Assembly: GCA_016807485.1 (NCBI GenBank)
Contig: JACEFY010000001.1
Coordinates: forward strand, 1 to 64,000
Length of the DNA: 64,000 nt
Direction of reading: 5' to 3'
From: Stenotrophomonas maltophilia
Lineage (GTDB): Bacteria > Actinomycetota > Actinomycetes > Actinomycetales > Microbacteriaceae
The translations under genes were made by a program, and so were the position numbers. Below, piece by piece: positions 1 through 64,000 of this stretch (positions within the stretch are counted from its first letter, which is position 1; the number at the start of each line of letters is the position of its first letter). The notes under the pieces are model-generated. The model worked only from the letters and a program-made list of their open reading frames with translations. It made no database searches and had not been told where the DNA came from.

Positions 1-467
1 CCGGACAGGGCGTCGAGGTGGAGCTGCCGGCATCCTTCGACCAGCTGCTGTCGCGCGGATCGTCGTCGACGGGCGTGCCCACCGCGACGAACGCGCTCAT
101 CCTGTCGCAGACGCCCGACACCGGCTCGTTCGCCTCACCCGTCACGGCGACGGGAGAAGTGCTCATCACCGGCACCTTCAACCTGCCCGACCACTTCGGC
201 TCGACCGGCACCGTGCCCGGCACCGCCGACGGCAAAGACGTCGACGCCGTGCTCGTCGACGGTGAGCTGCCCGCATCCTCGTCCCCCACGCCGATCGCCG
301 CCAGCGCGGCGATCAGCACCATCAAGAGCGCTGAAGACATCATCAAGCCGCCCGCGCCGGAGAAGGGCGGCCGGCTCATGCTGGCGCTCGTCATCACCGC
401 CGGAGCCCTGGCACTCGCCCTCACCGGCGTGCTGATCGTCGCGCTCGTCACCGGAGCTTTCTCATGA
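1..467 (+). CDS. C-terminal part of a membrane-anchored protein (partial)
   Basis: The reading frame is open from the left edge, so the start lies outside the window. About 155 residues are visible: a Ser/Thr/Ala/Pro-rich extracellular-like stretch, a short basic segment (EKGGR), and then a strongly hydrophobic helix at the very end that looks like a single C-terminal membrane span. I do not recognise a named family. The stop overlaps the rsfS start in an ATGA arrangement, so the two genes are almost certainly cotranscribed and translationally coupled. In actinobacteria rsfS usually follows nadD and a membrane protein gene, which fits, but that is context rather than proof of function. Confidence 0.7.
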   Translation, partial: GQGVEVELPASFDQLLSRGSSSTGVPTATNALILSQTPDTGSFASPVTATGEVLITGTFNLPDHFGSTGTVPGTADGKDVDAVLVDGELPASSSPTPIAASAAISTIKSAEDIIKPPAPEKGGRLMLALVITAGALALALTGVLIVALVTGAFS

Positions 468-841
468 CCGCATCTGACCACACCCGCGAGATCGTCCAGA
501 TCGCCGCCGCGGCCGCCGAGAGCAAGGGCGGCGAAGACCTGGTGGCCTTCGACGTCTCCGACCCGCTGCCGCTGGTCGACGCGTTCCTGCTGATCACGGG
601 GAACAGCGAACGCAACGTCGCGGCGATCGCCGACGCGGTCGAGGAGGCGATGCTCGAGGTCGGGGTCAAACGCCTCCGCCGAGAGGGACGCCAGGAATCA
701 CGGTGGGTGCTGCTCGACTTCGGCGACCTGGTCGCACACGTCTTCCACGAGCAGGAGCGTGTGTTCTACGGTCTCGAGCGGCTGTGGAAGGACTGCCCGG
801 TCATCCCCATCACGGCGGGTGCCGGCGCGCCCACGACCTGA
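464..841 (+). CDS. rsfS: Ribosomal silencing factor RsfS (YbeB/iojap family)
   Basis: This 125-residue protein has the full family length and the iojap-type core: an N-terminal helix, then 'DPLPLVDAFLLITGNSERNV' and the later 'VLLDFGDLVAHVF' segment. RsfS binds ribosomal protein uL14 on the 50S subunit and blocks joining with 30S, so it lowers translation under nutrient limitation; this is family knowledge. The ATG overlaps the upstream stop (ATGA). The gene is followed after 71 bases by tRNA-Ala. It is the last clearly chromosomal protein gene before the accessory DNA and anchors the left border. Confidence 0.93.
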   Translation: MTASDHTREIVQIAAAAAESKGGEDLVAFDVSDPLPLVDAFLLITGNSERNVAAIADAVEEAMLEVGVKRLRREGRQESRWVLLDFGDLVAHVFHEQERVFYGLERLWKDCPVIPITAGAGAPTT

Positions 842-912
842 CCGGTGTTCGTCCGCGCCTGTCCGATGTAGTAAGCTTGCAGGGTTGCCGCGAGCGGCGA
901 CACTTTCGAAAT

Positions 913-988
913 GGGCCTGTGGCGCAGCTGGTAGCGCACCTGCATGGCATGCAGGGGGTCAGGGGTTCGAGTCCCCTCAGGTCCACCA
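913..988 (+). tRNA. tRNA-Ala, anticodon GGC
   Basis: A full cloverleaf can be folded by hand: a 7-bp acceptor stem (gggcctg with caggtcc, one G-U), a D arm gcgc/gcgc, an anticodon stem cctgc/gcagg with loop atggcat giving anticodon GGC, and a T arm agggg/cccct with loop ttcgagt. The CCA end is encoded (986-988). Its 3' half is the likely attachment site of the integrase gene that follows. Confidence 0.95.
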
Positions 989-1013
989 AAACTCCCGGTA
1001 AAGCACCAAAACT
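984..1013 (+). repeat. Direct repeat CACCAAAACT next to the tRNA-Ala 3' end
   Basis: The 10-mer caccaaaact occurs at 984-993 and again at 1004-1013, exactly two helical turns apart. The first copy overlaps the tRNA CCA end. Such same-face repeats beside an attachment site are a plausible pair of integrase or excisionase arm sites. That role is inferred. Confidence 0.4.
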
Positions 1014-1015
1014 TC

Positions 1016-1035
1016 ACTCCCCAATCAGGGAGTTT
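1016..1035 (+). terminator. Possible small terminator hairpin after tRNA-Ala
   Basis: ACTCCC (1016-1021) pairs with GGGAGT (1028-1033) around a 6-base loop and is followed by a few T residues. It could end the rsfS/tRNA transcript. The stem is only 6 bp and the U tract is short, so this is tentative. Confidence 0.3.
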
Positions 1036-1145
1036 GAATGTTTGGTAGTCGTTTACTGGACACTTCGCCAAGTCGCCGCAGGGCGCTTTCGAGCCTTCTG
1101 GAGCTATCTGGAAGGTACGCGGTAACCCCCGCGCACCTTCGCTGT

Positions 1146-1379
1146 ATGGATACCGGTGGTACCTCAGAGTCGGGACTTGGCAACTACGTCTCGTTGGCTG
1201 AGCTTGCTGCCGAGTTGAAGGTTTCCGTTCAGACGATCTACGACCTACGGAGCAAGGGTCGTGGGCCGCATGGGTTCCGTGTCGGCACTCAGTTGAGGTT
1301 CCGCAAGGCCGAGATCGACGCGTGGGTCGAGCGCATGGAGCAGGCTGACGAGCAGCGCCACGCCGGCGGCGCGGCATGA
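1146..1379 (+). CDS. Excisionase-like helix-turn-helix protein
   Basis: This 77-residue protein has a compact MerR/Xis-type winged-helix domain: 'YVSLAELAAELKVSVQTIYD', a basic turn (SKGRGPHGFRVGTQLRF) and 'KAEIDAWVERM'. The ATG at 1146 is preferred because longer upstream in-frame starts lie in sequence without coding character and next to the tRNA. The stop overlaps the integrase ATG (ATGA), so the two are coupled. Such proteins act as recombination directionality factors or repressors of the integrase. The neighbours (tRNA upstream, integrase downstream) support an attachment-site regulator. Confidence 0.8.
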   Translation: MDTGGTSESGLGNYVSLAELAAELKVSVQTIYDLRSKGRGPHGFRVGTQLRFRKAEIDAWVERMEQADEQRHAGGAA

Positions 1380-2647
1380 ACGGCGGACGGCCACGCACTC
1401 TGATCGGCGCCTACGGGACCATCAGCGTCGCCAGGCGCGGCACCTCCTACGTGGCACTCGCGCGCATCCGCGACGCCGACGGGCGCCTGCGCCGAGTCAC
1501 CGGTGCTGCGCGCACCGAATCGGCAGCCCGAGCCCGGTTGAAAGAGCGTCTCCTCGACAGACCCGGGTTCGGAGCCGGCGGACTCCTCGACCTCAGCAGC
1601 TCCTTCCGCGACCTCGCGGACCTCTGGCTCGAGGATCTGGAGCTGCGCGAGCTGTCGGACGGGACCAAGAAGAACTATCGCGACGATCTCCGGCTCCGAG
1701 TGAGGCCGCAGTTCGAGCACTTCTCGCTCGGTGAGATCACCACGGGCCGCGTGGAGTGGTTCCTCAGGGCAGAGAGCGCGGTGTCCTTCTCTCGCGCGCA
1801 CCACTCGCGAACCGTCCTGAACCAGCTCTTCGCGTTTGCGCTGCGGCACGATGCGATCCCGCGGAATCCCGTGCAGGGGACGAGCCCGCTGCGGCGTCCG
1901 AAGGGGGAGCGGCAGGCGTTGAACATCGAGCAGATCAGCGCAATCCGCGACGCCGCCAGCCGCTGGCGGACAGGTCCCGATGTCAAGGGACCCAAGCCCG
2001 ACGGCCAGGTGCGCGACATCATCGAAGTGCTTCTCGGCACGGCGCTGCGCATCGGGGAGTGCCTCGCTCTCCGCGTATGCGATGTCGACGACGGTCCAAG
2101 CGGGATGACGATCTCCGTGACAGGAACGGTCGTCCTGCGCACCGGCAGTGGCGCGGTGAGGCAGGACCACCCCAAAACCGAGCACTCCATCCGCCGCATC
2201 GCCGTCCCCGACTTCGCAGCAGCCGTGCTGCGCGCACGGCTCGCCGGCATCCCGACCAGCGACCCGCAACGGACGATCTTCGCCAATCGCGCGGGCAGGC
2301 CTCTCAGCCCGTTCAACGTTCGACGGACCTTCCGCGCGTTCCTTGAGCTGGCAGATCTCGCGGGGGAGGGGATCACCCTTCGCTGGTATCGGCGAACTGG
2401 CGCGACAGTCATCGCGCGCGGGTCGAGCGCCGATGCCGCCGCCACCTTCCTCGGACACGGATCGACCGCGATTACTGAAGGGCACTACATCGAGCCCGAC
2501 CGCACCGTGGATCGGGGGCCAGCAGGAATTCTCGAGCGGACCCTGCGCCGCGAGAGCCCCGATGCTTCGCTTCTTTCCAACGATGATGGCGTGGCCGAGT
2601 TCCCCGTGCTCGACTTCCTTGATCAGGAAGACATCGAAGCGGCGTAG
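1376..2647 (+). CDS. Tyrosine-recombinase integrase of the tRNA-Ala island
   Basis: This 423-residue protein has an N-terminal arm-binding region, a core-binding helical region (about residues 70-165) and a C-terminal catalytic domain. The first catalytic Arg is in 'TALRIGECLAL'. The second box reads 'TLRWYRRTGATV', the third is 'LGHGSTAITEGHYIEP' with the nucleophile Tyr in HYIEP. In box II the usual His of HxxR aligns with Arg336 (codon CGC at 2381-2383), one transition from CAC His. This may weaken activity, although the position is variable in the family. The gene points away from tRNA-Ala, the common arrangement for a tRNA-integrating island. Confidence 0.88.
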   Translation: MNGGRPRTLIGAYGTISVARRGTSYVALARIRDADGRLRRVTGAARTESAARARLKERLLDRPGFGAGGLLDLSSSFRDLADLWLEDLELRELSDGTKKNYRDDLRLRVRPQFEHFSLGEITTGRVEWFLRAESAVSFSRAHHSRTVLNQLFAFALRHDAIPRNPVQGTSPLRRPKGERQALNIEQISAIRDAASRWRTGPDVKGPKPDGQVRDIIEVLLGTALRIGECLALRVCDVDDGPSGMTISVTGTVVLRTGSGAVRQDHPKTEHSIRRIAVPDFAAAVLRARLAGIPTSDPQRTIFANRAGRPLSPFNVRRTFRAFLELADLAGEGITLRWYRRTGATVIARGSSADAAATFLGHGSTAITEGHYIEPDRTVDRGPAGILERTLRRESPDASLLSNDDGVAEFPVLDFLDQEDIEAA

Positions 2648-2822
2648 TGCGTCTCGGCCTATCGCTCCCGTTTGACCGTGCCCCAGCTGGCGATCGGTCC
2701 GCCGTTGGGGCCGTGGCTGCGATCGGCTATATCCGAAGGGGGTCGACCCGTCCAGTTCGCCAATGCAGCGCCCTACATCGCAAGTGCTGCTGGCGGTAAG
2801 CCTCTGAGCCGGATTGTCGCGC

Positions 2823-2850
2823 TTGAAGTGTCGCATGATGCTGTCATAAT
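2823..2850 (+). promoter_or_regulatory. Likely qat promoter giving a (nearly) leaderless mRNA
   Basis: TTGAAG (2823-2828), a 16-base spacer and CATAAT (2845-2850) form a good sigma-70-like promoter. The -10 ends only 9 bases before the qatA ATG at 2860 and there is no Shine-Dalgarno sequence, so the transcript probably starts at or a few bases before the start codon. A short inverted repeat ATGA-N5-TCAT lies between and across the boxes. No other gene is seen in 2648-2859. Confidence 0.55.
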
Positions 2851-2859
2851 CAGGCCCAA

Positions 2860-4785
2860 ATGGGGACGACAACTACATCACCAGACACGCATACATTCCC
2901 GCTGTGGTCCGACGAACCGGCCGAGAGGGACCTCCTCGCGTTTCGCGCGGTTGCCGAGACGGTAGCTGATGCGATCTTCGACGACGACCTGGATCCGATC
3001 GCGATCGGTCTGTCAGGTGCGTGGGGGAGCGGCAAGACCAGCGTTCTCGAACTCGTCGTCTCCGAAATCAACGCGCGATCTACCGGCGGGGACGGCAAGG
3101 TGCTTGTCGTCTCGACTCAGCCCTGGCGGTATGACCCGTCAGTGGGCCCTAAGGAGAGCCTCATCGCGGAGGTGTTGGCCGTACTGAGCGCTGAGTTCAA
3201 GGCGACCGATCCGGCCGCGAAGACAGCCATCGACACGCTGAGGAAGCTTGCCCGCAAGGTGAACTGGACCAAGGCCATCAAGATGGCCGCCCGCACCGCG
3301 ATCACGCTGCAGATTCCCGATATCGACGACGTGTTCGGACTTGTCAGCGACGACCCCGAGAGCCTCGGCGGTGAGAAGGGCATGGCGGAGTTCCGCGAGC
3401 AGTTCCAGGAGCTCCTCGCTGACCCCGCCCTGCAACATATCTCTCGCGTTGTGGTACTCGTCGACGACCTGGACCGCTGTCTTCCCGACACCGTCGTGGA
3501 GACTCTTGAGGCGATCAGGCTGTTCCTGTCGGCGAGAGGCATGTCGTTCGTGATCGCCGCGGACGAGGACCGGGTCGCTGAGGCGATCCAGCAGAAGTTT
3601 CACACCACCGACGGCGCCCGTGACGAGGAGTCACCGGCCACGCTCTACTTGCACAAGATCGTCCAGACGACCATTCCGGTGCCTGCCCTGAGCCGGTACG
3701 ACACGGAGGCCTATCTCTTCCTGCTTCTCGCCAAGGCGGGACTGGAAGATGCGGACTACGAGGGGCTGATCGTCCAGTGCGACACGCTGCGCCTGACAGC
3801 CCCGAACCTCGACTCCGTTGTCGTCCCCGAGGGCAGTCCCCTGGTGGAGCACCTGGTCACGGCGTCACGGCTGACCCCGATTCTGTATGAAAAGTTCCAC
3901 GGGAACCCGCGCCGCATCAAGCGGTTCCTCAACGACCTCAACGTCCGTCAGAGCATCGCCCGCCGCCGCGGCTTCACGCTCGCCCCTGACGCCGTCGCGA
4001 AACTCATGGTGCTCGAGCGCATCCTCACCGATGACTTCGAGCAGGTGTTGGACTGGCTGGCCACGAATCAGCTCCGTGACAAGCTCGAGGCACTCGATCT
4101 CGCCGCGAACGGCCCGGCCACGACTCCCGAGGCAGAACCGGCTGGCGACGGTGACGAGTCCGTTCCGAACACGAAGGACGCGAAGGCCCCGACGAAGGCG
4201 CGGCGTGCCGTCGTCGCCGTCGAGGAGGTCAAGCCTTCCCCGGCTCCCGACGACGGGTTCAGCGACACCTTGCGCCGTTGGGCGAAGCTCCCGCCCGTTC
4301 TCGACGCGACCGTAATCTCCGGCTACCTCTACCTCGCCGCGTCGTTCGCGAAGATCGAGGTCATCGACACCGGTCTCCCGGAGCGTCTCCGCGACCTCGC
4401 GTCCGCGCTGACCTCGTCCCTTAAGCTCGACCGTTCCGGCGTCACCGACGAGGCACTCCGCGCGCTTCCCGAGGCCGATGCGCGCACGCTCGTCGGTTTC
4501 CTTGGACGCCGCACTCGCGACCAGCCCTCCATCCAGAAGTTCTCTGTGGAGAGCCTCCTGCGACTCGCAGCCACCCAGCCGTCGCTGACCTCGGACGTGG
4601 TCGCCGCTCTTCGCGGCATCCGCGGCGTTGATGTTGACACGGCCACGGTCGTCAAGCTCCGCCCGCTCGATGCGGCCGCTTTCGCGCCCGTGCTCGAGGT
4701 TTGGAGGCCCGGGGTGACGAACGAGCAGACTCTCAACGCGATCACCGTCGTCGAGAAGGAATGGGCGACACGCAATGGGAACTAG
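2860..4785 (+). CDS. qatA: QatA: KAP-family P-loop ATPase of the Qat anti-phage system
   Basis: This 641-residue protein has a KAP NTPase domain in its N-terminal two thirds: Walker A 'GAWGSGKT' (residues 53-60) and a Walker B/KAP signature 'VVVLVDDLDRCLPDT' near residue 200. A charged linker rich in Pro, Ala and Glu (about 420-460) leads to a helical C-terminal region. KAP ATPases usually sit at membranes, but I see no clear inserted transmembrane pair here. The order QatA-QatB-QatC-QatD matches the Qat system, which protects against phages experimentally in enterobacteria (established knowledge); the mechanism is not settled. The stop overlaps qatB by 11 bases. Confidence 0.9.
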   Translation: MGTTTTSPDTHTFPLWSDEPAERDLLAFRAVAETVADAIFDDDLDPIAIGLSGAWGSGKTSVLELVVSEINARSTGGDGKVLVVSTQPWRYDPSVGPKESLIAEVLAVLSAEFKATDPAAKTAIDTLRKLARKVNWTKAIKMAARTAITLQIPDIDDVFGLVSDDPESLGGEKGMAEFREQFQELLADPALQHISRVVVLVDDLDRCLPDTVVETLEAIRLFLSARGMSFVIAADEDRVAEAIQQKFHTTDGARDEESPATLYLHKIVQTTIPVPALSRYDTEAYLFLLLAKAGLEDADYEGLIVQCDTLRLTAPNLDSVVVPEGSPLVEHLVTASRLTPILYEKFHGNPRRIKRFLNDLNVRQSIARRRGFTLAPDAVAKLMVLERILTDDFEQVLDWLATNQLRDKLEALDLAANGPATTPEAEPAGDGDESVPNTKDAKAPTKARRAVVAVEEVKPSPAPDDGFSDTLRRWAKLPPVLDATVISGYLYLAASFAKIEVIDTGLPERLRDLASALTSSLKLDRSGVTDEALRALPEADARTLVGFLGRRTRDQPSIQKFSVESLLRLAATQPSLTSDVVAALRGIRGVDVDTATVVKLRPLDAAAFAPVLEVWRPGVTNEQTLNAITVVEKEWATRNGN

Positions 4786-5608
4786 TGGATCTTTCGGCGG
4801 CAGCGGCGGCAGCGATGCTCAGGATCTGCGCGACAACATCGCCGGGTGGCTCGATGGAGGCGGGTTCGGCGGCGCGGACGGTAGCGATGGCGGAGGCGAT
4901 GGTGCCGATACCGGCGCACCATCCAATCCCGCGGGAGGCCCGGCCGCAGGCGGAGCCAAGATCGACCTTGGACCCGCCGTTCGACTCCTCTTCCGATCCC
5001 GTGGCGGGCGCAGTGACGGCCCTGGTGGTGGCGGAGGTGGGGGAGGAGCCGGCGGCGGCGGTGGCCGTTCCTCCGGCGGCGTGACCCGCTCAGTGAGGCG
5101 CATCTCGAGAGCTGCGGGCCGCGCCGGAAGCCTCGCCCTCGCGTATTCGGCCGGCAACCGGGCCGCGCTCGCGCAGGCCGGTCTCAACTACGACGAGCTG
5201 CGCACCCTGGACCCCGTCGCGATCGGCATTCGAATCGTGGAGGCCGCGTTCGAGGCCAAGTCCGACAGCACCCTCGCGGACGCTGAGGAGCGTGACATCG
5301 TCGCCGAGGTTGTCTCCTGGATTCTCGAACACCCGGCGGATCGCGCACCGTCGCCGGAGGACGTCGTCCGAATGACGATCGAGACCACCATCGCCGAGAC
5401 CGCGCTCACCGAGATTGCCGCCTCCCTGTATGACAAGGGGGCGTCGTTCGCCGAGCGCCAAAGCGTCGAACAGCAGATCCGAGACGTCGCCGCAGAGTAC
5501 GCGGCGCAGGCGAACCTGACCGCGACAGGCGCCACCGAGCAGGAGATGGCAACCGCGATTGAAACCGGCATCCGCGACATCGGCACCATCTTCGGGGCCA
5601 CCTCATGA
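4775..5608 (+). CDS. qatB: QatB: Qat system protein of unknown biochemical role
   Basis: This 277-residue protein has a low-complexity N-terminal half, with long Gly/Ser/Asp-rich runs and two poly-Gly patches up to about residue 105. A compact helical C-terminal domain follows (about 110-277), containing 'ALAYSAGNRAALAQAGLNYDEL' style sequence and many acidic residues. There is no recognisable catalytic motif. Identification rests on position between KAP ATPase and QueC-like genes and on the Gly-rich head plus helical tail expected of QatB. It overlaps qatA by 11 bases and its stop overlaps the qatC ATG (ATGA), so translation is coupled. Confidence 0.82.
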   Translation: MGTSGSFGGSGGSDAQDLRDNIAGWLDGGGFGGADGSDGGGDGADTGAPSNPAGGPAAGGAKIDLGPAVRLLFRSRGGRSDGPGGGGGGGGAGGGGGRSSGGVTRSVRRISRAAGRAGSLALAYSAGNRAALAQAGLNYDELRTLDPVAIGIRIVEAAFEAKSDSTLADAEERDIVAEVVSWILEHPADRAPSPEDVVRMTIETTIAETALTEIAASLYDKGASFAERQSVEQQIRDVAAEYAAQANLTATGATEQEMATAIETGIRDIGTIFGATS

Positions 5609-6906
5609 GCCGCCTCATCCTCACCCTTTCCGAGACCACCGCCGACGCCGCCCTCGACAGCGGCACCTACGACGAGGTCTTCCTTTGGACCGGCGCGGGC
5701 CGCACCACCTTCACTGGATCGACCGGCCCCTTCCTCCACGAACTCGGGGCGGTCAACCCTGCCAACGTCGACCTGGTGCGTGTCGCCCTCGCCGTCCTTG
5801 CTTCGGACCGATCGATCCTTCGACGCCGGGGCGGCGCGGACTGGAACGCGAGAGACTTCGATCTCACCGTCGACGTCGCCGATCCCGACATCTGGACATC
5901 CCACGCCGACGACCTGTCCCGACTGATCGGTTTCCTCACCGGCGATTACTGGACCTTCACCTTCGCGCGGGCACGCGTGGCAGCCTTCCCACCGCTCGCG
6001 GTCGAGGAACAACATCACGGACGAACTGTCCTGCTCAGCGGCGGCGCCGACTCCGCCGTCGGCGCGCTGCTCTCCGCTCTCGACCTCGGCAGGGGTGGCT
6101 CACAGGCGCTGGTGTCGCACTTCAGCTTCACCGCACTCTCGCCCGTCCAACGCGACCTCGTGACCGCGATCGGCGAGCTCGCGCTTGATCGAACTCTGGT
6201 CCATCACCAGTTCCACCTGAGCCGCGGAGGCCGCCGCCTCGACGGCACCGATTTCCGCAGCGAGACATCCACCCGGTCACGGTCCTTCCTCTTCCTCGCA
6301 CTCGGGCTCGCCGTCGCCGAGCGGGCAGAGTCAACGCTCTGGATCCCCGAGAACGGCTTCGCGTCTCTCAATCCGCCGCTCGGTCCGGACCGCCGCGGGA
6401 GTCTGTCCACCCACACGACCCACCCGCGATTCCTCCGCGACCTCAGTGCTCTGGTGACCGCAGTTGGTGGCCATGGTGCCCTGGAGAACCCGTTTGAGAC
6501 GATCACCAAGGGCGAGATGTTCCGCCGCGTCGCCTCGGCGATCGGAGTGGACGCCGCGCCCCAGTACCTGAGCGCAACCAACTCGTGCTCGCACACTGAC
6601 GGGCGGTACAGCGGCGCGCCCGCCGGCGCCTCCTGCGGGGTCTGTTTCGGCTGTCTTGTGCGACGGTCCGCGTTCCTCGCATCCGGTATCCCGGATGCGA
6701 CGACTTATCTCGCGGACGACACCACGGGCAGGTTTGATGAGTTCGTGCGCGGCAAGAGCATCGTCGAACCGATGCGCGACTTCGTGCACCACGGAGTGCG
6801 CCCTCGCGACGTCATGGCGATGTCGCTGCCCGCTGGCTACGGCGCGCAGGACGCCCTCGCTCTGTGCGCTGAGGGCGTCGACGAGCTGGGAGGCGTTGTC
6901 CGATGA
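5605..6906 (+). CDS. qatC: QatC: QueC-like PP-loop ATPase of the Qat system
   Basis: This 433-residue protein has the PP-loop signature 'VLLSGGADSAVGAL' near residue 145, as in QueC, which makes 7-cyano-7-deazaguanine. A cysteine cluster near residues 330-356 (CSHTD...CGVCFGC) matches the QueC zinc site. It is about twice the length of housekeeping QueC, with an extra N-terminal domain, as expected for QatC. No other preQ0 pathway gene is nearby, so a role in defence rather than queuosine synthesis is likely. By analogy with QueC-like enzymes in antiviral systems it may modify a protein or nucleic acid; that is inference. Confidence 0.9.
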   Translation: MSRLILTLSETTADAALDSGTYDEVFLWTGAGRTTFTGSTGPFLHELGAVNPANVDLVRVALAVLASDRSILRRRGGADWNARDFDLTVDVADPDIWTSHADDLSRLIGFLTGDYWTFTFARARVAAFPPLAVEEQHHGRTVLLSGGADSAVGALLSALDLGRGGSQALVSHFSFTALSPVQRDLVTAIGELALDRTLVHHQFHLSRGGRRLDGTDFRSETSTRSRSFLFLALGLAVAERAESTLWIPENGFASLNPPLGPDRRGSLSTHTTHPRFLRDLSALVTAVGGHGALENPFETITKGEMFRRVASAIGVDAAPQYLSATNSCSHTDGRYSGAPAGASCGVCFGCLVRRSAFLASGIPDATTYLADDTTGRFDEFVRGKSIVEPMRDFVHHGVRPRDVMAMSLPAGYGAQDALALCAEGVDELGGVVR

Positions 6907-7766
6907 CACCGTCCCTCCCACCGCTCGACCTCCACGCACACATCAAGCCGACGATCCCGGCACGGGATCTGGAACGGCTTGGCGCCGTCGTGTTCGCAGC
7001 CACCCGATCACTCAAAGAGTTCGAGTCCACGCAGCGACGACGCGACGCCGTGACTATCTGGGGCGTCGGCTGCCATCCGGGCGTCCCGGCCGCACAGAAC
7101 GACTTCCACCAGGAGCGATTCGCCTTTCTTGTGCGCACGACCGCATTCGTGAGCGAGGTCGGCCTCGACCGCCGATCGAAAGTGCCGATGGAAGCCCAGG
7201 AGGCCACGTTCCGCGCGATCCTCACCGTGCTCGCGGTCTCGCCGCGGATCACCTCCATCCACAGCAGTGGCGCGTGTGACCGCGTCCTCGACCTGCTCGA
7301 GGAGTCGCCCATCCAAGGCGCGGTGCTGCACTGGTGGCGGGGGACACCGGCGCAGACCGCTCGGGCTGTCGCGCTCGGGTGCTGGTTCTCCGTCAACGCT
7401 GCCGGCATGAAGCACGCGGCCGACATCGTACTCATCCCACGTGATCGAATTCTGACTGAGACTGATCATCCATCCGGTGACCGCTCCGCGCCCGCACCGC
7501 GCCAACCTGGCGCGGTGCTCGACGTCGAGAACCAGCTGGCGCGCCTCTACGCGGTGCCCGCTACGGAGATGCGGCTTCGTCTGTGGCGTACTTTTGATGA
7601 ACTCGTTCTCGCGACAGGCGTCGCACCTCTTCTGCCTGCACCTGTCCGGCGAATGATCTCGGCGGTCCAGGGGACGGCCGACCGGGCGCCGCAGTCAGTC
7701 CTGGTGCCGTGCGCGACTCGGCGCGAGGATTGTCGTCATGGATCTGGGCAATGGCGGGCGCCCTGA
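6903..7766 (+). CDS. qatD: QatD: TatD-like metal-dependent nuclease of the Qat system
   Basis: This 287-residue amidohydrolase-fold protein has TatD-type metal ligands in order: 'LDLHAH' at the N-terminus, 'GCHPG', Glu in 'SEVGLDRR', His in 'SIHSSGA' and 'LHWWRG', and Asp in 'LTETDHP'. All expected ligands are present, so the nuclease is probably active. TatD enzymes are 3'-5' exonucleases or endonucleases on DNA. The start overlaps the qatC stop (ATGA). The last 29 bases overlap the next gene; the C-terminal ~30 residues are basic and poorly structured. Confidence 0.9.
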   Translation: MTPSLPPLDLHAHIKPTIPARDLERLGAVVFAATRSLKEFESTQRRRDAVTIWGVGCHPGVPAAQNDFHQERFAFLVRTTAFVSEVGLDRRSKVPMEAQEATFRAILTVLAVSPRITSIHSSGACDRVLDLLEESPIQGAVLHWWRGTPAQTARAVALGCWFSVNAAGMKHAADIVLIPRDRILTETDHPSGDRSAPAPRQPGAVLDVENQLARLYAVPATEMRLRLWRTFDELVLATGVAPLLPAPVRRMISAVQGTADRAPQSVLVPCATRREDCRHGSGQWRAP

Positions 7767-8550
7767 CAGGAGCCCAATCCGTCTCAACGCTGCGCAGGCT
7801 GCCGTCCTGGCATGGATTGTGGAGGGCTGCCCGGATGGCGTCTACCCCGAGGACTCATTCGCCCACCGCATCACAGCCCGGGCGCTCAAGAATCGCGGCC
7901 TCGTCCAGATCTCTGGACACGGCGACTCGTGGCGAGCGGTCGCCACACCTCGTGGACGCGTGTGGCCAGCGCAGACAGCTGAGGACCAATTGGAGCGCGA
8001 GCTGGCTGAGCGAAAGGTGTCCATTAGCATCGGCGTGCCGAATGCGGATCCCGGAGTCGAATCCGCGATGGTCGCGCGCGCGCTGCTCCGTGCACCAGGC
8101 AATGCCCATCCACCGGGGCCAATCCCCGTCAGCCAGGTCGAAGTGCAGGAGAGCCACATGCGGTACAAGGTCGTCGTGACGCGCGTGCAGGTGGCCGAGC
8201 GTTGGATCCGCGCCACGGATGACGAGGCGGCGGCGCGCACAATCCAGGAGGAGTTCGAGAAGCCGTACGCCTACTTCGGCCACTGGGAGACGATCGGATC
8301 CGAGGTCGAGATCGTCGAGGCCGAGCAGGCGACCGTGATCAGGCCGAACCTGCTCGATGAGTCCGGCCCGATGCTGCTGACCATCAAAGATGCGGCCGAC
8401 GCGCTCGGGATCCAGCATCGCGCTCTCGGGGAGCTCGCCCGCCGTGGAGATATCGCGTGCACCCGAATCGGGACCCGGAAGTACGTCTCGCGCGAAGCGC
8501 TGATCTCATTCGTCAAGACGAATACCGCTCACGGATACTCGGAGCCCTGA
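7738..8550 (+). CDS. Qat-associated regulator: winged helix + DpnD/PcfM-like + HTH
   Basis: This 270-residue protein overlaps qatD by 29 bases. Residues ~15-85 look like a winged helix. Residues ~141-200 ('MRYKVVVTRVQVAERWIRAT' onward) resemble the small DpnD/PcfM domain. The last ~60 residues form an excisionase-type HTH ('LTIKDAADALGIQHRALGEL...'). An internal ATG at 8158 has a strong Shine-Dalgarno (AGGAG at 8147-8151, 6-base spacing), so a 130-residue short form containing only the last two domains may also be made. A regulatory role for qat or for the island is inferred from the domains and the overlap; it is not part of the four-gene Qat core I know. Confidence 0.7.
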   Translation: MDLGNGGRPDRSPIRLNAAQAAVLAWIVEGCPDGVYPEDSFAHRITARALKNRGLVQISGHGDSWRAVATPRGRVWPAQTAEDQLERELAERKVSISIGVPNADPGVESAMVARALLRAPGNAHPPGPIPVSQVEVQESHMRYKVVVTRVQVAERWIRATDDEAAARTIQEEFEKPYAYFGHWETIGSEVEIVEAEQATVIRPNLLDESGPMLLTIKDAADALGIQHRALGELARRGDIACTRIGTRKYVSREALISFVKTNTAHGYSEP

Positions 8551-8599
8551 GGCTCGCGCATCCGCCCTACATGTGAGGCACGATACGCTTGTCTGGCTG

Positions 8600-8671
8600 G
8601 CCTCTGTAGCTCAGTGGAAGAGCCACTCCGTCCTAAGGAGAGGGTCGGGGGTTCGAATCCCTCCAGGGGCA
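8600..8671 (+). tRNA. tRNA-Arg, anticodon CCT
   Basis: The cloverleaf folds by hand: acceptor gcctctg with caggggc (one G-U), D stem gctc/gagc, anticodon loop gtcctaa giving CCT, T stem ggggg/ccctc with loop ttcgaat, and discriminator A at 8671. CCA is not encoded. A TACGCT box about 10 bases upstream may be its -10. Its 3' end is the probable attL of the conjugative element, because a convergent integrase gene begins 36 bases downstream. Confidence 0.94.
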
Positions 8672-8675
8672 CTTT
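8645..8675. other. Probable attL of the ICE (3' end of tRNA-Arg)
   Basis: Integrases placed with their stop codon against a tRNA 3' end normally use the T-arm/acceptor segment as the core site. I searched by eye for a second copy of this 3' segment (around ttcgaatcc) and found none up to 64000, so attR should lie outside the window. Exact borders are unknown. Confidence 0.45.
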
Positions 8676-8706
8676 TCTGTTCTAGCCAGGGATTTTTTCA
8701 ACCCGC

Positions 8707-9846
8707 TTAGGTCGTTGGGGCTGCGGGCCCCATGTTTCGCCGTGGGCTGAGCTCTGGGAGATCAACCATGGCGTCGTTCAAGCGGGCCGCGACTGCATCG
8801 AGATCGTCCTCGAACAGATCGGCGTAGGTGTCGAGCGTCATCGCCGCGGACGCGTGCCCCAGCATCCGCTGCACCGCCTTGACGTTTGCTCCCGCGCTGA
8901 TCGCGAGTGACGCCGCGGTGTGCCGTAGGTCGTGGGGCGTGAGCCGGGGGATCGATGGATCCTCTTTGCGTGCCCTCCGCACAGCGGTGGCGAACCAGCT
9001 GCGGTTGTCGCTCTCGTGCTTCATGTGCGTCACACCATTGCCGAACAGGAGCCCGTCCGGACCTTTGCCATCGCAGGCCGCATTGATCAGGGGCGCGAGC
9101 CGTTCCGGGTACGGCACCGAGCGCCGCTCCTGGGTCTTCGGAGTGCCCACATGAATCTCCCACTTCACCAACACCGCGTTCTCCTCAATGTTGAGGCGAT
9201 GCCTGGCTGGACTCACGTGGCGGACCCGTAGGGCGGTCGCCTCGCCCCAACGCAGGCCTGTGTAGGCAAGCACCAGCACGAGGGTCGGATGAGCGGAGTT
9301 CGCCGCAAGAGTGCCCACCTGTTCGTGCGACAGGTACACGCGCGGTTTGCCGGCCCCGCGTTTCGGCAACGTGCGCAAGCTGCGGGCCGGATTTGCGAGG
9401 ATGCGGTTGTCGTCAACTGCCAGGTCAATGACGCCGGCCAGTACCCCGAGCGCACGCATCACGACGGATCGCGACCGGCGCGCGGCGAGGTCGGACACCC
9501 ACGCCTGGACTTCGGACTTGTGAATCGACGAGAGCTCCCGGTGGCCCCATGCAGGGGCGACGTGGGCATTCCACGATGTGACCAGTGGCTGAAATGACGC
9601 CGGCTTAAGCATCGGTGGCCGCTTCGAATCGAGCCAAGCCTCGGCGAGATCACCGACGCGGACCCTCGAGAGCGCCGGGTCGATGTAGTTTCCGGAGGCC
9701 TTGGACACCGTGACCGTCGATAGGAACAGCTCTGCCTCGCGCTTGGTGGCAAATCCACGCTTCTCCGTCGGCGTTCCGTCGGGCTTCGTGTACCGCGCAC
9801 GGTAGCGCCGACCCTTCGCGCTTTCGTACGCCCCGATGAATCCCAT
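8707..9846 (-). CDS. Tyrosine-recombinase integrase of the ICE
   Basis: This 379-residue integrase has an AP2-like arm-binding N-terminus ('YRARYTKPDGTPTEKRGFAT'), a SAM-like core-binding domain and an intact catalytic domain: Arg in 'AYTGLRWGEATALR', HxxR in 'HDLRHTAASLAI', and 'MLGHASAAMTLDTYADLF' with the nucleophile Tyr. I chose the ATG at 9846 (MGFIGAYES...) because it has an AGGAG ribosome site 7 bases upstream and the longer version overlaps the upstream zinc-binding gene. It should integrate and excise the element at tRNA-Arg. Confidence 0.93.
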   Translation of the reverse strand: MGFIGAYESAKGRRYRARYTKPDGTPTEKRGFATKREAELFLSTVTVSKASGNYIDPALSRVRVGDLAEAWLDSKRPPMLKPASFQPLVTSWNAHVAPAWGHRELSSIHKSEVQAWVSDLAARRSRSVVMRALGVLAGVIDLAVDDNRILANPARSLRTLPKRGAGKPRVYLSHEQVGTLAANSAHPTLVLVLAYTGLRWGEATALRVRHVSPARHRLNIEENAVLVKWEIHVGTPKTQERRSVPYPERLAPLINAACDGKGPDGLLFGNGVTHMKHESDNRSWFATAVRRARKEDPSIPRLTPHDLRHTAASLAISAGANVKAVQRMLGHASAAMTLDTYADLFEDDLDAVAARLNDAMVDLPELSPRRNMGPAAPTT

Positions 9847-9848
9847 GG

Positions 9849-10031
9849 CTATCTCCTGCGGCGGAAGTCCAGCAATTCGCTTCCATCGCCCGGATGCGCG
9901 ACGGCGGGAATGGACCCTTGGTGCCCGCGCGCGAGGCAGTGGTATTTGTCGGCGGTGCTCCGCATCAGGACGCCGCACTGGGCGCAGCGTGGCTGCTCGC
10001 TGGCGCCCAGAATGTCGACGTTCTCGTCCAT
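9849..10031 (-). CDS. Small cysteine-containing protein upstream of the integrase
   Basis: This 60-residue protein carries a CxxC knuckle (CAQC) and a further Cys/His pair (YHCLARGH), suggesting half of a zinc ribbon. Its stop lies 2 bases from the integrase start, so the two genes form an operon. Small zinc-binding proteins often sit beside actinobacterial integrases, but their role is not known to me. It could be a recombination accessory factor; this is a guess from position only. Confidence 0.6.
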   Translation of the reverse strand: MDENVDILGASEQPRCAQCGVLMRSTADKYHCLARGHQGSIPAVAHPGDGSELLDFRRRR

Positions 10032-10074
10032 CGGTCCAGGGTAGACCCGGGCGACATCAGACGCCCCGGGGGCC

Positions 10075-10533
10075 TTAGTTCCGATTCAGTCCATGTCGGC
10101 GGCTGTCCAGAGCGTCCTTAGAGTGGCTCTCGGCGGCATCGATGTCACGCGTGGGCGTCGACGGGTCGAACACGCGCAGCAGTGAGAACCGAAAGCCCGA
10201 GTCGAGACCGCGAAGTTCGACGTTGCCACCATTTCCGTTGGTGGCTGAGGCATGCCTTCGCTGCCTGATGCTCTCCTCGCCGTCAGCTTTGCCAACATAG
10301 TGTCGGCCATCACGGGTGTCGGCGATGAGGTAGACGCCGAAGACAGAGACGCGGTCGAACGCGTCCACCAAGCGCCACGTGGCAGTCGGCCCTTCCTGCG
10401 CTGCGAGTAGCGGGTGCCATCGGCTCCGTTCGGCCACGAGCGTCCTCCCTGCGGCCGAAGACGGATGTGCGTAGAACGGGTCCCAGACATCACCTAACGG
10501 CTGGTGGGCGCGGCACACGCACCTTTCTGCCAT
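10075..10533 (-). CDS. GIY-YIG nuclease-domain protein, possibly N-terminally shortened
   Basis: This 152-residue protein has a GIY-YIG core starting near residue 65: 'FGVYLIADT', then 'HYVGKADG' and the Arg of 'SIRQRRHAS', followed by a conserved C-terminal helix (TRDIDAAESHSKDALDSRR). GIY-YIG domains are DNA endonucleases or DNA-binding modules. The ~60 residues before the core do not look like a folded domain, and relatives that I know of carry a longer N-terminal region, so this copy may be a shortened remnant. It diverges from and overlaps the next gene by two bases at the start. Confidence 0.6.
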   Translation of the reverse strand: MAERCVCRAHQPLGDVWDPFYAHPSSAAGRTLVAERSRWHPLLAAQEGPTATWRLVDAFDRVSVFGVYLIADTRDGRHYVGKADGEESIRQRRHASATNGNGGNVELRGLDSGFRFSLLRVFDPSTPTRDIDAAESHSKDALDSRRHGLNRN

Positions 10534-10807
10534 GAGTGATCGTGAGCGCGTTGACGCTGTCCTGGAGCACGTGGCTGTGCTCGCGTTTCTGTACTACCCC
10601 GGCATCGAGGTACATGATCCGGGCTACAGCCTCGCCGAGGACATCGAATGGTGTCTCGTGCGGCTCGGTGACGTGTCTGACGCCGAGCGCGAACGGATGA
10701 GCGGGCTCTTCGCGCGAGCGATCACCGACCCCACGGCGACGCGTGAGGAGCTGTTCACGGCGCTCGCGGAGCTCGACGGCGTGCTCACGGCGAATGGCCA
10801 TGAGTGA
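10532..10807 (+). CDS. Small acidic protein of unknown function
   Basis: This 91-residue, acidic, mostly helical protein has no signal peptide or membrane segment. I do not recognise it. The reading frame has normal actinobacterial codon use, and its stop overlaps the start of the following coiled-coil gene by 8 bases, which supports a real two-gene operon. A gene of unknown function in the left cargo region of the ICE. Confidence 0.6.
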   Translation: MSDRERVDAVLEHVAVLAFLYYPGIEVHDPGYSLAEDIEWCLVRLGDVSDAERERMSGLFARAITDPTATREELFTALAELDGVLTANGHE

Positions 10808-11768
10808 CGCGCAGTCGCGCGATGATGAGCGTGCGGCGCGGCTCGCCGCTCAGCGCAAGGCATGGAACGACGCCCACCCGACGTACTACGCCGAGTACCG
10901 TGACCGGAACCGCGAGGAGATCCGTCGCAAGAACCGCGAGTACATGCGCGATCAGGCTCAGCGCGAGCGCGACAAGAAGGCGGGGCGCCAGAAGGGGATC
11001 GATCGCGCGAAGGCGTGGGCGAAGGATCACCCTGAGGAGCGACAGCAAGCGCGAGAGCGGTACAAGCAGAAGCATCCAGAGGCGTACAAGCAGGCTCAGC
11101 GCGACTATTACCACAGGAATCGTGAGGCGATCGCCGAGCGCCGGCGCGTTCGGGAGGCTGCCGACCCGGACAAGGCGAACGAGGCTCGTCGACGCGCGGT
11201 CGACCGAGCCCGGGAGGTCGGCCGCGATTCGACCTGGTCGCCTACTCCAGATCAGCGGGCGATATATCGCGAGCGTGAGAACGCGGCGCGGCGCCAAGCG
11301 CGTCGTCGCGCCAATGCTGGGCTGCCCGAGCGTCTGCTGCACCGCGTGCACGCGCCGCAGCGTCGCCACAATGATGCCGCGGCCGACGCGTTCTTCGCGC
11401 AGAAGCGCTCCGGTGAGGACGTCGCTCGAATCCGTGCTCAGGACGAGCCGACTCCTCCGGAGCTGGTCCACGCCCTCCAGGAACGGTCGGACAACCGTCG
11501 AGTGGTGCGCGAGATCCTCGCGATCGCCGACGAGTACTTCGCCGAGCATGAGGTCGAGTTGCGGGCGCGCGTCGCCGAAGTATCACGCGCGCGCTTCAGG
11601 GGCGGGATGCTGCCCCTCGACGTGTACACAGAGCCGCGTCGCCACGCGCTGGAGTTCGCCAGCCGCGGCTACCTCCGTGCAAGCGTCGCATCCCCGACAT
11701 CGTCATTGACGGTCTTCCGCTGGCTCACTACCGATCGCGCCAAGCGCGGACCAGACATCTCGATCTGA
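10800..11768 (+). CDS. Highly charged coiled-coil protein of unknown function
   Basis: This 322-residue protein is dominated up to about residue 190 by Arg/Lys/Glu/Asp/Tyr/Ala repeats of the type 'HPTYYAEYRDRNREEIRRKN', 'HPEAYKQAQRDYYHRNREAI'. They recur with a His-Pro-Glu/Thr plus Tyr pattern about every 35 residues and predict long charged helices. The C-terminal ~130 residues are less repetitive. I chose ATG 10800 (MSDAQSRDD...) since it overlaps the previous stop; an in-frame ATG lies two codons earlier. Similar KxxxYxxxNR helices occur in phage- and plasmid-encoded DNA-binding proteins, so a nucleic-acid-binding role is possible but unproven. Confidence 0.6.
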   Translation: MSDAQSRDDERAARLAAQRKAWNDAHPTYYAEYRDRNREEIRRKNREYMRDQAQRERDKKAGRQKGIDRAKAWAKDHPEERQQARERYKQKHPEAYKQAQRDYYHRNREAIAERRRVREAADPDKANEARRRAVDRAREVGRDSTWSPTPDQRAIYRERENAARRQARRRANAGLPERLLHRVHAPQRRHNDAAADAFFAQKRSGEDVARIRAQDEPTPPELVHALQERSDNRRVVREILAIADEYFAEHEVELRARVAEVSRARFRGGMLPLDVYTEPRRHALEFASRGYLRASVASPTSSLTVFRWLTTDRAKRGPDISI

Positions 11769-11834
11769 TCGATCTGTGGTCCGCTCGCTCTCGTCTGCAG
11801 GGATGATGTCGTCTCGGATCACTACGCTTTCGCC

Positions 11835-13040
11835 ATGCCGATGACCGCGATCCTCGATGGTGCTCGCATCTCCGCCTATGACGTCTCGGCCGAGACCTGG
11901 GCAGAGGTGCGCGAAAGCTACAAGCGGACATCGCTGACCATGACATGCGGTGAGCGCGCCATCCCTAAGGAGTCGTCACTCGGCCTGCGATTCTTTGCTC
12001 ACCGCCCCGGCGTCGACTGTCAGTTGCATGAGTCGGGCCCCGAGACGGCGGAGCACCACGCGGCGAAGACCGTGCTGGCACAGGCAGGTGAGAACGCAGG
12101 CTGGGAGGCGCGCGTCGAGTACGTCTCAGAGAATCGGGACTGGATCGCCGACGTACTGCTCGTCCGTGGAGAGAAGCGCATCGCGCTCGAGGTGCAGTGG
12201 TCTCCCCAGTCGGATCAGGAGTTCGCCCGTCGAACCCGGCGATACCAGGAGGCCGGCGTCGAGTGCCGATGGTTCCTTGGCCCGTCGAACTGGACTCGCA
12301 CGGTACCTCATTCGTACCGAATCGGCGGGGAAGCCGACGCGCTGGAGGCGACCGTGCCGGGGAAGTTCGCTTCCGAGCACGACGTGATTCCGCTCGCGGA
12401 TGCAGCGAGGAGACTGTTCGGTGGCGAGCTCAACAAGCATGTGCAGGCAAAGGCGACGGAGGTCGACGTCACTTACTTCATGGTGAAGTGTTACAGGCCC
12501 GACTGCATGGCGTGGATGAGCCGCTGGTACGTCAGGGGATTGAAGGCTCGCACCCGTTGCGGGCAGGATTTCCACCTCGAGCTTCTCCACACTTCGCACA
12601 TCGACATCACAACCGCCGCAGGAGAGGAGATCGCCCGTCCCGGCGACGGCTATGTGAGTGGTCCATGGTGGGGTGCGTTCGCCGAAGCCCGCGTCGAGAT
12701 GGTTGTGCAGGCGGCTATTGCGGAGGAGTTCCGGAAGCAGCGGCTCCCGCACGCGTCCACGTATGCGAGTCGCAGGTCGCGCCAGGTGCCCGAGGGCTAC
12801 GTGGCGGCGCTGTGCCCGCGGTGCGGCGCGCTTCAGGGTGATTCCTTCCTGTGGAACTCGGATCCACTGCCGCGCGAGACGACGATGCCTTGGCTCGGCG
12901 CGTTCCCACTGGACGAGGAGGCGATATCGCGCCCGCACCTCTGCATTGACGTTGGTAGCGGACGTTGCGCAGCGCCTGTTCGGCCACCTGCGAGCAGGTT
13001 CCCGGGTCCGTTTCAAGACGTCGCTGTTTCCGCCCTCTAA
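11835..13040 (+). CDS. CoiA-like nuclease-domain protein
   Basis: This 401-residue protein has a CoiA-type restriction-endonuclease-like core: 'SGPETAEHHAAK' helix, then 'GWEARVEYV...RDWIADVLL' and 'KRIALEVQWSPQ', giving the D...ExQ catalytic pattern at about residues 103-125, followed by the typical 'GVECRWFLGPSNW'. Further on are Cys/His pairs (residues ~220-245 and ~325) that may bind zinc. CoiA was named as a competence protein that helps recombination of incoming single-stranded DNA; here, inside an ICE, it may process transferred DNA or act in defence. It is preceded by a 66-base gap and is probably a single-gene unit. Confidence 0.72.
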   Translation: MPMTAILDGARISAYDVSAETWAEVRESYKRTSLTMTCGERAIPKESSLGLRFFAHRPGVDCQLHESGPETAEHHAAKTVLAQAGENAGWEARVEYVSENRDWIADVLLVRGEKRIALEVQWSPQSDQEFARRTRRYQEAGVECRWFLGPSNWTRTVPHSYRIGGEADALEATVPGKFASEHDVIPLADAARRLFGGELNKHVQAKATEVDVTYFMVKCYRPDCMAWMSRWYVRGLKARTRCGQDFHLELLHTSHIDITTAAGEEIARPGDGYVSGPWWGAFAEARVEMVVQAAIAEEFRKQRLPHASTYASRRSRQVPEGYVAALCPRCGALQGDSFLWNSDPLPRETTMPWLGAFPLDEEAISRPHLCIDVGSGRCAAPVRPPASRFPGPFQDVAVSAL

Positions 13041-13261
13041 CCCGGGTGGTGTCGTGAGTCGGGGTCTTGGCTTGTGGCTCTGGGCCGCGCGGCACGGGAC
13101 AGCGGGTCGATGTAGGTTCGACGGTTCGCGGGAACCCACACTTCGGGCGTATGGTTCCGGGCCTCGAATTCCGCCGTCTGCTTCGAAACCTTGCGCGACT
13201 TCGGCACGCTTCCGTTCATCGAAGCGCCGGCGTGTCCCTTGTGCCTGCTCCTGCGCTGCCC

Positions 13262-13669
13262 CTATTCCCCGATCGATGGGTCCCAGTCGCCCGGCGGCTC
13301 GTCACCGACGTGCGAAGCGCTCGGCAAGATCACAATGCTCGCGCCGTCCTCTTCTTCAAGACTCCACTCGTCTAGCCACCTCAGAATTGTCAGTGCGGCC
13401 GGGAGGCGCGCCGGTAGGTCGTGCTCGGCAGGATCCAGTGCCTGGAGCGAGAAGCTCGGCACCTCCTCGACGTCATCGGCATCAATCTCGAAGAGCAGCT
13501 CACCGTCGTGACCGTGCAGCGCCACCCGATCGATGAACTTCGGGATTCCGTCCTCGTCGAGTGTCCACCAGATCTTGATCTTCGACACGTCCGGGAGTAG
13601 CCACATCAGGTCCTGGTAGGTCTTGGCTTCGGGTTCATTTGGGCGCACAGGCCCATCCTGCCCGAGCAC
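13262..13669 (-). CDS. Hypothetical acidic protein
   Basis: This protein of up to 135 residues (GTG at 13669; another GTG seven codons later is possible) is strongly acidic and has the look of an immunity-like or cytoplasmic alpha/beta protein: 'IKIWWTLDEDGIPKFIDRVALHGHDGELLFEIDADDVEEVPSF'-type content with alternating strands. I do not recognise a family. The 221 bases between this gene and the CoiA-like stop (13041-13261) show no supported gene. Confidence 0.5.
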   Translation of the reverse strand: MLGQDGPVRPNEPEAKTYQDLMWLLPDVSKIKIWWTLDEDGIPKFIDRVALHGHDGELLFEIDADDVEEVPSFSLQALDPAEHDLPARLPAALTILRWLDEWSLEEEDGASIVILPSASHVGDEPPGDWDPSIGE

Positions 13670-13690
13670 TCAATGAACTGTGAAGTTTGT

Positions 13691-13903
13691 TCACTGCTCT
13701 GCTAAACCGAGGGCGCGACGAGTCCATGTCGAAGTCGCTGACTTCGGGTTGGACGTGAGATGGAAAGCGCGGCAATGCATGCACGGGTGGACGCCGACCA
13801 CCACGCGGACGCGACCCTGGTCGAGCATCCGGGCACGCGCCGCGAATAGGGCTCTGCCGGCCGTGTAGAGGGACGGGTAGGGGGTTTTTGGGCAGGTTGA
13901 CAC
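13691..13903 (-). CDS. Small Cys/His protein of the CP..C..FHLTS type (paralogue 1)
   Basis: This 70-residue, GTG-start frame has the pattern CPxTxYxS...AxxAL at its N-terminus and a C-terminal 'VHPCMHCRAFHLTSNP'. The same layout occurs in the 98-residue protein at 46985-47281 (CPATGKTRY...EAL and KCPEPACNGGFHLTS), so I take it as a real member of the same small zinc-binding family. CxxC plus His suggests one metal site. Function unknown. Its upstream region, 13904-14159, holds no other gene I can support. Confidence 0.5.
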   Translation of the reverse strand: MSTCPKTPYPSLYTAGRALFAARARMLDQGRVRVVVGVHPCMHCRAFHLTSNPKSATSTWTRRALGLAEQ

Positions 13904-14147
13904 CGCGGCTCCATGTCGTCAAACAGGAACGACCGCGGGTAACAGCGGTACTCTGTCGCGGTCTTACTGCAACCACGGCATCACGTGCCCCAAGTCGTCA
14001 TCTCGCTGCCCTGTCCGGTTTCCCGCGGGCCTCGTGCGAGCGATCTATTGCGAACGAGCGTAGCGGTCGCGCAGGAGTCGCGTCGACCCCGCCCAGCGCG
14101 GCACGCGGGGCGCGCTCCGAGTAGGAGTCGATTCCGCTCGGTCACCG

Positions 14148-14153
14148 TAGTGT
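14148..14153 (+). promoter_or_regulatory. Possible -10 box for a leaderless DUF262 operon
   Basis: TAGTGT ends 6 bases before the GTG at 14160, exactly the spacing expected if transcription starts on the first base of the start codon. No ribosome-binding site precedes the GTG. The -35 is not recognisable, so this is tentative. Confidence 0.35.
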
Positions 14154-14159
14154 GGGCTC

Positions 14160-15908
14160 GTGGACGCGATACTCGAGCCGCGGGCCGTGGGGGACATAAC
14201 CGGATCCTTCTTCGTGCCCGCGTACCAGCGGGGCTACAGGTGGGGAACCGAAGAAGTAGAGCGGCTTCTTGACGACATTTGGGAAAGCGGAGGGGATCCC
14301 TACTACCTGCAGCCGGTCGTCGTGAAGGCGATGCCGGACGGCCGCTGGGAACTCATCGACGGGCAGCAACGGCTAACGACGCTGTTCCTGATCTTCCAGT
14401 ACATGCGCCAAGAGGGGCTCCAGAGCTCGGGCGCGGGCTTCACGCTCGAGTACGAGACCCGGACCGCGAGTGCGGAGTTCTTGAGCGACCCGTCCGAGGA
14501 GCGCCGGCGGGAGAACATCGACTTCCACCACATCTTCGCCGCCTACCAGCACATCAGCGGATGGTTCGAGGCCCACGCGCACCGCAAGCAGTATGCAGCT
14601 AACCGGTTCTACGGCTTCCTCTTCGAGTCCGTCCGAGTGATCTGGTACGAGGCCGCCAAGGAACTTGACTCGATCGCCCTTTTCACCCGGCTCAATGTCG
14701 GCCGCATACCGCTCTCCGATGCGGAACTCGTAAAGGCTCAAGTGCTCGCGAAGCTCCAGAAGCGATCAGTGGTATCGGATCGGAGCGAGCAGACGGCCGC
14801 GCAATGGGACCAGTTCGAACGGGAGCTTCGGGCGCCTGAAGTCTGGTCGTTCGTCACCGGCCGGAGCCAGGACGATCCGACGCGGATCGGGTTGATCCTG
14901 GATACCCTCGCGGATCGTCGGGGCGGGAAGCCGACCGGCAGCCATCGCCCGCGCTATTACACGTTCGAGAAACTGCATCCGATCATCGACGACGACCCGC
15001 AGGCGTTCTGGGATGAGGTCGTGGCACTTCACTCCCTCATCGTCGGCTGGTACGAGGATCGCGACATCTTCCACAAGGTCGGCTACCTCATCGCTACCAG
15101 CCGCCACACCTTCGCGGACCTGCTCGAATCGGTGCGAGGACTCACAAGACCCGCACTGCAGGCCGTGCTGGATGAGCGCATCGCGCAACATCTGAACCTG
15201 ACTGCAAGCGGGATCGGCGACCTCGACTACCAGAACACGGGATCGAAATGCTCCGACGTCCTCCTCCTCATGAACGTCGAGACCGTTCGCCGCCGCTCCG
15301 ACTCGACAGAGCGGTACTCCTTCCACGCCCACTCACGGGGCACCTGGTCGCTCGAGCACATCCACGCCCAGAACGCCCGCGACATCAAACGCGACGAAGC
15401 CGTGTGGACTGAGTGGCTGCGACTCCACCGCAACGCCGTCAGCGACGTACCCAGCATTGACGAGGACCTACGAGCCGACCTGCTCACCGAGATCGATCGC
15501 GTCCTCGCCCTCATCGCCGACCCTCGCGTCATCACGGCAGTCGGTGCCCAGTTCGATCAGATCAAGGCCCGCGTCGAGAGCGCCCTGACCGAGGGCGAAG
15601 CAAGCGATGAGGACGCCGTCCACTCGATCACGAACCTCGCACTGCTGGCCAGCGGCGACAACAGCGCCTTGTCGAACTCGGCGTTCGAGGTGAAGCGCCG
15701 CGAGATCATCGACCGAGACAAGGCGGGCTCCTACATTCCGCCCTGCACACGCAACGTGTTCCTGAAGTACTACACCGACGCGGACGATCAGCAGATCCAC
15801 TTCTGGGGCGTGCAGGACCGGGAGGCGTACCTTCGAGCGATCCTTAATGCCGTCGGGCCGTATCTAGCGGCTGATCCGGAGTTGAGCGAACAGGAGCCCG
15901 CCACGTGA
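14160..15908 (+). CDS. DUF262 protein with C-terminal HNH-like (GmrSD-type) nuclease
   Basis: This 582-residue protein has an N-terminal DUF262/ParB-like fold: 'FVPAYQRGYRWG' (about 18-29) and 'ELIDGQQRLTTLFL' (about 64-77), the NTP-binding/hydrolysing motifs of GmrS and BrxU. Near residue 398 is 'SLEHIHAQNA', matching the EHxxPQ-like HNH motif of DUF1524/GmrD. So DUF262 and nuclease are on one chain, as in type IV restriction enzymes that cut modified phage DNA (family knowledge). The GTG start is chosen because the DUF262 motif begins almost at once. The stop overlaps the next gene's start (GTGA). Confidence 0.82.
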   Translation: MDAILEPRAVGDITGSFFVPAYQRGYRWGTEEVERLLDDIWESGGDPYYLQPVVVKAMPDGRWELIDGQQRLTTLFLIFQYMRQEGLQSSGAGFTLEYETRTASAEFLSDPSEERRRENIDFHHIFAAYQHISGWFEAHAHRKQYAANRFYGFLFESVRVIWYEAAKELDSIALFTRLNVGRIPLSDAELVKAQVLAKLQKRSVVSDRSEQTAAQWDQFERELRAPEVWSFVTGRSQDDPTRIGLILDTLADRRGGKPTGSHRPRYYTFEKLHPIIDDDPQAFWDEVVALHSLIVGWYEDRDIFHKVGYLIATSRHTFADLLESVRGLTRPALQAVLDERIAQHLNLTASGIGDLDYQNTGSKCSDVLLLMNVETVRRRSDSTERYSFHAHSRGTWSLEHIHAQNARDIKRDEAVWTEWLRLHRNAVSDVPSIDEDLRADLLTEIDRVLALIADPRVITAVGAQFDQIKARVESALTEGEASDEDAVHSITNLALLASGDNSALSNSAFEVKRREIIDRDKAGSYIPPCTRNVFLKYYTDADDQQIHFWGVQDREAYLRAILNAVGPYLAADPELSEQEPAT

Positions 15909-18205
15909 AAGGCCACAAGACATCGTTCGCCGGCATGTTCAACCCGATCGGCGAGGGACTGCCGCGCATCGAGCGCGTGGAGATCCCCCTCATCCAGCGT
16001 GACTATGCGCAGGGCAGGACGGGCGCCATGGTCGAGGCAATTCGGCACGACTTCCTCGGAGCGCTCATCGACGCGATCGCGGGCGACGAGTCGCTGGACC
16101 TCGACTTTGTCTACGGCGAGATGGAACAGTCAACACTCAAGCCACTTGACGGGCAGCAGCGGCTCACGACGCTTTTCCTCCTCCACTGGTATCTCGCAGC
16201 GCGAACGGGACGGCTTGCAGAGGCTGCGGGCATCCTGAAGCTCACCTACGCGACTCGCCCTACGGCGGAACTCTTCTGCCGGCAACTCGTCAACCCGCAG
16301 CATCCGCTCACCGACGACTTCACCACACCCGCCAAGTGGATCACCGACCAACCGTGGTACCTGTACGCCTGGCGACACGACCCGACAGTCCAAGCGATGC
16401 TCGTCATGCTCGACGCCATCCACGACCGAATCGTCGCCACCGAAGTCGACGTACACGCTGCGTGGGCTCGGCTCACCGACGCGCAGTCGCCCGCGATCTC
16501 GTTCTACTTTCTCCCGATCGACGACATGCTCTCGGGTGATGAGCTGTACATCAAGATGAACTCCCGCGGAAAGCCGCTCACCGAGTTCGAGAACTTCAAA
16601 GCCCGGTTCGAGAAGCTCCTCACCACCTGGGTCGACCCGAAGCGATTCGACCGCATCATCCACAAGATCGACGGCACATGGACCGATGTCCTCTGGCAGT
16701 TCGACGGCGGCGATGACGTCATCGACGACGAGTTCGTCCGCTACTTCGACTTCGTGGTCGAGGTATGCGAGTGGCGTGACGGGGAACCGATGCCAGGCGC
16801 AACGCCCTTCGAACGAGCGGAGCGCGCATTCGGCGACAGGAACCCGAACCGCGGGGCACACCTCGACTTCCTTGAGCACGCATTCGACACCTGGGTGGGC
16901 GTCGAAGACGTGCGAGCCGTCTTCGCGAGCGTCTTCACCGACGCCCGAGGAGCGTCGACCGCGGCCGAGGAAGGAACGGTGCCGATCCCCGACGCGACCG
17001 ACATCAACCTGTTCGCGCAGTGCCTGCAAAGCTACGGTGTTCGCCGCGGCCGCGGTCGCCAGTTCTCACTCGCAGAGACCCTCTTCCTGCTCGCGATACT
17101 CATCCACCGGCAGCATGAGACCCCAGACTTCACCAGACGGCTCCGCACGCTTCGGAACCTCATCGACCTCGCAGACGACGAGGTCCGCGAAGCACGCATG
17201 CCCGACCTCGTACCCGGAGTCGAACGGCTGATCCGCGACGGCTCGCTCGACGAGCTACGAGGCTTCAACCCAGACCGCATCCGCGACGAACAAGAAAAGC
17301 AGGCCTACGCGGGCACCGACCTCGAACTCGTCATCCAGCGACTGGAAGACCATCCGCTCCTCCGAGGCCGTCTCTTCGCCTTCGACCTCGACCCCGCAAC
17401 TCTCCCCTCGCGCGCTTTCGCGTTCCCCAAGGTCGCCGATCCCGCGCAGTGGCCGCTCCTCACCGGGGCCCTTCTCGCGAATGGCGACTACGGCTACGAC
17501 CTTGGAAGCGGCCGCGTCCGACAGTTCGGCACCGGCGCAAGGAACCAGGCGCTGCGATGGCGCGAAGTCCTCTCGCACTACGGTCGCGGAAGAAATGCCG
17601 AGATGCGTGCGGCACTGGGCGCGCTGCTCGACGAGGTCGCGGCATCACCGGACTCAGACTCGGCGGCTCTCGAACGCGTCGCTCAGGACTTCGTCGCTTC
17701 GCGTCGCGAATCCGGCCTGCTCGACTGGCGCTACTACATGGTCGCCTACCCCGCCATGCGCGAAGGCGACACCGGCATCTACTACGGCGAACACCGCTCC
17801 ACACGCGGAGTCTGGGGCTACTCCATGTGCATGCTCCGAACGCAGTCCCTGACCGGTAGCGCCTACTACCGGGACCCGTACCTCCTCGCCATCTACCGAG
17901 CGAGCGGCGTCGAGGACCGGCTGAACAACCCGTGGTTCCGCGGATACGAGACCGAGCCACGATGGTTGCGCCTTTCAGAGAGCGGGGCCGGCATCCGATG
18001 CACCGAGTCCGGCTTCCAGCTCGATCCGCCCACGGATGAAGCTTCCGCGCGCCGCTTCTGGGACATCTGCAAGGTGCACGGATCCACCGATGCGGGCGTG
18101 CTTCCAATCCGTCAGTTGGAAGTCGACGGCGAACTCATCGATACGGAGGACCGAGTCCTCAAGGCTTCGGCAGCACTACGCGATCTGACAGCGGCGAGGC
18201 TCTAG
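15905..18205 (+). CDS. Second DUF262 protein of the pair
   Basis: This 766-residue partner has the same DUF262 motifs ('PLIQRDYAQGR' near residue 30 and 'LDGQQRLTTLFLLHWYL' near 79), but I see no EHxxPQ-type HNH motif. Instead there is a long, Arg/Asp-rich C-terminal half (about 300-766) of unknown fold. It overlaps the first DUF262 gene by 4 bases (GTGA), so the two are almost surely produced together in fixed ratio. A plausible reading is a two-subunit GmrSD-like restriction or abortive-infection module with one nuclease-bearing and one recognition subunit; this is inferred. Housekeeping roles are not known for such pairs. Confidence 0.8.
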   Translation: MKGHKTSFAGMFNPIGEGLPRIERVEIPLIQRDYAQGRTGAMVEAIRHDFLGALIDAIAGDESLDLDFVYGEMEQSTLKPLDGQQRLTTLFLLHWYLAARTGRLAEAAGILKLTYATRPTAELFCRQLVNPQHPLTDDFTTPAKWITDQPWYLYAWRHDPTVQAMLVMLDAIHDRIVATEVDVHAAWARLTDAQSPAISFYFLPIDDMLSGDELYIKMNSRGKPLTEFENFKARFEKLLTTWVDPKRFDRIIHKIDGTWTDVLWQFDGGDDVIDDEFVRYFDFVVEVCEWRDGEPMPGATPFERAERAFGDRNPNRGAHLDFLEHAFDTWVGVEDVRAVFASVFTDARGASTAAEEGTVPIPDATDINLFAQCLQSYGVRRGRGRQFSLAETLFLLAILIHRQHETPDFTRRLRTLRNLIDLADDEVREARMPDLVPGVERLIRDGSLDELRGFNPDRIRDEQEKQAYAGTDLELVIQRLEDHPLLRGRLFAFDLDPATLPSRAFAFPKVADPAQWPLLTGALLANGDYGYDLGSGRVRQFGTGARNQALRWREVLSHYGRGRNAEMRAALGALLDEVAASPDSDSAALERVAQDFVASRRESGLLDWRYYMVAYPAMREGDTGIYYGEHRSTRGVWGYSMCMLRTQSLTGSAYYRDPYLLAIYRASGVEDRLNNPWFRGYETEPRWLRLSESGAGIRCTESGFQLDPPTDEASARRFWDICKVHGSTDAGVLPIRQLEVDGELIDTEDRVLKASAALRDLTAARL

Positions 18206-18242
18206 CTCGCGGAAACGGTTGCCTCAATGGAACCCGGTACAT

Positions 18243-18812
18243 CTACTCCGCGTTGTGCCCGCTTGCTGCGATGAAAGCGTCCTCCACAGCTCTACGCCGG
18301 GCGACGTCCTCGACGACGAAGGTGCGAAAGTCGGCAGCTCGGTCGTGAATCGGCGTTTCTGCGATCGCTGGTGCAGCGTCCTCGCCCGGCCACGAGGTCT
18401 GTCTGGTCGCGCGGTCGCGGTCGAGGCGGGAGCCGCAGGCGGCAACCCAGTCGTGCAGGCGTTCGCGGGCCTCGGCGAAGTCCTGGTGCCAGCCGAGTGC
18501 GGCGGAGCCGTTCTGCTGCTCGTCGTATGCGCAGAGCCAGTGGAGGTGGAGGGCGGACAGCTCCCAGACGAGCTCGGGGTGACGATGCCAGAGAGGCGGG
18601 ATGATTGATGGTCCGAGGCCGTAGGCGCGGCGGAGCCAGTTGACCCATCGGTCGAGTTCGACCCACTCGAACGCGGCCTGGTCCGAAGTAAGGATGTTCC
18701 AGTTCACCGGACGCGGAACCGAGGGAAGGCCTTCTGGCTCGGGATCCGGCGCGTCGGCAGGCGGCGGGTCGAACTGGTAGCCGGGGATATGCAGGGGCTC
18801 GTCGGCGGGCAT
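18243..18812 (-). CDS. DUF4913-like ICE protein
   Basis: This 189-residue protein has a Pro-rich N-terminal tail, then 'FEWVELDRWVNWLRRAYGL', 'LWHRHPELVWELSALHLHWL' and a C-terminal helix, matching the DUF4913 layout (a W-rich helical domain with W..HPE...L.aLW). It is the most distal gene of the transfer operon. DUF4913 proteins are widespread in actinobacterial conjugative elements and plasmids next to SSB and coupling-protein genes, but their job is not known. The plus-strand DUF262 gene converges on it from the left with 37 bases between. Confidence 0.65.
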   Translation of the reverse strand: MPADEPLHIPGYQFDPPPADAPDPEPEGLPSVPRPVNWNILTSDQAAFEWVELDRWVNWLRRAYGLGPSIIPPLWHRHPELVWELSALHLHWLCAYDEQQNGSAALGWHQDFAEARERLHDWVAACGSRLDRDRATRQTSWPGEDAAPAIAETPIHDRAADFRTFVVEDVARRRAVEDAFIAASGHNAE

Positions 18813-18823
18813 CTGAAGGACTT

Positions 18824-19249
18824 TCAGAGGGAGAGGGGTCGGACTGAGGACTTGGAATTCGACGGTGTCGCCGGCGCCAGCGGCGGGACGGTGCGGCGGC
18901 GCTGCAGGGTGTAGTTCGTTCGAGCGGAATCGTGGCCGAGGCGCTTGGCGACGAACTCTTCAACCTCGACCGTCTCGCCGTCACGCTGCCGTGCCGAGGT
19001 GTGGGTGTAGCCCTCGGCGATGAAAGCGTCGCCCTTGTTGAACATGGCGTAGGCGCGTTCGGCGTTTCGGCGGAACATGACGAGGTCGTGATAGGTCGTC
19101 TCGGTCCGGGTGAAAGTGCCGTCGTCGTTGCGGTCGAAATGCTCCTGCCCGATGCGCACCCAGAGTCGGGCCTCGCCCTTGGCGTTGAAGGCGAGCTGGG
19201 GCTCCGACGCGATGAAGCCGGAGAGGGACTGCTGGGTCTGGATCGTCAT
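18824..19249 (-). CDS. ssb: Single-stranded DNA-binding protein (ICE-type SSB)
   Basis: This 141-residue protein has one OB-fold: 'LSGFIASEPQLAFNAKGEARLWVRIGQ' start, 'TYHDLVMFRRNAERAYAMFNKGDAFIAEGYTH', then 'VEEFVAKRLGHDSARTNYTL'. The C-terminal tail is basic/polar and ends without the acidic DDDIPF-type tip that cellular SSB uses to recruit repair and replication partners. It therefore probably coats transferred single strands without engaging the host replisome. It lies 11 bases upstream of the DUF4913 gene and 55 bases downstream of the coupling-protein gene. Confidence 0.85.
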   Translation of the reverse strand: MTIQTQQSLSGFIASEPQLAFNAKGEARLWVRIGQEHFDRNDDGTFTRTETTYHDLVMFRRNAERAYAMFNKGDAFIAEGYTHTSARQRDGETVEVEEFVAKRLGHDSARTNYTLQRRRTVPPLAPATPSNSKSSVRPLSL

Positions 19250-19304
19250 CGGATGCTCCTAGGGAGGCGGCCGCGGTTCGGCCATCAACAGGTAGGTGTG
19301 TGCG

Positions 19305-21077
19305 CTATCCCCGCCGCAACTGCTCTTCGACCTGCGCGCGGTCCGCGCGCAGCTGAGCGCTGTCGGGCCGAGCCGTCCACTCGCGCAGCTGCGTGACGAT
19401 AGGCGGCGCCGCCCTCAGCATGAGCAGCGCGGTGCCGTACGGGAGCGTGCGGATCACGTCGGGCGGCATGATCGGGACCCGTCGTGTCGAACGCTGCTTC
19501 GATCGCAACCCGCGCTCACCGACGGTGATCGAGTCGGTGACCTCGTCGCGATCGCCGATCAGAGTCGAGATGTCCTGGAGGTCGCGAGACCCGGATGCCC
19601 CACCGAGCACGATCTTCGCGATGCTTGCGTCCCAGATCGCCGTCGCAGCGTTGTCGCCCCACCGCTGCCGAGCCTGAGCGAGCGACTGCAGCACCGGCAT
19701 GGTGGTGATTCCAGTGCCGCCGCCCTCCGCCATTAACACCGGCAACGAGGGCAGAGCGGCAAGGTTTCCGATCTCGTCCAGAGCCAGGAGTAGCGGTGGA
19801 TCAAGCCGCGAGCCCGGGGCGCGCGCGGCGACGCGTCGGGCTGTTTCGACGAGGTCCTCGATGAGCGCGGCGACCAGGGAGGACGAGGCGCCGGCGCCGG
19901 CGCCGGTGGCCAGGAGGTAGAGGGTGCCGTTGTGGCGGAGGAAGGCTTCGGGGTCGAAGTCTTCGTCTTCGCCGGGACTGACGGCATCCAACACTCGGGG
20001 GTCGGCCAGTGCCGAGAGTGCAAGCGAAACGCCTTGCCAGATCGAGTCGCGCGTCCGAGGGTCGGCGTCGATCATCGCCTCGAGAGACTCGGCCCAGCCA
20101 GTCGCCGCACCAGGCGTCGAGGTGAGGATCGCCACAGCATCCTGAGCCGCCGCAGGATCCAGCGTCCACCGGTACAGCTCCGCCGGAGAACGGCCATCAA
20201 GCGCGGCCGCGTGGAGGAGTGACTGGAGTGCGGTCCGTGTCTTTCCTTCCCAAAACCCGCCGTTCTCGACTCCGACGCTCGACAGGCCAGTGCCCGCCGC
20301 GAGTCCCGCGGCTCGAATCATTGCGGTGAGGGGCATCTCGCACCCGCGCACGGGTGACCACCGCAGGCCGGCCGGGACGCCCGGTGCGAGCTGCTGCGGG
20401 TCGAACACAGCGACGGGTCCGCGTCGCATTCGTGAGCGAATGGTTGCGGTGAGGTTGTCGGGCCGGGTGGAGGTGGTCACGACCGCGCCCGGGGCGTCAA
20501 GGATCGAGTTGATGACGATGTGTGCGCCTTTACCCGACCGGGGCGGGCCGATCACGAGGATGGAGTCCTCGACCGACGTCCACACTTTCGTGCCGCGCGC
20601 CATCCCGACGAGGTATCCCACGTCGCTGGGCTGGGGCCTGGTGACGGATGCCCTCAGGTGCACCGCTCTCGACAGCAGCGCGCGGTCTGAGGCTGCGCGG
20701 CGCACGTCGGCCGATGTCGCGATCCCGGCGATGCGATTGGGATCGGAACGAGTGTGGTGCGTGAGGTTGCGGATGACTCGCCAGATCCACCATGCGACTG
20801 TCGTGATCAGAGCGATGAGCACGGTGACGGCTGCCCAATAGGCAATGGGATTGAGCGCTGCAGAGCCGAGAGCGGCCCCGGGGTCGCCAACTGAGCCGAA
20901 GACCCCGAACCCTGCGGCCAGACCACCTGTCGGCAGGTCGGCGCCCGTCACGAACGCGGCAACGTTGCCGGCCACGCGGAGGACGCCTGCGATTACGACA
21001 ACTCCACCGAGGGCGAGCAGAGCGAGGTTGGTCAGTGCGTCGTGCCCGGAGACATCGAGGCCGTTGTTGGCGGTCAC
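19305..21077 (-). CDS. Type IV coupling protein (TraG/VirD4 family)
   Basis: This 590-residue protein has N-terminal membrane spans (about 15-45 and 78-100), Walker A 'GPPRSGKG' at 177-184 followed by the typical 'GAVVTTSTRPDN', and Walker B 'LLLALDEIGNLAALPSLPVLM' in the second half, then a TraG-like 'GTGITTMPVLQSLAQARQRWG'. It brings the relaxase-DNA complex to the transfer channel and powers export from the inner face of the membrane. The start overlaps the stop of the preceding gene by 4 bases, so it belongs to the transfer operon. Confidence 0.9.
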   Translation of the reverse strand: MTANNGLDVSGHDALTNLALLALGGVVVIAGVLRVAGNVAAFVTGADLPTGGLAAGFGVFGSVGDPGAALGSAALNPIAYWAAVTVLIALITTVAWWIWRVIRNLTHHTRSDPNRIAGIATSADVRRAASDRALLSRAVHLRASVTRPQPSDVGYLVGMARGTKVWTSVEDSILVIGPPRSGKGAHIVINSILDAPGAVVTTSTRPDNLTATIRSRMRRGPVAVFDPQQLAPGVPAGLRWSPVRGCEMPLTAMIRAAGLAAGTGLSSVGVENGGFWEGKTRTALQSLLHAAALDGRSPAELYRWTLDPAAAQDAVAILTSTPGAATGWAESLEAMIDADPRTRDSIWQGVSLALSALADPRVLDAVSPGEDEDFDPEAFLRHNGTLYLLATGAGAGASSSLVAALIEDLVETARRVAARAPGSRLDPPLLLALDEIGNLAALPSLPVLMAEGGGTGITTMPVLQSLAQARQRWGDNAATAIWDASIAKIVLGGASGSRDLQDISTLIGDRDEVTDSITVGERGLRSKQRSTRRVPIMPPDVIRTLPYGTALLMLRAAPPIVTQLREWTARPDSAQLRADRAQVEEQLRRG

Positions 21078-21649
21078 GCGAGGCCCGCGATCACGCAGGT
21101 TCCGGAGATGCGCCCAACGAGGATGACCTCGCCGTCGGCGCTAACCCGACAGATGCCCGGTTCCAGCAGCGCTCGCGCGGAGCCGTCCGTGGATGCCTTG
21201 GCGTGTCGCACGATGATCGCGACGGCGACCTCCTCGCCCGGGATGAAGCCGTCCTCGCCGAGTACGACGCGCGGCGGCGTGACGAGCGGCGCGGCATCGA
21301 TGAGACCCTCCGTGTCGGGCGTCCCGCCCGCATCGTCCCCACATGGCGGCTGCGCGGTGGGGTCGAGGACCCGTTGCAGCGGTCTCGTGACGAGATCTGT
21401 GAAGACGGTGCCGTCCGCTTCGTAGACGAGTACCCGCACCGGCGAGCCGCGTTCCGCCAGTACCGAGCCGATGACTGTCGCAAAGGATGACCGCACCCAG
21501 GGCGGCCCGAATCGAGGTGGCTCGTACGGCGTCCCGTCGACCGCGACGGTCATCGTGCCGTCGGCGGCGATCGTCATCGCGATCACGGGAAGGACCGGTG
21601 GGACGGGCATCACATCGGTCGCGGGTCGTGCCGCATGGATCGTGCTCAT
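21074..21649 (-). CDS. Conserved ICE protein of unknown function
   Basis: This 191-residue protein is read from ATG 21649, which overlaps the VirB4 stop (ATGA); a much longer frame extends upstream but only as the shadow of virB4. It begins with a Pro/Val-rich stretch, then beta-rich sequence ('VRVLVYEADGTVFTDLVTRP', 'GEEVAVAIIVRHA'). No membrane span or catalytic motif is seen. Its tight packing between VirB4 and the coupling protein suggests a structural or adaptor role in transfer. Confidence 0.65.
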   Translation of the reverse strand: MSTIHAARPATDVMPVPPVLPVIAMTIAADGTMTVAVDGTPYEPPRFGPPWVRSSFATVIGSVLAERGSPVRVLVYEADGTVFTDLVTRPLQRVLDPTAQPPCGDDAGGTPDTEGLIDAAPLVTPPRVVLGEDGFIPGEEVAVAIIVRHAKASTDGSARALLEPGICRVSADGEVILVGRISGTCVIAGLA

Positions 21650-23139
21650 TTCACGCCCTCCGTCATCCGGGTGGTGGTGTCGAAAGCTGCGAGCTCTGCG
21701 GGGTGCAGCTGGTGCTGAACGACGAAGCTGCGGTCCTGGATGCGCCAGAGCCCCTGCCCTGTGCCGAGGCCAGGCAGCAGGCTCTGCTCCGTGCCGGTGA
21801 GTCCCAGCGCACTGGCGGTGGCGCCGAGTTGGTCGACTTCCTGCCGATAGATGATCCGCGTTTCGGCGTTCGCGAGTAGGGATGACGCGATCGCCCGCAT
21901 CGCGGATCCTTGGTCGCCGACGTTGTCGAGGTCGGAGAGCTTGTGGAACACCAGCAGGTTGGCGATCCCGTAGTGGCGCGCGAGGCGCCACTGCGCGTCC
22001 ATCCGTCTCAGCAGCGCCGGGTGCGACATGAGGCGCCAGGCTTCGTCGTAGATGACCCATCGTTGCCCGCCCTGCGGGTCGAGCAGTGCCGACTCCATCC
22101 ATGCGGACGAGCACGTCATCAGTACGGAGACGAGCGTCGCGTTCTCTGCGACCCGTGAAAGGTCGAGGGAGATCATCGGGAGGCTCGGATCGAACGTGAC
22201 AGTGCTGGGGCCGTCGAACAGGCCGGCGAGGTCGCCGGCGACGAGTCGGCGGAGTGCGTGTCCGACGACCCTGCCGTCTTCTACGAGGCGATGGTCGGCT
22301 TGGTGGGACTCGTCGGGGGAGAGAATCCGGTCGACGACCATCGGCAGGATGGGCGTGTCGCACGAGCGGACCGCGTCGGCGAGCGCCAAGTCGATCGCGG
22401 TGTGCTCCAGGGGGCTCAGCGGTCGCTCGAGCACTGTTTCGGTGAGTGCTCCGATGAGGTCGCGGCGTCGAGAGGCGACTTGGCCGGCCCAGCTCTCGTC
22501 GGTGAGGCCGGATGGCCGGTGCCCTTCGTCGAGAGGGTTGAGGCGATTCGCCATCCCGTGACCGAGCACGATCGCCTGCCCGCCGACCGCTTCGGCGACG
22601 GCGGTGTGCTCGCCTTTCGGGTCACCGGGCACGTACACGCGGCGACCGAACGGGATCGACCTCGTGTACAGGCTCTTGACGAGGGAGGACTTGCCGGAGC
22701 CGACGATCCCGGCGAGCACGATGTTCGGGGCCGTGATCATCCCGCGGGAGTACAGCACCCACGGGTCGTAGACGAACGAGGCACCCGAGTACAGATCCTG
22801 CCCGACGAACACCCCTTGGGAGCCGAGCCCGCCCTCGGCGAGGAACGGGTAGGCGCCCGCGAGCGTTGCACTCGTGTCCTGGTGGCGCGGGAGGCGGAGG
22901 CGTCCCGGGGTGCGTAGCGCCGCCGGCCTCGATTCGCCCGGCGCGGGCAGGTAGGTGGTCGCTCGCTGGTCGGCGCGCAGCGCCTCGAGTTCGGCGCGCT
23001 GGGCGGCGGTGGCGGCCGCTCGGGAGTCAGCACTGAGCTTCTGGGATGCTGTCCGCCTGGCGCGACGATCCTTTCGCCGTTCGCCTGCGGGGTCCACGAG
23101 AACGGCGGTGTGAAGTCGCAGGTCCTCGCGCCCGCTCAT
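21646..23139 (-). CDS. VirB4/TraC-type conjugation ATPase
   Basis: This 497-residue protein corresponds to the ATPase half of VirB4: Walker A 'GIVGSGKS' at 144-151, 'VYVPGDPKGEHTAV' after it, Walker B 'RWVIYDEAWRLM' near residue 370, and a C-terminal 'ANLLVFHKLSDLDNVGDQGS' segment. VirB4 energises assembly of the transfer channel. The N-terminal VirB4 region appears to be supplied by the separate SCO6880-like gene two genes upstream, the usual split in actinobacterial systems. Start and stop overlap both neighbours by 4 bases. Confidence 0.9.
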   Translation of the reverse strand: MSGREDLRLHTAVLVDPAGERRKDRRARRTASQKLSADSRAAATAAQRAELEALRADQRATTYLPAPGESRPAALRTPGRLRLPRHQDTSATLAGAYPFLAEGGLGSQGVFVGQDLYSGASFVYDPWVLYSRGMITAPNIVLAGIVGSGKSSLVKSLYTRSIPFGRRVYVPGDPKGEHTAVAEAVGGQAIVLGHGMANRLNPLDEGHRPSGLTDESWAGQVASRRRDLIGALTETVLERPLSPLEHTAIDLALADAVRSCDTPILPMVVDRILSPDESHQADHRLVEDGRVVGHALRRLVAGDLAGLFDGPSTVTFDPSLPMISLDLSRVAENATLVSVLMTCSSAWMESALLDPQGGQRWVIYDEAWRLMSHPALLRRMDAQWRLARHYGIANLLVFHKLSDLDNVGDQGSAMRAIASSLLANAETRIIYRQEVDQLGATASALGLTGTEQSLLPGLGTGQGLWRIQDRSFVVQHQLHPAELAAFDTTTRMTEGVK

Positions 23140-23621
23140 AGCGACATCCCGCTGTGTCGGCGGCTCGTCGATCTCGAGCCAGAGGAGGAGAAGGGGGAGG
23201 TGCGCAGGAACGAGTCGTCTGCATTGATCCGTGGCGCGATCGCTTCGGTGAGGGGAAGGAGTGCGCCCGGTGAGGCGGACCCCCAGACGATCCGACCCGA
23301 GTGCTGCGATGCCCGATCCACGGCCAGTTCGGCCCGGGCGACAAGGGCGGATGCCCGCCGTAGCGCGGTCGCGGCCGCGTGCGCTTCCTCGATGCCCGCC
23401 CCGAGGTTGCCCTCTTCGGCGCGGGGGATCGCACTCTCGCTCGTATGGGCGGATGCGAGCTGACTAAGTACCTGCCCCAGTGATCTGAGGCCTCCCAGCA
23501 CTTCTCCCACCACGGCGTAGGTCTCGGCCGGCTGGTCGAAGGATCGGGTTGCATGAGCGAGTGCTCGGAGCGCCTGGCAGGCTTCCTCGCTATCGACGAC
23601 GGGATCTTGGAATGTAGGCAT
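23136..23621 (-). CDS. Small helical ICE protein between SCO6880-like and virB4 genes
   Basis: This 161-residue protein is Ala/Ser-rich and helical with no Cys, signal peptide or membrane span. It resembles small all-helical proteins found at this place in actinobacterial transfer operons, but I cannot name a family. The last ~30 residues are Ser/Arg-rich and disordered-looking. It overlaps virB4 by 4 bases; an 86-base gap separates it from the SCO6880-like gene, the largest gap in this half of the operon, so an internal promoter is possible. Confidence 0.6.
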   Translation of the reverse strand: MPTFQDPVVDSEEACQALRALAHATRSFDQPAETYAVVGEVLGGLRSLGQVLSQLASAHTSESAIPRAEEGNLGAGIEEAHAAATALRRASALVARAELAVDRASQHSGRIVWGSASPGALLPLTEAIAPRINADDSFLRTSPFSSSGSRSTSRRHSGMSL

Positions 23622-23707
23622 TTCGCTTCCCTTGCAACGGAGTCTCTGAGAAGGTGCGTGTGAGTTCCCCGGGGTGAATGTGGCGTCGTCGGTCGGTCAC
23701 GTCACGG

Positions 23708-25165
23708 TCAGATGGTTCGGCAGAGGGGCAACGCGGCGGCGGCGAACGATTGCGCCTGTTGCCCGACCAGTCGGCGTGTCTCGCAGGCGGCCTGCACGGC
23801 GGCCTGTTCGATCGCGGCCACCGCAGCATCGAGTTCGTCGGCCGATGGGGCGGACACCGCGACAAGTCCGGTGTAGCGCAGCACGCCGTGTCCCGCGGTC
23901 AGGTCTGACTCCTGCTGGATGACGTCGTTGTATTCGGCCGTGCGCGCAGCGTCCTCGACCTGGCCGATCTTCGCGCGTTGCGCGGCATCCGAAAGAAGTC
24001 CGACCTTCTTTCTGCGGATGTCTCGCGCGGCGACATCGGCGCGGACCGGGGTGCAGATGAGGGTGAAGGTGCGCTGGATGCCGGAGGTCAGCAGCAGAGG
24101 AGAGAGGAAGCCAGGGAAGACCTGCGATCGGGGCCACTCCGAAATCCATAGGACTGCGTGATGGGCGGAGTCGGTGCGAAGCCGATCCCAGGCCTCGGTG
24201 ACGGCGACCGGCCCGGCTGTCGCGAGCGATCGGCCGATATCGCCGTGCCGCTCGAGCGCGGGCGCCGCAGCGGGGTCGTATGCGGAGCGGAGTGTGACAG
24301 CAACGTCGCCCGGCGTGAGCCACTCGGTGGGTGTCAGGTCGGCGGCGCGCAACGCTGTCGCGAAGGTCGTCATCTCTTGCCGGAGGACGCTCGAGGCGCC
24401 CTTCAATCCGCCGCCCGCGGCGCGGATCTGGCGGGCGGCGGCGCGCATGTCCAGGGCGAGAGAGATCGTGGTCGCGTGTCGCTCACCGGCAGGGCCCGCG
24501 CGTTCGATGAGCTCCGTGTAGGTCACCGCCGGCCAGGTGCCGTCGTCGATGCCGTGCCGCGCCCACCACTCAGCGAGCCCGCTGCCCGAACTCGGGACGG
24601 TGCGTTCGGAAACCTGTACGCGGGCGATGCGGCCGGACCGGCAGACGGTCGCGAGCACTCGACCCCAGCCCGCCACTCGCCGTTCCTGCTCGCCGCTGTC
24701 GAGGAGGACGAACGCCGGATGGGTGATGCCGACGACGGCGGTCAACGTCTGTGCATGTGGATCTTGGATCATGGCGGCGCCGGTCTCCGGGTCCACCCAT
24801 TCGCGGAGCGCTGCGGCGTCGCCGGGGAGGGCGAGCGTCCCGGCTGGGCGTGGCCGGACGACGTCCGCTCGGAACCGGAGTTGGCCCCCGATGCTTCGCC
24901 ACACCCAGCGGAGTGTGATCGGCATCCATTCGATGATCTTGCGTCCACCGACGGGGACGAACGAGAGCACCAGGCTGGTCGCCCAGATCGGTGAGGTGAG
25001 GCCGAACAGGATGCCGCCACCCATGTAAACCGCGGTCGTGAATGCGATGAGTCCGATGGCGAGTGTCACGAGCTGCGCGAGCGACAGCCCGAGCAGCACG
25101 CCGCGCTTGGGTAGCCGGGAGAACTGAACCGGGCGGAGCTGATTCGTGCGCGTGTTGGCGGTCAT
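23708..25165 (-). CDS. SCO6880-like conjugation protein (VirB3/VirB4-N-like)
   Basis: This 485-residue protein starts with a PrgI/VirB3-like membrane module: two helices at about 24-47 and 53-72 ('LVTLAIGLIAFTTAVYMGGG', then 'SPIWATSLVLSFVPVGG') followed by 'IEWMPITLRWVWR'. The rest is soluble and resembles the N-terminal part of VirB4-like proteins, with an Ala-rich helical region (about 240-300). SCO6880-family proteins are standard components of actinobacterial type IV transfer systems. It overlaps the TrbL-like gene by 4 bases. Confidence 0.85.
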   Translation of the reverse strand: MTANTRTNQLRPVQFSRLPKRGVLLGLSLAQLVTLAIGLIAFTTAVYMGGGILFGLTSPIWATSLVLSFVPVGGRKIIEWMPITLRWVWRSIGGQLRFRADVVRPRPAGTLALPGDAAALREWVDPETGAAMIQDPHAQTLTAVVGITHPAFVLLDSGEQERRVAGWGRVLATVCRSGRIARVQVSERTVPSSGSGLAEWWARHGIDDGTWPAVTYTELIERAGPAGERHATTISLALDMRAAARQIRAAGGGLKGASSVLRQEMTTFATALRAADLTPTEWLTPGDVAVTLRSAYDPAAAPALERHGDIGRSLATAGPVAVTEAWDRLRTDSAHHAVLWISEWPRSQVFPGFLSPLLLTSGIQRTFTLICTPVRADVAARDIRRKKVGLLSDAAQRAKIGQVEDAARTAEYNDVIQQESDLTAGHGVLRYTGLVAVSAPSADELDAAVAAIEQAAVQAACETRRLVGQQAQSFAAAALPLCRTI

Positions 25166-26529
25166 GCGGGGGTCCTTTCACGCGGAGTGGGAATCGGACG
25201 TGGCGGAGCTGCTGTGGGCTTGGGCTGCGGGGACGGAACCGTTCCTGCCGGCGCGGCCGCTGGTGTCGGTAGCTCGGTCGGGATGGCGCCCTCGGCATGT
25301 CCGGATGCGGCGTGGCCGACGGCAGTGCCCAGCTTCGGGCCGGCGGTCGCAGCTTTGCTGATCACCTGACCACCGATGATCACGGCTGCGGCGGGGCCTG
25401 CGGCCGCGGCAGCACCAGCTCCGCCGGCGCCCGCAGCGCCGGCCCCAGAAGCCCCTGCACCGGCGGCGCCTGGTGCGGCGGCGCTGGCGGCGGCACCGGC
25501 GGCGCCCGGGGCGGTGGCCGTGGCGCCCGCTCCCGCGCCCTTCGATGCGCCCGCTCCGTCCAGGATCGACTTCGCCGCCCTCCCCGTCGCCGGGGTGACC
25601 GGCACTGGAAGGGGACGGTTCATCGCGCCTTTTGCCTCCTGTTCGGTGGACATCGCGTGGTACATGTCGACGCCCACGAACGAGATGAATTTGTAGGTCA
25701 TGTAGGGGGCGAAGGCGGCGACGAGCATGAGGACGACGCCCGCGATCGGGTCGCTGATGGAGGCAAGGTCGAGATCGATCGGTGCTGCAGTTTGGTTGAC
25801 GGCCACGAGGAACAACACGACGAGGACGAGCTTCGAGAACACGAGTGCGACGACGAACGCCACCCATTTGCCGAACCAGCCTCGCGCGGCATCCCATGAG
25901 AAGCCAGCTAGGGCGATCGGGGCGAACACGATCGCGACGAGGAGAAGTGCCTTTCGGATGAGGAGCGAGAACCAGACGATCGCGGTTGCCGCTATCGCGA
26001 GCCCGGCGAGGAAGATCGTGAGGATGGCGCCGACCCCGGGACTGGCGACGTTGACTGCCATCAGTCCGGTCGCCATCAGGGCAATGCGGTCGCCCATTCC
26101 CTCCATGGTGTTCCCGGTCGCCTGGACAATCCCTATCGCCAGTCGATCGGTGATCTCGAGGAGCGTCGCCGTCAGCGTGATCGCGACGAAGGATCCGAGG
26201 ACGGACTTGCCCAGTCCGATCGCGGCGCGTGAGAGCGCGGTCGGATCGCGGTGCGCCAGCCCGGTGATCAGTTGGAGGCAGAAGAACACGAGCATGACGA
26301 AGAGTGCGACGCCGAAGAGGAGGTTATACACCTGGATGTACTGCGCCCCCGTCACGTCGACGAGGGTCGTCGTGTCGAAGACCGTCCATACGGCCTCGAA
26401 GAACCACGCTGCGGCGCCGCCGAGCGTGTGGGCGAGCCAGTCGAACGGCGCAGCAACAAGGGAAGCGACGCCGGACCCAACGGATTGGCATACGTCGGCG
26501 ATGACGGGGATGTCGCACACGCCGGCCAC
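25162..26529 (-). CDS. TrbL/VirB6-like multi-spanning channel protein
   Basis: This 455-residue protein has about six hydrophobic segments in residues 1-300 (for example 'NLLFGVALFVMLVFFCLQLI', 'AIAATAIVWFSLLIRKALLL', 'VALVFSKLVLVVLFLVAVNQ') with a conserved Phe/Tyr-rich end 'AFAPYMTYKFISFVGVDMY'. The C-terminal ~150 residues are a Gly/Ala/Pro-rich disordered tail. This is the layout of TrbL/VirB6, the inner-membrane channel component through which DNA moves. Its start is separated from the next small membrane gene by 32 bases. Confidence 0.87.
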   Translation of the reverse strand: MAGVCDIPVIADVCQSVGSGVASLVAAPFDWLAHTLGGAAAWFFEAVWTVFDTTTLVDVTGAQYIQVYNLLFGVALFVMLVFFCLQLITGLAHRDPTALSRAAIGLGKSVLGSFVAITLTATLLEITDRLAIGIVQATGNTMEGMGDRIALMATGLMAVNVASPGVGAILTIFLAGLAIAATAIVWFSLLIRKALLLVAIVFAPIALAGFSWDAARGWFGKWVAFVVALVFSKLVLVVLFLVAVNQTAAPIDLDLASISDPIAGVVLMLVAAFAPYMTYKFISFVGVDMYHAMSTEQEAKGAMNRPLPVPVTPATGRAAKSILDGAGASKGAGAGATATAPGAAGAAASAAAPGAAGAGASGAGAAGAGGAGAAAAAGPAAAVIIGGQVISKAATAGPKLGTAVGHAASGHAEGAIPTELPTPAAAPAGTVPSPQPKPTAAPPRPIPTPRERTPA

Positions 26530-26561
26530 TCGGTCCGCCTCTCTTCGCAGATCAGGTCAGG

Positions 26562-26831
26562 TCAGACGGACTGGCCGACGCCCCAGAAGAAGTTCACGAG
26601 CGTGACCGACGCGCCGCAGATGACTGCCGCGCCGCAGGCGACGAGCACGCCGAGCTTGCCGCGCGAGGCGAGATGGGGATTCGACGAGTTGGCTCCATAC
26701 CCCCACGCGACCGCGGCGATGATGAGGGCGAGCACGGCGAGGATGAGGCCGACAGTCATAACGGCGCCGACGATGACGCGGAGCTGCTCGATGCCGGGAA
26801 GTCCTGAACCGTTGGGTGCGATGTCAATCAC
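26562..26831 (-). CDS. Small two-span membrane protein (VirB2-like position), copy 1
   Basis: This 89-residue protein is read from GTG 26831, which has AAGGAG 7 bases upstream; longer frames are ignored for that reason. It has two hydrophobic helices ('LRVIVGAVMTVGLILAVLAL...' and 'LGVLVACGAAVICGASVTLV') joined by a short Asn/Ser/Pro loop and ends in 'NFFWGVGQSV'. Size and layout resemble pilin/VirB2-type subunits or the DUF6112 proteins of actinobacterial transfer operons. It is a clear paralogue of the next gene. Confidence 0.75.
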   Translation of the reverse strand: MIDIAPNGSGLPGIEQLRVIVGAVMTVGLILAVLALIIAAVAWGYGANSSNPHLASRGKLGVLVACGAAVICGASVTLVNFFWGVGQSV

Positions 26832-26908
26832 GGTCTTGCTCCTTGTCTGGGCAGAAACGAACCTGCGTACAAGGTGCACGCGGCGTCCCCGCGATCGCGA
26901 ACGGACCG

Positions 26909-27184
26909 TTACAGCTGCTGACCGATCCCGATGAGGAAGTTCATCCATGCAACGCCTGCGCCGGCGAGTGCCGCCGCGCCTACGGCGACGAAGAGACCGG
27001 CACGAGATCGCATGGCTGACTGGTAGTTGCCGCTCGATGCAGCGATCGCCCAGGAGACCGCGCAGATCAGAATTGCGAGCACAGCGAAGACTAGGACGTA
27101 CATCAGGAGAGCACCGACGATCGCGCGAAGGTCGCCCGCGCCTCCGACGGCCCCGAAGTCAGGGAATACATCCAAGACGATCAC
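26909..27184 (-). CDS. Small two-span membrane protein (VirB2-like position), copy 2
   Basis: This 91-residue protein starts at GTG 27184, overlapping the stop of the peptidase gene (GTGA). Its two helices ('LRAIVGALLMYVLVFAVLAI...' and 'AGLFVAVGAAALAGAGVAWM') and its end 'NFLIGIGQQL' align along the full length with copy 1, at roughly half identity by eye. Two tandem copies suggest that both subunits are used, for example as a hetero-oligomeric channel or pilus-like tube; this is inference. Confidence 0.75.
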   Translation of the reverse strand: MIVLDVFPDFGAVGGAGDLRAIVGALLMYVLVFAVLAILICAVSWAIAASSGNYQSAMRSRAGLFVAVGAAALAGAGVAWMNFLIGIGQQL

Positions 27185-28353
27185 CTCGCGACTGTCGCGA
27201 CGCACGTGGAGGCGTCGAATTCTGCAGATTCGAGCCCCGCAGCACGGTGATCGGAGAGCCAGGATGCCGCGTCGATCGCCGGCTGGAAGGAGCCGCCGGG
27301 ACGGATCTCCAGGTGAAGGTGAGTTCCGGTCGACTTGCCGGCAGAGCCGACATCCGCGATGTGCTGGCCGGCTTCGACTCGCTCGCCCACGCTCACATGG
27401 ATTCCGGTGGGCCACATATGCGCGTAGGCGGAAGCGACGCGCATCCCGTCGATCGTGTGCTCGATGATCACCAACTGGCCGTACCCGGGAGATGGGCCGG
27501 CAAAGCTGACGACACCGTCGGCTACCGCCATGATCGCTGTTCCGTCGGCGGCGGCGTAGTCCGTGCCAGCGTGAAACGCCCGCTGTCCCGTCACCGGATC
27601 CGTCCGCCACCCGTAGCCGCTGCTACGAACCCAGGTTCCGGTGGCCAGCGGAAACACGACTCGAGTCGTCTCTGGAACCGATGCGAGCGGAGAGTCGTTC
27701 TCTACAGCGCTGACAGCAGGTTTGGTGAGCGCCGCGATGATGGCCTCTGCAACGGGCTGATAGGTCTGGTACCGGTCGGGGAAGGCCGAGCGTTCGACGG
27801 CCTGTGCAGCGGATCCGGGGTCTGCTGTCTGCCACCCGGCGATGTCGAGGAGTCCCGCCGGCGACGGATAGTTGGGGCCTTCGGGGCCGCCGAAGAATGC
27901 GCGCACTTGGTAGGTCGGGTCCATGAGCTCCGCGACGCTTCCCCATCCCGATGTCGGCCGCATCTGGAAGAGACCGAGGGAGTCGTGGTCGCTCCCGACG
28001 CCGTCATTGGGCATGTCGAGCGATGCGGGATGCGCGGCGTTCGCCAGCATCCTCAACGTCGACTCTGTCAGCGCCGCCATCAAGGCAATAAGGACCCCCT
28101 GTCGTCCGACCCCGTCGATTCCGCTGCCGACGGTGATGATCGTCGCTGCGTGCGTGAGCTGTCCGCGGCGGAGGGTCACCGACACGCCGTCGCGCGTGAC
28201 GGCGGTGAGCTTGTCCGGCACCTCGGACACGACCAACTGGCCGGACGTCTGACACGCGGCAAGGGCGGGGGAGAGGAAGACCGGGACGGCAAGAATCCCC
28301 GCGAAGGGAAGTACGAGCAATGCCAGCGCCAGGCCGATCGCGAGCTTCTTCAT
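27181..28353 (-). CDS. Secreted cell-wall hydrolase: lysozyme-like + M23 peptidase
   Basis: This 390-residue protein starts at ATG 28353 (MKKLAIGLALALLVLP...) with a clear signal peptide and Ala cleavage region. Residues ~90-200 look like a lytic-transglycosylase/lysozyme-type domain ('SLGLFQMRPTSGWGS...DPTYQVRAFF'). Residues ~260-370 are an M23 LytM-type zinc endopeptidase: 'HAGTDYAA', 'YAHMWPTG' and 'STGTHLHLEI' supply the metal and catalytic His residues. It would locally open peptidoglycan for the transfer machinery (VirB1-like job). It sits 10 bases after the VirB8-like gene. Confidence 0.9.
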   Translation of the reverse strand: MKKLAIGLALALLVLPFAGILAVPVFLSPALAACQTSGQLVVSEVPDKLTAVTRDGVSVTLRRGQLTHAATIITVGSGIDGVGRQGVLIALMAALTESTLRMLANAAHPASLDMPNDGVGSDHDSLGLFQMRPTSGWGSVAELMDPTYQVRAFFGGPEGPNYPSPAGLLDIAGWQTADPGSAAQAVERSAFPDRYQTYQPVAEAIIAALTKPAVSAVENDSPLASVPETTRVVFPLATGTWVRSSGYGWRTDPVTGQRAFHAGTDYAAADGTAIMAVADGVVSFAGPSPGYGQLVIIEHTIDGMRVASAYAHMWPTGIHVSVGERVEAGQHIADVGSAGKSTGTHLHLEIRPGGSFQPAIDAASWLSDHRAAGLESAEFDASTCVATVAR

Positions 28354-28363
28354 GTCGGTGCCG

Positions 28364-29044
28364 TCATCGCAGGGGGTTATCGACCTCGGACAGCCGAAGC
28401 AGATGGCATTCATCAAAGCTCGGCTCACAGGCGATGAAGAGCGTGAACGCGATCGGCCGGGAGGTCTCCTGCCGGTCGGTACCGACGACGCCTTCCCGAT
28501 GACGCGTCCCCGAGACTGTGTACGCGATCGTGCCCGGCAGAAGGTCACCTTCGGCGGCTTGGTCGAGGGCGTCGTTCCAGGCTGCCGGGACGGCGACGTC
28601 GTCGATCGTCAACCACTGGCGGGTTCCATAGGTGCGCAGCTGCGCCCAGGCATCCGCCGTCGGGAAGTACGACCGCACGTCCGAAGCGAGCGCGGCCGTC
28701 TCGAAGCCGGACGGATCGCCCGCGTCGACGATGACCTGTGCGTAGTCGGTCAGCTCGAACTCGGTCGTGTTCCAGGTGATCAGCGCCTCCGCGGCGTCAC
28801 GAGCGAAGGCTTCAGCGTCCGTTGTTGAGAGAATCGCGGGGAGAGTGCTGCCAGAGGGTGCCGGTGTCGAGACGTCTGGTGCAGACACCGGACCTGTCGG
28901 GTCGATCGTCGGCGTCACGGCGCCGGGGGAAGGGGCAAGGACAAGGCCGTAGAGGCCGACCCCGACCAGTGCAGCAACCACGCCGAGTGTCGCCGCGAGC
29001 AGGATTACGAGGCGTCGACGATGGGGACGTTGTGTGGCTGCCAT
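28364..29044 (-). CDS. VirB8/TcpC-like membrane-anchored transfer protein
   Basis: This 226-residue protein has a basic N-terminus, one membrane helix (about 12-33), a Pro/Thr/Ser linker (35-65) and an NTF2-like domain beginning 'DAEAFARDAAEALITWNTTE'. That combination is typical of VirB8/TcpC subunits of gram-positive transfer channels, which assemble outside the membrane and hold the channel together. The ATG overlaps the stop of the ParB-like gene (TGATG). A GTG one codon earlier is also possible. Confidence 0.75.
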   Translation of the reverse strand: MAATQRPHRRRLVILLAATLGVVAALVGVGLYGLVLAPSPGAVTPTIDPTGPVSAPDVSTPAPSGSTLPAILSTTDAEAFARDAAEALITWNTTEFELTDYAQVIVDAGDPSGFETAALASDVRSYFPTADAWAQLRTYGTRQWLTIDDVAVPAAWNDALDQAAEGDLLPGTIAYTVSGTRHREGVVGTDRQETSRPIAFTLFIACEPSFDECHLLRLSEVDNPLR

Positions 29045-30051
29045 CACGCGATCTCCCGTCCGAGCTGCGCGCGTGCGCAGCGCAATTGAGTGAAGAACTC
29101 GACCGTGGATGCGAGGGTCTCCTCAAACTGCGCAAGCTGCTCGTTGGTCAGCTCGGTGGCGACGGCCGCGACGTCGAAGTGGATCCACCACTGGTCGAGG
29201 TCCTCCCATACGCGCACGAAGGCGCGGACCGGGAAGACATGCGTTGACGCCTTTCGGGCCTTGCGGGCGCTGCGTCCGCGCTTCGCGTCCTTGACGCGTG
29301 CGAGCGCCGCGTTCGCGAGCTGCTCGAGTTCGTCCGGCGGCTCAAAGTCCTCGGGTGCTTCGAAATCCTCGATCGTCCGCGGCGTCGGACGAATGACTTC
29401 CCGGATCCGAGCGTGGGCGGCGGTGACGCTGCCGCCCTCGTCGATGGTCCGCAGTTCTTGGACCGCCATGTCCCTCACGTCTGGGTCGGTGACGGGACTG
29501 GCGACGAGTCGCTGGAGTTCGGCGATCCGATCGAGAGTCGTGTAGGACGCCTTTCCGGTCACCATCAATGCTGCCTGCAGACGGCTCTTCCCTGGCTTGA
29601 ATTGCGGTGGTGCCACCGTGGCACCACCGTGGTTTCCCCCGGGACCGCCCTCTCGGCTGAACTGTGTCGCCGTCTGTCGGCGCTGCGCGTCCTCGGAGAT
29701 GTACTCCTTCAACTCGGTGTACAGCGTCGTCGCCTCGGTGGGTGTGAGCGGCTTGTGGAGCACGTTCTCGGCCTGCTCGGCGAGCAGCTCCGCAAGGCGG
29801 TCAGAGACGCCGGATCTCACCCAGACCTTGATGGTCTTCTCTCCGAGCTGTTTCAGGGCTTCGAGTCGTCGGGCGCCGCAGACCAGGATGCCCTCGGGCG
29901 TCACGGTGACGGGCTGCAGGAGTCCGTCGCGGGTGATGGACGCGGCGAGCTCGTCGATGTCGCCGTACTCCTGGCGGTGCCGATTCCCGACGGTGATCGA
30001 CGCGATCGATCGTTCGAGCTCGATGTGGCCGATTCTCGCGCTCATGGTCAC
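29044..30051 (-). CDS. ParB/KorB-like DNA-binding protein
   Basis: This 335-residue protein has an N-terminal ParB/sulfiredoxin-like domain: 'GNRHRQEYGDIDELAASITR' then 'GLLQPVTVTPEGILVCGARR' (the GxRR box), then a helical HTH-like segment ('RLAELLAEQAENVLHKPLTP'). The C-terminal half is acidic then basic and helical. The GTG at 30051 overlaps the upstream stop (GTGA); the ATG two codons in is an alternative. No ParA gene is present, so a role as a regulator or in stabilising the excised element is as likely as true partition. A perfect 25-base palindrome lies inside the gene (29605-29629). Confidence 0.82.
   Translation of the reverse strand: MTMSARIGHIELERSIASITVGNRHRQEYGDIDELAASITRDGLLQPVTVTPEGILVCGARRLEALKQLGEKTIKVWVRSGVSDRLAELLAEQAENVLHKPLTPTEATTLYTELKEYISEDAQRRQTATQFSREGGPGGNHGGATVAPPQFKPGKSRLQAALMVTGKASYTTLDRIAELQRLVASPVTDPDVRDMAVQELRTIDEGGSVTAAHARIREVIRPTPRTIEDFEAPEDFEPPDELEQLANAALARVKDAKRGRSARKARKASTHVFPVRAFVRVWEDLDQWWIHFDVAAVATELTNEQLAQFEETLASTVEFFTQLRCARAQLGREIA
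29605..29629. repeat. Perfect 12+1+12 palindrome inside the parB-like gene
   Basis: CGGTGGTGCCAC (29605-29616) is followed by one C and by its exact reverse complement (29618-29629). It encodes part of a Gly-Gly-Ala-Thr-Val-Ala-Pro-Pro segment. It could be a self-recognised parS/operator-like site or a coincidence of GC-rich codons. See findings. Confidence 0.6.
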
Positions 30052-30893
30052 TGCCTCGCCTTCTCGGCAGGCGCGGAGAGACTGACGGCGAGGACGAGGT
30101 CGTCATCCGTCAGCAGGGACCGGAGGGGTTCACCGAGGAGCAGCCGAAGCAGGATGCCGCGACCCGCAGTCGTGCGGGCGACTTCCGGCTCGGGGTTCCC
30201 GAGCACCGCGCGCAGAAGCCCGTTCCATGACGCGGAGGACAGGTCAAGGAGTGTGCGGCCGTGGATGTCGCGCCGGAGCGACTCCCAGGCGGTCGCGCGG
30301 GAGGACACCTCGCTGAGACGCGCGCAGATGTACTCCATCGCGGTGCGGGCGGGCGTGCGTGGCCAGCCGAGGAGGGTGAGAAACGCGATCGCACTCTCGA
30401 CGGCCTCGACGATGCCGGTTCCTTCGGGCGAATCCTCCGCCTCGTCATCGCCCCCGAAGGACTCCACGCGCAGCGACGGGTGGTAGTCGCTCAGAGGGTT
30501 CTCCCGATCGCTGAACCGCTCGGGGTCGTGGAATGTTGAGAACTCGGGGCGACGTGCTTGATAGACCGAGCACAGCAGTCCGTTCGCGCGCTCCTCGGCG
30601 ATCATCGTCACCTGGACTGCCCGCGTCACGACCGCCCACGGATCGTCCGCGTTCCGCACCGCGGCCGACCGCATGGCATCGAAAGCGGCGGCCCCGGCAT
30701 CCCACGGGTCGAGTCCATGCTTGCGCGCCAGCTTCGCGTACCTCTTAACCACGTGCGCCATGAGCTCCGCAGCTTCCCGGTCGTGGCGCCACGCGCCGTG
30801 ATCCTGGCCGGCGAGGCGCTCCAAGAGCGCGCGAAGCCCCTCCGAGCTATCGAACTCGTGGGGCTCGCGCATCGGCTCATCGCCGTCGCCCAT
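30048..30893 (-). CDS. Conserved ICE protein upstream of the ParB-like gene
   Basis: This 280-residue protein starts at ATG 30893 (MGDGDEPMREP...); an ORF extending 16 codons further upstream looks non-coding. It is acidic and helical, with a conserved-looking middle: 'DPWAVVTRAVQVTMIAEERANGLL' followed by 'FHDPERFSDRENPLS'. I know this kind of protein only as an uncharacterised component found next to ParB-like genes in actinobacterial mobile elements. It overlaps the parB-like start by 4 bases. Confidence 0.65.
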   Translation of the reverse strand: MGDGDEPMREPHEFDSSEGLRALLERLAGQDHGAWRHDREAAELMAHVVKRYAKLARKHGLDPWDAGAAAFDAMRSAAVRNADDPWAVVTRAVQVTMIAEERANGLLCSVYQARRPEFSTFHDPERFSDRENPLSDYHPSLRVESFGGDDEAEDSPEGTGIVEAVESAIAFLTLLGWPRTPARTAMEYICARLSEVSSRATAWESLRRDIHGRTLLDLSSASWNGLLRAVLGNPEPEVARTTAGRGILLRLLLGEPLRSLLTDDDLVLAVSLSAPAEKARQ

Positions 30894-30950
30894 GGCGGAT
30901 GACGATGAGTCCGCAGCTGACCATGAACGCTGGCTGGCCATGGCAACCCG

Positions 30951-31370
30951 CTACCGACCGATCCCGGAACGCCGGACCGCGCCGGGCGCATGGCGACCAG
31001 CGCCGAACGCGGTCACGGGAGGCAATTGACGCGCCCGGTCACGAATGGCGCGTCGCGTCGCCGCGACACCTTGGGTGGGCAACGCGCGGGCGCGGCGCGT
31101 GATGGATGCCTCGAAGTCGATGCCCTGACCCGCGACGCGGCCGGTGACCACTGGCACGAGTTCGGTCGGCCGCATCCAAACGACCTCGCTCCGGACGCGC
31201 TCGGATCCTGACAGGCTCAACGGCTGCCGCTCGAGCGAAGGGTCGCCATGCCGCGCGAACTCGGACACCTCGTCGCCGGGAGAGCTGGCGGACCGGCCGG
31301 AGCGGGCAGGGTCGTCGCCCGACGCACGGAAATGCACGTCGGGCCGGTTGTCCCGGTCGTACTCGTTCAT
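30951..31370 (-). CDS. Basic, disordered-looking ICE protein
   Basis: This 139-residue protein is rich in Arg, Ser, Gly and Pro with little predicted secondary structure. I do not recognise it. It overlaps the DUF2637 gene's stop by 4 bases and precedes the previous gene by 57 bases, so it is placed as a member of the operon. The reading frame could be a fast-evolving linker-type protein. Confidence is limited because low-complexity GC-rich frames can be spurious. Confidence 0.5.
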   Translation of the reverse strand: MNEYDRDNRPDVHFRASGDDPARSGRSASSPGDEVSEFARHGDPSLERQPLSLSGSERVRSEVVWMRPTELVPVVTGRVAGQGIDFEASITRRARALPTQGVAATRRAIRDRARQLPPVTAFGAGRHAPGAVRRSGIGR

Positions 31371-32023
31371 GGCGTGGCCCCTTTCTGAAGGTCAGGTGTG
31401 CCGAGGGTCCCCGCGAACCATCGGCCGACTGTCGACGGGTGGACTCCCGTGGCGCTTGCGATCTCTTTGTTCGACATCCCGCGCTGACGCATCAACGCCG
31501 CGATATCTCTACGGTCACCCTTCTCCGGAACATCCGGATGCGGGTGGAGTTGCACGACTTCTGTGGATGACGCATGTACGACGGATGCTGTGGAGGAGTG
31601 AGGAATGCGGTACCGCTGGGTGAGCACGACGGTGAGGTGTGTGATCGCGAGCAGGACCAGCGGCGGCACTGCCGCGACGGATGCCGCGAGTACTGGTGGG
31701 ACGTCGGCGTCGGCAGCGACGATCGCGTGAATGGCATTCGCCGCGACCGAGGCCGCTGCGCCCACCATCAGGAGCATCCACGGGTACCAGGCCTCCCGGC
31801 CACCCGCGAGCGCGACGACTGAGACGGTCCCCACGACGATGATCCCGTCGACGATCAGTGGCCACGCCCATGCTTGGTTCGCGGCGATGCCTGACCGATG
31901 GGCAAGATCGGCGAGGGCGGTGAATGACAACCAGAAGGCACCGATCGCGATGAACACGGTGCCCACCACCGCCGTCCACACGGCGAGGCGCCCCGACCTC
32001 ATCTGCGCAGGTTCGGAGATCAC
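31367..32023 (-). CDS. DUF2637-type four-span membrane protein with C-terminal HTH
   Basis: This 218-residue protein starts at GTG 32023, overlapping the prim-pol stop (GTGA). Four hydrophobic helices fill residues ~10-130 ('VWTAVVGTVFIAIGAFWLSF', 'AWPLIVDGIIVVGTVSVVAL', 'PWMLLMVGAAASVAANAIHA', 'VLAASVAAVPPLVLLAITHL'), the DUF2637 (Spd/SpdB-like) pattern. A short C-terminal HTH follows ('MRQRGMSNKEIASATGVHPS'). DUF2637 proteins occur in actinobacterial plasmids and ICEs, where Spd proteins are linked to intramycelial spread of mobile elements in Streptomyces; an equivalent role here is not shown. Confidence 0.78.
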   Translation of the reverse strand: MISEPAQMRSGRLAVWTAVVGTVFIAIGAFWLSFTALADLAHRSGIAANQAWAWPLIVDGIIVVGTVSVVALAGGREAWYPWMLLMVGAAASVAANAIHAIVAADADVPPVLAASVAAVPPLVLLAITHLTVVLTQRYRIPHSSTASVVHASSTEVVQLHPHPDVPEKGDRRDIAALMRQRGMSNKEIASATGVHPSTVGRWFAGTLGTPDLQKGATP

Positions 32024-32901
32024 GAGATCACGCGTCCCTTCATCGACGGGCCGGTGGCGCGGGTCCGAAAGGCCGGCGTTGCCCCCGCCGCCGTTCGGTA
32101 CGCGGATCGGATGGTTGTGAGGATCTCGGCCTCGCGAAGGCCGACGTGCGCCGCCGCTGGACCAAGGACAGCTCGGGCGTTGACGTCGGGCACGCCGTTC
32201 TCCGCGAGGCGGCACGCCGCCCAATAGAGCGCAGCGTTGCGTTCACCTTCGACCCGGGTGGCGAGCCAAGCGGCGATCCGGTCGGTGTCGACTGCTCGCG
32301 GGGCATTCGGCGTCGCGATGGTCAGGGGAGCGGGCTTGGGGTTGAGGAACTGCCGAAGTGCGACTGCGTCGATCGGCACGGCGCCCGCGCGGCCGACACC
32401 GATCAACTCGTAGCTGGACCTGTTGCCTTCGAACATCACCCGCGACGGGGGAACGACCACGTAGCCGCCCTCGCCCCGGAAGTCGATGCCACACCGTGCC
32501 GCCTGCCACGACGGCTGGAGCCGCTGTGGGTCGGCGGGGTAGTAGGCATGCATGCCCCCGGATGCGGTCTTCACCAGAACCTGCCAGCGGTCGACCAGAC
32601 CTTCCCGCCGGGCGAGTTCGAAGGGACCGAATCCGCGCACCCGACCGTGAACATCGATGTCGACGACTTCGAGTCCGGAGCGGGAGCCGGTCGGCATCCC
32701 GATATTTGCCTCGGGCCATCGCGCCCACCACTGAGTGATCTGCTCGACATCGGAGGTCGCGTCGTGGAAGCCGTGTTGCGTCAGTGGGCGCTTCTCAGCG
32801 GCCTTGCACGGAAAGATCGACACCCCGGCGTCAGCGAATCGGGCGGCCCCCTCCGCAGGCGGAAGCCCCAGCACGGATGAAAGCAGCGCTGCCGTGTCCA
32901 T
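32020..32901 (-). CDS. Bifunctional DNA primase/polymerase (prim-pol)
   Basis: This 293-residue protein has a full prim-pol catalytic domain: 'GVSIFPCKAAEKRPLTQHGF', 'NIGMPTGSRSGLEVVDIDVH' with the catalytic Asp pair, 'TASGGMHAYY' with the His, and 'DFRGEGGYVVVPPS'. No helicase domain follows; the ~100 C-terminal residues resemble a primase C-terminal helical region. Enzymes of this type start and extend DNA strands on mobile elements, here probably to complete the transferred single strand. Start and stop overlap both neighbours. Confidence 0.87.
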   Translation of the reverse strand: MDTAALLSSVLGLPPAEGAARFADAGVSIFPCKAAEKRPLTQHGFHDATSDVEQITQWWARWPEANIGMPTGSRSGLEVVDIDVHGRVRGFGPFELARREGLVDRWQVLVKTASGGMHAYYPADPQRLQPSWQAARCGIDFRGEGGYVVVPPSRVMFEGNRSSYELIGVGRAGAVPIDAVALRQFLNPKPAPLTIATPNAPRAVDTDRIAAWLATRVEGERNAALYWAACRLAENGVPDVNARAVLGPAAAHVGLREAEILTTIRSAYRTAAGATPAFRTRATGPSMKGRVIS

Positions 32902-33983
32902 CAGAGCACCGGCCCTACCGTCGCGGAACGGGAGACGTGTCGCCGATCGGAGACCCTACGGCTGGTGTCACGGGCCGGATCCGTGGGAAGTGCCGTCGTC
33001 GACTCTCGCGACAGGCCCGGCGGATCACCTGCTCCCACCTGAGCCGTATGCAGCTGAGAGAGAATCGCGACCGCGGTCAGCCGCACACGTTCACCCGTTG
33101 CCTGAACGACCTCGACCGGCGTCTTCCCGTCGACGGAGGTCGCCCACGCCGAGACGTACGGGATCGTGTAGCTCGAGGTGTCGAGCCCGTGTGCCGCGCC
33201 GATCATCAGCGCGACAGATTCGGCCTCGACCTCGCCGATTCCCCGATGGAGGGATGCCTCGGGATGATCGGGCCCGTGGAGCTCCACGTGAGCGAGTTCG
33301 TGCGCGAGAGTCTTGGCGCGCGCTGCGGGATCGATGTCGCGTCTGACGGCGACGCTCCGAGTGAGGTAGTCGGTCATGCCGTTCGCTCCTCCCAGGTCCC
33401 GATCACTGTCGACAAGGCGCAACGAGTACCCGCGTGCGCGCACCAGCGTCGCGAGGCCGTCCCACATCCCCGGCGGTGCCTCACCCGCCAGGAGCCGCGG
33501 CCGAGGTTCCTCCGGAATCGGCGCACCGCTGGTCTGCGAGACATCCCAGACGTACGCCGGGCGAACGCCTATCAGGCGCGACTGCACCGCCTCGCCTTGC
33601 TGGGGAGCCTCGCGGGGCGCGAGCCTGCGCCACGATTCGGCGACCTGCGGAGTGCCCGAAGCGAATCGGCCGACGACGGGCGCGAGGATCATGTAGCCGG
33701 GTTGGCCGCGATCAACGGACCGCCCCAGCGTCAGCCACTGCCGGAAGCCCGCGACGTATGTCGGTGTGGGGGCGGAAACCCTGCCCTGCTCGAATGCCGC
33801 TGCATGCTGCATCCAGATGAGCAGGGTGTTGTTGAACGAGCGGGAGCGAAACCGGGCCGCAAACGCGAGAGCGCGGTTCCAGTCGTCGCCCGTCACAAGG
33901 TCGGCTACCGCATCAGCAAGCTGAGCGTGCAGCCGGTCGAGCCTTGCCGCTGTGACATCGTCGCCGGATCTTTGGTGAGCCAT
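32901..33983 (-). CDS. ardC: ArdC-like protein: ssDNA-binding domain + zinc metallopeptidase
   Basis: This 360-residue protein has an N-terminal ssDNA-binding ArdC domain ('DDWNRALAFAARFRSRSFNN' then 'LIWMQHAAAFEQG...VAGFRQWLTLGRSVDRGQPG') and a C-terminal M48-like peptidase domain with 'LAHELAHVELHG' (HExxH) and a downstream Glu in 'EVEAESVALM'. ArdC proteins travel with conjugating DNA and protect it from restriction; the N-terminal half binds single strands. It is the first gene of the long transfer operon. The TGA overlaps the prim-pol ATG. Confidence 0.9.
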   Translation of the reverse strand: MAHQRSGDDVTAARLDRLHAQLADAVADLVTGDDWNRALAFAARFRSRSFNNTLLIWMQHAAAFEQGRVSAPTPTYVAGFRQWLTLGRSVDRGQPGYMILAPVVGRFASGTPQVAESWRRLAPREAPQQGEAVQSRLIGVRPAYVWDVSQTSGAPIPEEPRPRLLAGEAPPGMWDGLATLVRARGYSLRLVDSDRDLGGANGMTDYLTRSVAVRRDIDPAARAKTLAHELAHVELHGPDHPEASLHRGIGEVEAESVALMIGAAHGLDTSSYTIPYVSAWATSVDGKTPVEVVQATGERVRLTAVAILSQLHTAQVGAGDPPGLSRESTTALPTDPARDTSRRVSDRRHVSRSATVGPVL

Positions 33984-34101
33984 GGCACGTCCTCTCCTTC
34001 GCAGCCGCCTGTGGGGGCTTCATCAGCAGAGGTACGCCGTGACTCACCGTTACGGTCGTCGAGGCGTCGGCGGCAAACGTTGGCGTGCACAAGACGTGTG
34101 T

Positions 34102-34124
34102 GCGTACATAGGTGCAACATACGC
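34102..34124. promoter_or_regulatory. Imperfect inverted repeat in the ardC / XRE divergent region
   Basis: GCGTA (34102-34106) and TACGC (34120-34124) flank an AT-richer 13-base centre. This lies in the 193-base region between the divergent ardC operon and the XRE repressor gene, where an ImmR-like repressor would be expected to bind. It is the only clear dyad there. No gene is seen in 33984-34176. Confidence 0.4.
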
Positions 34125-34176
34125 TGGATGTGCTGAAATAGATAGCAAACGAGCGCGTTGAGTGTAGCGATAGCCT

Positions 34177-34857
34177 GTGGACGTGGGTAGACGTTCCCAG
34201 GGCGAGGCCGGCGCGTGGTCAATGGACCTGGTGCGCGCGATTTCGACTCTTCGCGACGCGGCAGGCATGACGAATCAGGAACTGATCGAGCGCTCCGAGA
34301 TGTCGGCGAGCTACTTCTATGGGCGGTTGCGGGGCGCGGCGCCGTTCGACGCGAACGACATCGAGAAGCTCGCTCAGGCTCTGGGGACCCATCCGCACGA
34401 GATCTCTCGTGTCGCGGCATCCATCGGCGACGCTCGAGAGATCGAGCCCATCCTCGACGCGGACGCGACGGAACTGGCGCGCAGGTTGTCAGCGGTATCG
34501 CGTGCGCCCCGCCTGGACGGATCCGCGTTCGATGTCGACGGACTTGTCAGCGAACTCGCCGAACGTGGAGTCGCGTTGGAGCGTGACGAGTGGGCAACTA
34601 TGCTCGCGGGGGACTCGAGCGCACCTATTCGTGTGAGGGTGCTTGAAGGCGTCGGGGCTTATGCTGGCGTCCCGACCGCATACCTGCTCGACCTGGATGA
34701 TGCTGCCGCAGTGGAAGCCGCGGAGGCGAACTTCGAGTTCCGCGAGGCGCTGAAGGCATCCGGAGCGGACTCCGTGTCAGCGCGAGCCGTCGGTGAAATC
34801 TCGCCCGCCGCGCTGCGCGCGATTGCACAGACCCTTCGTTCGATCTCTGCGCAATAA
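34177..34857 (+). CDS. XRE-family repressor (ImmR-like)
   Basis: This protein of 226 residues (GTG 34177; alternative ATG 34222 gives 211) has an N-terminal XRE helix-turn-helix: 'LVRAISTLRDAAGMTNQELI', 'SEMSASYFYGRLRGAAPFDA', 'DIEKLAQALGTHPHEI'. The C-terminal part is helical and acidic. With the ImmA-like peptidase downstream it forms the classic repressor/anti-repressor-protease pair that keeps ICEs silent until DNA damage. It is divergent from the transfer operon, which supports control of ardC and the genes behind it. The GTG has no ribosome site, and a TAGCGA box lies 7 bases before it, so leaderless translation is possible. Confidence 0.82.
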   Translation: MDVGRRSQGEAGAWSMDLVRAISTLRDAAGMTNQELIERSEMSASYFYGRLRGAAPFDANDIEKLAQALGTHPHEISRVAASIGDAREIEPILDADATELARRLSAVSRAPRLDGSAFDVDGLVSELAERGVALERDEWATMLAGDSSAPIRVRVLEGVGAYAGVPTAYLLDLDDAAAVEAAEANFEFREALKASGADSVSARAVGEISPAALRAIAQTLRSISAQ

Positions 34858-34948
34858 AGTATCCACCTGACCTCGACTGCGCATCGGCGTACAGTGGGGA
34901 CCATTCGAGCGATCGCTGTGTCGAGATCGTGATCGGAGGTCAGGCGTC

Positions 34949-35464
34949 ATGAGCTACCGCGCTTCTCGAGATCATGAAGAGTTGCGCGCCCGCGCTGAGG
35001 CCCAGCTCGAACGCCTCGACCTCTCAGCTGATGTCGAACTGGAGGACATCGTCCGCCAAGTCGCCAGGGCGACCGGCAAAAGGATTGACGTCGAACCCGT
35101 CGGCGACCGCGACTGGGAGAACATCACCGGCTTGGTCCTGTTGACGGCCGACTCGGCGAAGATTCTGGTGCGCAAGTCCGACCCTCGCTGGTACCAGTTC
35201 CACACGGTGCTGCACGAGCTGTCGCACGTCATGTTCGAGCACGCCGGATGCGCGACACTGCCCGTCAAGCATCCCGGATCACGTCATGTACGCGCCGGTC
35301 AGACCGTGCTCGCGCGAGGCATCGTCACCCCGGACTTCGAACTCGACCTGGACTTCGCCGACATCGAACTCGTGATCGAGGCCGAGGCCGAGAAGTTGTC
35401 ACAGCTCCTATCACGGTTGCTCCTTCAGCCTCGCCACGGGCACGACGAGGCGGTGTTCGGCTGA
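34949..35464 (+). CDS. ImmA/IrrE-type metallopeptidase
   Basis: This 171-residue protein has the M78 zinc motif 'HTVLHELSHVMFEH' (HExxH at residues 89-93). In ICEBs1 ImmA cleaves the ImmR repressor and releases transfer genes; the same job is likely here on the XRE protein 91 bases upstream. A GGAGG ribosome site precedes the ATG. The stop overlaps the next gene's ATG (TGATG). Confidence 0.9.
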   Translation: MSYRASRDHEELRARAEAQLERLDLSADVELEDIVRQVARATGKRIDVEPVGDRDWENITGLVLLTADSAKILVRKSDPRWYQFHTVLHELSHVMFEHAGCATLPVKHPGSRHVRAGQTVLARGIVTPDFELDLDFADIELVIEAEAEKLSQLLSRLLLQPRHGHDEAVFG

Positions 35465-36420
35465 TGACGCTCAGCATCGAGGCTGTCGCGTTCCTCGCGC
35501 TGCTGGTGCTCACGCTCATCCGGCTGCCGTCCGCCATCCGCGAGCCCTCGAGCAGGCTTACCTGGATCGCTACGATCACGGGACTTGCAGCCGTGTTCAT
35601 GGTCGGAGTGGTCGTTCCGTTGCCGATCGTCGACGGCTGGCTCGGCGGAACGAACGTCGCGAACCTCATCCAGAACGTCCTCGCGACGACGGCATTCTGG
35701 TTCGTCATGCAGGCGGCTCTCACGCTCGACGGCAGCAGGTTCAAGCCGCGCAGCCTCTGGGAGCTGCCCGCGATGTACCTCTCCTTCACCATCCCGTTCC
35801 TGCTGATCGTCGACCGTGGATCGACGACGGATGAGTTCATCAAGGAGACCGCCGATCAGCTCGGGTTGTGGGCGTACGCATCGCTCTACATGGGATGCGT
35901 CGTCCTGATCATGATCCGGACGCTCCGCGGAATCCGCGGTCGAAACCCGCGGCCGTACATCCTCATCCGCATCGGAGCGTGGGCGATCCTCGGGGCAAGT
36001 CTCATCGAGATCGTCTACTTGAGCCTTCGCGTCGCCGGTCTCGGGCGGACGCGGTCCGTCGAAGCTGTCGGAGCGCTGTTTACGATTCCGTTCTACGGGG
36101 GAGTAGTGCTGGTGTGCGCCGGCATCATCGTGTTCGCCGTCGCCCGTGCAGGTCGGAGGTCGATGAATGCAACCCTCGGACGTCTCCTCGCGAAGGCGAG
36201 CGTCCACCGCGGGATGATCGTGAAGCCCATTCCTGACGAGGATCCCGTGCACGAGACATACCGTCTGGCCGTCCGTTTGACCGACGTCGCCAACAGTCAG
36301 GAGTTGACCAAGCGCGAGCGAGTCCTCCTGCGCGCAGCGACCGAGATGCTCGATAGACAGATGCGAGCGCCAGCGGTAGTGCGGATGTCGAGTGCCGCGG
36401 GGGCGGTGAGTGCACCTTGA
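35464..36420 (+). CDS. Seven-span membrane protein of the XRE/ImmA operon (MAB_1171c-like)
   Basis: This 318-residue protein has seven hydrophobic helices within residues 1-225, for example 'AVAFLALLVLTLIRLPS', 'ATITGLAAVFMVGVVVPLPI', 'LYMGCVVLIMIRTLRG' and 'FYGGVVLVCAGIIVFAV'. A soluble tail of ~90 residues includes 'VHETYRLAVRLTDVANSQEL'. This matches the MAB_1171c-type 'putative transporter' family often found after XRE and ImmA genes in actinobacteria. The tail could sense a signal or interact with the peptidase; that is a guess. It is coupled to both neighbours by overlapping stop/start codons. Confidence 0.75.
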   Translation: MTLSIEAVAFLALLVLTLIRLPSAIREPSSRLTWIATITGLAAVFMVGVVVPLPIVDGWLGGTNVANLIQNVLATTAFWFVMQAALTLDGSRFKPRSLWELPAMYLSFTIPFLLIVDRGSTTDEFIKETADQLGLWAYASLYMGCVVLIMIRTLRGIRGRNPRPYILIRIGAWAILGASLIEIVYLSLRVAGLGRTRSVEAVGALFTIPFYGGVVLVCAGIIVFAVARAGRRSMNATLGRLLAKASVHRGMIVKPIPDEDPVHETYRLAVRLTDVANSQELTKRERVLLRAATEMLDRQMRAPAVVRMSSAAGAVSAP

Positions 36421-37550
36421 AGGTAATCGGCATTGTTGCCGCGGTCGTTGGCGTGCTCGCAGCGGCGGCCGCTCTAGTGATCCGGATGCTGGCACGCCGC
36501 GTTGTCGGTACGAAACCTCGCCGCAAGACCGTGACCGTACATGGCATCGGCGGCGACGCAATCGAGCTGCCACGGAGCGAGCTCACAATGGCCCATGGGA
36601 ACTATGGCCTTTGGTTCGGGGAAGGATTCGAGCACCACGCGCTGATCGGATCCGTGGTTTCGGCGGATGGTGATCGCGTCACCCGACGCGTGCTCAAGAC
36701 CACCTCTCCAATCAGCCCGCAGCCATTCGAAGCTCAATGGACCGGCCACACCATGAGCGGGCCTGCCGAAATCGATCCCAACTGGGGGGACGTGACGGTG
36801 CCGTTGCGCGACGGCGCTTCGGCACCGGCATGGCTCTTCCGTGGCACCTCCCTCGAGACGCCGTGGGTTATACACATCCAGGGCATCCGCACCTCAAGAC
36901 TCGTAGCGCTGCGCTCCGTCGAGGTCGTGCAGAGCGCAGGTCTGACTTCGCTAGTCATCACCTACCGCGGGTCGGGGGATGGGCCGCCGGCGTCCGCCTC
37001 GACCCTCGGGCAGCGCGAGTGGATGGACCTGGCGGACGCGATTGCGTACGCGCGTTCCCGCGGAGCTACGTCCGTGTACGTGGTTGCGTGGTCGATGGGC
37101 GCGGGGCTCGCGCTCGAACTGCTGCGCCACGATCCTCAGGCGTTCGACCGACTTGCGTTGATCGCCCCCGCCACAAACTGGCCAGCGATTATTCGACACG
37201 GAGTGAAGCGTGCTGGGCTCCCCGAGTTCGTCGCAACCGCCGTGATCTCGGCGCTCGGATCCCGCGTGGGGAGTCGATTGGTGGGCACACCGATCCCGCT
37301 GGACTTCGACCGGCTTGATTGGTCGGGGAGCGGCACTATTGGGCCGCCCACGCTTGTCGTGCACTCGGACGGAGATCACGAGATACCTTTTGAGCTCTCG
37401 AAAGAGTTCGTCCGATTGCATCTCGAGGCCGCCTTGGTGCAAACGGCACGCTCTCCGCATGGGTGGGAGGTCAATTCGGACCGCGACCACTTCGTGAGCG
37501 CCGTGGCCGCATGGTTGGCGAACTCGTCGGAACGCGACGTCCGGCGATGA
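36417..37550 (+). CDS. Alpha/beta hydrolase, membrane-anchored
   Basis: This 377-residue protein starts at TTG 36417, overlapping the stop of the 7-TM gene (TTGA). One N-terminal membrane helix (about 3-25) is followed by a soluble alpha/beta-hydrolase domain with nucleophile elbow 'VVAWSMGAGLAL' (Ser in A-W-S-M-G), an acid in 'VVHSDGDHEIPF' and His in 'SDRDHFVSAV'. The substrate is unknown; the fold includes lipases, esterases and peptidases. Cotranslation with XRE/ImmA/7-TM makes it part of that cargo module rather than of transfer. Confidence 0.75.
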   Translation: MKVIGIVAAVVGVLAAAAALVIRMLARRVVGTKPRRKTVTVHGIGGDAIELPRSELTMAHGNYGLWFGEGFEHHALIGSVVSADGDRVTRRVLKTTSPISPQPFEAQWTGHTMSGPAEIDPNWGDVTVPLRDGASAPAWLFRGTSLETPWVIHIQGIRTSRLVALRSVEVVQSAGLTSLVITYRGSGDGPPASASTLGQREWMDLADAIAYARSRGATSVYVVAWSMGAGLALELLRHDPQAFDRLALIAPATNWPAIIRHGVKRAGLPEFVATAVISALGSRVGSRLVGTPIPLDFDRLDWSGSGTIGPPTLVVHSDGDHEIPFELSKEFVRLHLEAALVQTARSPHGWEVNSDRDHFVSAVAAWLANSSERDVRR

Positions 37551-37631
37551 ACTGCCAATCACCCGCTGTCAGCGATTGCTCTGCGGGCACCAGGCGAAGG
37601 TGGTTGTTAGCAGATTGCTTAACAATGGATA

Positions 37632-38387
37632 TCACGGATCGAGCCGGCGCCCGAGGATTCCGATTGCGCAGTCGTCCTTCGTCGCGTTCCTGATGTTGAT
37701 GTTCACCAGCCGCCGCAATCGCTTCTTGTAGTCAGAGGTCTTGCTCTGGCCGCCCGGCGCCGTGCCCACCGCGTCAATGAGCTTCGCGCACGCACCGGCC
37801 AGCTCGCCGGTCCTTGGGTTGTACAGGCTGTCCGCTGTCCCGTCACTCATGAGGATGAATCCACCGACACCGTCCAGCGATCCTCGAAACAATCGCATTG
37901 ATTCGAGTGCACCGGAGGATGTGACGAACGTCGTTTGGTTCGCAAACTCGGTATTGTCGGGCCCCGAGATGAGCCTCAGCCCACCGTGCTTCAGGTAGCC
38001 CACGACGCCGTCACCGACATGAGCGCCGAGAAACGTATCGCCGGACACTGCTACGCAGAGGAATGTCGTGGCCAGATCCGCAGACGAGACGCCCCGCCGC
38101 TCGGCAACGGATGTGACTTTGGCGGCTAGTCGGCTGAGCAAATCCACCTTGACCCAGACGCCGTCGCTGGACGCCGCGTAATCGGCGAAACGCTCAATGA
38201 GTACGGCGCATCCTTCGTCAACGACCGCTTGGGCGCCCAGTTGGGAGTGTGATGCGGAACCCGCTCCGTCGGCCAGGCAGAGGACTTGGACCCCGCTACG
38301 AGACAGATACTTGGTCCGGTCTTGCACAGGCGTTCCGTCCCGGAGGTGACCGTGCCCCCGCGCCTGGTAATGAAACTCCTTGAACAA
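37632..38387 (-). CDS. PP2C-type Ser/Thr phosphatase of the TerY-P-like triad
   Basis: This 251-residue protein has the PP2C metal-site motifs: 'VLCLADGAGSA' (Asp40), 'GAHVGDGVVGYL', 'ILMSDGTADSL' and a final 'KDDCAIGIL'. All acidic ligands are present. The start is TTG 38387, directly after the TAG of the vWA gene, so translation is coupled. Such phosphatases form a triad with a vWA protein and a Ser/Thr kinase (TerY-P type) and would reverse the partner kinase's phosphorylation. The gene faces the alpha/beta hydrolase gene tail to tail with 81 bases between. Confidence 0.85.
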   Translation of the reverse strand: MFKEFHYQARGHGHLRDGTPVQDRTKYLSRSGVQVLCLADGAGSASHSQLGAQAVVDEGCAVLIERFADYAASSDGVWVKVDLLSRLAAKVTSVAERRGVSSADLATTFLCVAVSGDTFLGAHVGDGVVGYLKHGGLRLISGPDNTEFANQTTFVTSSGALESMRLFRGSLDGVGGFILMSDGTADSLYNPRTGELAGACAKLIDAVGTAPGGQSKTSDYKKRLRRLVNINIRNATKDDCAIGILGRRLDP

Positions 38388-39062
38388 CTAAAGTTCCGCC
38401 CAGCCGGCAAGCCCTTCGAGGTCGAGCTTGACGCTGTCACCGGGAGTCGAACGCGACACCCGAGAGACCGACCGAGAGAGCCACTCAAAGAACTCTTTGA
38501 ACTTGAGTCCGTCAAGACGCAACGGTGGACGGTTCGGGCTGAACCGCGCAAGCGTCTTCATGTCGGCTCCGCCTCCGATGCCAATGGGAAACACCGTGAG
38601 CTTCTTCGCCTCGACCAGATCGACTACCCGTCTGACGGCGAGGTCGATGTTGTCAGTCGGCGCGCCGTCAGTCATGAGCACCAACCATGGCTGGTAGTAC
38701 AGCACGCCGCTGCCAGAGTAGGTCGCTTTCCGCTTCTCCAGAGTGTCGAGCGCAAGGTTGACACCAGCACCCATGGCGGTTGTCCCGCTCGCCGTCAGAG
38801 CTGAGATCCGCTGAAGTCGCTCGATGCTCGCGAAGTCGTGCACGAGTCCGGCGGACGAGTTGAACTCCACGATGTTGATCTCCGCTGAGTCATGGGCATC
38901 GTCATCCTCGTCGATCGCGTCGTAGAACAGATTGACACCGCGGATGAGCTCCTGGATCGGCGAACCGCTCATCGAGCTGCTCGTATCGAGGCAGAGTGAA
39001 ACGGGTACGCGCGGGGTCGGGTTGTCGACGAGGTCGTCGGCTCCGATGTTGAGTCGTGCCAT
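38388..39062 (-). CDS. vWA-domain protein (TerY-like)
   Basis: This 224-residue protein is a single von Willebrand A domain with a complete MIDAS site: 'SLCLDTSSSMSG' (D26xS28xS30), Thr in 'ALTASGTTAMGAG' and Asp in 'LVLMTDGAPTDN'. vWA proteins of the TerY group bind metal-dependent ligands and act as adaptors in phosphorylation-controlled systems. It lies between the kinase and phosphatase genes in one operon, 29 bases after the kinase stop. Confidence 0.87.
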   Translation of the reverse strand: MARLNIGADDLVDNPTPRVPVSLCLDTSSSMSGSPIQELIRGVNLFYDAIDEDDDAHDSAEINIVEFNSSAGLVHDFASIERLQRISALTASGTTAMGAGVNLALDTLEKRKATYSGSGVLYYQPWLVLMTDGAPTDNIDLAVRRVVDLVEAKKLTVFPIGIGGGADMKTLARFSPNRPPLRLDGLKFKEFFEWLSRSVSRVSRSTPGDSVKLDLEGLAGWAEL

Positions 39063-39091
39063 AGTGCAGTCCTTTCGTGAATCTGTTGTTG

Positions 39092-41932
39092 CTAGCTACC
39101 GGTGAACCACTTCCCGAGCCGCGCCCAGAAGCCCACCTTGGGCTGCGCGGTCGGCTTTGAAGCGGAGGCACCCACGCTGCCCCGGGGCGCGCGTGGCGGG
39201 GTCGGAATACAACCAGCCGGGTAGTGCCCGCCGGCGCCGGTCTTATGTGTTGTGGGCACCGCTCTGCCGTTCCGCTGGTGCCATTCCACGTTTCCGTATG
39301 TGATGAACGGCTTCTGGCATCGAGCGCAGAGTCGAGACGGATCGAGCGTGTTGGCTCGCGCGTGCCGTTCGTCGTCCTTCTTCGCGCACGAAGGGCACCG
39401 ACCGTACCGCAGTTGGCTCTTCGGGAAGCTAAGGCCGCAGTCTCGACACGGAGCGGCGATGGGTCGGGAGGCCGCGACCCGACCCGGCTGTTGATCGCGG
39501 CACTTGTTGCACTGGCTCGGGACGAAGTACTCCTGGGTGTCGTCGCTCCAGATCCCGGCGATGGCGTTCGTACGTCCGCAAGTCGGGCAGTCCTGAATGG
39601 GGGTGTCTTGTTTGAATGCCTTGTTTCGGATCGGGTAGACGTCGTTCGACATTGGGTCGAAGCTCATCCGACTGTTCGCCAGATAGGACCTGTATGCGAT
39701 GAACGCTTCGAGCCACTCCGCGGCGGTCGGGCGATTCTTGTAGCGCCTGCCTTCGCGATGGAACGTGTGCCAGAAGAGATCCTTGACCGGCTTGTGGATG
39801 TGACTCCACATGTACTTCCAGTCGCCGTCCGGTTGGTCCTTGTTGTTGCGGTTCTCGTATTGGAAGGCGAAGTTCCCCTCCTTGATCAACTGCACAATGT
39901 CTCCGTCGGTACCCGTTCGGATATATGGGAACTGTCCGGTCATGACAATCATGAAAAGCATCGTTGCGACAGCGAAGAGTTCATCCTCAATCGTGCGCAG
40001 GTCGTCGGAGTACGTCTTGCCGAGCATGGCGGGTGAGGTGAACATTGGGGTGCCGACAGGGCAGGGGTATCCCTCGAGCTGCCAGGAGTCGGCGTCGATG
40101 ATGAAGACGTTCTTCCCTTCATCGATCATGAGGTTCTTTGGGTTGATGTCGCCGAGGATGACGTTCATGGAGTGCAGATACTGGACCTTCTCCAAGAACG
40201 AGATACAGATGTCGACGAGGTCGGACTTCTTCCACGTAGGGAACTCGCGCTCGAACTTCCGCTTGTTGAAGATTGTTCGTTGAAACTCCCGCCCGCTTGC
40301 CTTCGGCATCATGTATCCGACGAACTCGCCCTGACTGTTCTGGACTACCGCGGACGGAATGCAGAGGCCCTTCGCGCGGACTTTTCGGCTTAATAGCAGC
40401 TCGATCTTCTCCTTGCGGTGGCGGGTGAGGTGGTCCTTGTCGAAGATCTTGATCACCGTGCTTCGATCTGCCTCGTACACGGTCCCCTCCCCGCCTTCGC
40501 CAAGCAGCGCACCTATCGCGAGCGAGCCACTGCGGTCCGCGGATGCCCAAGTGACCTGGTCGCCCTGCCTCGGAAGTGCAGAGAAGGCGATTGGAGTGTC
40601 GCGCGGCTTGAGCTTTGCCGTCGCAGAGAACGGGTTGGTTGGTGTTGCTGCGGCAGCAGTGCGTCGCGGCGCCGAGGACGCCGACTTCGCGGCTCTGGGG
40701 CCAGGCTTGGCGCTGGGTTCCTTCAGGCCGAAGGCCTTGCGGAAGTCATCCAGAATCGGCTTCAGCGCCGCGACTTCGGACTCGTCCTTGAACGTGCCAG
40801 TTCCCTCAGCAATGTGTGCAGAGTGGCGCTTGTACTTGCGGAATCCACGCTCGAAGAGCGACTCGTCGGAGTCGACCTCGAGGTCGCCATCCTTCGTGAG
40901 AACTCCAACGAGAAGGGGCTTAGCGAGGCGGTGCGCGAGGAGGCGAATCCGCAGCTTAATGGTGATGTCATGGGTGAGCAGGCACATCTCATATGTGCCG
41001 GCAAATCGTTCGAAGAGCCTCAGGAAGAGGTCGTCAGCGTAGGGGTTGGTGTCATCGCCGAGGTTCTTGCGCACCAGACCGACTTTGCTCGCGCTCTCGA
41101 GGAACGTCAGCGCAGCAGCTGCCTTCTTGATCGCTTCGGCGCGTTCTGCAGTCTCACCAGTGGGGTCGATCCGGCTCTGCTTGGTGAGTTCGCCCACAAC
41201 CTTCGTCGGCACGATCACGGCGCTTCCATTCGCGAGGATTACGCTCTGCCCGCGCTCGAAGAGGCGCTTCAGCCCTCCAGCGCGGCGTGCATCCGTGTCC
41301 ATAAAGACGTTCGTGTCGATGAACAGCCGTCGGTTTGGCTGCAGGAACTCGACAGGGTCGAGGAGCTGGTGCTCGATTGCTGTGGACACTGCGCGTGCTC
41401 CATGTGTCTGAATAGCCAGGACTTCGGGGGCGGACGCGTGTGACTGTGCGGCGCCCGATGGTCGACCGAGTCGGGCACCGCCTCGTGGGCCGCGATCGTT
41501 GGGGCCACCAGAAGTCGCGCCGTCCTCGGTGCGGTGCTCTGACCAGGCGAGTCGCTCCTGAAGCAATGCGACTGAGAGGACTGGGGGACTCCCGTACCGA
41601 GAGTCAATGACGAGCGCTTCAATCTCGTCACCGACTGACAGAGCTTGGCGCGGCTTCCTCCCGGCCTCGACAGGCAGTTCGTTCAAGGGGATGCGCCCTA
41701 CTGTTCCGAGCCCGAGGTGGACGAGAACGTCGTTGCCGCTGACGTCCGCCACAACTCCCGTTACAACCTGGCCCTCGTCGGCGAAGTAGCCTCCCGCCGA
41801 ATCCGAGGCGTCGCCGGCAGGGTCATAGACCCACCGACGGTTGGTGTAGTCGTAATACCAGCCTTCCGGGTCATCCCAGCCTTCGGGTTCATCCTGGTGG
41901 GACCAGTGGCTCTTGCCGTGCGGCGCGCTCAT
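39092..41932 (-). CDS. S1 - PIN RNase - protein kinase - zinc-ribbon fusion
   Basis: This 946-residue protein has, in order: a Trp/Tyr-rich N-terminus (19-38); an S1-like RNA-binding OB fold (about 54-125); a PIN nuclease domain (about 200-340) with acidic residues D206 in 'LFIDTNVFMD', E248 in 'VVGELTK', D300/D301 and D322 in 'LLTHD'; a disordered linker (400-450); a Ser/Thr kinase (about 470-770) with G-loop 'GEGGEGTVY' (478-486), K495 in VIKIF, catalytic D595 in 'LGDINPKN' and metal D613 in 'IIDADSW'; then three Cys-pair zinc ribbons. Kinase, vWA and PP2C form a TerY-P-type triad, but an S1-PIN head is unusual. I infer an RNase toxin whose activity or target binding is set by phosphorylation. 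Confidence 0.85.
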   Translation of the reverse strand: MSAPHGKSHWSHQDEPEGWDDPEGWYYDYTNRRWVYDPAGDASDSAGGYFADEGQVVTGVVADVSGNDVLVHLGLGTVGRIPLNELPVEAGRKPRQALSVGDEIEALVIDSRYGSPPVLSVALLQERLAWSEHRTEDGATSGGPNDRGPRGGARLGRPSGAAQSHASAPEVLAIQTHGARAVSTAIEHQLLDPVEFLQPNRRLFIDTNVFMDTDARRAGGLKRLFERGQSVILANGSAVIVPTKVVGELTKQSRIDPTGETAERAEAIKKAAAALTFLESASKVGLVRKNLGDDTNPYADDLFLRLFERFAGTYEMCLLTHDITIKLRIRLLAHRLAKPLLVGVLTKDGDLEVDSDESLFERGFRKYKRHSAHIAEGTGTFKDESEVAALKPILDDFRKAFGLKEPSAKPGPRAAKSASSAPRRTAAAATPTNPFSATAKLKPRDTPIAFSALPRQGDQVTWASADRSGSLAIGALLGEGGEGTVYEADRSTVIKIFDKDHLTRHRKEKIELLLSRKVRAKGLCIPSAVVQNSQGEFVGYMMPKASGREFQRTIFNKRKFEREFPTWKKSDLVDICISFLEKVQYLHSMNVILGDINPKNLMIDEGKNVFIIDADSWQLEGYPCPVGTPMFTSPAMLGKTYSDDLRTIEDELFAVATMLFMIVMTGQFPYIRTGTDGDIVQLIKEGNFAFQYENRNNKDQPDGDWKYMWSHIHKPVKDLFWHTFHREGRRYKNRPTAAEWLEAFIAYRSYLANSRMSFDPMSNDVYPIRNKAFKQDTPIQDCPTCGRTNAIAGIWSDDTQEYFVPSQCNKCRDQQPGRVAASRPIAAPCRDCGLSFPKSQLRYGRCPSCAKKDDERHARANTLDPSRLCARCQKPFITYGNVEWHQRNGRAVPTTHKTGAGGHYPAGCIPTPPRAPRGSVGASASKPTAQPKVGFWARLGKWFTGS

Positions 41933-42321
41933 TGCGCGTCGCCGAACGAGATGTTGCTACGGAACTCGGTGAGTGCTTCAGCCGCCTCCTCATGCTCCTG
42001 TTGGCGTTCCCGCTGATACTTCGCAATCGCACGCATGGGAATTCGACGATGGCTCCCGACGCGGATATGTTCCACCGTGCCCGCATCGACGAGCTTCATC
42101 AGGGTGGGTCGTGACATGCCAAGCATTGTCGCGGCCACTGTGCTCGTGAAGAGATCCTTGGCGGGAATAATGACGGCTCCAGTTGAGTGTTCGGCCTCGA
42201 GCAACTCCAGCACCCTCTCAGCGCTCCGACGCGTCAGGTTGAGCGTCACAGTCACCTCGTCCGGCGACGCTTCCAGAGCGTCACGCAGCGCCTGGATGTC
42301 GTCGGGAAGAATCTCTGACAT
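41929..42321 (-). CDS. HTH antitoxin/repressor of the kinase-PIN module
   Basis: This 130-residue protein starts at ATG 42321 with GGAGG upstream. An N-terminal segment (about 10-45) resembles antitoxin DNA-binding/TA-type regulators ('VTVTLNLTRRSAERVLELLE'). The C-terminal excisionase-like HTH ('STVAATMLGMSRPTLMKLVD...VEHIRVGSHRRIPMRA') follows. This arrangement typifies antitoxins paired with PIN (VapC-like) toxins in actinobacteria. Its stop overlaps the ATG of the PIN-kinase gene, so it would be made first. Two AAGTG-repeat operators upstream suggest autoregulation. Confidence 0.8.
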   Translation of the reverse strand: MSEILPDDIQALRDALEASPDEVTVTLNLTRRSAERVLELLEAEHSTGAVIIPAKDLFTSTVAATMLGMSRPTLMKLVDAGTVEHIRVGSHRRIPMRAIAKYQRERQQEHEEAAEALTEFRSNISFGDAQ

Positions 42322-42329
42322 GGTCACCT

Positions 42330-42383
42330 CCAAGTGCAGCAAGTGGATCTAACTGAAATAACTGTAGCCAAGTGCTGTAAGTG
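42330..42383 (-). promoter_or_regulatory. Two-copy operator of the HTH/PIN-kinase operon
   Basis: CCAAGTGCAGCAAGTG (42330-42345) and CCAAGTGCTGTAAGTG (42368-42383) match at 14 of 16 bases. Each contains two AAGTG half-sites 9 bases apart. The second copy lies exactly between the -35 and -10 of the promoter and the first in the untranslated leader next to the start codon. This is the strongest regulatory site in the window and is most simply bound by the HTH protein itself. Confidence 0.75.
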
Positions 42384-42390
42384 AAGTCAA
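42361..42390 (-). promoter_or_regulatory. Promoter of the HTH/PIN-kinase/vWA/PP2C operon
   Basis: On the minus strand, TTGACT (42390-42385), an 18-base spacer and TACAGT (42366-42361) form a sigma-70-like promoter about 40 bases before the ATG. The spacer is filled by one operator copy, so binding should block RNA polymerase. Confidence 0.6.
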
Positions 42391-42546
42391 TAGTCAGGCT
42401 GAGAACTACGAATTGGTTCCACGAAAACGAGATCGTTGCAGGTAGTCGGTCCCGGCGCCGGCCGATCGAGTGGCTTCTGACCACACCCGATCATTACGCC
42501 TCGTCCATCCAACGAGAGTCCACACGTCTTGCAGATCGAGGGCCGT

Positions 42547-42589
42547 GCCCGCTGGCGCGGGCCCGGCTGCACCACCTCTCGTACAGAGG
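42547..42589 (+). other. Candidate oriT hairpins upstream of the relaxase gene
   Basis: GCCCGC-TGGC-GCGGGC (42547-42562) and CCTCT-CGTAC-AGAGG (42575-42589) are two adjacent hairpins within the 200 bases before traA. MobF relaxases usually nick at an oriT with inverted repeats close to their own gene. The second hairpin also overlaps the AGAGGAGAGG ribosome-site region of traA, so it could instead control translation. The nic site cannot be read from sequence alone. No gene is seen in 42391-42603. Confidence 0.4.
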
Positions 42590-42603
42590 AGAGGCGGTGC
42601 CAG

Positions 42604-45600
42604 GTGTCGGTCTCGATGCGGGTGATGAGCGCGGGGGATGGGTACAAGTACCTTCTCCACACCGTGGCCGCGGCCGACGGCGAGCGGCCGCTCTCCACCC
42701 CGCTCACCCGCTACTATGCCGAGGCTGGCACACCACCAGGCCGCTGGCTCGGGAGCGGACTACCGGGGCTGGCCGACGGCAGGATCGACGCGGGCTCACG
42801 TGTGTCCGAAGCGCAGCTCGAGCTGCTCCTGGGGATGGGTCGAGACCCCGGCACCGGCGCCCCGCTCGGCCGGGCGTATCCCGAGTACGCGGTATCCGAG
42901 GCGAGCCCGGACCAACGGGTCACAGACACGCCACCGCCATCTCGCCGCCGTGCCGTCGTCGGCTACGACTTCACGTTCTCACTGCCCAAGTCGGCGTCGG
43001 TTCTTTGGGCGGTGGCCGACGCCAGCACTCAGGCCACAATCGCCGCTGCGCACCACAAGGCGATCGGCGACGTGCTCGCCTTCATGGAGCGCGAGCTCGC
43101 CGCAACCCGGGCCGGCGAAGTGGGGCGTGATGGTGCCGTCGCGCAGGTCGAGGTGACTGGGCTGATTGCCGCGGCGTTCGATCACTTCGACTCCCGCGCG
43201 GGCGATCCGCAATTACACACGCACGTCGTGGTGAGCAACAAGGTACGCACTGTGTTCGACGGCAAGTGGCGGTCGCTCGATGGACGTCCGCTGCACGCGG
43301 CGACTGTTGCGCTGTCTGAGCTGCACACAGCCGTGTTTGCTGACCACCTGTCACGTGCGCTCGGCGTCCGATGGGAACAGCGCGAGCGCGAAGCCGACCG
43401 CAACCCGGTGTGGACGATCACCATCGTTCCCGAGCATCTCGTTGCCGAGTTCTCATCCCGGTCGCGCCACATCGACATCGAGAAGGACCGGCTCATCGAC
43501 GAGTACGTCGCCACCCACGGCCGCGCGCCGTCAAAGGTGACGATCATCCGTCTCCGTCAGCAGGCGACGCTCGCGACGCGTCCCGAGAAGCAGCTCCGTT
43601 CTCTCGTCGACCTCACACACGAGTGGCGCGCACGCGCCAGCCGGCTGCTCGGCCGCGACCCAACAGCCTGGGCGCGCGCCGCGGTGAGTCGCCAGGACGC
43701 CCCGAAGCCGCTACGTGCCGAGGACATCGAGCGCAGCATCCTGAACCAGCTCGCCGACCACGTGGTCGAAGCGGCAAGCGAGCGCCGCTCGACGTGGACC
43801 CGCTGGAACCTCTACGCCGATGCTGCGCGCCAGACGATGGGTTGGCGCTTCGCCGCCACCGAGGACCGCGAGGCGATCGTGGGCATGATCACGGATGCTG
43901 CGGAGCAGCGCTCCACGCGCCTCACGCCACCCGAGCTCGCGGTCTCGCCCGCCGAGTTTCGACGTGCCGATGAGGCGAGCGTCTTCCGCCCGCGCAACTC
44001 CGAGCGCTACTCATCGATTGCGCTGCTGGATGCGGAGGATCGGCTGCTCGCCGCGTCGCACGCGACGGATGCGCCGGTGGTCAGCGTGGCAACTCTCGAA
44101 CGCGCCGAGCGTGCGCGCCGCAATCACGGGATCGTGCTCGGTGACGACCAGCGCGCGGCGCTCCACGCGATCGCAACCTCCGCACGCTCACTCGACCTGC
44201 TGATCGGCCCGGCCGGCGCCGGCAAGACCACCGCGATGCACGCACTCCGCCTGGCGTGGGAGCACGAGTACGGCCGCGGCTCAGTCATCGGGCTCGCACC
44301 ATCGGCAGCGGCCGCACGCGAACTCGCCGACGACCTCGGTATCGCGACCGAGAACGCCGCCAAATGGCTGCACGAGCACAGCCAGGGACGCGCAACCGTG
44401 CGCGCATCACAACTTGTCATCATCGACGAGGCATCCCTCGCCGGCACGCTCACACTCGACCGCATCAGCACGCTGGCGATGCAGGCAGGTGCGAAAGTTC
44501 TCCTGGTGGGGGACTGGGCGCAGCTGCAGTCGGTCGACGCCGGCGGCGCGTTCCGGATGCTCGTCGAAGCACGCGCCGATGCTCCTGAACTCGCCGACGT
44601 GCACCGCTTCCGCAATGCGTGGGAGAAGGAGGCGTCCCTCGACCTGCGCAACGGGCGACTGCGAGCCCTCGACGCGTACGGCGCGCACGACCGGATCGTC
44701 GGTGGCGACGCCGACGCGATGGCGGATGTCGCGTACAGCGCCTGGCTCCGAGACATCGCGGAGGGCATGTCGTCGGTTCTCGTCGCCGAGACAGGCGAGG
44801 CGGTCGCCACGCTCAACCGACGGGCGCGCGCCGAACTCATCCTCACCGGCGTCGTGGAGGTCTCGGCCGAAGCGCCCCTGCGGGATGAGTCCGCAGCATC
44901 CGTCGGTGATCTCATCATCACCCGGAAGAACGACCGCCGCCTACGCTCGGGACGGGACTGGGTGCGCAACGGCGCCCGATGGAAGGTTGTCGCCGTTCGT
45001 CGCGACGGCTCGCTGCGCGTACAGAACACCGACCGCGCCGGCGCTCGACCGATCACGCTGCCGGCCGGCTACGTGGCCGAGAACGTCGACCTCGGTTATG
45101 CGGTGACCGCCTACCGCGCGCAGGGGATCACGACCGACACCGCGCACGCCGTCGTCGAGCCCGGAACGACGCGCGAGAACCTGTACGTCGCGATGACGAG
45201 GGGGAGAGCCTCGAACACCGCGTACGTGGTCGTGTCGCGCCCCGACGACAATCACTCTGCTCGGCATCCGGGTGAGCGTCCGGATGCCACGGCCCGCGAC
45301 ATTTTCGCCGGCGTGCTCGCACACGTCGGCGCCGAGCTGTCGGCACACGAGACGGTCGCCGCCGAGCAGGAGGCCTGGGGATCGATCGCGCATCTCGCCG
45401 CCGAGTACGACACGATCGCTGTGTCCGCGCAGCGGTCACGGTGGACGAAGCTCGTTCACGCCTGTGGTCTGCCCGTTGATCTGGCCGAATCGGCGATCGA
45501 GTCGGATGCCTTCGGCGCACTGACTGCGGGCCTTCGCCGCGCCGAGGCCCTCGGTCACAACGTTGAGATGCTTCTCCCGCGGCTCGTCGCCGCGCGTGGA

Positions 45601-46101
45601 TTCGAAGACGCTCAGGATGCCGCGGCCGTGCTCCACGAGCGGCTTGAGCGGGTCCTCGCTCAGCCAACGAGCGGCAGCTCGCGGGGGAGTGGGCGCAGCC
45701 TGATCGCTGGCCTCATCGCAACGGCGATGGGGGAGATGGATGCCGAGATGCGGCGTGCCCTCGACGAACGGGCCCACCTCATCGAGGAGCGCGCGTTGGC
45801 ACTCGTCGAATCTGCAGTGGCATCGGGGGAGAGGTGGGTCGCTTCGCTCGGACGCGTCCCCGCTGAGCGGGCGCGAGCAGTCGCCTGGCGGCACGAGGCG
45901 CGCATTGTTGCCGCGTACCGTGACCGGTACGGCGTTCTCGAGGATGACGCGCTCGGCGCTCCCGCGACGTCTCCGAACCAACGAATGGATGCGGCGGCCG
46001 CAGCCGTGGCGCGGGATCGAGCGATCTGGCTGTCGCGGGCGGATGCTCCTACACAGCCGCAGCGGGCATCCGCGCGGACGCGGCCTATCCACAGCCTGTA
46101 G
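42604..46101 (+). CDS. traA: MobF-family relaxase/helicase TraA
   Basis: This protein of 1165 residues from GTG 42604 (product begins MSVSMRVMSAG...) starts this close because the MobF domain begins there; the longer frame starts in the oriT region. The relaxase domain has catalytic tyrosines Y37/Y38 in 'TPLTRYYAEAGTPPG' and metal histidines H194, H205 and H207 in 'HFDSRAGDPQLHTH'. The helicase half has Walker A 'LIGPAGAGKTT', 'LVIIDEASLAG' and a late UvrD/RecD2-like 'GYAVTAYRAQGIT'. It nicks oriT, stays bound to the 5' end and unwinds DNA during transfer. A basic helical tail of ~250 residues follows. Confidence 0.93.
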   Translation: MSVSMRVMSAGDGYKYLLHTVAAADGERPLSTPLTRYYAEAGTPPGRWLGSGLPGLADGRIDAGSRVSEAQLELLLGMGRDPGTGAPLGRAYPEYAVSEASPDQRVTDTPPPSRRRAVVGYDFTFSLPKSASVLWAVADASTQATIAAAHHKAIGDVLAFMERELAATRAGEVGRDGAVAQVEVTGLIAAAFDHFDSRAGDPQLHTHVVVSNKVRTVFDGKWRSLDGRPLHAATVALSELHTAVFADHLSRALGVRWEQREREADRNPVWTITIVPEHLVAEFSSRSRHIDIEKDRLIDEYVATHGRAPSKVTIIRLRQQATLATRPEKQLRSLVDLTHEWRARASRLLGRDPTAWARAAVSRQDAPKPLRAEDIERSILNQLADHVVEAASERRSTWTRWNLYADAARQTMGWRFAATEDREAIVGMITDAAEQRSTRLTPPELAVSPAEFRRADEASVFRPRNSERYSSIALLDAEDRLLAASHATDAPVVSVATLERAERARRNHGIVLGDDQRAALHAIATSARSLDLLIGPAGAGKTTAMHALRLAWEHEYGRGSVIGLAPSAAAARELADDLGIATENAAKWLHEHSQGRATVRASQLVIIDEASLAGTLTLDRISTLAMQAGAKVLLVGDWAQLQSVDAGGAFRMLVEARADAPELADVHRFRNAWEKEASLDLRNGRLRALDAYGAHDRIVGGDADAMADVAYSAWLRDIAEGMSSVLVAETGEAVATLNRRARAELILTGVVEVSAEAPLRDESAASVGDLIITRKNDRRLRSGRDWVRNGARWKVVAVRRDGSLRVQNTDRAGARPITLPAGYVAENVDLGYAVTAYRAQGITTDTAHAVVEPGTTRENLYVAMTRGRASNTAYVVVSRPDDNHSARHPGERPDATARDIFAGVLAHVGAELSAHETVAAEQEAWGSIAHLAAEYDTIAVSAQRSRWTKLVHACGLPVDLAESAIESDAFGALTAGLRRAEALGHNVEMLLPRLVAARGFEDAQDAAAVLHERLERVLAQPTSGSSRGSGRSLIAGLIATAMGEMDAEMRRALDERAHLIEERALALVESAVASGERWVASLGRVPAERARAVAWRHEARIVAAYRDRYGVLEDDALGAPATSPNQRMDAAAAAVARDRAIWLSRADAPTQPQRASARTRPIHSL

Positions 46102-46181
46102 CGGATGGTCCTATCGACGCCGGCGGGCTGGGCGTACCCTGAGCGCAACCGCAAGCCCCGCCTGAAGGAGAGGCCAGGCCG

Positions 46182-46532
46182 ATGTTCCAAGTGCTGATCG
46201 CATTCGTGAGCCGCATCTATGTGTTCTTTCAGCGCACGATGCCGACGAACATCCTCATCCGCGCCACCCACACCCGGCGCGGGCTGAAGTGGGGCGTGCC
46301 CACGATGCTCCTCGCGGCGGTCTACATCGTGATCGCCGCAGCGCTCGCGCAGTGGGTGGCTGGCGGCGCGCCAGGTTGGATCAACCTGCTCGTGGTGGTG
46401 TGCTTGTGGAACGCGCTCAAGTTTGTGGTGAATGGGCCGATCACGCTCGCCCGGCTGGTACGTGTTCGGGCGCTGGAGCGGCGTTACCGCGAAGCTGGCG
46501 TGCAGTCGAACGAGACTGTTTCGGTGGGCTAA
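46182..46532 (+). CDS. Small two-span membrane protein after traA
   Basis: This 116-residue protein has an amphipathic N-terminus, then two membrane helices ('VPTMLLAAVYIVIAAALAQW' and 'WINLLVVVCLWNALKFVVNG'), and a basic C-terminal tail ('RLVRVRALERRYREAG'). The Arg-rich cytoplasmic end could contact DNA or the relaxase. A GGAGAGG ribosome site is 10 bases upstream. Similar small proteins directly follow traA in actinobacterial elements; function unknown. Confidence 0.7.
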   Translation: MFQVLIAFVSRIYVFFQRTMPTNILIRATHTRRGLKWGVPTMLLAAVYIVIAAALAQWVAGGAPGWINLLVVVCLWNALKFVVNGPITLARLVRVRALERRYREAGVQSNETVSVG

Positions 46533-46713
46533 GACCTCGAGCCGCTGGCATGGCGTCGGCAGACCATTGCAGGGTTCGGTAGCCGTCCGCCCAGCGGTCA
46601 GGAGGTACGCGTATCACGCGAGCGGAATCTGGGCCTAGGACGAGGCGCATGCCGAGGGCCCTCGGGGGCCGTCCGTGATCGACGCGCAAGGACGACCCAC
46701 CCAAGTCGGAGCG

Positions 46714-46968
46714 CTAGTCGTCAGAGTTCGACCCGAGCTCCTCTTGTCCGCGCACCGCGCTCGCTGCGCGGAGCAAGAGTGCGGCAGCCACTCCGCGGCA
46801 GAGTTGCGGGAGTCCGAGCTTGCTCGCCATCTGGGCACAGGCCTCGCGCCGACCAGTATCCTGCAGGAGAACGCCGAGGCCGACTCCGGCGCCAGCGCCG
46901 AGGAGCCCGAGCGCGAGAAGGACGCCCGCGTTGCCGGAAGCGCCGGAAGTGATAGTCGTGTCAGTCAC
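46714..46968 (-). CDS. Small Gly/Ala-rich membrane protein
   Basis: This 84-residue protein starts at GTG 46968 with AAGGAA upstream; a longer frame reading through the next gene's region is ignored. It has a polar N-terminus, a hydrophobic Gly-rich helix ('GVLLALGLLGAGAGVGLGVL') and a soluble end with two Cys (in 'EACAQM' and 'LPQLCRG'). I do not recognise it. It lies 16 bases after the zinc-binding gene and probably shares its promoter. Confidence 0.55.
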   Translation of the reverse strand: MTDTTITSGASGNAGVLLALGLLGAGAGVGLGVLLQDTGRREACAQMASKLGLPQLCRGVAAALLLRAASAVRGQEELGSNSDD

Positions 46969-46984
46969 TGTGTGGTTCCTTTTC

Positions 46985-47281
46985 TTAGGCCGCGCGCCAT
47001 GCGCGGATCGAGGTGAGGTGAAAGCCGCCGTTACAGGCGGGTTCCGGACACTTGTAGATGCGCGCTTCGGTGCGCGCGCTCGAGCCGAAGTTCTGAAGGT
47101 CGGCGCTTCGCTGCCAGCGGCAGCTACCGAGCGCTTCTCTCGCAGACGTCCGGTCGCGGTAGCGGGTCTTCCCAGTTGCCGGGCAGACGGTCTTCGTGTG
47201 CTGTCGGATCGTGGAGATCGCCCGTCGCTGCTGCCTCGTTCGCGAAGGGGCGGCGATGGTCGTGATTGATTCGTGTCCCAT
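46985..47281 (-). CDS. Small Cys/His protein of the CP..C..FHLTS type (paralogue 2)
   Basis: This 98-residue protein starts at ATG 47281 with GAGAGG upstream. It has 'CPATGKTRYRDRTSAREALG' followed by a basic, polar stretch and ends 'YKCPEPACNGGFHLTSIRAW'. The Cys pair and the His in FHLTS look like one zinc site. The pattern repeats in 13691-13903, so the ICE carries two members of the family on both flanks. Actinobacteria and their mobile elements often carry such short proteins; no function is known to me. Confidence 0.65.
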   Translation of the reverse strand: MGHESITTIAAPSRTRQQRRAISTIRQHTKTVCPATGKTRYRDRTSAREALGSCRWQRSADLQNFGSSARTEARIYKCPEPACNGGFHLTSIRAWRAA

Positions 47282-47334
47282 GGTTTGGTCCTCTCTCGGG
47301 ATGCCTGGAAGTGGCATGGCTCCATGACACGCTC

Positions 47335-47377
47335 AGGTATCCGAGGTATCCAGCGAGGCGATACCTCGCGGTACCTC
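47335..47377 (+). promoter_or_regulatory. Cluster of GGTATC/GATACC repeats upstream of the TPR gene
   Basis: AGGTATCC (47335-47342), CGAGGTATC (47342-47350), GATACCTCG (47360-47368) and GTACCTCG (47371-47378) crowd within 44 bases. The middle two form a perfect 9-bp inverted repeat (spacing 9). This is the look of a repressor operator array in the divergent region between the zinc-binding gene (47281, minus) and the TPR gene (47443, plus). Confidence 0.5.
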
Positions 47378-47442
47378 GGGGCGGAGAACACACGCTTGCG
47401 CTCGGTCGCGGGGGAATCGCACCCGGCTGGCAAGATCGAGGC

Positions 47443-49476
47443 GTGGAACACGGGGCCGGGCTCACGCTCACCAGCGAGTTGTTGATGGCGCTCGACGTAG
47501 AGGCGGAAGACGGACGCGTCTGCTCCCCGGAGGTCGTGCTGGCCGCTTGCTTGCATCGGCTGGCGGTTGGGCTCGGTCTCGCACGACGGTGGGATGCGCC
47601 TGATCACAGCGTGATTCGGCACGCTGGGCTACCAGCGCCGGCATTCGAGCTCATGGCGCATTACTTCGGTTCCAGTTCAGGTGGTCTTGATGACGAGGCT
47701 GTTCGAGATGGGCTCTGCGCGGCACTTGACGTGGTCGCCCGCGACCCTCGCGCTCTCAAGGCCGTCGACCGCAACCAGCTACTGACCGGTGAAGGCTTGC
47801 TCCAGTTCGCGCAGATCTACTGGAATCTCGATGCGGACGGGGAACGGCATGGGCTTCCAATCCCGACCGGACAGAAGTTGTCGAGCAAGCGGCCGGCGTC
47901 GATGAAGGTCCCTGGTGCCGACCTTGACTACGCCAACCTGACGCTCAAGGAGCGGGCCGATCGCACGCCCGGATACTCCCGCGCTGCCGGGGCGTTCTAT
48001 AAGCGCGGTGCCCGCCTCGTCGCCGTCGTGAGCACGCAGATTGCGAAGGACGCGACGTCACCATCCGCGCCGGGTGCCAGCTTGTTGGCAACGAGGACAG
48101 GCCGTAGAACGAAGTGGTCGATCGTGTGGCCAATTCCGCCGTCGCGCGGCAATGCACGCGCAGCGGAGTCGCACTCGAAAACCGTCAAGCGGCGGGTGGA
48201 TCCGATAATCGCCTCACTCCGGCAGCTGCGGCGGCAAGCCGCGAATGAGGGCAAGCTGAGCGACGCATCGATCCTCTCGCTGTCCATCATCCGCATGCTG
48301 CAAGACCGGTCTGAGCGAAGGCCGGGCGACCTGGAGTCGGTGCTCGTCGATGAATACCTCCTCACAGGCGCCACGTTGCTGATGGCCGATCGAACGGACG
48401 AGGCGCTGAGTCACTTCGAGGACGCCGCACGGGTGAGCGAGACACTCCTTGACCTCAAGCCGGATCATCTGGCACACAAGGCGCAACTTGCAGCGGCACG
48501 CACCCTCACTGGTGTCACCCAATTCCGGGCCGCAAGGCCTGCCGAAGCGGAATCCGCCCTGCTAGACGGAACAAGACTCTCGCAGGATCTCACTGACGAG
48601 GACGCGACGAATGAGGATTTGCTCGCGCTGTCTCTCTCGACCCGGGGGATGCTCTATGTGATGGAGGGACGAGACGGAGCGAGCGAGCCCCTGCACCGCG
48701 CGCTGAAGATCGCTCAGAAGCTCGCCAAGCGGGCCCCGGACGAGGCGACGACGCAGCTTCAACTGGCGCACACACTTCTCATGCTGGGCATGTCATATGT
48801 CGCCTCCGAGGACAATCAGCTCGCGGAGGATGCCTTGGGGCAGTCGCTTGCGCTCGCAGAAACACAGCTCGAAGACGACGCCGATAACCGCGTGGCGCAG
48901 ATTCTTCTCGGGACCGACCTTGCATCGCTCGGGAGTATCTACCTATTTTCGGATCGGGAGGGAGAGGCGGAGCGAGTCCTGGCTCGAGCCATCCCCATTC
49001 TCGAGCGCCTGATTGGTCAGCATCCCGACGAGGGGACCCAGCTGACACTTGCAGGCGCGCTTCACAACCTTGGGCTCGTTTACGCCGTGACGGAGCGGGC
49101 GGAGAAAGCTCTCACCTCGTTCGGCGATGCCGTGAAGGTCTCTCAGCGACTCGTGGAGAACGCCCCGCATCCCGGTGCACAGTCTTCACAGATGTCGCGA
49201 GCATCGACGTTCCTCGGGAGCGCGAACTTCTACCTCGCGCTCATCCTCCTCGATCAGCATCGTGTGGGCGAGGCCGAGGCAGTGCTTGTTGAAGCCATCG
49301 CAATCTTCCAGAGCCGACCGACTGACGCCGGCGACCAGCAACTACTCGTTGCCGCGCTCGATTCCTTGGTCGACTTGTATGTCGAACAAGGGCGTGACGC
49401 CGAAGCCGACGAAACGCGCACGATTCTCCGCAACCTCGGTGATCAGAGCTCCGGTAGCGCCGCGACTCTCGCCTGA
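47443..49476 (+). CDS. TPR-repeat protein
   Basis: This protein of up to 677 residues from GTG 47443 (ATG 47484 is the other candidate; the longer frame from 47266 crosses the repeat cluster) has a ~240-residue N-terminal region of unknown fold. At least six tetratricopeptide-like helix pairs follow from about residue 290 ('ATLLMADRTDEALSHFEDAA', 'LHRALKIAQKLAKRAPDEAT', 'LGSIYLFSDREGEAERVLAR', 'LGLVYAVTERAEKALTSF...'). TPRs bind protein partners. The gene stands between the ICE mobility genes and the defence array; I cannot tell whether it belongs to either. Confidence 0.7.
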   Translation: MEHGAGLTLTSELLMALDVEAEDGRVCSPEVVLAACLHRLAVGLGLARRWDAPDHSVIRHAGLPAPAFELMAHYFGSSSGGLDDEAVRDGLCAALDVVARDPRALKAVDRNQLLTGEGLLQFAQIYWNLDADGERHGLPIPTGQKLSSKRPASMKVPGADLDYANLTLKERADRTPGYSRAAGAFYKRGARLVAVVSTQIAKDATSPSAPGASLLATRTGRRTKWSIVWPIPPSRGNARAAESHSKTVKRRVDPIIASLRQLRRQAANEGKLSDASILSLSIIRMLQDRSERRPGDLESVLVDEYLLTGATLLMADRTDEALSHFEDAARVSETLLDLKPDHLAHKAQLAAARTLTGVTQFRAARPAEAESALLDGTRLSQDLTDEDATNEDLLALSLSTRGMLYVMEGRDGASEPLHRALKIAQKLAKRAPDEATTQLQLAHTLLMLGMSYVASEDNQLAEDALGQSLALAETQLEDDADNRVAQILLGTDLASLGSIYLFSDREGEAERVLARAIPILERLIGQHPDEGTQLTLAGALHNLGLVYAVTERAEKALTSFGDAVKVSQRLVENAPHPGAQSSQMSRASTFLGSANFYLALILLDQHRVGEAEAVLVEAIAIFQSRPTDAGDQQLLVAALDSLVDLYVEQGRDAEADETRTILRNLGDQSSGSAATLA

Positions 49477-49639
49477 CTCGGCGGAGGGTGTGCGGCGGCG
49501 CCGGAGTCTCTTCGCCGTCGGCCTCGCAGACGTATGCCGGCCGTCGGGGGTAGGCACGGGACTCGAGGTGGTGACCCGCTGAGGCGCGTCCGCAGTCACA
49601 GATACTCTGAGCGCAGTAGATCCCACCTGGAGAGCCCGG

Positions 49640-52600
49640 ATGCAGACGTACCTCGCGACAGTTGGCGTCGCCGCGAAGCAGTTCCTTGCCGCGAACTTGC
49701 ACAGTCTCGGTGATGACTGGTGGAGCCGGGGGGTGGTGAGCGCCCTGAGTTTTCCGCAACGGCAGCTAGCAAGTGAGCGAGGATGGACAACACTCGACGA
49801 CCTCGACCTCGCGGCGCTCCTTCGTGTGATCGACCAGAACTGGGATTACTTCCGCACGAAGAAGCTCGTCTCGTATGACGCACGGAATTGGTTAAAGGAA
49901 ACTGCGAGTATCCGTAATCGCTGGGCGCATGCGGCACCGGGGGAGCGGCGCGACCCGAAGGGAGAGTATCGGGATCTCGACACTCTCGCCCTGCTTGCTG
50001 AAGCGTTGACCGGTCCAAGCGCCGAGACGGCGACACTCAAGCGTGCCCGGGATGAAGCTCTCAGTTCCATTCAGGGATCCAGCGATCGCCCACAGCGGGA
50101 ACCTAAGCCAGCTGCGGACGAGTGGCTTGCCCCGGGAGCCATGGTTCGCCTCATCGCGCGCCCGCAGTCGATCGGTGTTGCAACCCTTGTTCTTCCGGGC
50201 TCGACGGAGCGGCAGGCAACCGTCTTCCTCGACGGTGCGTCGCAGTCTTTCTACGAATCTCAATTGGAGCCGCACGAAGAAGCGACGGTCGACACTCTGT
50301 CTGCGGATCGCATGCGTCTGAGCATCACGGCGTCCGAGTTGCTTAACCCGGCGACGAGCCGTCTGTACTCCTTCAACTCCGGCCGCATCGACTACGAGCC
50401 GTATCAGTTCCGTCCAGTGATGAAGATGATCAACGCTGATCGGCCGCGGCTGTTGATTGCCGATGACGTTGGTGTTGGAAAGACGATCGAAGCTGGCCTG
50501 ATCATCAAAGAGCTTCAGGCGCGACAACCACTCGAATCTGTCCTCATCATCTGCCCCAAACCGCTGGTGGTTGAGGGAAAGTGGCGAGCGGAGCTCAAGC
50601 GCTTCGACGAAGACTTTGTGGAGCTCGATGCCGCCACACTCCGGCACTGCATCGACGAGACGCGCCTCGAGGGCGTTTGGCCACGCAGGTATCGGAAGGC
50701 GATACTCCCATACTCACTTCTCGACGAGCGGCTGTTGCTTGGCGATCTCCAGGCCAAGCCAAAGCGCTTCGGGTTGACCTCACTGCTGCCACCGGTGAAG
50801 TTCGATCTGGTGATCGTCGACGAGGCGCACCATGTCCGCAACCGCGACACGTGGCGACATCGAATCGTTGAGCACCTGATGCGCTCTGCGGAGGCCGGCG
50901 TCCTGATTTCGGCAACCCCGGTCCAGACGGGCAGCAACGACCTGTTCACGCTGCTGCGCTTGTTGCGTCCGGATCTGATGCTGACCCCGGCGGACTTCGA
51001 TCGCATGCGGGAGCCAAATGAGTTTCTCGCTGATGCGGAAACCGAAGCGCGGCGCGGGCAGCCGGGGTGGCAGGAAGGCGCGCTTTACGGGCTCGAGCTT
51101 GCCCTTGAAACCGACTGGGGGAGGGCCGTCCTCCTCGCTGACCCTCAATCCCAACAGTTGCGTGACGTGCTGGAAAGCGGGGCGGACACGGATCGTGACC
51201 GAGTCCGCGTGGTGCGCTTGCTTCAATCGCTCAACACCTTCTCAGGGCTTATCAACCGCACCCGACGGCGCGACATCGGCAATTTCACTACACGCAAGCC
51301 TGAGACAGTCGAAGTGGAGTTCACTCCGGAACAGGCAGAGGTGTACCAAGACCTTATTGCTCTCTGCGGTCAGATCCTCCAGGGCCGGCACCCCGGTCAA
51401 TCGCTCGAGTTCCTCCTCTCGACCCTGAAGCGACAGGCGTCCAGCTCACTGAATGGACTCGCTCCATTCCTGGTTGAGGCGCTTGAAGGCCGCCTGAGTG
51501 AGGAGGAGCTCAGCGAGGCCGATATCGATTCGTCCGATGCCGCTACGAGCCGCCTCGCCGACTTCCGCGCCGACATCGTCGCTCTTGCCCGGAGAGCAGC
51601 CGAGCTCGAAGAGGATCCGAAACTGGATGCGCTGATCGGCATTGTCGGGGAGAAGTCGACTATGCCCAACAACAAGCTGTTGGTGTTCAGTACATTCCGT
51701 CACACACTCGCCTACCTGCTCCCGAAGCTCGAGGCGTCGGGCGTGCGTGTCGGTTTGGTTCATGGCGCGATCCCCGACGATGAGCGCCGAGATCTGCGCG
51801 CTCGCTTTGCCATGGATAAGGCGGAATCCAATGCGATCGACGTCCTCTTGTCCTCTGAGGTGGGCACCGAAGGGCTCGACAACCAGTTTTGCGATGCGCT
51901 TGTGAACTACGACATTCCATGGAATCCGATGCGCATTGAGCAACGCATTGGCCGCATCGATCGCCGCGGACAGAAGAGCGAGTCTGTGTCGATCAAGAAC
52001 CTGGTGGTCAAGGACACAGTGGACTTTGCGATCTACAGTCGCTGCCTCACGCGCATCGGAGTGTTCCGCTCTGCGCTCGGTGGGAGCGAGGAAATACTCG
52101 GCCAACTTACTAGTCAGATGCGCGCCATCGCTGAGGACCTGACTCTCACTAAAGCCGAACGGGATGAGCGACTTCAGCAGTTGGCGGACAACAAGCTAGC
52201 TCGCATCGAAGAGCAGGCTGACTTGGAAGAACGCGAGGCCGCGCTGTTCGGTCTGGCAGTTCAGAAGATTGATGAAGACGGGGTGGCGTCAGCGGTAAGC
52301 CCGTGGCTGACGCCGACACGTCTGGGCGCCATGGTTGAGGAGTACCTGTCACAGGCCGGGCTTCCGCGAGCGAGCGGACTGTTCTCCCGTGAGGTGGGAG
52401 TACTTCGACCGGACAAGGCGGTGCGCGCAGCGCTGCTTTCTGACGCACGGCGGGAAACGATCGCCGGTGCGGTCGGTGCGAGATGGTTGCGGTGGCTCGA
52501 ATCCAGCGATCCAGTGCGTCGTCTCTCTTTTGATCCCGCGCTCGCCGACTCCGATGAAGTTGAGCTGCTCAACGCTCTCCATCCGTTGGTCCGGGCCGCG

Positions 52601-53146
52601 GCGCGGTCAGTCGGTGCCGTGCCGAGCGGATCGGCTGTGTCGCTTCGCGCCGAGTCGCCCGAGCTACCTCCCGGACGCTATCCATTTGCGGTGTATGGCT
52701 GGAAAGAGTTCGGTGTGCGAGACAGCTTCGAAGTGCGGGTGCTCGGGCTCGACCCGGCGGAAGACCGTGCTTTGGCAGATGCGCTGCTGACCGCCACGGA
52801 TGGCGAGGGCAGCCTCGAACTGGAAGAAGCAGGGGCGCTCGAAGATCGCCGCTACGCGGCATGGGCCGATGCGCGGGAATCACACCTGCAGCGCACACAC
52901 GTACACATCGACGCTCAGCTCGCCTCCCTTCGGCTTAGCCACGCGGCGAGAATCGCGCAGCTGGAGGACCAGCTGATCAACGCGGCTCACGAGAACATTC
53001 GGCGCATGCGTGAGTCGCAGTTGCAGGACGCCGACCTTGATTATCAGCGTCGAACGGATGAGCTGGAGCAAGGGCGCACGCGAAGTGATGTCGCGGTTTC
53101 GCTGGTCTGCTCAGGGGTGCTGCACATCGAGGAGTCGAAGTCATGA
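49640..53146 (+). CDS. HEPN (Swt1-like) + SNF2-type helicase fusion
   Basis: This 1168-residue protein has an N-terminal HEPN/Swt1-like helical domain (1-130) with 'SIRNRWAHAAP', giving the RNase-type R92-x4-H97 motif. A SNF2/HepA-like helicase follows: Walker A 'IADDVGVGKTIEAG' (around 274-287), 'VIVDEAHHVRN' (DEAH at 394-397), and C-terminal motifs 'SSEVGTEGLDNQFC' and 'IEQRIGRIDRRGQ'. A long coiled tail ends the protein. Helicases of this class (DrmD-like) occur in DISARM. The HEPN fusion suggests that DNA sensing by the helicase is linked to RNA cleavage; this is inferred. Start ATG has GGAGAG upstream; the stop overlaps the next gene by 4 bases. Confidence 0.85.
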   Translation: MQTYLATVGVAAKQFLAANLHSLGDDWWSRGVVSALSFPQRQLASERGWTTLDDLDLAALLRVIDQNWDYFRTKKLVSYDARNWLKETASIRNRWAHAAPGERRDPKGEYRDLDTLALLAEALTGPSAETATLKRARDEALSSIQGSSDRPQREPKPAADEWLAPGAMVRLIARPQSIGVATLVLPGSTERQATVFLDGASQSFYESQLEPHEEATVDTLSADRMRLSITASELLNPATSRLYSFNSGRIDYEPYQFRPVMKMINADRPRLLIADDVGVGKTIEAGLIIKELQARQPLESVLIICPKPLVVEGKWRAELKRFDEDFVELDAATLRHCIDETRLEGVWPRRYRKAILPYSLLDERLLLGDLQAKPKRFGLTSLLPPVKFDLVIVDEAHHVRNRDTWRHRIVEHLMRSAEAGVLISATPVQTGSNDLFTLLRLLRPDLMLTPADFDRMREPNEFLADAETEARRGQPGWQEGALYGLELALETDWGRAVLLADPQSQQLRDVLESGADTDRDRVRVVRLLQSLNTFSGLINRTRRRDIGNFTTRKPETVEVEFTPEQAEVYQDLIALCGQILQGRHPGQSLEFLLSTLKRQASSSLNGLAPFLVEALEGRLSEEELSEADIDSSDAATSRLADFRADIVALARRAAELEEDPKLDALIGIVGEKSTMPNNKLLVFSTFRHTLAYLLPKLEASGVRVGLVHGAIPDDERRDLRARFAMDKAESNAIDVLLSSEVGTEGLDNQFCDALVNYDIPWNPMRIEQRIGRIDRRGQKSESVSIKNLVVKDTVDFAIYSRCLTRIGVFRSALGGSEEILGQLTSQMRAIAEDLTLTKAERDERLQQLADNKLARIEEQADLEEREAALFGLAVQKIDEDGVASAVSPWLTPTRLGAMVEEYLSQAGLPRASGLFSREVGVLRPDKAVRAALLSDARRETIAGAVGARWLRWLESSDPVRRLSFDPALADSDEVELLNALHPLVRAAARSVGAVPSGSAVSLRAESPELPPGRYPFAVYGWKEFGVRDSFEVRVLGLDPAEDRALADALLTATDGEGSLELEEAGALEDRRYAAWADARESHLQRTHVHIDAQLASLRLSHAARIAQLEDQLINAAHENIRRMRESQLQDADLDYQRRTDELEQGRTRSDVAVSLVCSGVLHIEESKS

Positions 53147-56100
53147 AGTACACGTCTCTCGATCACCTCAGCATGGAACGGCGTCGCGAAGTCGATGCGG
53201 CAAGCAATCTGCTGGGCGACGGGCTTCGGGATCTCCTAGCCGGCTTGTATTCCGATCAGGCGCACTTCATCTACGAACTTCTCCAGAATGCTGAGGATGC
53301 CCACGCGTCTTCAGTGGCGTTCCATGTGGCCGAGGACCGTCTTGTCTTCAGCCACGACGGCACAGAGGACTTCTCTCTCGCCGACGTCGTTGCCATCACG
53401 CGGATCGGCTCAAACAAGCGCGACGACGACACCAAGATCGGTCAGTTCGGCGTTGGGTTCAAAGCTGTCTTTTCGTACACAGCGCGACCAGTGATCCGGT
53501 CCGGGGGTTACGCGTTCGCGATCGAGGAGATGTTCATTCCTCGGCCGCTTGATTGCGAGCCGCTCACGGGAGCCACGGAGTTCGTTTTCCCGTTCGACCG
53601 TGACGACAAGCCGGCTGACGTGGCCCGGGTTGAGATCGAGGAGGGATTGCGCGGCCTCGGGGACACAACGTTGCTCTTCCTAACGAACATTCGGCAGATT
53701 CGGTTCACACTCTCGAACGGCGACACCGGAGCGCTGGAGCGGACTGAAGATGCCTATCCGCTCGTATCCATTACTCACCGCGTCGCTGACGAATCACTAC
53801 AGTCAAAGTGGCTGCGCCTCGTAGGTGACAGGTCGCTCTCGTCGATCATTCCGGAGGGAAGGACTGTCGCAGCTGCGTTTCGCTTGGTGGAGGATGCGGA
53901 CCGCAGGGCGGGCAAAGGCAAGCGTCGAGCTCTGGCGGTCGAGGCGCTGAAGCGAGGCGAAACGTGCGTGTTCTTTCCTGCGCCGAAAGAGCACTCCGAT
54001 CTGAGGTTTCACATCCACGCACCGTTTGCACCGACGCCGTCTCGCGAGAGCATCAAGAAGATCCCCGAGAACGCCGAGCTGCTGAGTGCAATTGGCAAGC
54101 TCATCGTCGGGGCGCTGCCGATGCTGCGTGATGAAGGTTGGCTGACGGATGGTTTTCTGGGTGCGCTGCCCAACCCGGAGGATGAGCTTGTCGCGCCTTA
54201 TGACGGAGTCTTCGACGCGCTGTACGACGCCTTTCGCGCCCAAGACTTCACCCCGACGATTGGTGGCGGCTTTGCTCCAGCCGCGGAGCTGGTGGCGAGT
54301 CCCGGCATCTTCCGCACCGCACTCTCGGCTTCTGACCTCTCATTCCTCACCGCACTTGTCGGCGACTATCCAGCAAGCCCGCGTTGGCTTCCCGAACGCA
54401 CCGGTCGAGCGAACCAGTTCCTGCTCGGCCTTGATGTGCGCGAGTTCGGCTGGAGTGAGCTCGATGATGTGTTCGACGCGGTGGAGGTCGACTACGAGGA
54501 GGGTGACACCGACAGCACAGGCCACCGATGGGGGTCATGGCTGGAAGGTAAGAGTGACACGCAGCTTGGGGCCCTATATGAGCTCCTCGGTGCCGGGTTT
54601 GAGGCCGGCGAGTTTCGCTCGGGATGGTATCTCACCGGCTTTGATGGACCGCTCATCCGCGTGTGGGCAGAAGGCGCGCCAACGCTTGTCCCCAGGGGCG
54701 AGGCGCACCTTCCCGCGACTCCTGACGACACCACCGACGGCAGGGTTGTCCAGGACGTTGCGTACTTCGAGGACGACACTCACAGCAGATCGAAGACGAG
54801 GCGCATGGCCTTCTTCTCCGGCATCGAGGTTCGCCGATGGGATGAGCGTGCGCTCGTCAAAGCTCGCGTCAGGGACTACGAGGCTCAGGAGTGGCCGGAA
54901 GACCACCAGCACTTCAACGATCTGCGATTGTTCATTGCCTACTTGAAAGGGAACCCACGCGATACGTCGCTCTTCCGTGACGTGCATCTCGTGAAGGTCG
55001 ATGGCGAGAAGGGCGAACTCTGGGCGAAGACGGGCAAGGTCTACGTGGACTCCCCATTTAAGGAGACAGGCCTGTCCGCACTCTACGGACACGGAACCAC
55101 TTGGTACCCGCTGTCGTCGAGCTATCGCGGGAGAGTGGCGGGCGTCGACGACTTCGTTCTGGCGCTGGGTGGCAAAGACTCTCTATCGATTCGAGGCGCG
55201 ACCTCTTCCAAAAACCCCGAGTATGAGCCGCGTTGGTACACCGTTGGTACTCGCTGGACGGACCAGGGGACTAAGCGCGACTGGGATCTACCAGAGGTCC
55301 CCGCGATCCTAGAGTCGGGCAATCGGGCACTACTCAGCAGGCTGTGGGATCTGGCGGTTTCGAGTCCGGAACACTACGCGCGCGCCGTGTTCCAACTCAA
55401 CGGAAGTGCGACACCGCATCCGATGCGGTCGCAACTTGCGCAACGCCTCGAGGTCGAGTGGATTCTCGACCACGCCGGCGAGCTGCGATCGCCTCGATCG
55501 ATGACCGTCGAGGAGCTCCCGCCGGGCTGGCCGGAACCGCCCGCGAGATCGTTGGTGATGGCTCTGGGTTTCGGTGCTGACGCCCGTGAGCGTGATGCTG
55601 CGGCGCAGGTTCGCGCTGAGCGAGCGAGGGAGATTGGTATCCCGATCGCATTCCTCGACGTCCTGGATGGCCTCGCGGATGACGAGCGCGAGGCCGCATT
55701 CGCGGAATTCATCGACCGCGCCCGCGCACAACGGCACTTCCCTGTGAGCGCATCAGCGAACCCCACCAGACGCGCCTCCGTGGTTGGTGCTGAGGCCACC
55801 GATGCACCCGATTTCGCCACGCAGCGCCGGCTCCGGAGCGTAGTGATTGGACGCGGGGAGAGCGCGCAGCGCACACGCCAGTACCTTCGCGAGCAGTACA
55901 CAGATAACGCGGGGATCATGTACTGCCAGGTCTGCCATAACGCTCTGCCTTTCAAGGTTGCGGACGATTGGTACTTCGAAGCCGTTCAGTTCGTCAAGGC
56001 GCGAGCCAAGACGCACCACCAGAACGCGCTGGCGACCTGCGCTGCCTGCTCAGCGCTCTATACGCTCACGCGGTCAACGGCAGACGCTGCCCTCATGGAG

Positions 56101-56253
56101 AGCCTTCAGGACGAGATGATCGACTCGGAGGTCGATCGCGTGACTCTGCGCGTTGTCCTCTACGGCCGGCGACACGAGATTTGGTTCACCGGGCGTCATG
56201 CACTCGATCTTCGGGCCGTCTTTCAATCGCAGGGAGGCGCGCGCCGGAGTTGA
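53143..56253 (+). CDS. Sacsin-like HSP90-type ATPase with C-terminal zinc/HNH-like domain
   Basis: This 1036-residue protein has a Bergerat (GHKL) ATPase fold at the N-terminus: 'HFIYELLQNAEDAHASSVAF' (N49), 'FSHDGTEDFS' (D72), 'GQFGVGFKAVF' (100-110). A long middle region follows, then, at about residue 925, paired cysteines and histidines ('MYCQVCHNALPF...HHQNALATCAACSALY') that resemble an HNH or zinc-finger end. Sacsin-type ATPases recur in prokaryotic defence islands next to helicases and methylases; their exact role is unclear. It is translationally coupled to the helicase (ATGA), so the two likely form one complex. Confidence 0.83.
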   Translation: MKYTSLDHLSMERRREVDAASNLLGDGLRDLLAGLYSDQAHFIYELLQNAEDAHASSVAFHVAEDRLVFSHDGTEDFSLADVVAITRIGSNKRDDDTKIGQFGVGFKAVFSYTARPVIRSGGYAFAIEEMFIPRPLDCEPLTGATEFVFPFDRDDKPADVARVEIEEGLRGLGDTTLLFLTNIRQIRFTLSNGDTGALERTEDAYPLVSITHRVADESLQSKWLRLVGDRSLSSIIPEGRTVAAAFRLVEDADRRAGKGKRRALAVEALKRGETCVFFPAPKEHSDLRFHIHAPFAPTPSRESIKKIPENAELLSAIGKLIVGALPMLRDEGWLTDGFLGALPNPEDELVAPYDGVFDALYDAFRAQDFTPTIGGGFAPAAELVASPGIFRTALSASDLSFLTALVGDYPASPRWLPERTGRANQFLLGLDVREFGWSELDDVFDAVEVDYEEGDTDSTGHRWGSWLEGKSDTQLGALYELLGAGFEAGEFRSGWYLTGFDGPLIRVWAEGAPTLVPRGEAHLPATPDDTTDGRVVQDVAYFEDDTHSRSKTRRMAFFSGIEVRRWDERALVKARVRDYEAQEWPEDHQHFNDLRLFIAYLKGNPRDTSLFRDVHLVKVDGEKGELWAKTGKVYVDSPFKETGLSALYGHGTTWYPLSSSYRGRVAGVDDFVLALGGKDSLSIRGATSSKNPEYEPRWYTVGTRWTDQGTKRDWDLPEVPAILESGNRALLSRLWDLAVSSPEHYARAVFQLNGSATPHPMRSQLAQRLEVEWILDHAGELRSPRSMTVEELPPGWPEPPARSLVMALGFGADARERDAAAQVRAERAREIGIPIAFLDVLDGLADDEREAAFAEFIDRARAQRHFPVSASANPTRRASVVGAEATDAPDFATQRRLRSVVIGRGESAQRTRQYLREQYTDNAGIMYCQVCHNALPFKVADDWYFEAVQFVKARAKTHHQNALATCAACSALYTLTRSTADAALMESLQDEMIDSEVDRVTLRVVLYGRRHEIWFTGRHALDLRAVFQSQGGARRS

Positions 56254-56341
56254 GCGCGACGTCATTCTCCGACTGAATGTGCCGCGCATCTAGCTGTTCC
56301 ACGTCGGTCGTGTCCTCGCCGTGAGCGTCCCAGCCTCCCGC

Positions 56342-56372
56342 TAGGCTCGGACACAACCGGAACAACCCGGTT
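56342..56372 (+). promoter_or_regulatory. Possible promoter and operator of the DUF499/methylase operon
   Basis: TAGGCT (56342-56347) fits a -10 box. Just downstream, AACCGG (56355-56360) and CCGGTT (56367-56372) form an inverted repeat with a 6-base spacer, before the ATG at 56390. The dyad could be bound by the HTH protein encoded next. No recognisable -35. The 136-base region 56254-56389 holds no other gene. Confidence 0.4.
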
Positions 56373-56389
56373 CTACCCGCCTGGGCAGG

Positions 56390-56590
56390 ATGACTGAGCC
56401 GTGGCTGTCTGCTGATGCCATCGCCGAGCATTTCGGCGTGACAAAAGACACCGTGTACTCGTGAATCGCTGAAAGGCAGATGCCGGCACACAAGGTGGGT
56501 CGTCTATGGAAGTTCCAGGCGAGCGGGGTCGATGACTGGGTGCGGCGGGGTCGCACAGTCGGGGTCTCTGAAAGGACGATGGATGAGTGA
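56390..56590 (+). pseudogene. HTH (excisionase-type) regulator gene interrupted by TGA
   Basis: A 67-codon frame reads MTEPWLSADAIAEHFGVTKD-TVYS, then TGA (56462-56464), then 'IAERQMPAHKVGRLWKFQAS' and 'GVDDWVRRGR', ending in the normal TGA at 56588-56590. In this HTH family the residue at the stop is Trp (TVYxWIxxxxMPAHKVGR...), so TGG has become TGA by one transition. Either the gene is dead, or the TGA is a sequencing error or is read through; an in-frame ATG at 56480 could restart only the second half. The intact gene would be the likely regulator of the operon that overlaps its end. Confidence 0.85.
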
Positions 56591-59500
56591 CATGGGCCTG
56601 GCGGCGCTTCGAACCGTATGCGTGCCTCGCGATGACGTGCTTCATGGTGGTCTCGCCGACAACCATTTCGCCGCACAGCTGGACAAGGTGGTCCGCGACG
56701 CTGAGCACTACCCCGTCTACGGTGACGCCGATGCGTTCTTCGCCCAGACCTATCCGACCTCTGGACTGAGGACCCTGCTCACGAAGGTCTTTGGACGAGT
56801 AACGGGTGCGAAGGGCGTCGCCGGTGAGAACGGCGTACTTCGCCCGACGACGTCTTTCGGTGGCGGAAAGACCCACGGCCTGACTGCGGTTTACCACCTG
56901 GCAAAGGGAGCTCGGCCGGGCAACCTTGACGACTTCCTCGATTCCCAATTGCTGCCCGATGGGCCGGTACAGGTAGCGGCGCTTGTCGGTGATGCGCTCG
57001 ACCCAACTGCCGGCGTTGAGACTGACGGACATCGCACTTTCACACTCTGGGGCGAGATGGCTGCCCAGATCGGTGAGGTCGCACTCACGGCCATGTCCGC
57101 CAACGATGCCGAACGAACGGCGCCCGGGACCGGCACAATCAGGGCAGCGTTTGCCGGCAAGCCAACCATCGTCATCATTGACGAGATCGCGAAGTACCTT
57201 CGTGGCGTCTCTTCATCCGGAAGCGAAGATGTGAGGCGAATGGCACGTGCCATTCCCGTCTTCCTGGGGAACCTCTTCGAAGTCGCGTCTGACCCCACGA
57301 ACAACGTCTCCGTGATCATCACCCTCGCCGCAACGACGAACGCATTCGGAGCAGAAACCACCGAGATCAGTGAGCTGACCGGTGACGAGAAGGAACGCGC
57401 CGACGCAGCCAACGCATCCTCGGTCAAGGCCGCCGAAGAGACGGGTGACGTGCTGACTCGTGCGGTTCAGCCGTCTGCGGTTATCAAGCCCGCAGACGAC
57501 AACGAGATCGGCGAGATCCTCAAGAAGCGAATCTTCGCATCGGTTGATGGGGATGCTGCGAGGGCAGCCGGTCTGGCTTATCGAGAGCTTTACGAGACTC
57601 TCGGCAAAACCGAGCAACTCGCGGGTGGCGCTGAGCATCCGGCGAGCTACGGAGCACTTGTCGAGAAGACCTATCCATTCCATCCCGAGCTTGTTCGCGT
57701 CCTTGATAAGCGCCTGGGTAACATCACACAGTTCCAACGCGCTCGAGGTGCGTTGAAGCTGCTCGCCGAGGTTGTTGCGAACATCTACCGCGTCGGTGAT
57801 GACACCGCGATCATTAACGTCGGCGACATCGACTTCTCTAACGATGCGGTGCTGAGTCACCTGACGGACGGACTCGGCCGAGCTGAATACGGTTCGGTTG
57901 CTGAAGGTGACTTTGCGGGACCCACTTCGCATGCCGCAGCCGTAGATTCCGACGTTTTCCCAGGCAAGCCCGCCTACGCCACTCGTGTCGCGCGCACCGT
58001 TTTCACCCACTCCCTGGAGATGGTGGCGACCGCCGGTGCGGGTCGTAACGACTGGGTGCTGGGCACTTTGCGCCCGGGTGATGATGCAACGATCTTCGAG
58101 AAGGCGCTCACCGAGTCAGAGAAGGTGTTCTGGCACCTCTCATACGACGGGAGTCGTTGGCGCTTCAACATCGAGCCCAACGTCAACGCGATCATCGAAA
58201 CCGAGAAGCGTAACGTCGCGAACACTGCAGTTGCAGCGATGGTTGACAACCTCATCCGTAGCGCGTTCTCGAACGAGGGCGGCGCCAAGGCGATCCACTT
58301 CCCGTCGGGACCTGCCGAGATCCCAGACGAGCCCAACCTTCGTACCGTCGTGCTCGACTACAACGTCGTCACCACCAGCCAGAAGGCCGCAAGTCAACCG
58401 GCCCCGGCAATCGTTGAGATGCTCGACAAAGTTGGCTCCGTCGGAACTCCGCGCAAGTTCAGGAATGCTGTCGTGTTCGCCGTGCCGGACGACGAGCAGA
58501 TCGAGGTGCTCAAGGATCGTGCTCGGGCGTTGATCGCGTCAAACAACCTTGCTCACGACGCTGCACGGTTGGCGCAGTTCAGCGACGAGGTTCGGAAGAA
58601 GGTCGAGGTATACAACAAGGAAGCGACCCTCAACGCGCGCATCGCAGTCACTCGGTGCTACAAGCACATCTACTACCCCTCGAGTGACAAGAACACTGGT
58701 TACCTCCGGCATCGCGAGCTCCCGGCGCAATCGCAGGGCGACACCAAGAACGGAACCTCGGCCGTGCTGTCGCTTCTCGATGACGAGGGGAAGACGCGCA
58801 ACGACGCGTTCACCGCCTCCTACCTTCGCTCGAAGACGTGGCCGAACGTCTCATCTACGACGACACGAGCGATCATCGACTATTTCTGGACTGATCACAC
58901 CATCCAGATCGTCCGCAACCCCGCTCTGGTGCGCGAGGCCATCATCAACGGCGTCAAGAATGAAGCCTGGGTTTACTACGACGGGAGTACTGGCAAGTCG
59001 TACACGGCCCACACCATGGCGGGCCTCGCGCCGCAGATGACGGTCGATGCCGAGGTGATGACGACTGCTGAGGCGCAAGCGCGTGGGTTGCTGGTTCGCA
59101 AGCCGACTCAGACCGACCTGCGAGCGGTGTTTACCAGCGCGGAACTCTCCGGGGCGGAGGTGCGCGCGAGGCTTGAAGCGCAGTGCGGCGGGGAACCGAC
59201 CAAGAGCGATGTCCTTGAACTTCTGGCGACCGCTGTGCAGGCCGCCGACTACACCTGGATCGTAGTTCTGGAGACGAGTCCTGCGCCGGGCGTCCGGGCA
59301 CTTTCGCCCTCCGCGATTAAGGACAAGGGGCTCGATGGGCTTCTTATCGTTGCTCGCGAAACCGCAGATGCCGCGGGCGTCGAGGTGCCGACGAGGATTT
59401 CAACGTCGAAGACCTTTAGCGCGTCCGGGCCAGGCGGTGCCGCGATGCAGAGCATCATCGATCAGGTTTCTGATTTCAGCATCAGCACCGTGAGTGGAAT

Positions 59501-59861
59501 GACACTCAAGGTTTCGGCCGACGCGGCGTCAGGCATGAACGACATCGATCTAGCCGTTGCTTCGTTGGGGATGCTCCAGAAGCAGAGGATCAGCGTACGC
59601 GCGCTCATCCGTGCTGAGTTCAAGGGACTGGCAGGTGGCATTCAGTTCCAGGGAACCGCGGACCGTCAAGACTTCCAAGCGGCCTATAACCACGCCAAGA
59701 AGTCCCTGTCGGGGGCGACGAAGACAGTCGGCGACCTCACACTGACCTTCACATTCGATCCCGCTGTAGAAGTTGAAGACGCCGAAGTCGCACAGATTCA
59801 CACCGTCGTGAAGAGCCTGGCGATGAAGAACACGGTAATGACTGCCGAGGTGTCGAAGTGA
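56583..59861 (+). CDS. DUF499-type P-loop ATPase of the methylase defence array
   Basis: This 1092-residue protein starts at ATG 56583 (MSDMGLAALR...), which has GAAAGGA 7 bases upstream and overlaps the HTH gene end. It has Walker A 'TSFGGGKTHG' (GGGKT at 93-97), Walker B 'TIVIIDEIAKYL' (D200/E201) and a long helical/beta C-terminal part. DUF499 ATPases are large AAA-like proteins that occur with DUF1156 methylases and PLD helicases in defence islands and are absent from core metabolism. It probably supplies ATP-driven recognition or remodelling of incoming DNA; this is inference from neighbours. Its stop overlaps the next start (ATGA-like). Confidence 0.8.
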   Translation: MSDMGLAALRTVCVPRDDVLHGGLADNHFAAQLDKVVRDAEHYPVYGDADAFFAQTYPTSGLRTLLTKVFGRVTGAKGVAGENGVLRPTTSFGGGKTHGLTAVYHLAKGARPGNLDDFLDSQLLPDGPVQVAALVGDALDPTAGVETDGHRTFTLWGEMAAQIGEVALTAMSANDAERTAPGTGTIRAAFAGKPTIVIIDEIAKYLRGVSSSGSEDVRRMARAIPVFLGNLFEVASDPTNNVSVIITLAATTNAFGAETTEISELTGDEKERADAANASSVKAAEETGDVLTRAVQPSAVIKPADDNEIGEILKKRIFASVDGDAARAAGLAYRELYETLGKTEQLAGGAEHPASYGALVEKTYPFHPELVRVLDKRLGNITQFQRARGALKLLAEVVANIYRVGDDTAIINVGDIDFSNDAVLSHLTDGLGRAEYGSVAEGDFAGPTSHAAAVDSDVFPGKPAYATRVARTVFTHSLEMVATAGAGRNDWVLGTLRPGDDATIFEKALTESEKVFWHLSYDGSRWRFNIEPNVNAIIETEKRNVANTAVAAMVDNLIRSAFSNEGGAKAIHFPSGPAEIPDEPNLRTVVLDYNVVTTSQKAASQPAPAIVEMLDKVGSVGTPRKFRNAVVFAVPDDEQIEVLKDRARALIASNNLAHDAARLAQFSDEVRKKVEVYNKEATLNARIAVTRCYKHIYYPSSDKNTGYLRHRELPAQSQGDTKNGTSAVLSLLDDEGKTRNDAFTASYLRSKTWPNVSSTTTRAIIDYFWTDHTIQIVRNPALVREAIINGVKNEAWVYYDGSTGKSYTAHTMAGLAPQMTVDAEVMTTAEAQARGLLVRKPTQTDLRAVFTSAELSGAEVRARLEAQCGGEPTKSDVLELLATAVQAADYTWIVVLETSPAPGVRALSPSAIKDKGLDGLLIVARETADAAGVEVPTRISTSKTFSASGPGGAAMQSIIDQVSDFSISTVSGMTLKVSADAASGMNDIDLAVASLGMLQKQRISVRALIRAEFKGLAGGIQFQGTADRQDFQAAYNHAKKSLSGATKTVGDLTLTFTFDPAVEVEDAEVAQIHTVVKSLAMKNTVMTAEVSK

Positions 59862-60331
59862 GCGCGGTGAGGCGCCTCCGTGCGGTTGCGAACCTGTCGA
59901 CTATTGAGGGGGTCCGCGGCTTTCGACTCCTCGTGACGCGGGGTCGAGGCGAGACATTCGGTGTCGCCCTCGAAGAGACGTACGGCGACACTGGACAGGT
60001 CATGGCGGCCCCCGTTCTCGCTGCTTCTCCGATGCAAACGGGTCGCGTCGTAGATGCGCTGCTCGCCGCGGTTCGACGCGCGAATCATCAGTCGAGCGTG
60101 CTGTCCTTCACACGCAAGGCCCCCATTCGCTTGGGTGAGGCCGAAGGCGTTCGGCTCGCACTCGTACTTCTTGCCACGCAGCCCGTGGCGAAGCATGAGC
60201 GCGTTCGAGCGATCGTCGCAGGCATCAACGCCATGAGCACTGAGGAGACCTACTACTGGTATTCGAAGTGTGTGGGAGTGGACGCGAACCGCGCCCGCAA
60301 AGCAATCCGTACGCTCCTCGCGGAAGACTGA
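59858..60331 (+). CDS. Small conserved protein between DUF499 and DUF1156 genes (DUF7680-like)
   Basis: This 157-residue protein has a beta-rich N-terminal half ('GFRLLVTRGRGETFGVALEE') and a helical C-terminal half with the conserved-looking 'GVRLALVLLATQPVAKHERV' and 'STEETYYWYSKCVG'. It has no Cys cluster, membrane span or nuclease motif. The same kind of small protein accompanies DUF499 and DUF1156 genes elsewhere as I recall, and I tentatively relate it to DUF7680. It overlaps the ATPase gene by 4 bases and is followed after 9 bases by the methylase, so it is an integral part of the array. Confidence 0.68.
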   Translation: MSAVRRLRAVANLSTIEGVRGFRLLVTRGRGETFGVALEETYGDTGQVMAAPVLAASPMQTGRVVDALLAAVRRANHQSSVLSFTRKAPIRLGEAEGVRLALVLLATQPVAKHERVRAIVAGINAMSTEETYYWYSKCVGVDANRARKAIRTLLAED

Positions 60332-60340
60332 AGGAAACAG

Positions 60341-63256
60341 ATGGCCATCGAAAAGCCCCGCGTCCTGATCGAAGACTGGTTGCCGGTTGCGGAACTGGGC
60401 ATCGAATCCAGGCGAGAGCGTGGCGCGGCTTCCGCTCTCCCGCCCCTGTCCTTTCTGCACATCTGGTGGGCGCGCCGACCCCTTGTTGCCTCGGCAGCGG
60501 TGGCACTAGCTGGCGTAATGCCGTCGTGGTCGGAGGACCTTCCGGAGGCCTTTCCCGACGCACCCGAGTTGAGCAACGAGTCGGCGTACCGCCAGTGGCT
60601 GTTGCGTTTGATTGGGATCTGGGGTGACCCGGTCATGGGCCGCCGGATGATCGATGCGGCAAATGCTGCGGGTGTCAAGCTGCAAGGCAACGGATACGGT
60701 TACCGACAGGCGTTTCGCAACAGCATTCCTCGAAAGGACATCGACCTTCTTCACAGCGTGCTGACCCGAACGTGGGGCGCGCTGCCAACGGTCGCGGATC
60801 CGACGGCAGGGGGCGGCTCGATTCCCTGGGCTGCTAGCCGTCTGGGTCTGCCAGTATTCGCTAACGACTTGAACGGGGTCGCCGCGAGCGTGCTGAAGGC
60901 TGGCGTGGAGATTCCATCCACTCGAGGAGTGGATCTACTTCCCGACTTGTCAGAGTGGGGAGGGAAGTTGGTGAAGCGGGTCGAGGGAAAGCTGAAGAAG
61001 TACTTCCCTCTCAACCCGGGCGAGAGCGTTATCGCCTATATCTGGGCTAATGCAGTTCCTTGCCCACGCACTGGCCGGCTGGTCCCACTTCTAACTGACA
61101 AATGGTTGAGGAAGGCGCCAGGCAAGGAAGCTGCTGTCCGGATGATTGTCGAGGTCGATGGGGTCGACCTCACAGAGCCGTACTTCGAGGTCGATCTCGG
61201 CAAGAGTGTCGACAAGTCGGATGCTGCGATTGGCACCACGGCGCGCGGAAAGGCCATATCTCCGTACGACAACCTCGTGATTGATGGCGAGTACATCAAG
61301 GAGGCCGCCCAACGCGGACGCATGACTCAGGTCTTGTACGCCCTTGCAATCCGCACATCTTCGGGTGAGCGCACCTTCCGAGCACCAAGCCAGGCGGACG
61401 TAGAGGCACTCGCAGCAGCTAGGTCTCGCTTCGCTGAGGTGAAGAACGAGTGGTTCGCTACTGGAATTCTTCCGACAGAGGAGTTCCCTGAGGGCAACGA
61501 TCTGCGCCCCAAGCACTACGGACTCGACCAATGGGTGGATTTTTTCACGCCGCGCCAGGCCCTTGTCCACGGCACCTTCGGTGAGGAGTTCGCCAAGCTG
61601 GTCCCCGAGGCCCGTGCCGCGCTCGGTGATCGTGCAGACGATGTGCTCTTTGAGCTCGCCTTGATGCAGGGCAAAGCACTCAACTACAACTCACGGCTCG
61701 GCTCGTGGCACGTGTCGAAGCAGGTTATGCGAAGCGTTTTCGAGCGGCACGACTTCGCGTTCAAGTGGACGTTCGCGGAGTTCGAGGGCGCGACGGCGCT
61801 ATACGCGTGGTGCCTCGATCAACTTACCGATGCGTATGGCGGAATCGCCAGACTCCTTGACGAGACTGGCGCTGTGGAAATCGGCATTGGTTCGTCACGC
61901 CTAGAGCGATCGGTTGCGGTTAGCCAAGGGAGTGCCGCGAGCCTGGATCTCCCAGATCGCTCGGTGACACACATCTGCATGGACCCGCCGTACTACGACA
62001 ACGTCATGTATGCCGAGCTAGCGGATTTCTTCTATGTGTGGGAGAAGCGGACGCTCGGACGGTTGGTGCCTGAGTACTTCCGGGACGAGCTCACCGACAA
62101 GGACAACGAGGCTGTTGCAAATCCTGCCCGGTTCGCGGCGATGGGACGGCGCAAGAAGGAGCTTGCCGATCTCGACTATGAGACCAAGATGACCTCGATC
62201 TTCTCCGAGTCGCGTCGAGTCTTGGCAGACAATGGTGTCCTCTCCGTAATGTTCACGCACAAGCGCGCCGAGGCGTGGGACACGCTCGGTATGGGCCTCC
62301 TGCAGGCCGGATTCACCATCGAGACCTCCTGGCCGGTCAACACTGAGGCGGAAACCTCCCTTCACCAGGCAAACATGAACTCCGCTGCGTCGACCATCAT
62401 GCTCGTGTGTCGCAAGCGTGATGAGTCTGTCGACGGACAACGCGTGTATCTGGACGACATCGAGAGCGAGATCCGTCAGGCCGCCCGAGATGCCGCGACT
62501 CGGTTCCAGCACGACGGCATCGAGGGCGTGGACCTCCTTCTTTCGACCTACGGGCCGACGCTCTCGGTCATCTCGAAGAAGTGGCCAGTGTACTCATCGG
62601 CACCGGATGCCGATGGTCGTGAGCAGTTGCTCCGTCCTGAGGATGCTTTGGCCCTCGCCCGTGAAGAGATTGTCCATCTGCGCCGCTCGCGGCTTGTCGG
62701 TAGCGCCGCGAAGGTAGACTCGCTCACGGACTTCGTACTCCTCGCGTGGGACACATTCGGAGCTCGCGAGTTTCCTTTCGACACAGCGCGGCTTCTCGCC
62801 CTGGCAGTGGGTGGCCTTGATGTTGATCAGCTGGAGCGGGCAAGAGTGGTGTCGAAGGCGGCGGGCGTTGTGAAGCTGCTAGCGCCGCACGAGCGGGTGC
62901 GTCGCGAAGTAGACAGCGACCTTCCCGGAGTGAAGCCAGATGCCTCGTCGTTTGAGTACGTGATCGATGCTGTAGACACGGCGCTCTACATCGCAGCAGT
63001 CGACGGCCAGCAGGCCGCCAAACGGTTCCTCGACCGCCACGGGTATACGGCCAGCGCAGCATTCACCTCCACCCTCCAAGGCCTGGTGAACGCGATCCCT
63101 CGCACGAAGGTGAAGGGTACATGGGTCGTGCCGGAGGCGGGATTGCTCGACACGCTTTGCACTCTCTACTTTGAGGACATCGCTCTGCCCGAAGCAGAGG
63201 AGATGGCGTCGTCGCTCGTCGGCGAAGCAGGCGAGACCCTCTTCGACGTGGAGTGA
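60341..63256 (+). CDS. DUF1156-type adenine-specific DNA methyltransferase
   Basis: This 971-residue protein opens with the DUF1156 signature ('LPVAELGIESRRERGA' then 'LHIWWARRPLVAS'). SAM-binding motif I is 'VADPTAGGGSIPWAASR' (152-168) and motif IV is 'MDPPYYDNVMYAEL' (DPPY at 548-551), typical of N6-adenine or N4-cytosine enzymes. Motifs I and IV are ~400 residues apart, with an insert as in other DUF1156 enzymes. It would mark self DNA, so the ATPase and PLD/helicase partners can attack unmarked DNA. A GGAAACAG ribosome-site region precedes the ATG. The next gene starts 1 base after the stop. Confidence 0.87.
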   Translation: MAIEKPRVLIEDWLPVAELGIESRRERGAASALPPLSFLHIWWARRPLVASAAVALAGVMPSWSEDLPEAFPDAPELSNESAYRQWLLRLIGIWGDPVMGRRMIDAANAAGVKLQGNGYGYRQAFRNSIPRKDIDLLHSVLTRTWGALPTVADPTAGGGSIPWAASRLGLPVFANDLNGVAASVLKAGVEIPSTRGVDLLPDLSEWGGKLVKRVEGKLKKYFPLNPGESVIAYIWANAVPCPRTGRLVPLLTDKWLRKAPGKEAAVRMIVEVDGVDLTEPYFEVDLGKSVDKSDAAIGTTARGKAISPYDNLVIDGEYIKEAAQRGRMTQVLYALAIRTSSGERTFRAPSQADVEALAAARSRFAEVKNEWFATGILPTEEFPEGNDLRPKHYGLDQWVDFFTPRQALVHGTFGEEFAKLVPEARAALGDRADDVLFELALMQGKALNYNSRLGSWHVSKQVMRSVFERHDFAFKWTFAEFEGATALYAWCLDQLTDAYGGIARLLDETGAVEIGIGSSRLERSVAVSQGSAASLDLPDRSVTHICMDPPYYDNVMYAELADFFYVWEKRTLGRLVPEYFRDELTDKDNEAVANPARFAAMGRRKKELADLDYETKMTSIFSESRRVLADNGVLSVMFTHKRAEAWDTLGMGLLQAGFTIETSWPVNTEAETSLHQANMNSAASTIMLVCRKRDESVDGQRVYLDDIESEIRQAARDAATRFQHDGIEGVDLLLSTYGPTLSVISKKWPVYSSAPDADGREQLLRPEDALALAREEIVHLRRSRLVGSAAKVDSLTDFVLLAWDTFGAREFPFDTARLLALAVGGLDVDQLERARVVSKAAGVVKLLAPHERVRREVDSDLPGVKPDASSFEYVIDAVDTALYIAAVDGQQAAKRFLDRHGYTASAAFTSTLQGLVNAIPRTKVKGTWVVPEAGLLDTLCTLYFEDIALPEAEEMASSLVGEAGETLFDVE

Positions 63257-63257
63257 C

Positions 63258-64000
63258 GTGGAGCAGGAAGAACAGACCGCGACCGGGGCATCGACGGACG
63301 CCAGTGCCGCCCCGCTAAATCGCACCTATCGTGTCGACGATCGGGCGTCAACCGCCGAGGACTCATTCGAGTCGATCCCACTGCGGTCCAACTACTCCCC
63401 GGACGACGATCCGTTTGAGGAGTTCTATCTTCCCCTGCTGACGCGATCTGTGAGCTACGACCGAGCTGTCGGATACTGGTCTGCAGCAGAGCTCCAATTC
63501 GCAGCCCAAGGGACCGCCAATTTCCTCGCCAACGGTGGACGGATGCGTCTGATCGTTGGCGCCCAACTCATCGAGAAAGACGTGGACGCGGTCCTCTCCG
63601 GAGCACCGCTTGATGAAGTTGTCGCTGCGCGCCTCCTCGCCGACCCAGACCTCGAGGGCGCCAAGATCGTGGAAACCAAGCACCTGAGTGTGCTCGCGTG
63701 GATGGTCGCCAATGATCGACTGGAGATTCGTGTCGGCATCCCCAAGAGCAGCGAAGGCCGGCTCCTTACCCAGCAGGAGTCTGGACGCTACTTTCACACC
63801 AAGTATGGCATCCTTGAGGATCGCTACGGCAACCGTGTGGCATTCAACGGGTCGAACAACGCGTCGGTTACCGCCTGGGTCAAGAACCATGAGACTTTCG
63901 ACGTATACCCATCCACAAACCCCCCAATCTGGGAGTGGTTGGGTGAAGCCAAGGTCATCGACTTCGAGAACCACTGGAACCAGCGTGCCGACAAAGGCTG
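63258..64000 (+). CDS. Phospholipase-D-type nuclease/helicase, N-terminal part (runs off window)
   Basis: The frame from GTG 63258 (1 base after the methylase stop) is open to the window end: 247 codons. It has a disordered acidic head (1-50), then a PLD-type domain: 'FEEFYLPLLTRSVSYDRAVG' and, near residue 177, 'YFHTKYGILEDRYGNRVAFN' followed by GSNNAS, that is the HxK(x4)D...GSxN motif of PLD nucleases. In the related gene clusters this protein continues into a SNF2 helicase; that part would lie beyond 64000. It is the probable effector of the array. A later start cannot be excluded. Confidence 0.8.
   Translation, partial: MEQEEQTATGASTDASAAPLNRTYRVDDRASTAEDSFESIPLRSNYSPDDDPFEEFYLPLLTRSVSYDRAVGYWSAAELQFAAQGTANFLANGGRMRLIVGAQLIEKDVDAVLSGAPLDEVVAARLLADPDLEGAKIVETKHLSVLAWMVANDRLEIRVGIPKSSEGRLLTQQESGRYFHTKYGILEDRYGNRVAFNGSNNASVTAWVKNHETFDVYPSTNPPIWEWLGEAKVIDFENHWNQRADKG

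Follow-up and report, generated by a model that had tools for sequence, protein, structure and literature searches.

The 64,000-nucleotide stretch of DNA analysed here (the window) carries an operon of four minus-strand genes, encoding an HTH protein, an S1-PIN-kinase protein, a VWA protein and a PP2C-type phosphatase, and the array of short repeats that precedes the HTH gene raises the question of whether this protein controls its own operon and, if so, from what kind of operator. Known antitoxins usually have paired-site operators. An earlier note on this DNA had likewise described two paired AAGTG sites, and had proposed cooperative autorepression by the HTH protein. The promoter was shown here to be overlain by a real and conserved operator of six repeats; the idea of autoregulation is likely to be right, and the accompanying picture of the operator was incomplete. 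On the evidence presented below, the HTH protein probably represses its own operon by forming a cooperative head-to-tail row on the six repeats.

The operator consists of six direct repeats of CA(C/G)TT(A/G) on the minus (coding) strand, located at 42328-42383 with a spacing of 9-10-9-10-9 bp, and starts in the -35/-10 spacer, spans the -10 box and the leader, and reaches the Shine-Dalgarno sequence (Table 1). The coding strand, taken from the -35 box as far as the start codon, reads TTGACTT / CACTTACAG / CACTTGGCTA / CAGTTATTT / CAGTTAGATC / CACTTGCTG / CACTTGGAGGTGACC / ATG. The AAGTG half-sites reported earlier were recovered at 42332-42336, 42341-42345, 42370-42374 and 42379-42383 (plus strand), as were the two 16-base sites that contain them (42330-42345 and 42368-42383; 14/16 identity, starts 38 apart) and the TTGACT/TACAGT promoter, with the second site in its spacer and the first in the leader, where 8 bases separate it from the HTH start codon (42321-42319). 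These AAGTG pairs correspond to repeats 1-2 and 5-6 of the array. The operator can nevertheless not be described as two paired sites 38 bases apart, as a middle pair, CAGTTATTTCAGTT (42364-42351, minus strand; repeats 3-4), had been overlooked, which sits between the two AAGTG sites and completes the array.

Table 1. Promoter elements, operator repeats and genes of the operon, in window coordinates
Feature	Position	Strand	Remarks
-35 hexamer TTGACT	42385..42390	minus	promoter scan, sequence
Repeat 1, CACTTACAG	42375..42383	minus	inside the -35/-10 spacer
Repeat 2, CACTTGGCT	42366..42374	minus	spacer; last base is also the first of the -10 hexamer
-10 hexamer TACAGT	42361..42366	minus	18-bp spacer from the -35 hexamer
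Repeat 3, CAGTTATTT	42356..42364	minus	shares its first four bases with the end of the -10 hexamer TACAGT
Repeat 4, CAGTTAGAT	42347..42355	minus	near the inferred start of transcription and the beginning of the leader
Repeat 5, CACTTGCTG	42337..42345	minus	leader
Repeat 6, CACTTGGAG	42328..42336	minus	leader; overlaps the Shine-Dalgarno GGAGG
Shine-Dalgarno GGAGG	42327..42331	minus	sequence
HTH protein, 130 aa, presumed repressor/antitoxin	41929..42321	minus	HTH_17 / excisionase-family (truncated MerR-like) domain, residues 58-106
S1-PIN-kinase protein, 946 aa	39092..41932	minus	S1 53-111, PIN ~203-312 (sub-threshold), kinase 474-741 (Pfam Pkinase)
VWA (TerY-like) protein, MIDAS-like DTSSS	38388..39062	minus	Pfam VWA
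PP2C-type phosphatase	37632..38387	minus	Pfam PP2C_2

A scan of 42000-42800 for sigma-70-like promoters returned one (minus strand, TTGACT -18 bp- TACAGT), compared with 0.2 expected from shuffles, and TACAGT with an 18-bp spacer was also the top-scoring promoter in the related loci L033, L034, L035, L036, L045 and L080. The 16-base pattern AAGTGNNNNAAGTG occurs twice in the window compared with 0.03 expected, two occurrences being reached in 0/100 shuffles. The six repeats score 36/36 for CASTTR, the best of 1000 dinucleotide shuffles reaching 28, and chains scoring at least 29/36 are confined, within the window, to this minus-strand stretch; the consensus was taken from the window array itself, so that the relatives provide a fairer test, and repeats 3 and 6 overlap the -10 box and the Shine-Dalgarno sequence, which are constrained in any case. 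With 3 mismatches allowed, the 16-base pattern gave 5 matches in the whole window versus 4.48 expected, i.e. chance level, and across the whole genome the exact pattern was found twice, both times at this operator, and a reversed control pattern three times. It is thus the clustering of the sites that is unusual, and not their number, as the loose-pattern and genome-wide counts are both near chance.

A paired arrangement could still be retained if each AAGTG pair were to bind one HTH dimer, with the dimers cooperating over 38 bp and the middle CAGTT pair being simply part of the promoter. No exact matches other than the AAGTG pairs occur in the window, and CACTT is common to the outer pairs and not to the middle one; the half-sites, however, are direct and not inverted repeats, and this arrangement is considered unlikely, also in view of the conservation pattern described below.

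Relatives of the operon were sought by means of degenerate patterns on genome contigs, and these patterns were few and short, so that the resulting collection does not represent a census. The pattern scan identified 14 loci encoding the kinase protein, with an HTH gene directly upstream in 11 of them and no HTH match in L037, L040 and L043. Two additional HTH-bearing operons (L047, from a Paenarthrobacter conjugative plasmid, and L080) and one additional HTH-less operon (L081) were included, and the sample, with the window, comprised 14 operons with the HTH gene (the window, L033-L036, L038, L039, L041, L042, L044-L047 and L080) and 4 without it. The kinase, VWA and PP2C proteins were all matched in 13/14 pattern-scan loci, the stretch available for L045 ending within the kinase gene, and the VWA protein was matched at E<=1e-50 in 5/396 genomes of the order, its own included. 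Left out of the counts were L006 (nearly a duplicate of L007), L062 (the same place as L016), the own-genome copies L001-L003 and L049, L082 (with ORFs as in L043, and taken as the same genome) and L048, an AT-rich viral contig whose match to a four-repeat pattern was rejected as a plain tandem repeat. Searches of viral contigs returned no relatives of the kinase protein, the HTH alignment or the VWA protein.

The array, in full or in part, was found upstream of the HTH gene in 13 relatives, the HTH proteins being 47-91% identical. With slot registers set by hand, six slots are filled in 10 of the 14 operators, and five or four in two operators each, some of them by weak repeats such as CAATAG, and the distance of the repeats from the start codon is nearly constant. 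In these hand-set registers, the within-pair gap is 9 in 38/38 cases and the between-pair gap is 10 or 11 in 25/25, although slots 4-6 of L034 and L045 may alternatively be read as 10-10 rather than 11-9. Chain scores were computed for 12 relatives (L080 being left out), and in nine of these they lay above all 1000 shuffles; the weaker chains of L042 and L044 were reached by 1 and 2 of 1000 shuffles, respectively, and the six-repeat chain of L039 was not significant, its score being reached by 48/1000. A motif-free autocorrelation of the 14 leaders, assessed with 300 shuffles, was highest at lags 9 (0.397, z 10.0) and 19 (0.392, z 9.9), with lesser peaks at lags 6, 10 and 15 (z 4.4-4.9), compared with values of 0.24-0.30 at all lags in an upstream control region (-175..-100); these z-scores overstate independence, as the 14 operators are related.

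The best-kept repeats are those of the middle pair, with C, A, T and T present at slot 3 in 12-13 of 13 operators and at slot 4 in 13-14 of 14, whereas the outer pairs are variable or absent among the relatives (L044, L039). A paired-dimer operator was rejected on this basis, and the 9-bp runs of four repeats at distant relatives (see below) likewise argue against it. Within each locus, agreement was higher at motif positions (0.73) than in the linkers (0.39), in 14/14 loci, and the greater divergence of the linkers speaks against a recent duplication; an origin of the array by tandem duplication, of which the repeats would be remnants, was therefore rejected. A function of the repeats at the RNA level, in the leader mRNA, would agree with the location of repeats 4-6 in the presumed leader, where repeat 6 touches the Shine-Dalgarno sequence, but not with that of repeats 1-2, which precede the -10 box and would remain untranscribed from this promoter. 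Either of these explanations, RNA-level action or duplication, is highly improbable.

The array occupies the intergenic region between the operon and a divergent MobF relaxase gene (42529-46101, plus strand), and a different regulator, belonging to the host or serving the relaxase gene, could recognise the repeats, in which case the HTH protein would act elsewhere. Several comparisons render this distinctly improbable. Among the window, L033 and L080, ungapped identity was 78-86% across the array versus 27-33% in the ~100 nt upstream, and L035 and L036 gave corresponding values of 83 and 30%, the array being kept while the upstream sequence differs in 4/5 locus pairs compared; L034 and L045 are alike throughout (array 97%, upstream 94%). 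Furthermore, the array was absent from the 1500 nt before the kinase match in the four HTH-less operons tested (p 0.595-0.895), whereas eight HTH-bearing loci, run through the same scan as a positive control, scored 25.9-37.6 and exceeded every shuffle of the HTH-less four (maximum 19.4). The array was thus observed, whole or partial and in hand-set registers, in 14/14 HTH-bearing operons and in 0/4 HTH-less ones, which is the conservation upstream of homologous operons that the earlier note had named as a check; a relaxase-linked operator was rejected, as the array goes with the HTH gene. This co-occurrence, combined with the position of the array over the promoter, provides good support for the autoregulatory part of the mechanism originally proposed, and its cooperative nature is plausible.

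More distant HTH genes display a wider 9-bp pattern. The 52 loci analysed comprised 28 of the 29 listed non-self loci from a first set, in which 120/297 genomes were matched, and 24 of the 25 non-self loci from a second. A PIN-like ORF, recognised by a signature devised for this analysis, follows the HTH gene in at least 35 of the 52, and ten next ORFs picked by hand as PIN-like all matched PIN_3 at E<0.01, eight of them above the cut-off. A PWM trained solely on the 14 module operators, with 200 dinucleotide shuffles per locus, detected four-repeat chains at p<=0.01 in 26/52 of these held-out upstream regions compared with 1/52 downstream controls (31 versus 4 at p<=0.05), the remaining 26 failing at p<=0.01, and the gaps were 9-9-9 in 22 of the 26 passing chains. 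Good examples are provided by L056 (CAGTTGTTG CAGTTGTTG CAGTTGGAG CAGATGAGG) and L015 (CACTTGTTG CGGTTGCTG CGGACACTG CGGATACTG). Lag 9 was the top lag in 22.7/52 loci (ties split), the runner-up being lag 6 with 6.3; the means of this max-window test are also raised at 6, 12 and 15, as from codon periodicity, and the held-out PWM test is therefore preferred. By eye, many of the distant chains begin at a -10 box resembling TACAGT, TACACT or TATAGT, and CG-type repeat variants are visible at several of the non-passing loci. The presence of comparable arrays before other HTH_17 genes in other genomes also argues against use of the array by a different regulator.

BldC of Streptomyces (PDB 6AMA, 6AMK), a MerR-like wHTH protein, binds ~9-bp direct repeats that share with those described here a C-A-n-T-T register and a variable number. 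One BldC protomer binds per 9-bp direct repeat, C-AATT-N4-(C), in a head-to-tail, directional manner that is extendable to filaments, two repeats being bound at a stoichiometry of 2:1 and four at 4:1 (PMC5859096). The repeat described here, C-A(C/G)TT-(A/G)N3-(C), has the register and length of that of BldC. In a profile alignment of the HTH family with BldC (44 columns, 32% identity, hhalign probability 65%), Gly44, His46, Arg48 and Arg30 of BldC were placed opposite G89, H91, R93 and K76 of the HTH protein, respectively. In BldC, where Gly44 is an interface residue and His46 belongs to the wing, G44E, H46E and R30A abolish binding and Arg48 makes a wing contact (PMC5859096); in the HTH family, H91, K76 and R93 are invariant, and G89 is replaced by A in L038 and L041.

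The sequence similarity between the two proteins is nonetheless weak. No link to BldC was found by BLASTP, and BldC was not returned at E<=10 by a profile search of PDB sequences, in which a cobalamin-binding MerR-like protein was the top match. The two structure models obtained were poor (pLDDT 52 and 64), and a Foldseek search placed BldC at rank 1 with a non-significant E value of 1.1. The HTH protein differs from BldC in having Lys for Arg30 and Leu for Trp31, and is composed of 130 aa with additional N- and C-terminal parts, compared with the 68 aa and single domain of BldC; its N-terminal part of ~50 residues aligns in 13/13 rows, and its C-terminal tail reads FRSNISF. The operon described here is further distinguished from BldC by its paired spacing, 9-(10/11), and by the predicted role of the HTH protein in self-regulation of a PIN-kinase operon.

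RdfS, which belongs with BldC to the HTH_17 group, oligomerises with a spacing of approximately one molecule per 10 bp and is able to activate promoters (PMC11963761), and BldC is cited in the CvkR paper as the direct-repeat case among MerR-type repressors (PMC9938897). From the register and length of the repeats, the residues aligned with BldC and the packing of RdfS, we infer a head-to-tail row; six direct repeats, arranged as three 9-bp pairs at a pitch of 19-20 bp, point to an assembly of the BldC type, and the 9-(10/11)-9-(10/11)-9 spacing is suggestive of three units, each of two tightly packed protomers. We infer that the HTH protein binds the array with this geometry and represses the operon, and that its PIN-kinase partner releases it. 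The HTH protein would bind six 9-bp sites, C-A-(C/G)-T-T-(A/G)-N3, with one protomer per repeat and all in the same direction, each protomer contacting its neighbour head-to-tail, as in BldC. Once filled, the row would stretch from the -35/-10 spacer over the -10 box and the start point as far as the ribosome-binding site, thereby switching the operon off, and the operon would be switched on when the amount of free HTH protein drops, or when the PIN-kinase partner titrates or releases it.

Binding to the array could also serve mainly to activate transcription or to organise DNA, as with Xis-like HTH_17 proteins (recombination directionality factors), and the assignment of the HTH protein to HTH_17 (Pfam) and to TIGR01764 'excisionase', its conjugative-looking surroundings and the properties of RdfS would fit such a role. 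The array, however, covers the -10 box and the Shine-Dalgarno sequence, which is a repressing position, and activation or DNA organisation is regarded as quite unlikely. Repression by a head-to-tail row would be the natural outcome of its covering both promoter and Shine-Dalgarno sequence. The conserved operator grammar, which fits an assembly of the BldC type, makes MerR-PIN regulation directly testable and offers a means to find such operons and promoters; if the proposed mechanism is true, BldC-like direct-repeat regulation would extend to toxin-antitoxin and defence-like modules.

MerR-PIN modules have been known from sequence prediction since 2009, when they were described by Makarova et al. 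as a predicted, plasmid-enriched type II toxin-antitoxin family, in which a truncated MerR-like HTH protein with a small N-terminal domain is encoded directly upstream of a PIN protein (PMC2701414). The same arrangement is found here, with a truncated MerR-like HTH that lacks the dimerisation helix, a small N-terminal domain and an adjacent PIN-encoding gene. The PIN domain of the window protein corresponds to PIN_12 at E 0.00031, below the cut-off, and three other relatives scanned similarly gave PIN_12/PIN_4 matches below the cut-off, compared with a PIN_4 match above the curated cut-off in L047. In contrast to the simple two-gene MerR-PIN module, four genes are present: PIN forms one protein with a kinase, and genes for VWA and PP2C proteins come after it. 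The description of the module as toxin-antitoxin-like is therefore apt for its HTH and PIN part, which fits the predicted MerR-PIN family, and is too narrow for the whole, which is more than a toxin-antitoxin pair. Functional work on MerR-PIN modules was still called for in 2023 (PMC10669575), and merR matches were treated in the text of another study as an artefact of its own search (PMC2446400). Among the titles and abstract openings listed by searches of an open-licence library, none announces an operator or direct repeats for MerR-PIN antitoxins.

The TerY-P triad consists of a VWA protein, a PP2C and a Ser/Thr kinase with a zinc ribbon (PMC11090510), and a kinase-zinc ribbon/PP2C/vWA set has also been described elsewhere (PMC7159879). 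All three proteins are encoded here too, with a MIDAS-like motif in the VWA protein and, at the C-terminus of the kinase protein, cysteine pairs that were read in the sequence as resembling zinc ribbons and gave no Pfam zinc-ribbon match. Unlike in TerY-P, the kinase carries PIN and, in the window, S1 at its N-terminus, and the first gene of the operon encodes a MerR-like HTH protein and is preceded by a repeat operator. The operon thus combines two units, a predicted MerR-PIN toxin-antitoxin pair and a kinase/VWA/PP2C triad of the TerY-P-like type, and the operator marks this conserved union of the two. Versions of this operon, four of them without the HTH gene, are conserved in Arthrobacter, Nocardioides, Mumia, Agromyces and other actinobacteria, and L083 represents a more distant TerY-P-like locus. 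The S1 RNA-binding domain (Pfam) is encoded at 41600-41776, N-terminal to PIN. Compared with the window kinase protein, L033 aligns over its full length, L080 from residue 39 and the other relatives from ~residue 139 onward, for which reason the S1 part seems confined to the group of the window, L033 and L080.

In 14/14 operons, the C-terminal end of the HTH protein reads F-x-(S/Q/N)-N-(I/V)-(S/T)-F or closely resembles it (41932-41964 in the window; GRSNVTF in L047), compared with 0/29 generic relatives checked, i.e. those of the first distant set. In the HTH-less loci L040 (5478-5999) and L043 (5580-6119), the ORF just before the kinase, which has no Pfam match, carries RFLSNVTFGG and RFASNIIFGD, respectively, near its end. 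The C-terminal tail of the HTH protein may dock on the PIN-kinase protein, a possibility put forward as a lead. It is further possible, though doubtful and offered tentatively, that the MerR-PIN antitoxins constitute a broad class of repressors resembling BldC and acting on rows of 9-bp repeats fused to the -10 box, unlike paired-site operators. In the PIN-kinase branch, the row would be built of three two-protomer units (9-10-9-10-9), and the FxSN(I/V)(S/T)F tail would allow a PIN-kinase under VWA/PP2C control to dissolve it, constituting a phosphorylation-gated toxin-antitoxin switch.

The surroundings of the operon look like those of a conjugative element, and nearby genes encode a TraG-like coupling protein, a ParB-like protein, an ArdC-like protein, two GmrSD-like proteins and a DrmD-like helicase, of which the GmrSD, DrmD-like and ArdC-like genes are the only context for a possible anti-phage or metal-sensing role. 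PADLOC returned weak matches to mad1 for the HTH protein (E 0.00022) and to PD-T4-6 (1.6e-7) and mad6 (0.00014) for the kinase protein. At 49640-63256, a DrmD-like helicase with a HEPN_Swt1 domain is followed by sacsin-like, DUF499 and DUF1156 proteins, a gene set which we take to resemble a DISARM/Hma-type defence cluster, and neighbouring genes at 14160-18205 encode two proteins that each have an N-terminal GmrSD domain (type IV restriction-like). An ArdC-N match accompanied by a sub-threshold IrrE-like match at 32901-33983 (minus strand) indicates a possible anti-restriction factor. For the MobF relaxase/helicase, the TTG listed as start codon probably lies too far upstream, and MRVMSAGDGYKYLL looks like the true N-terminus.
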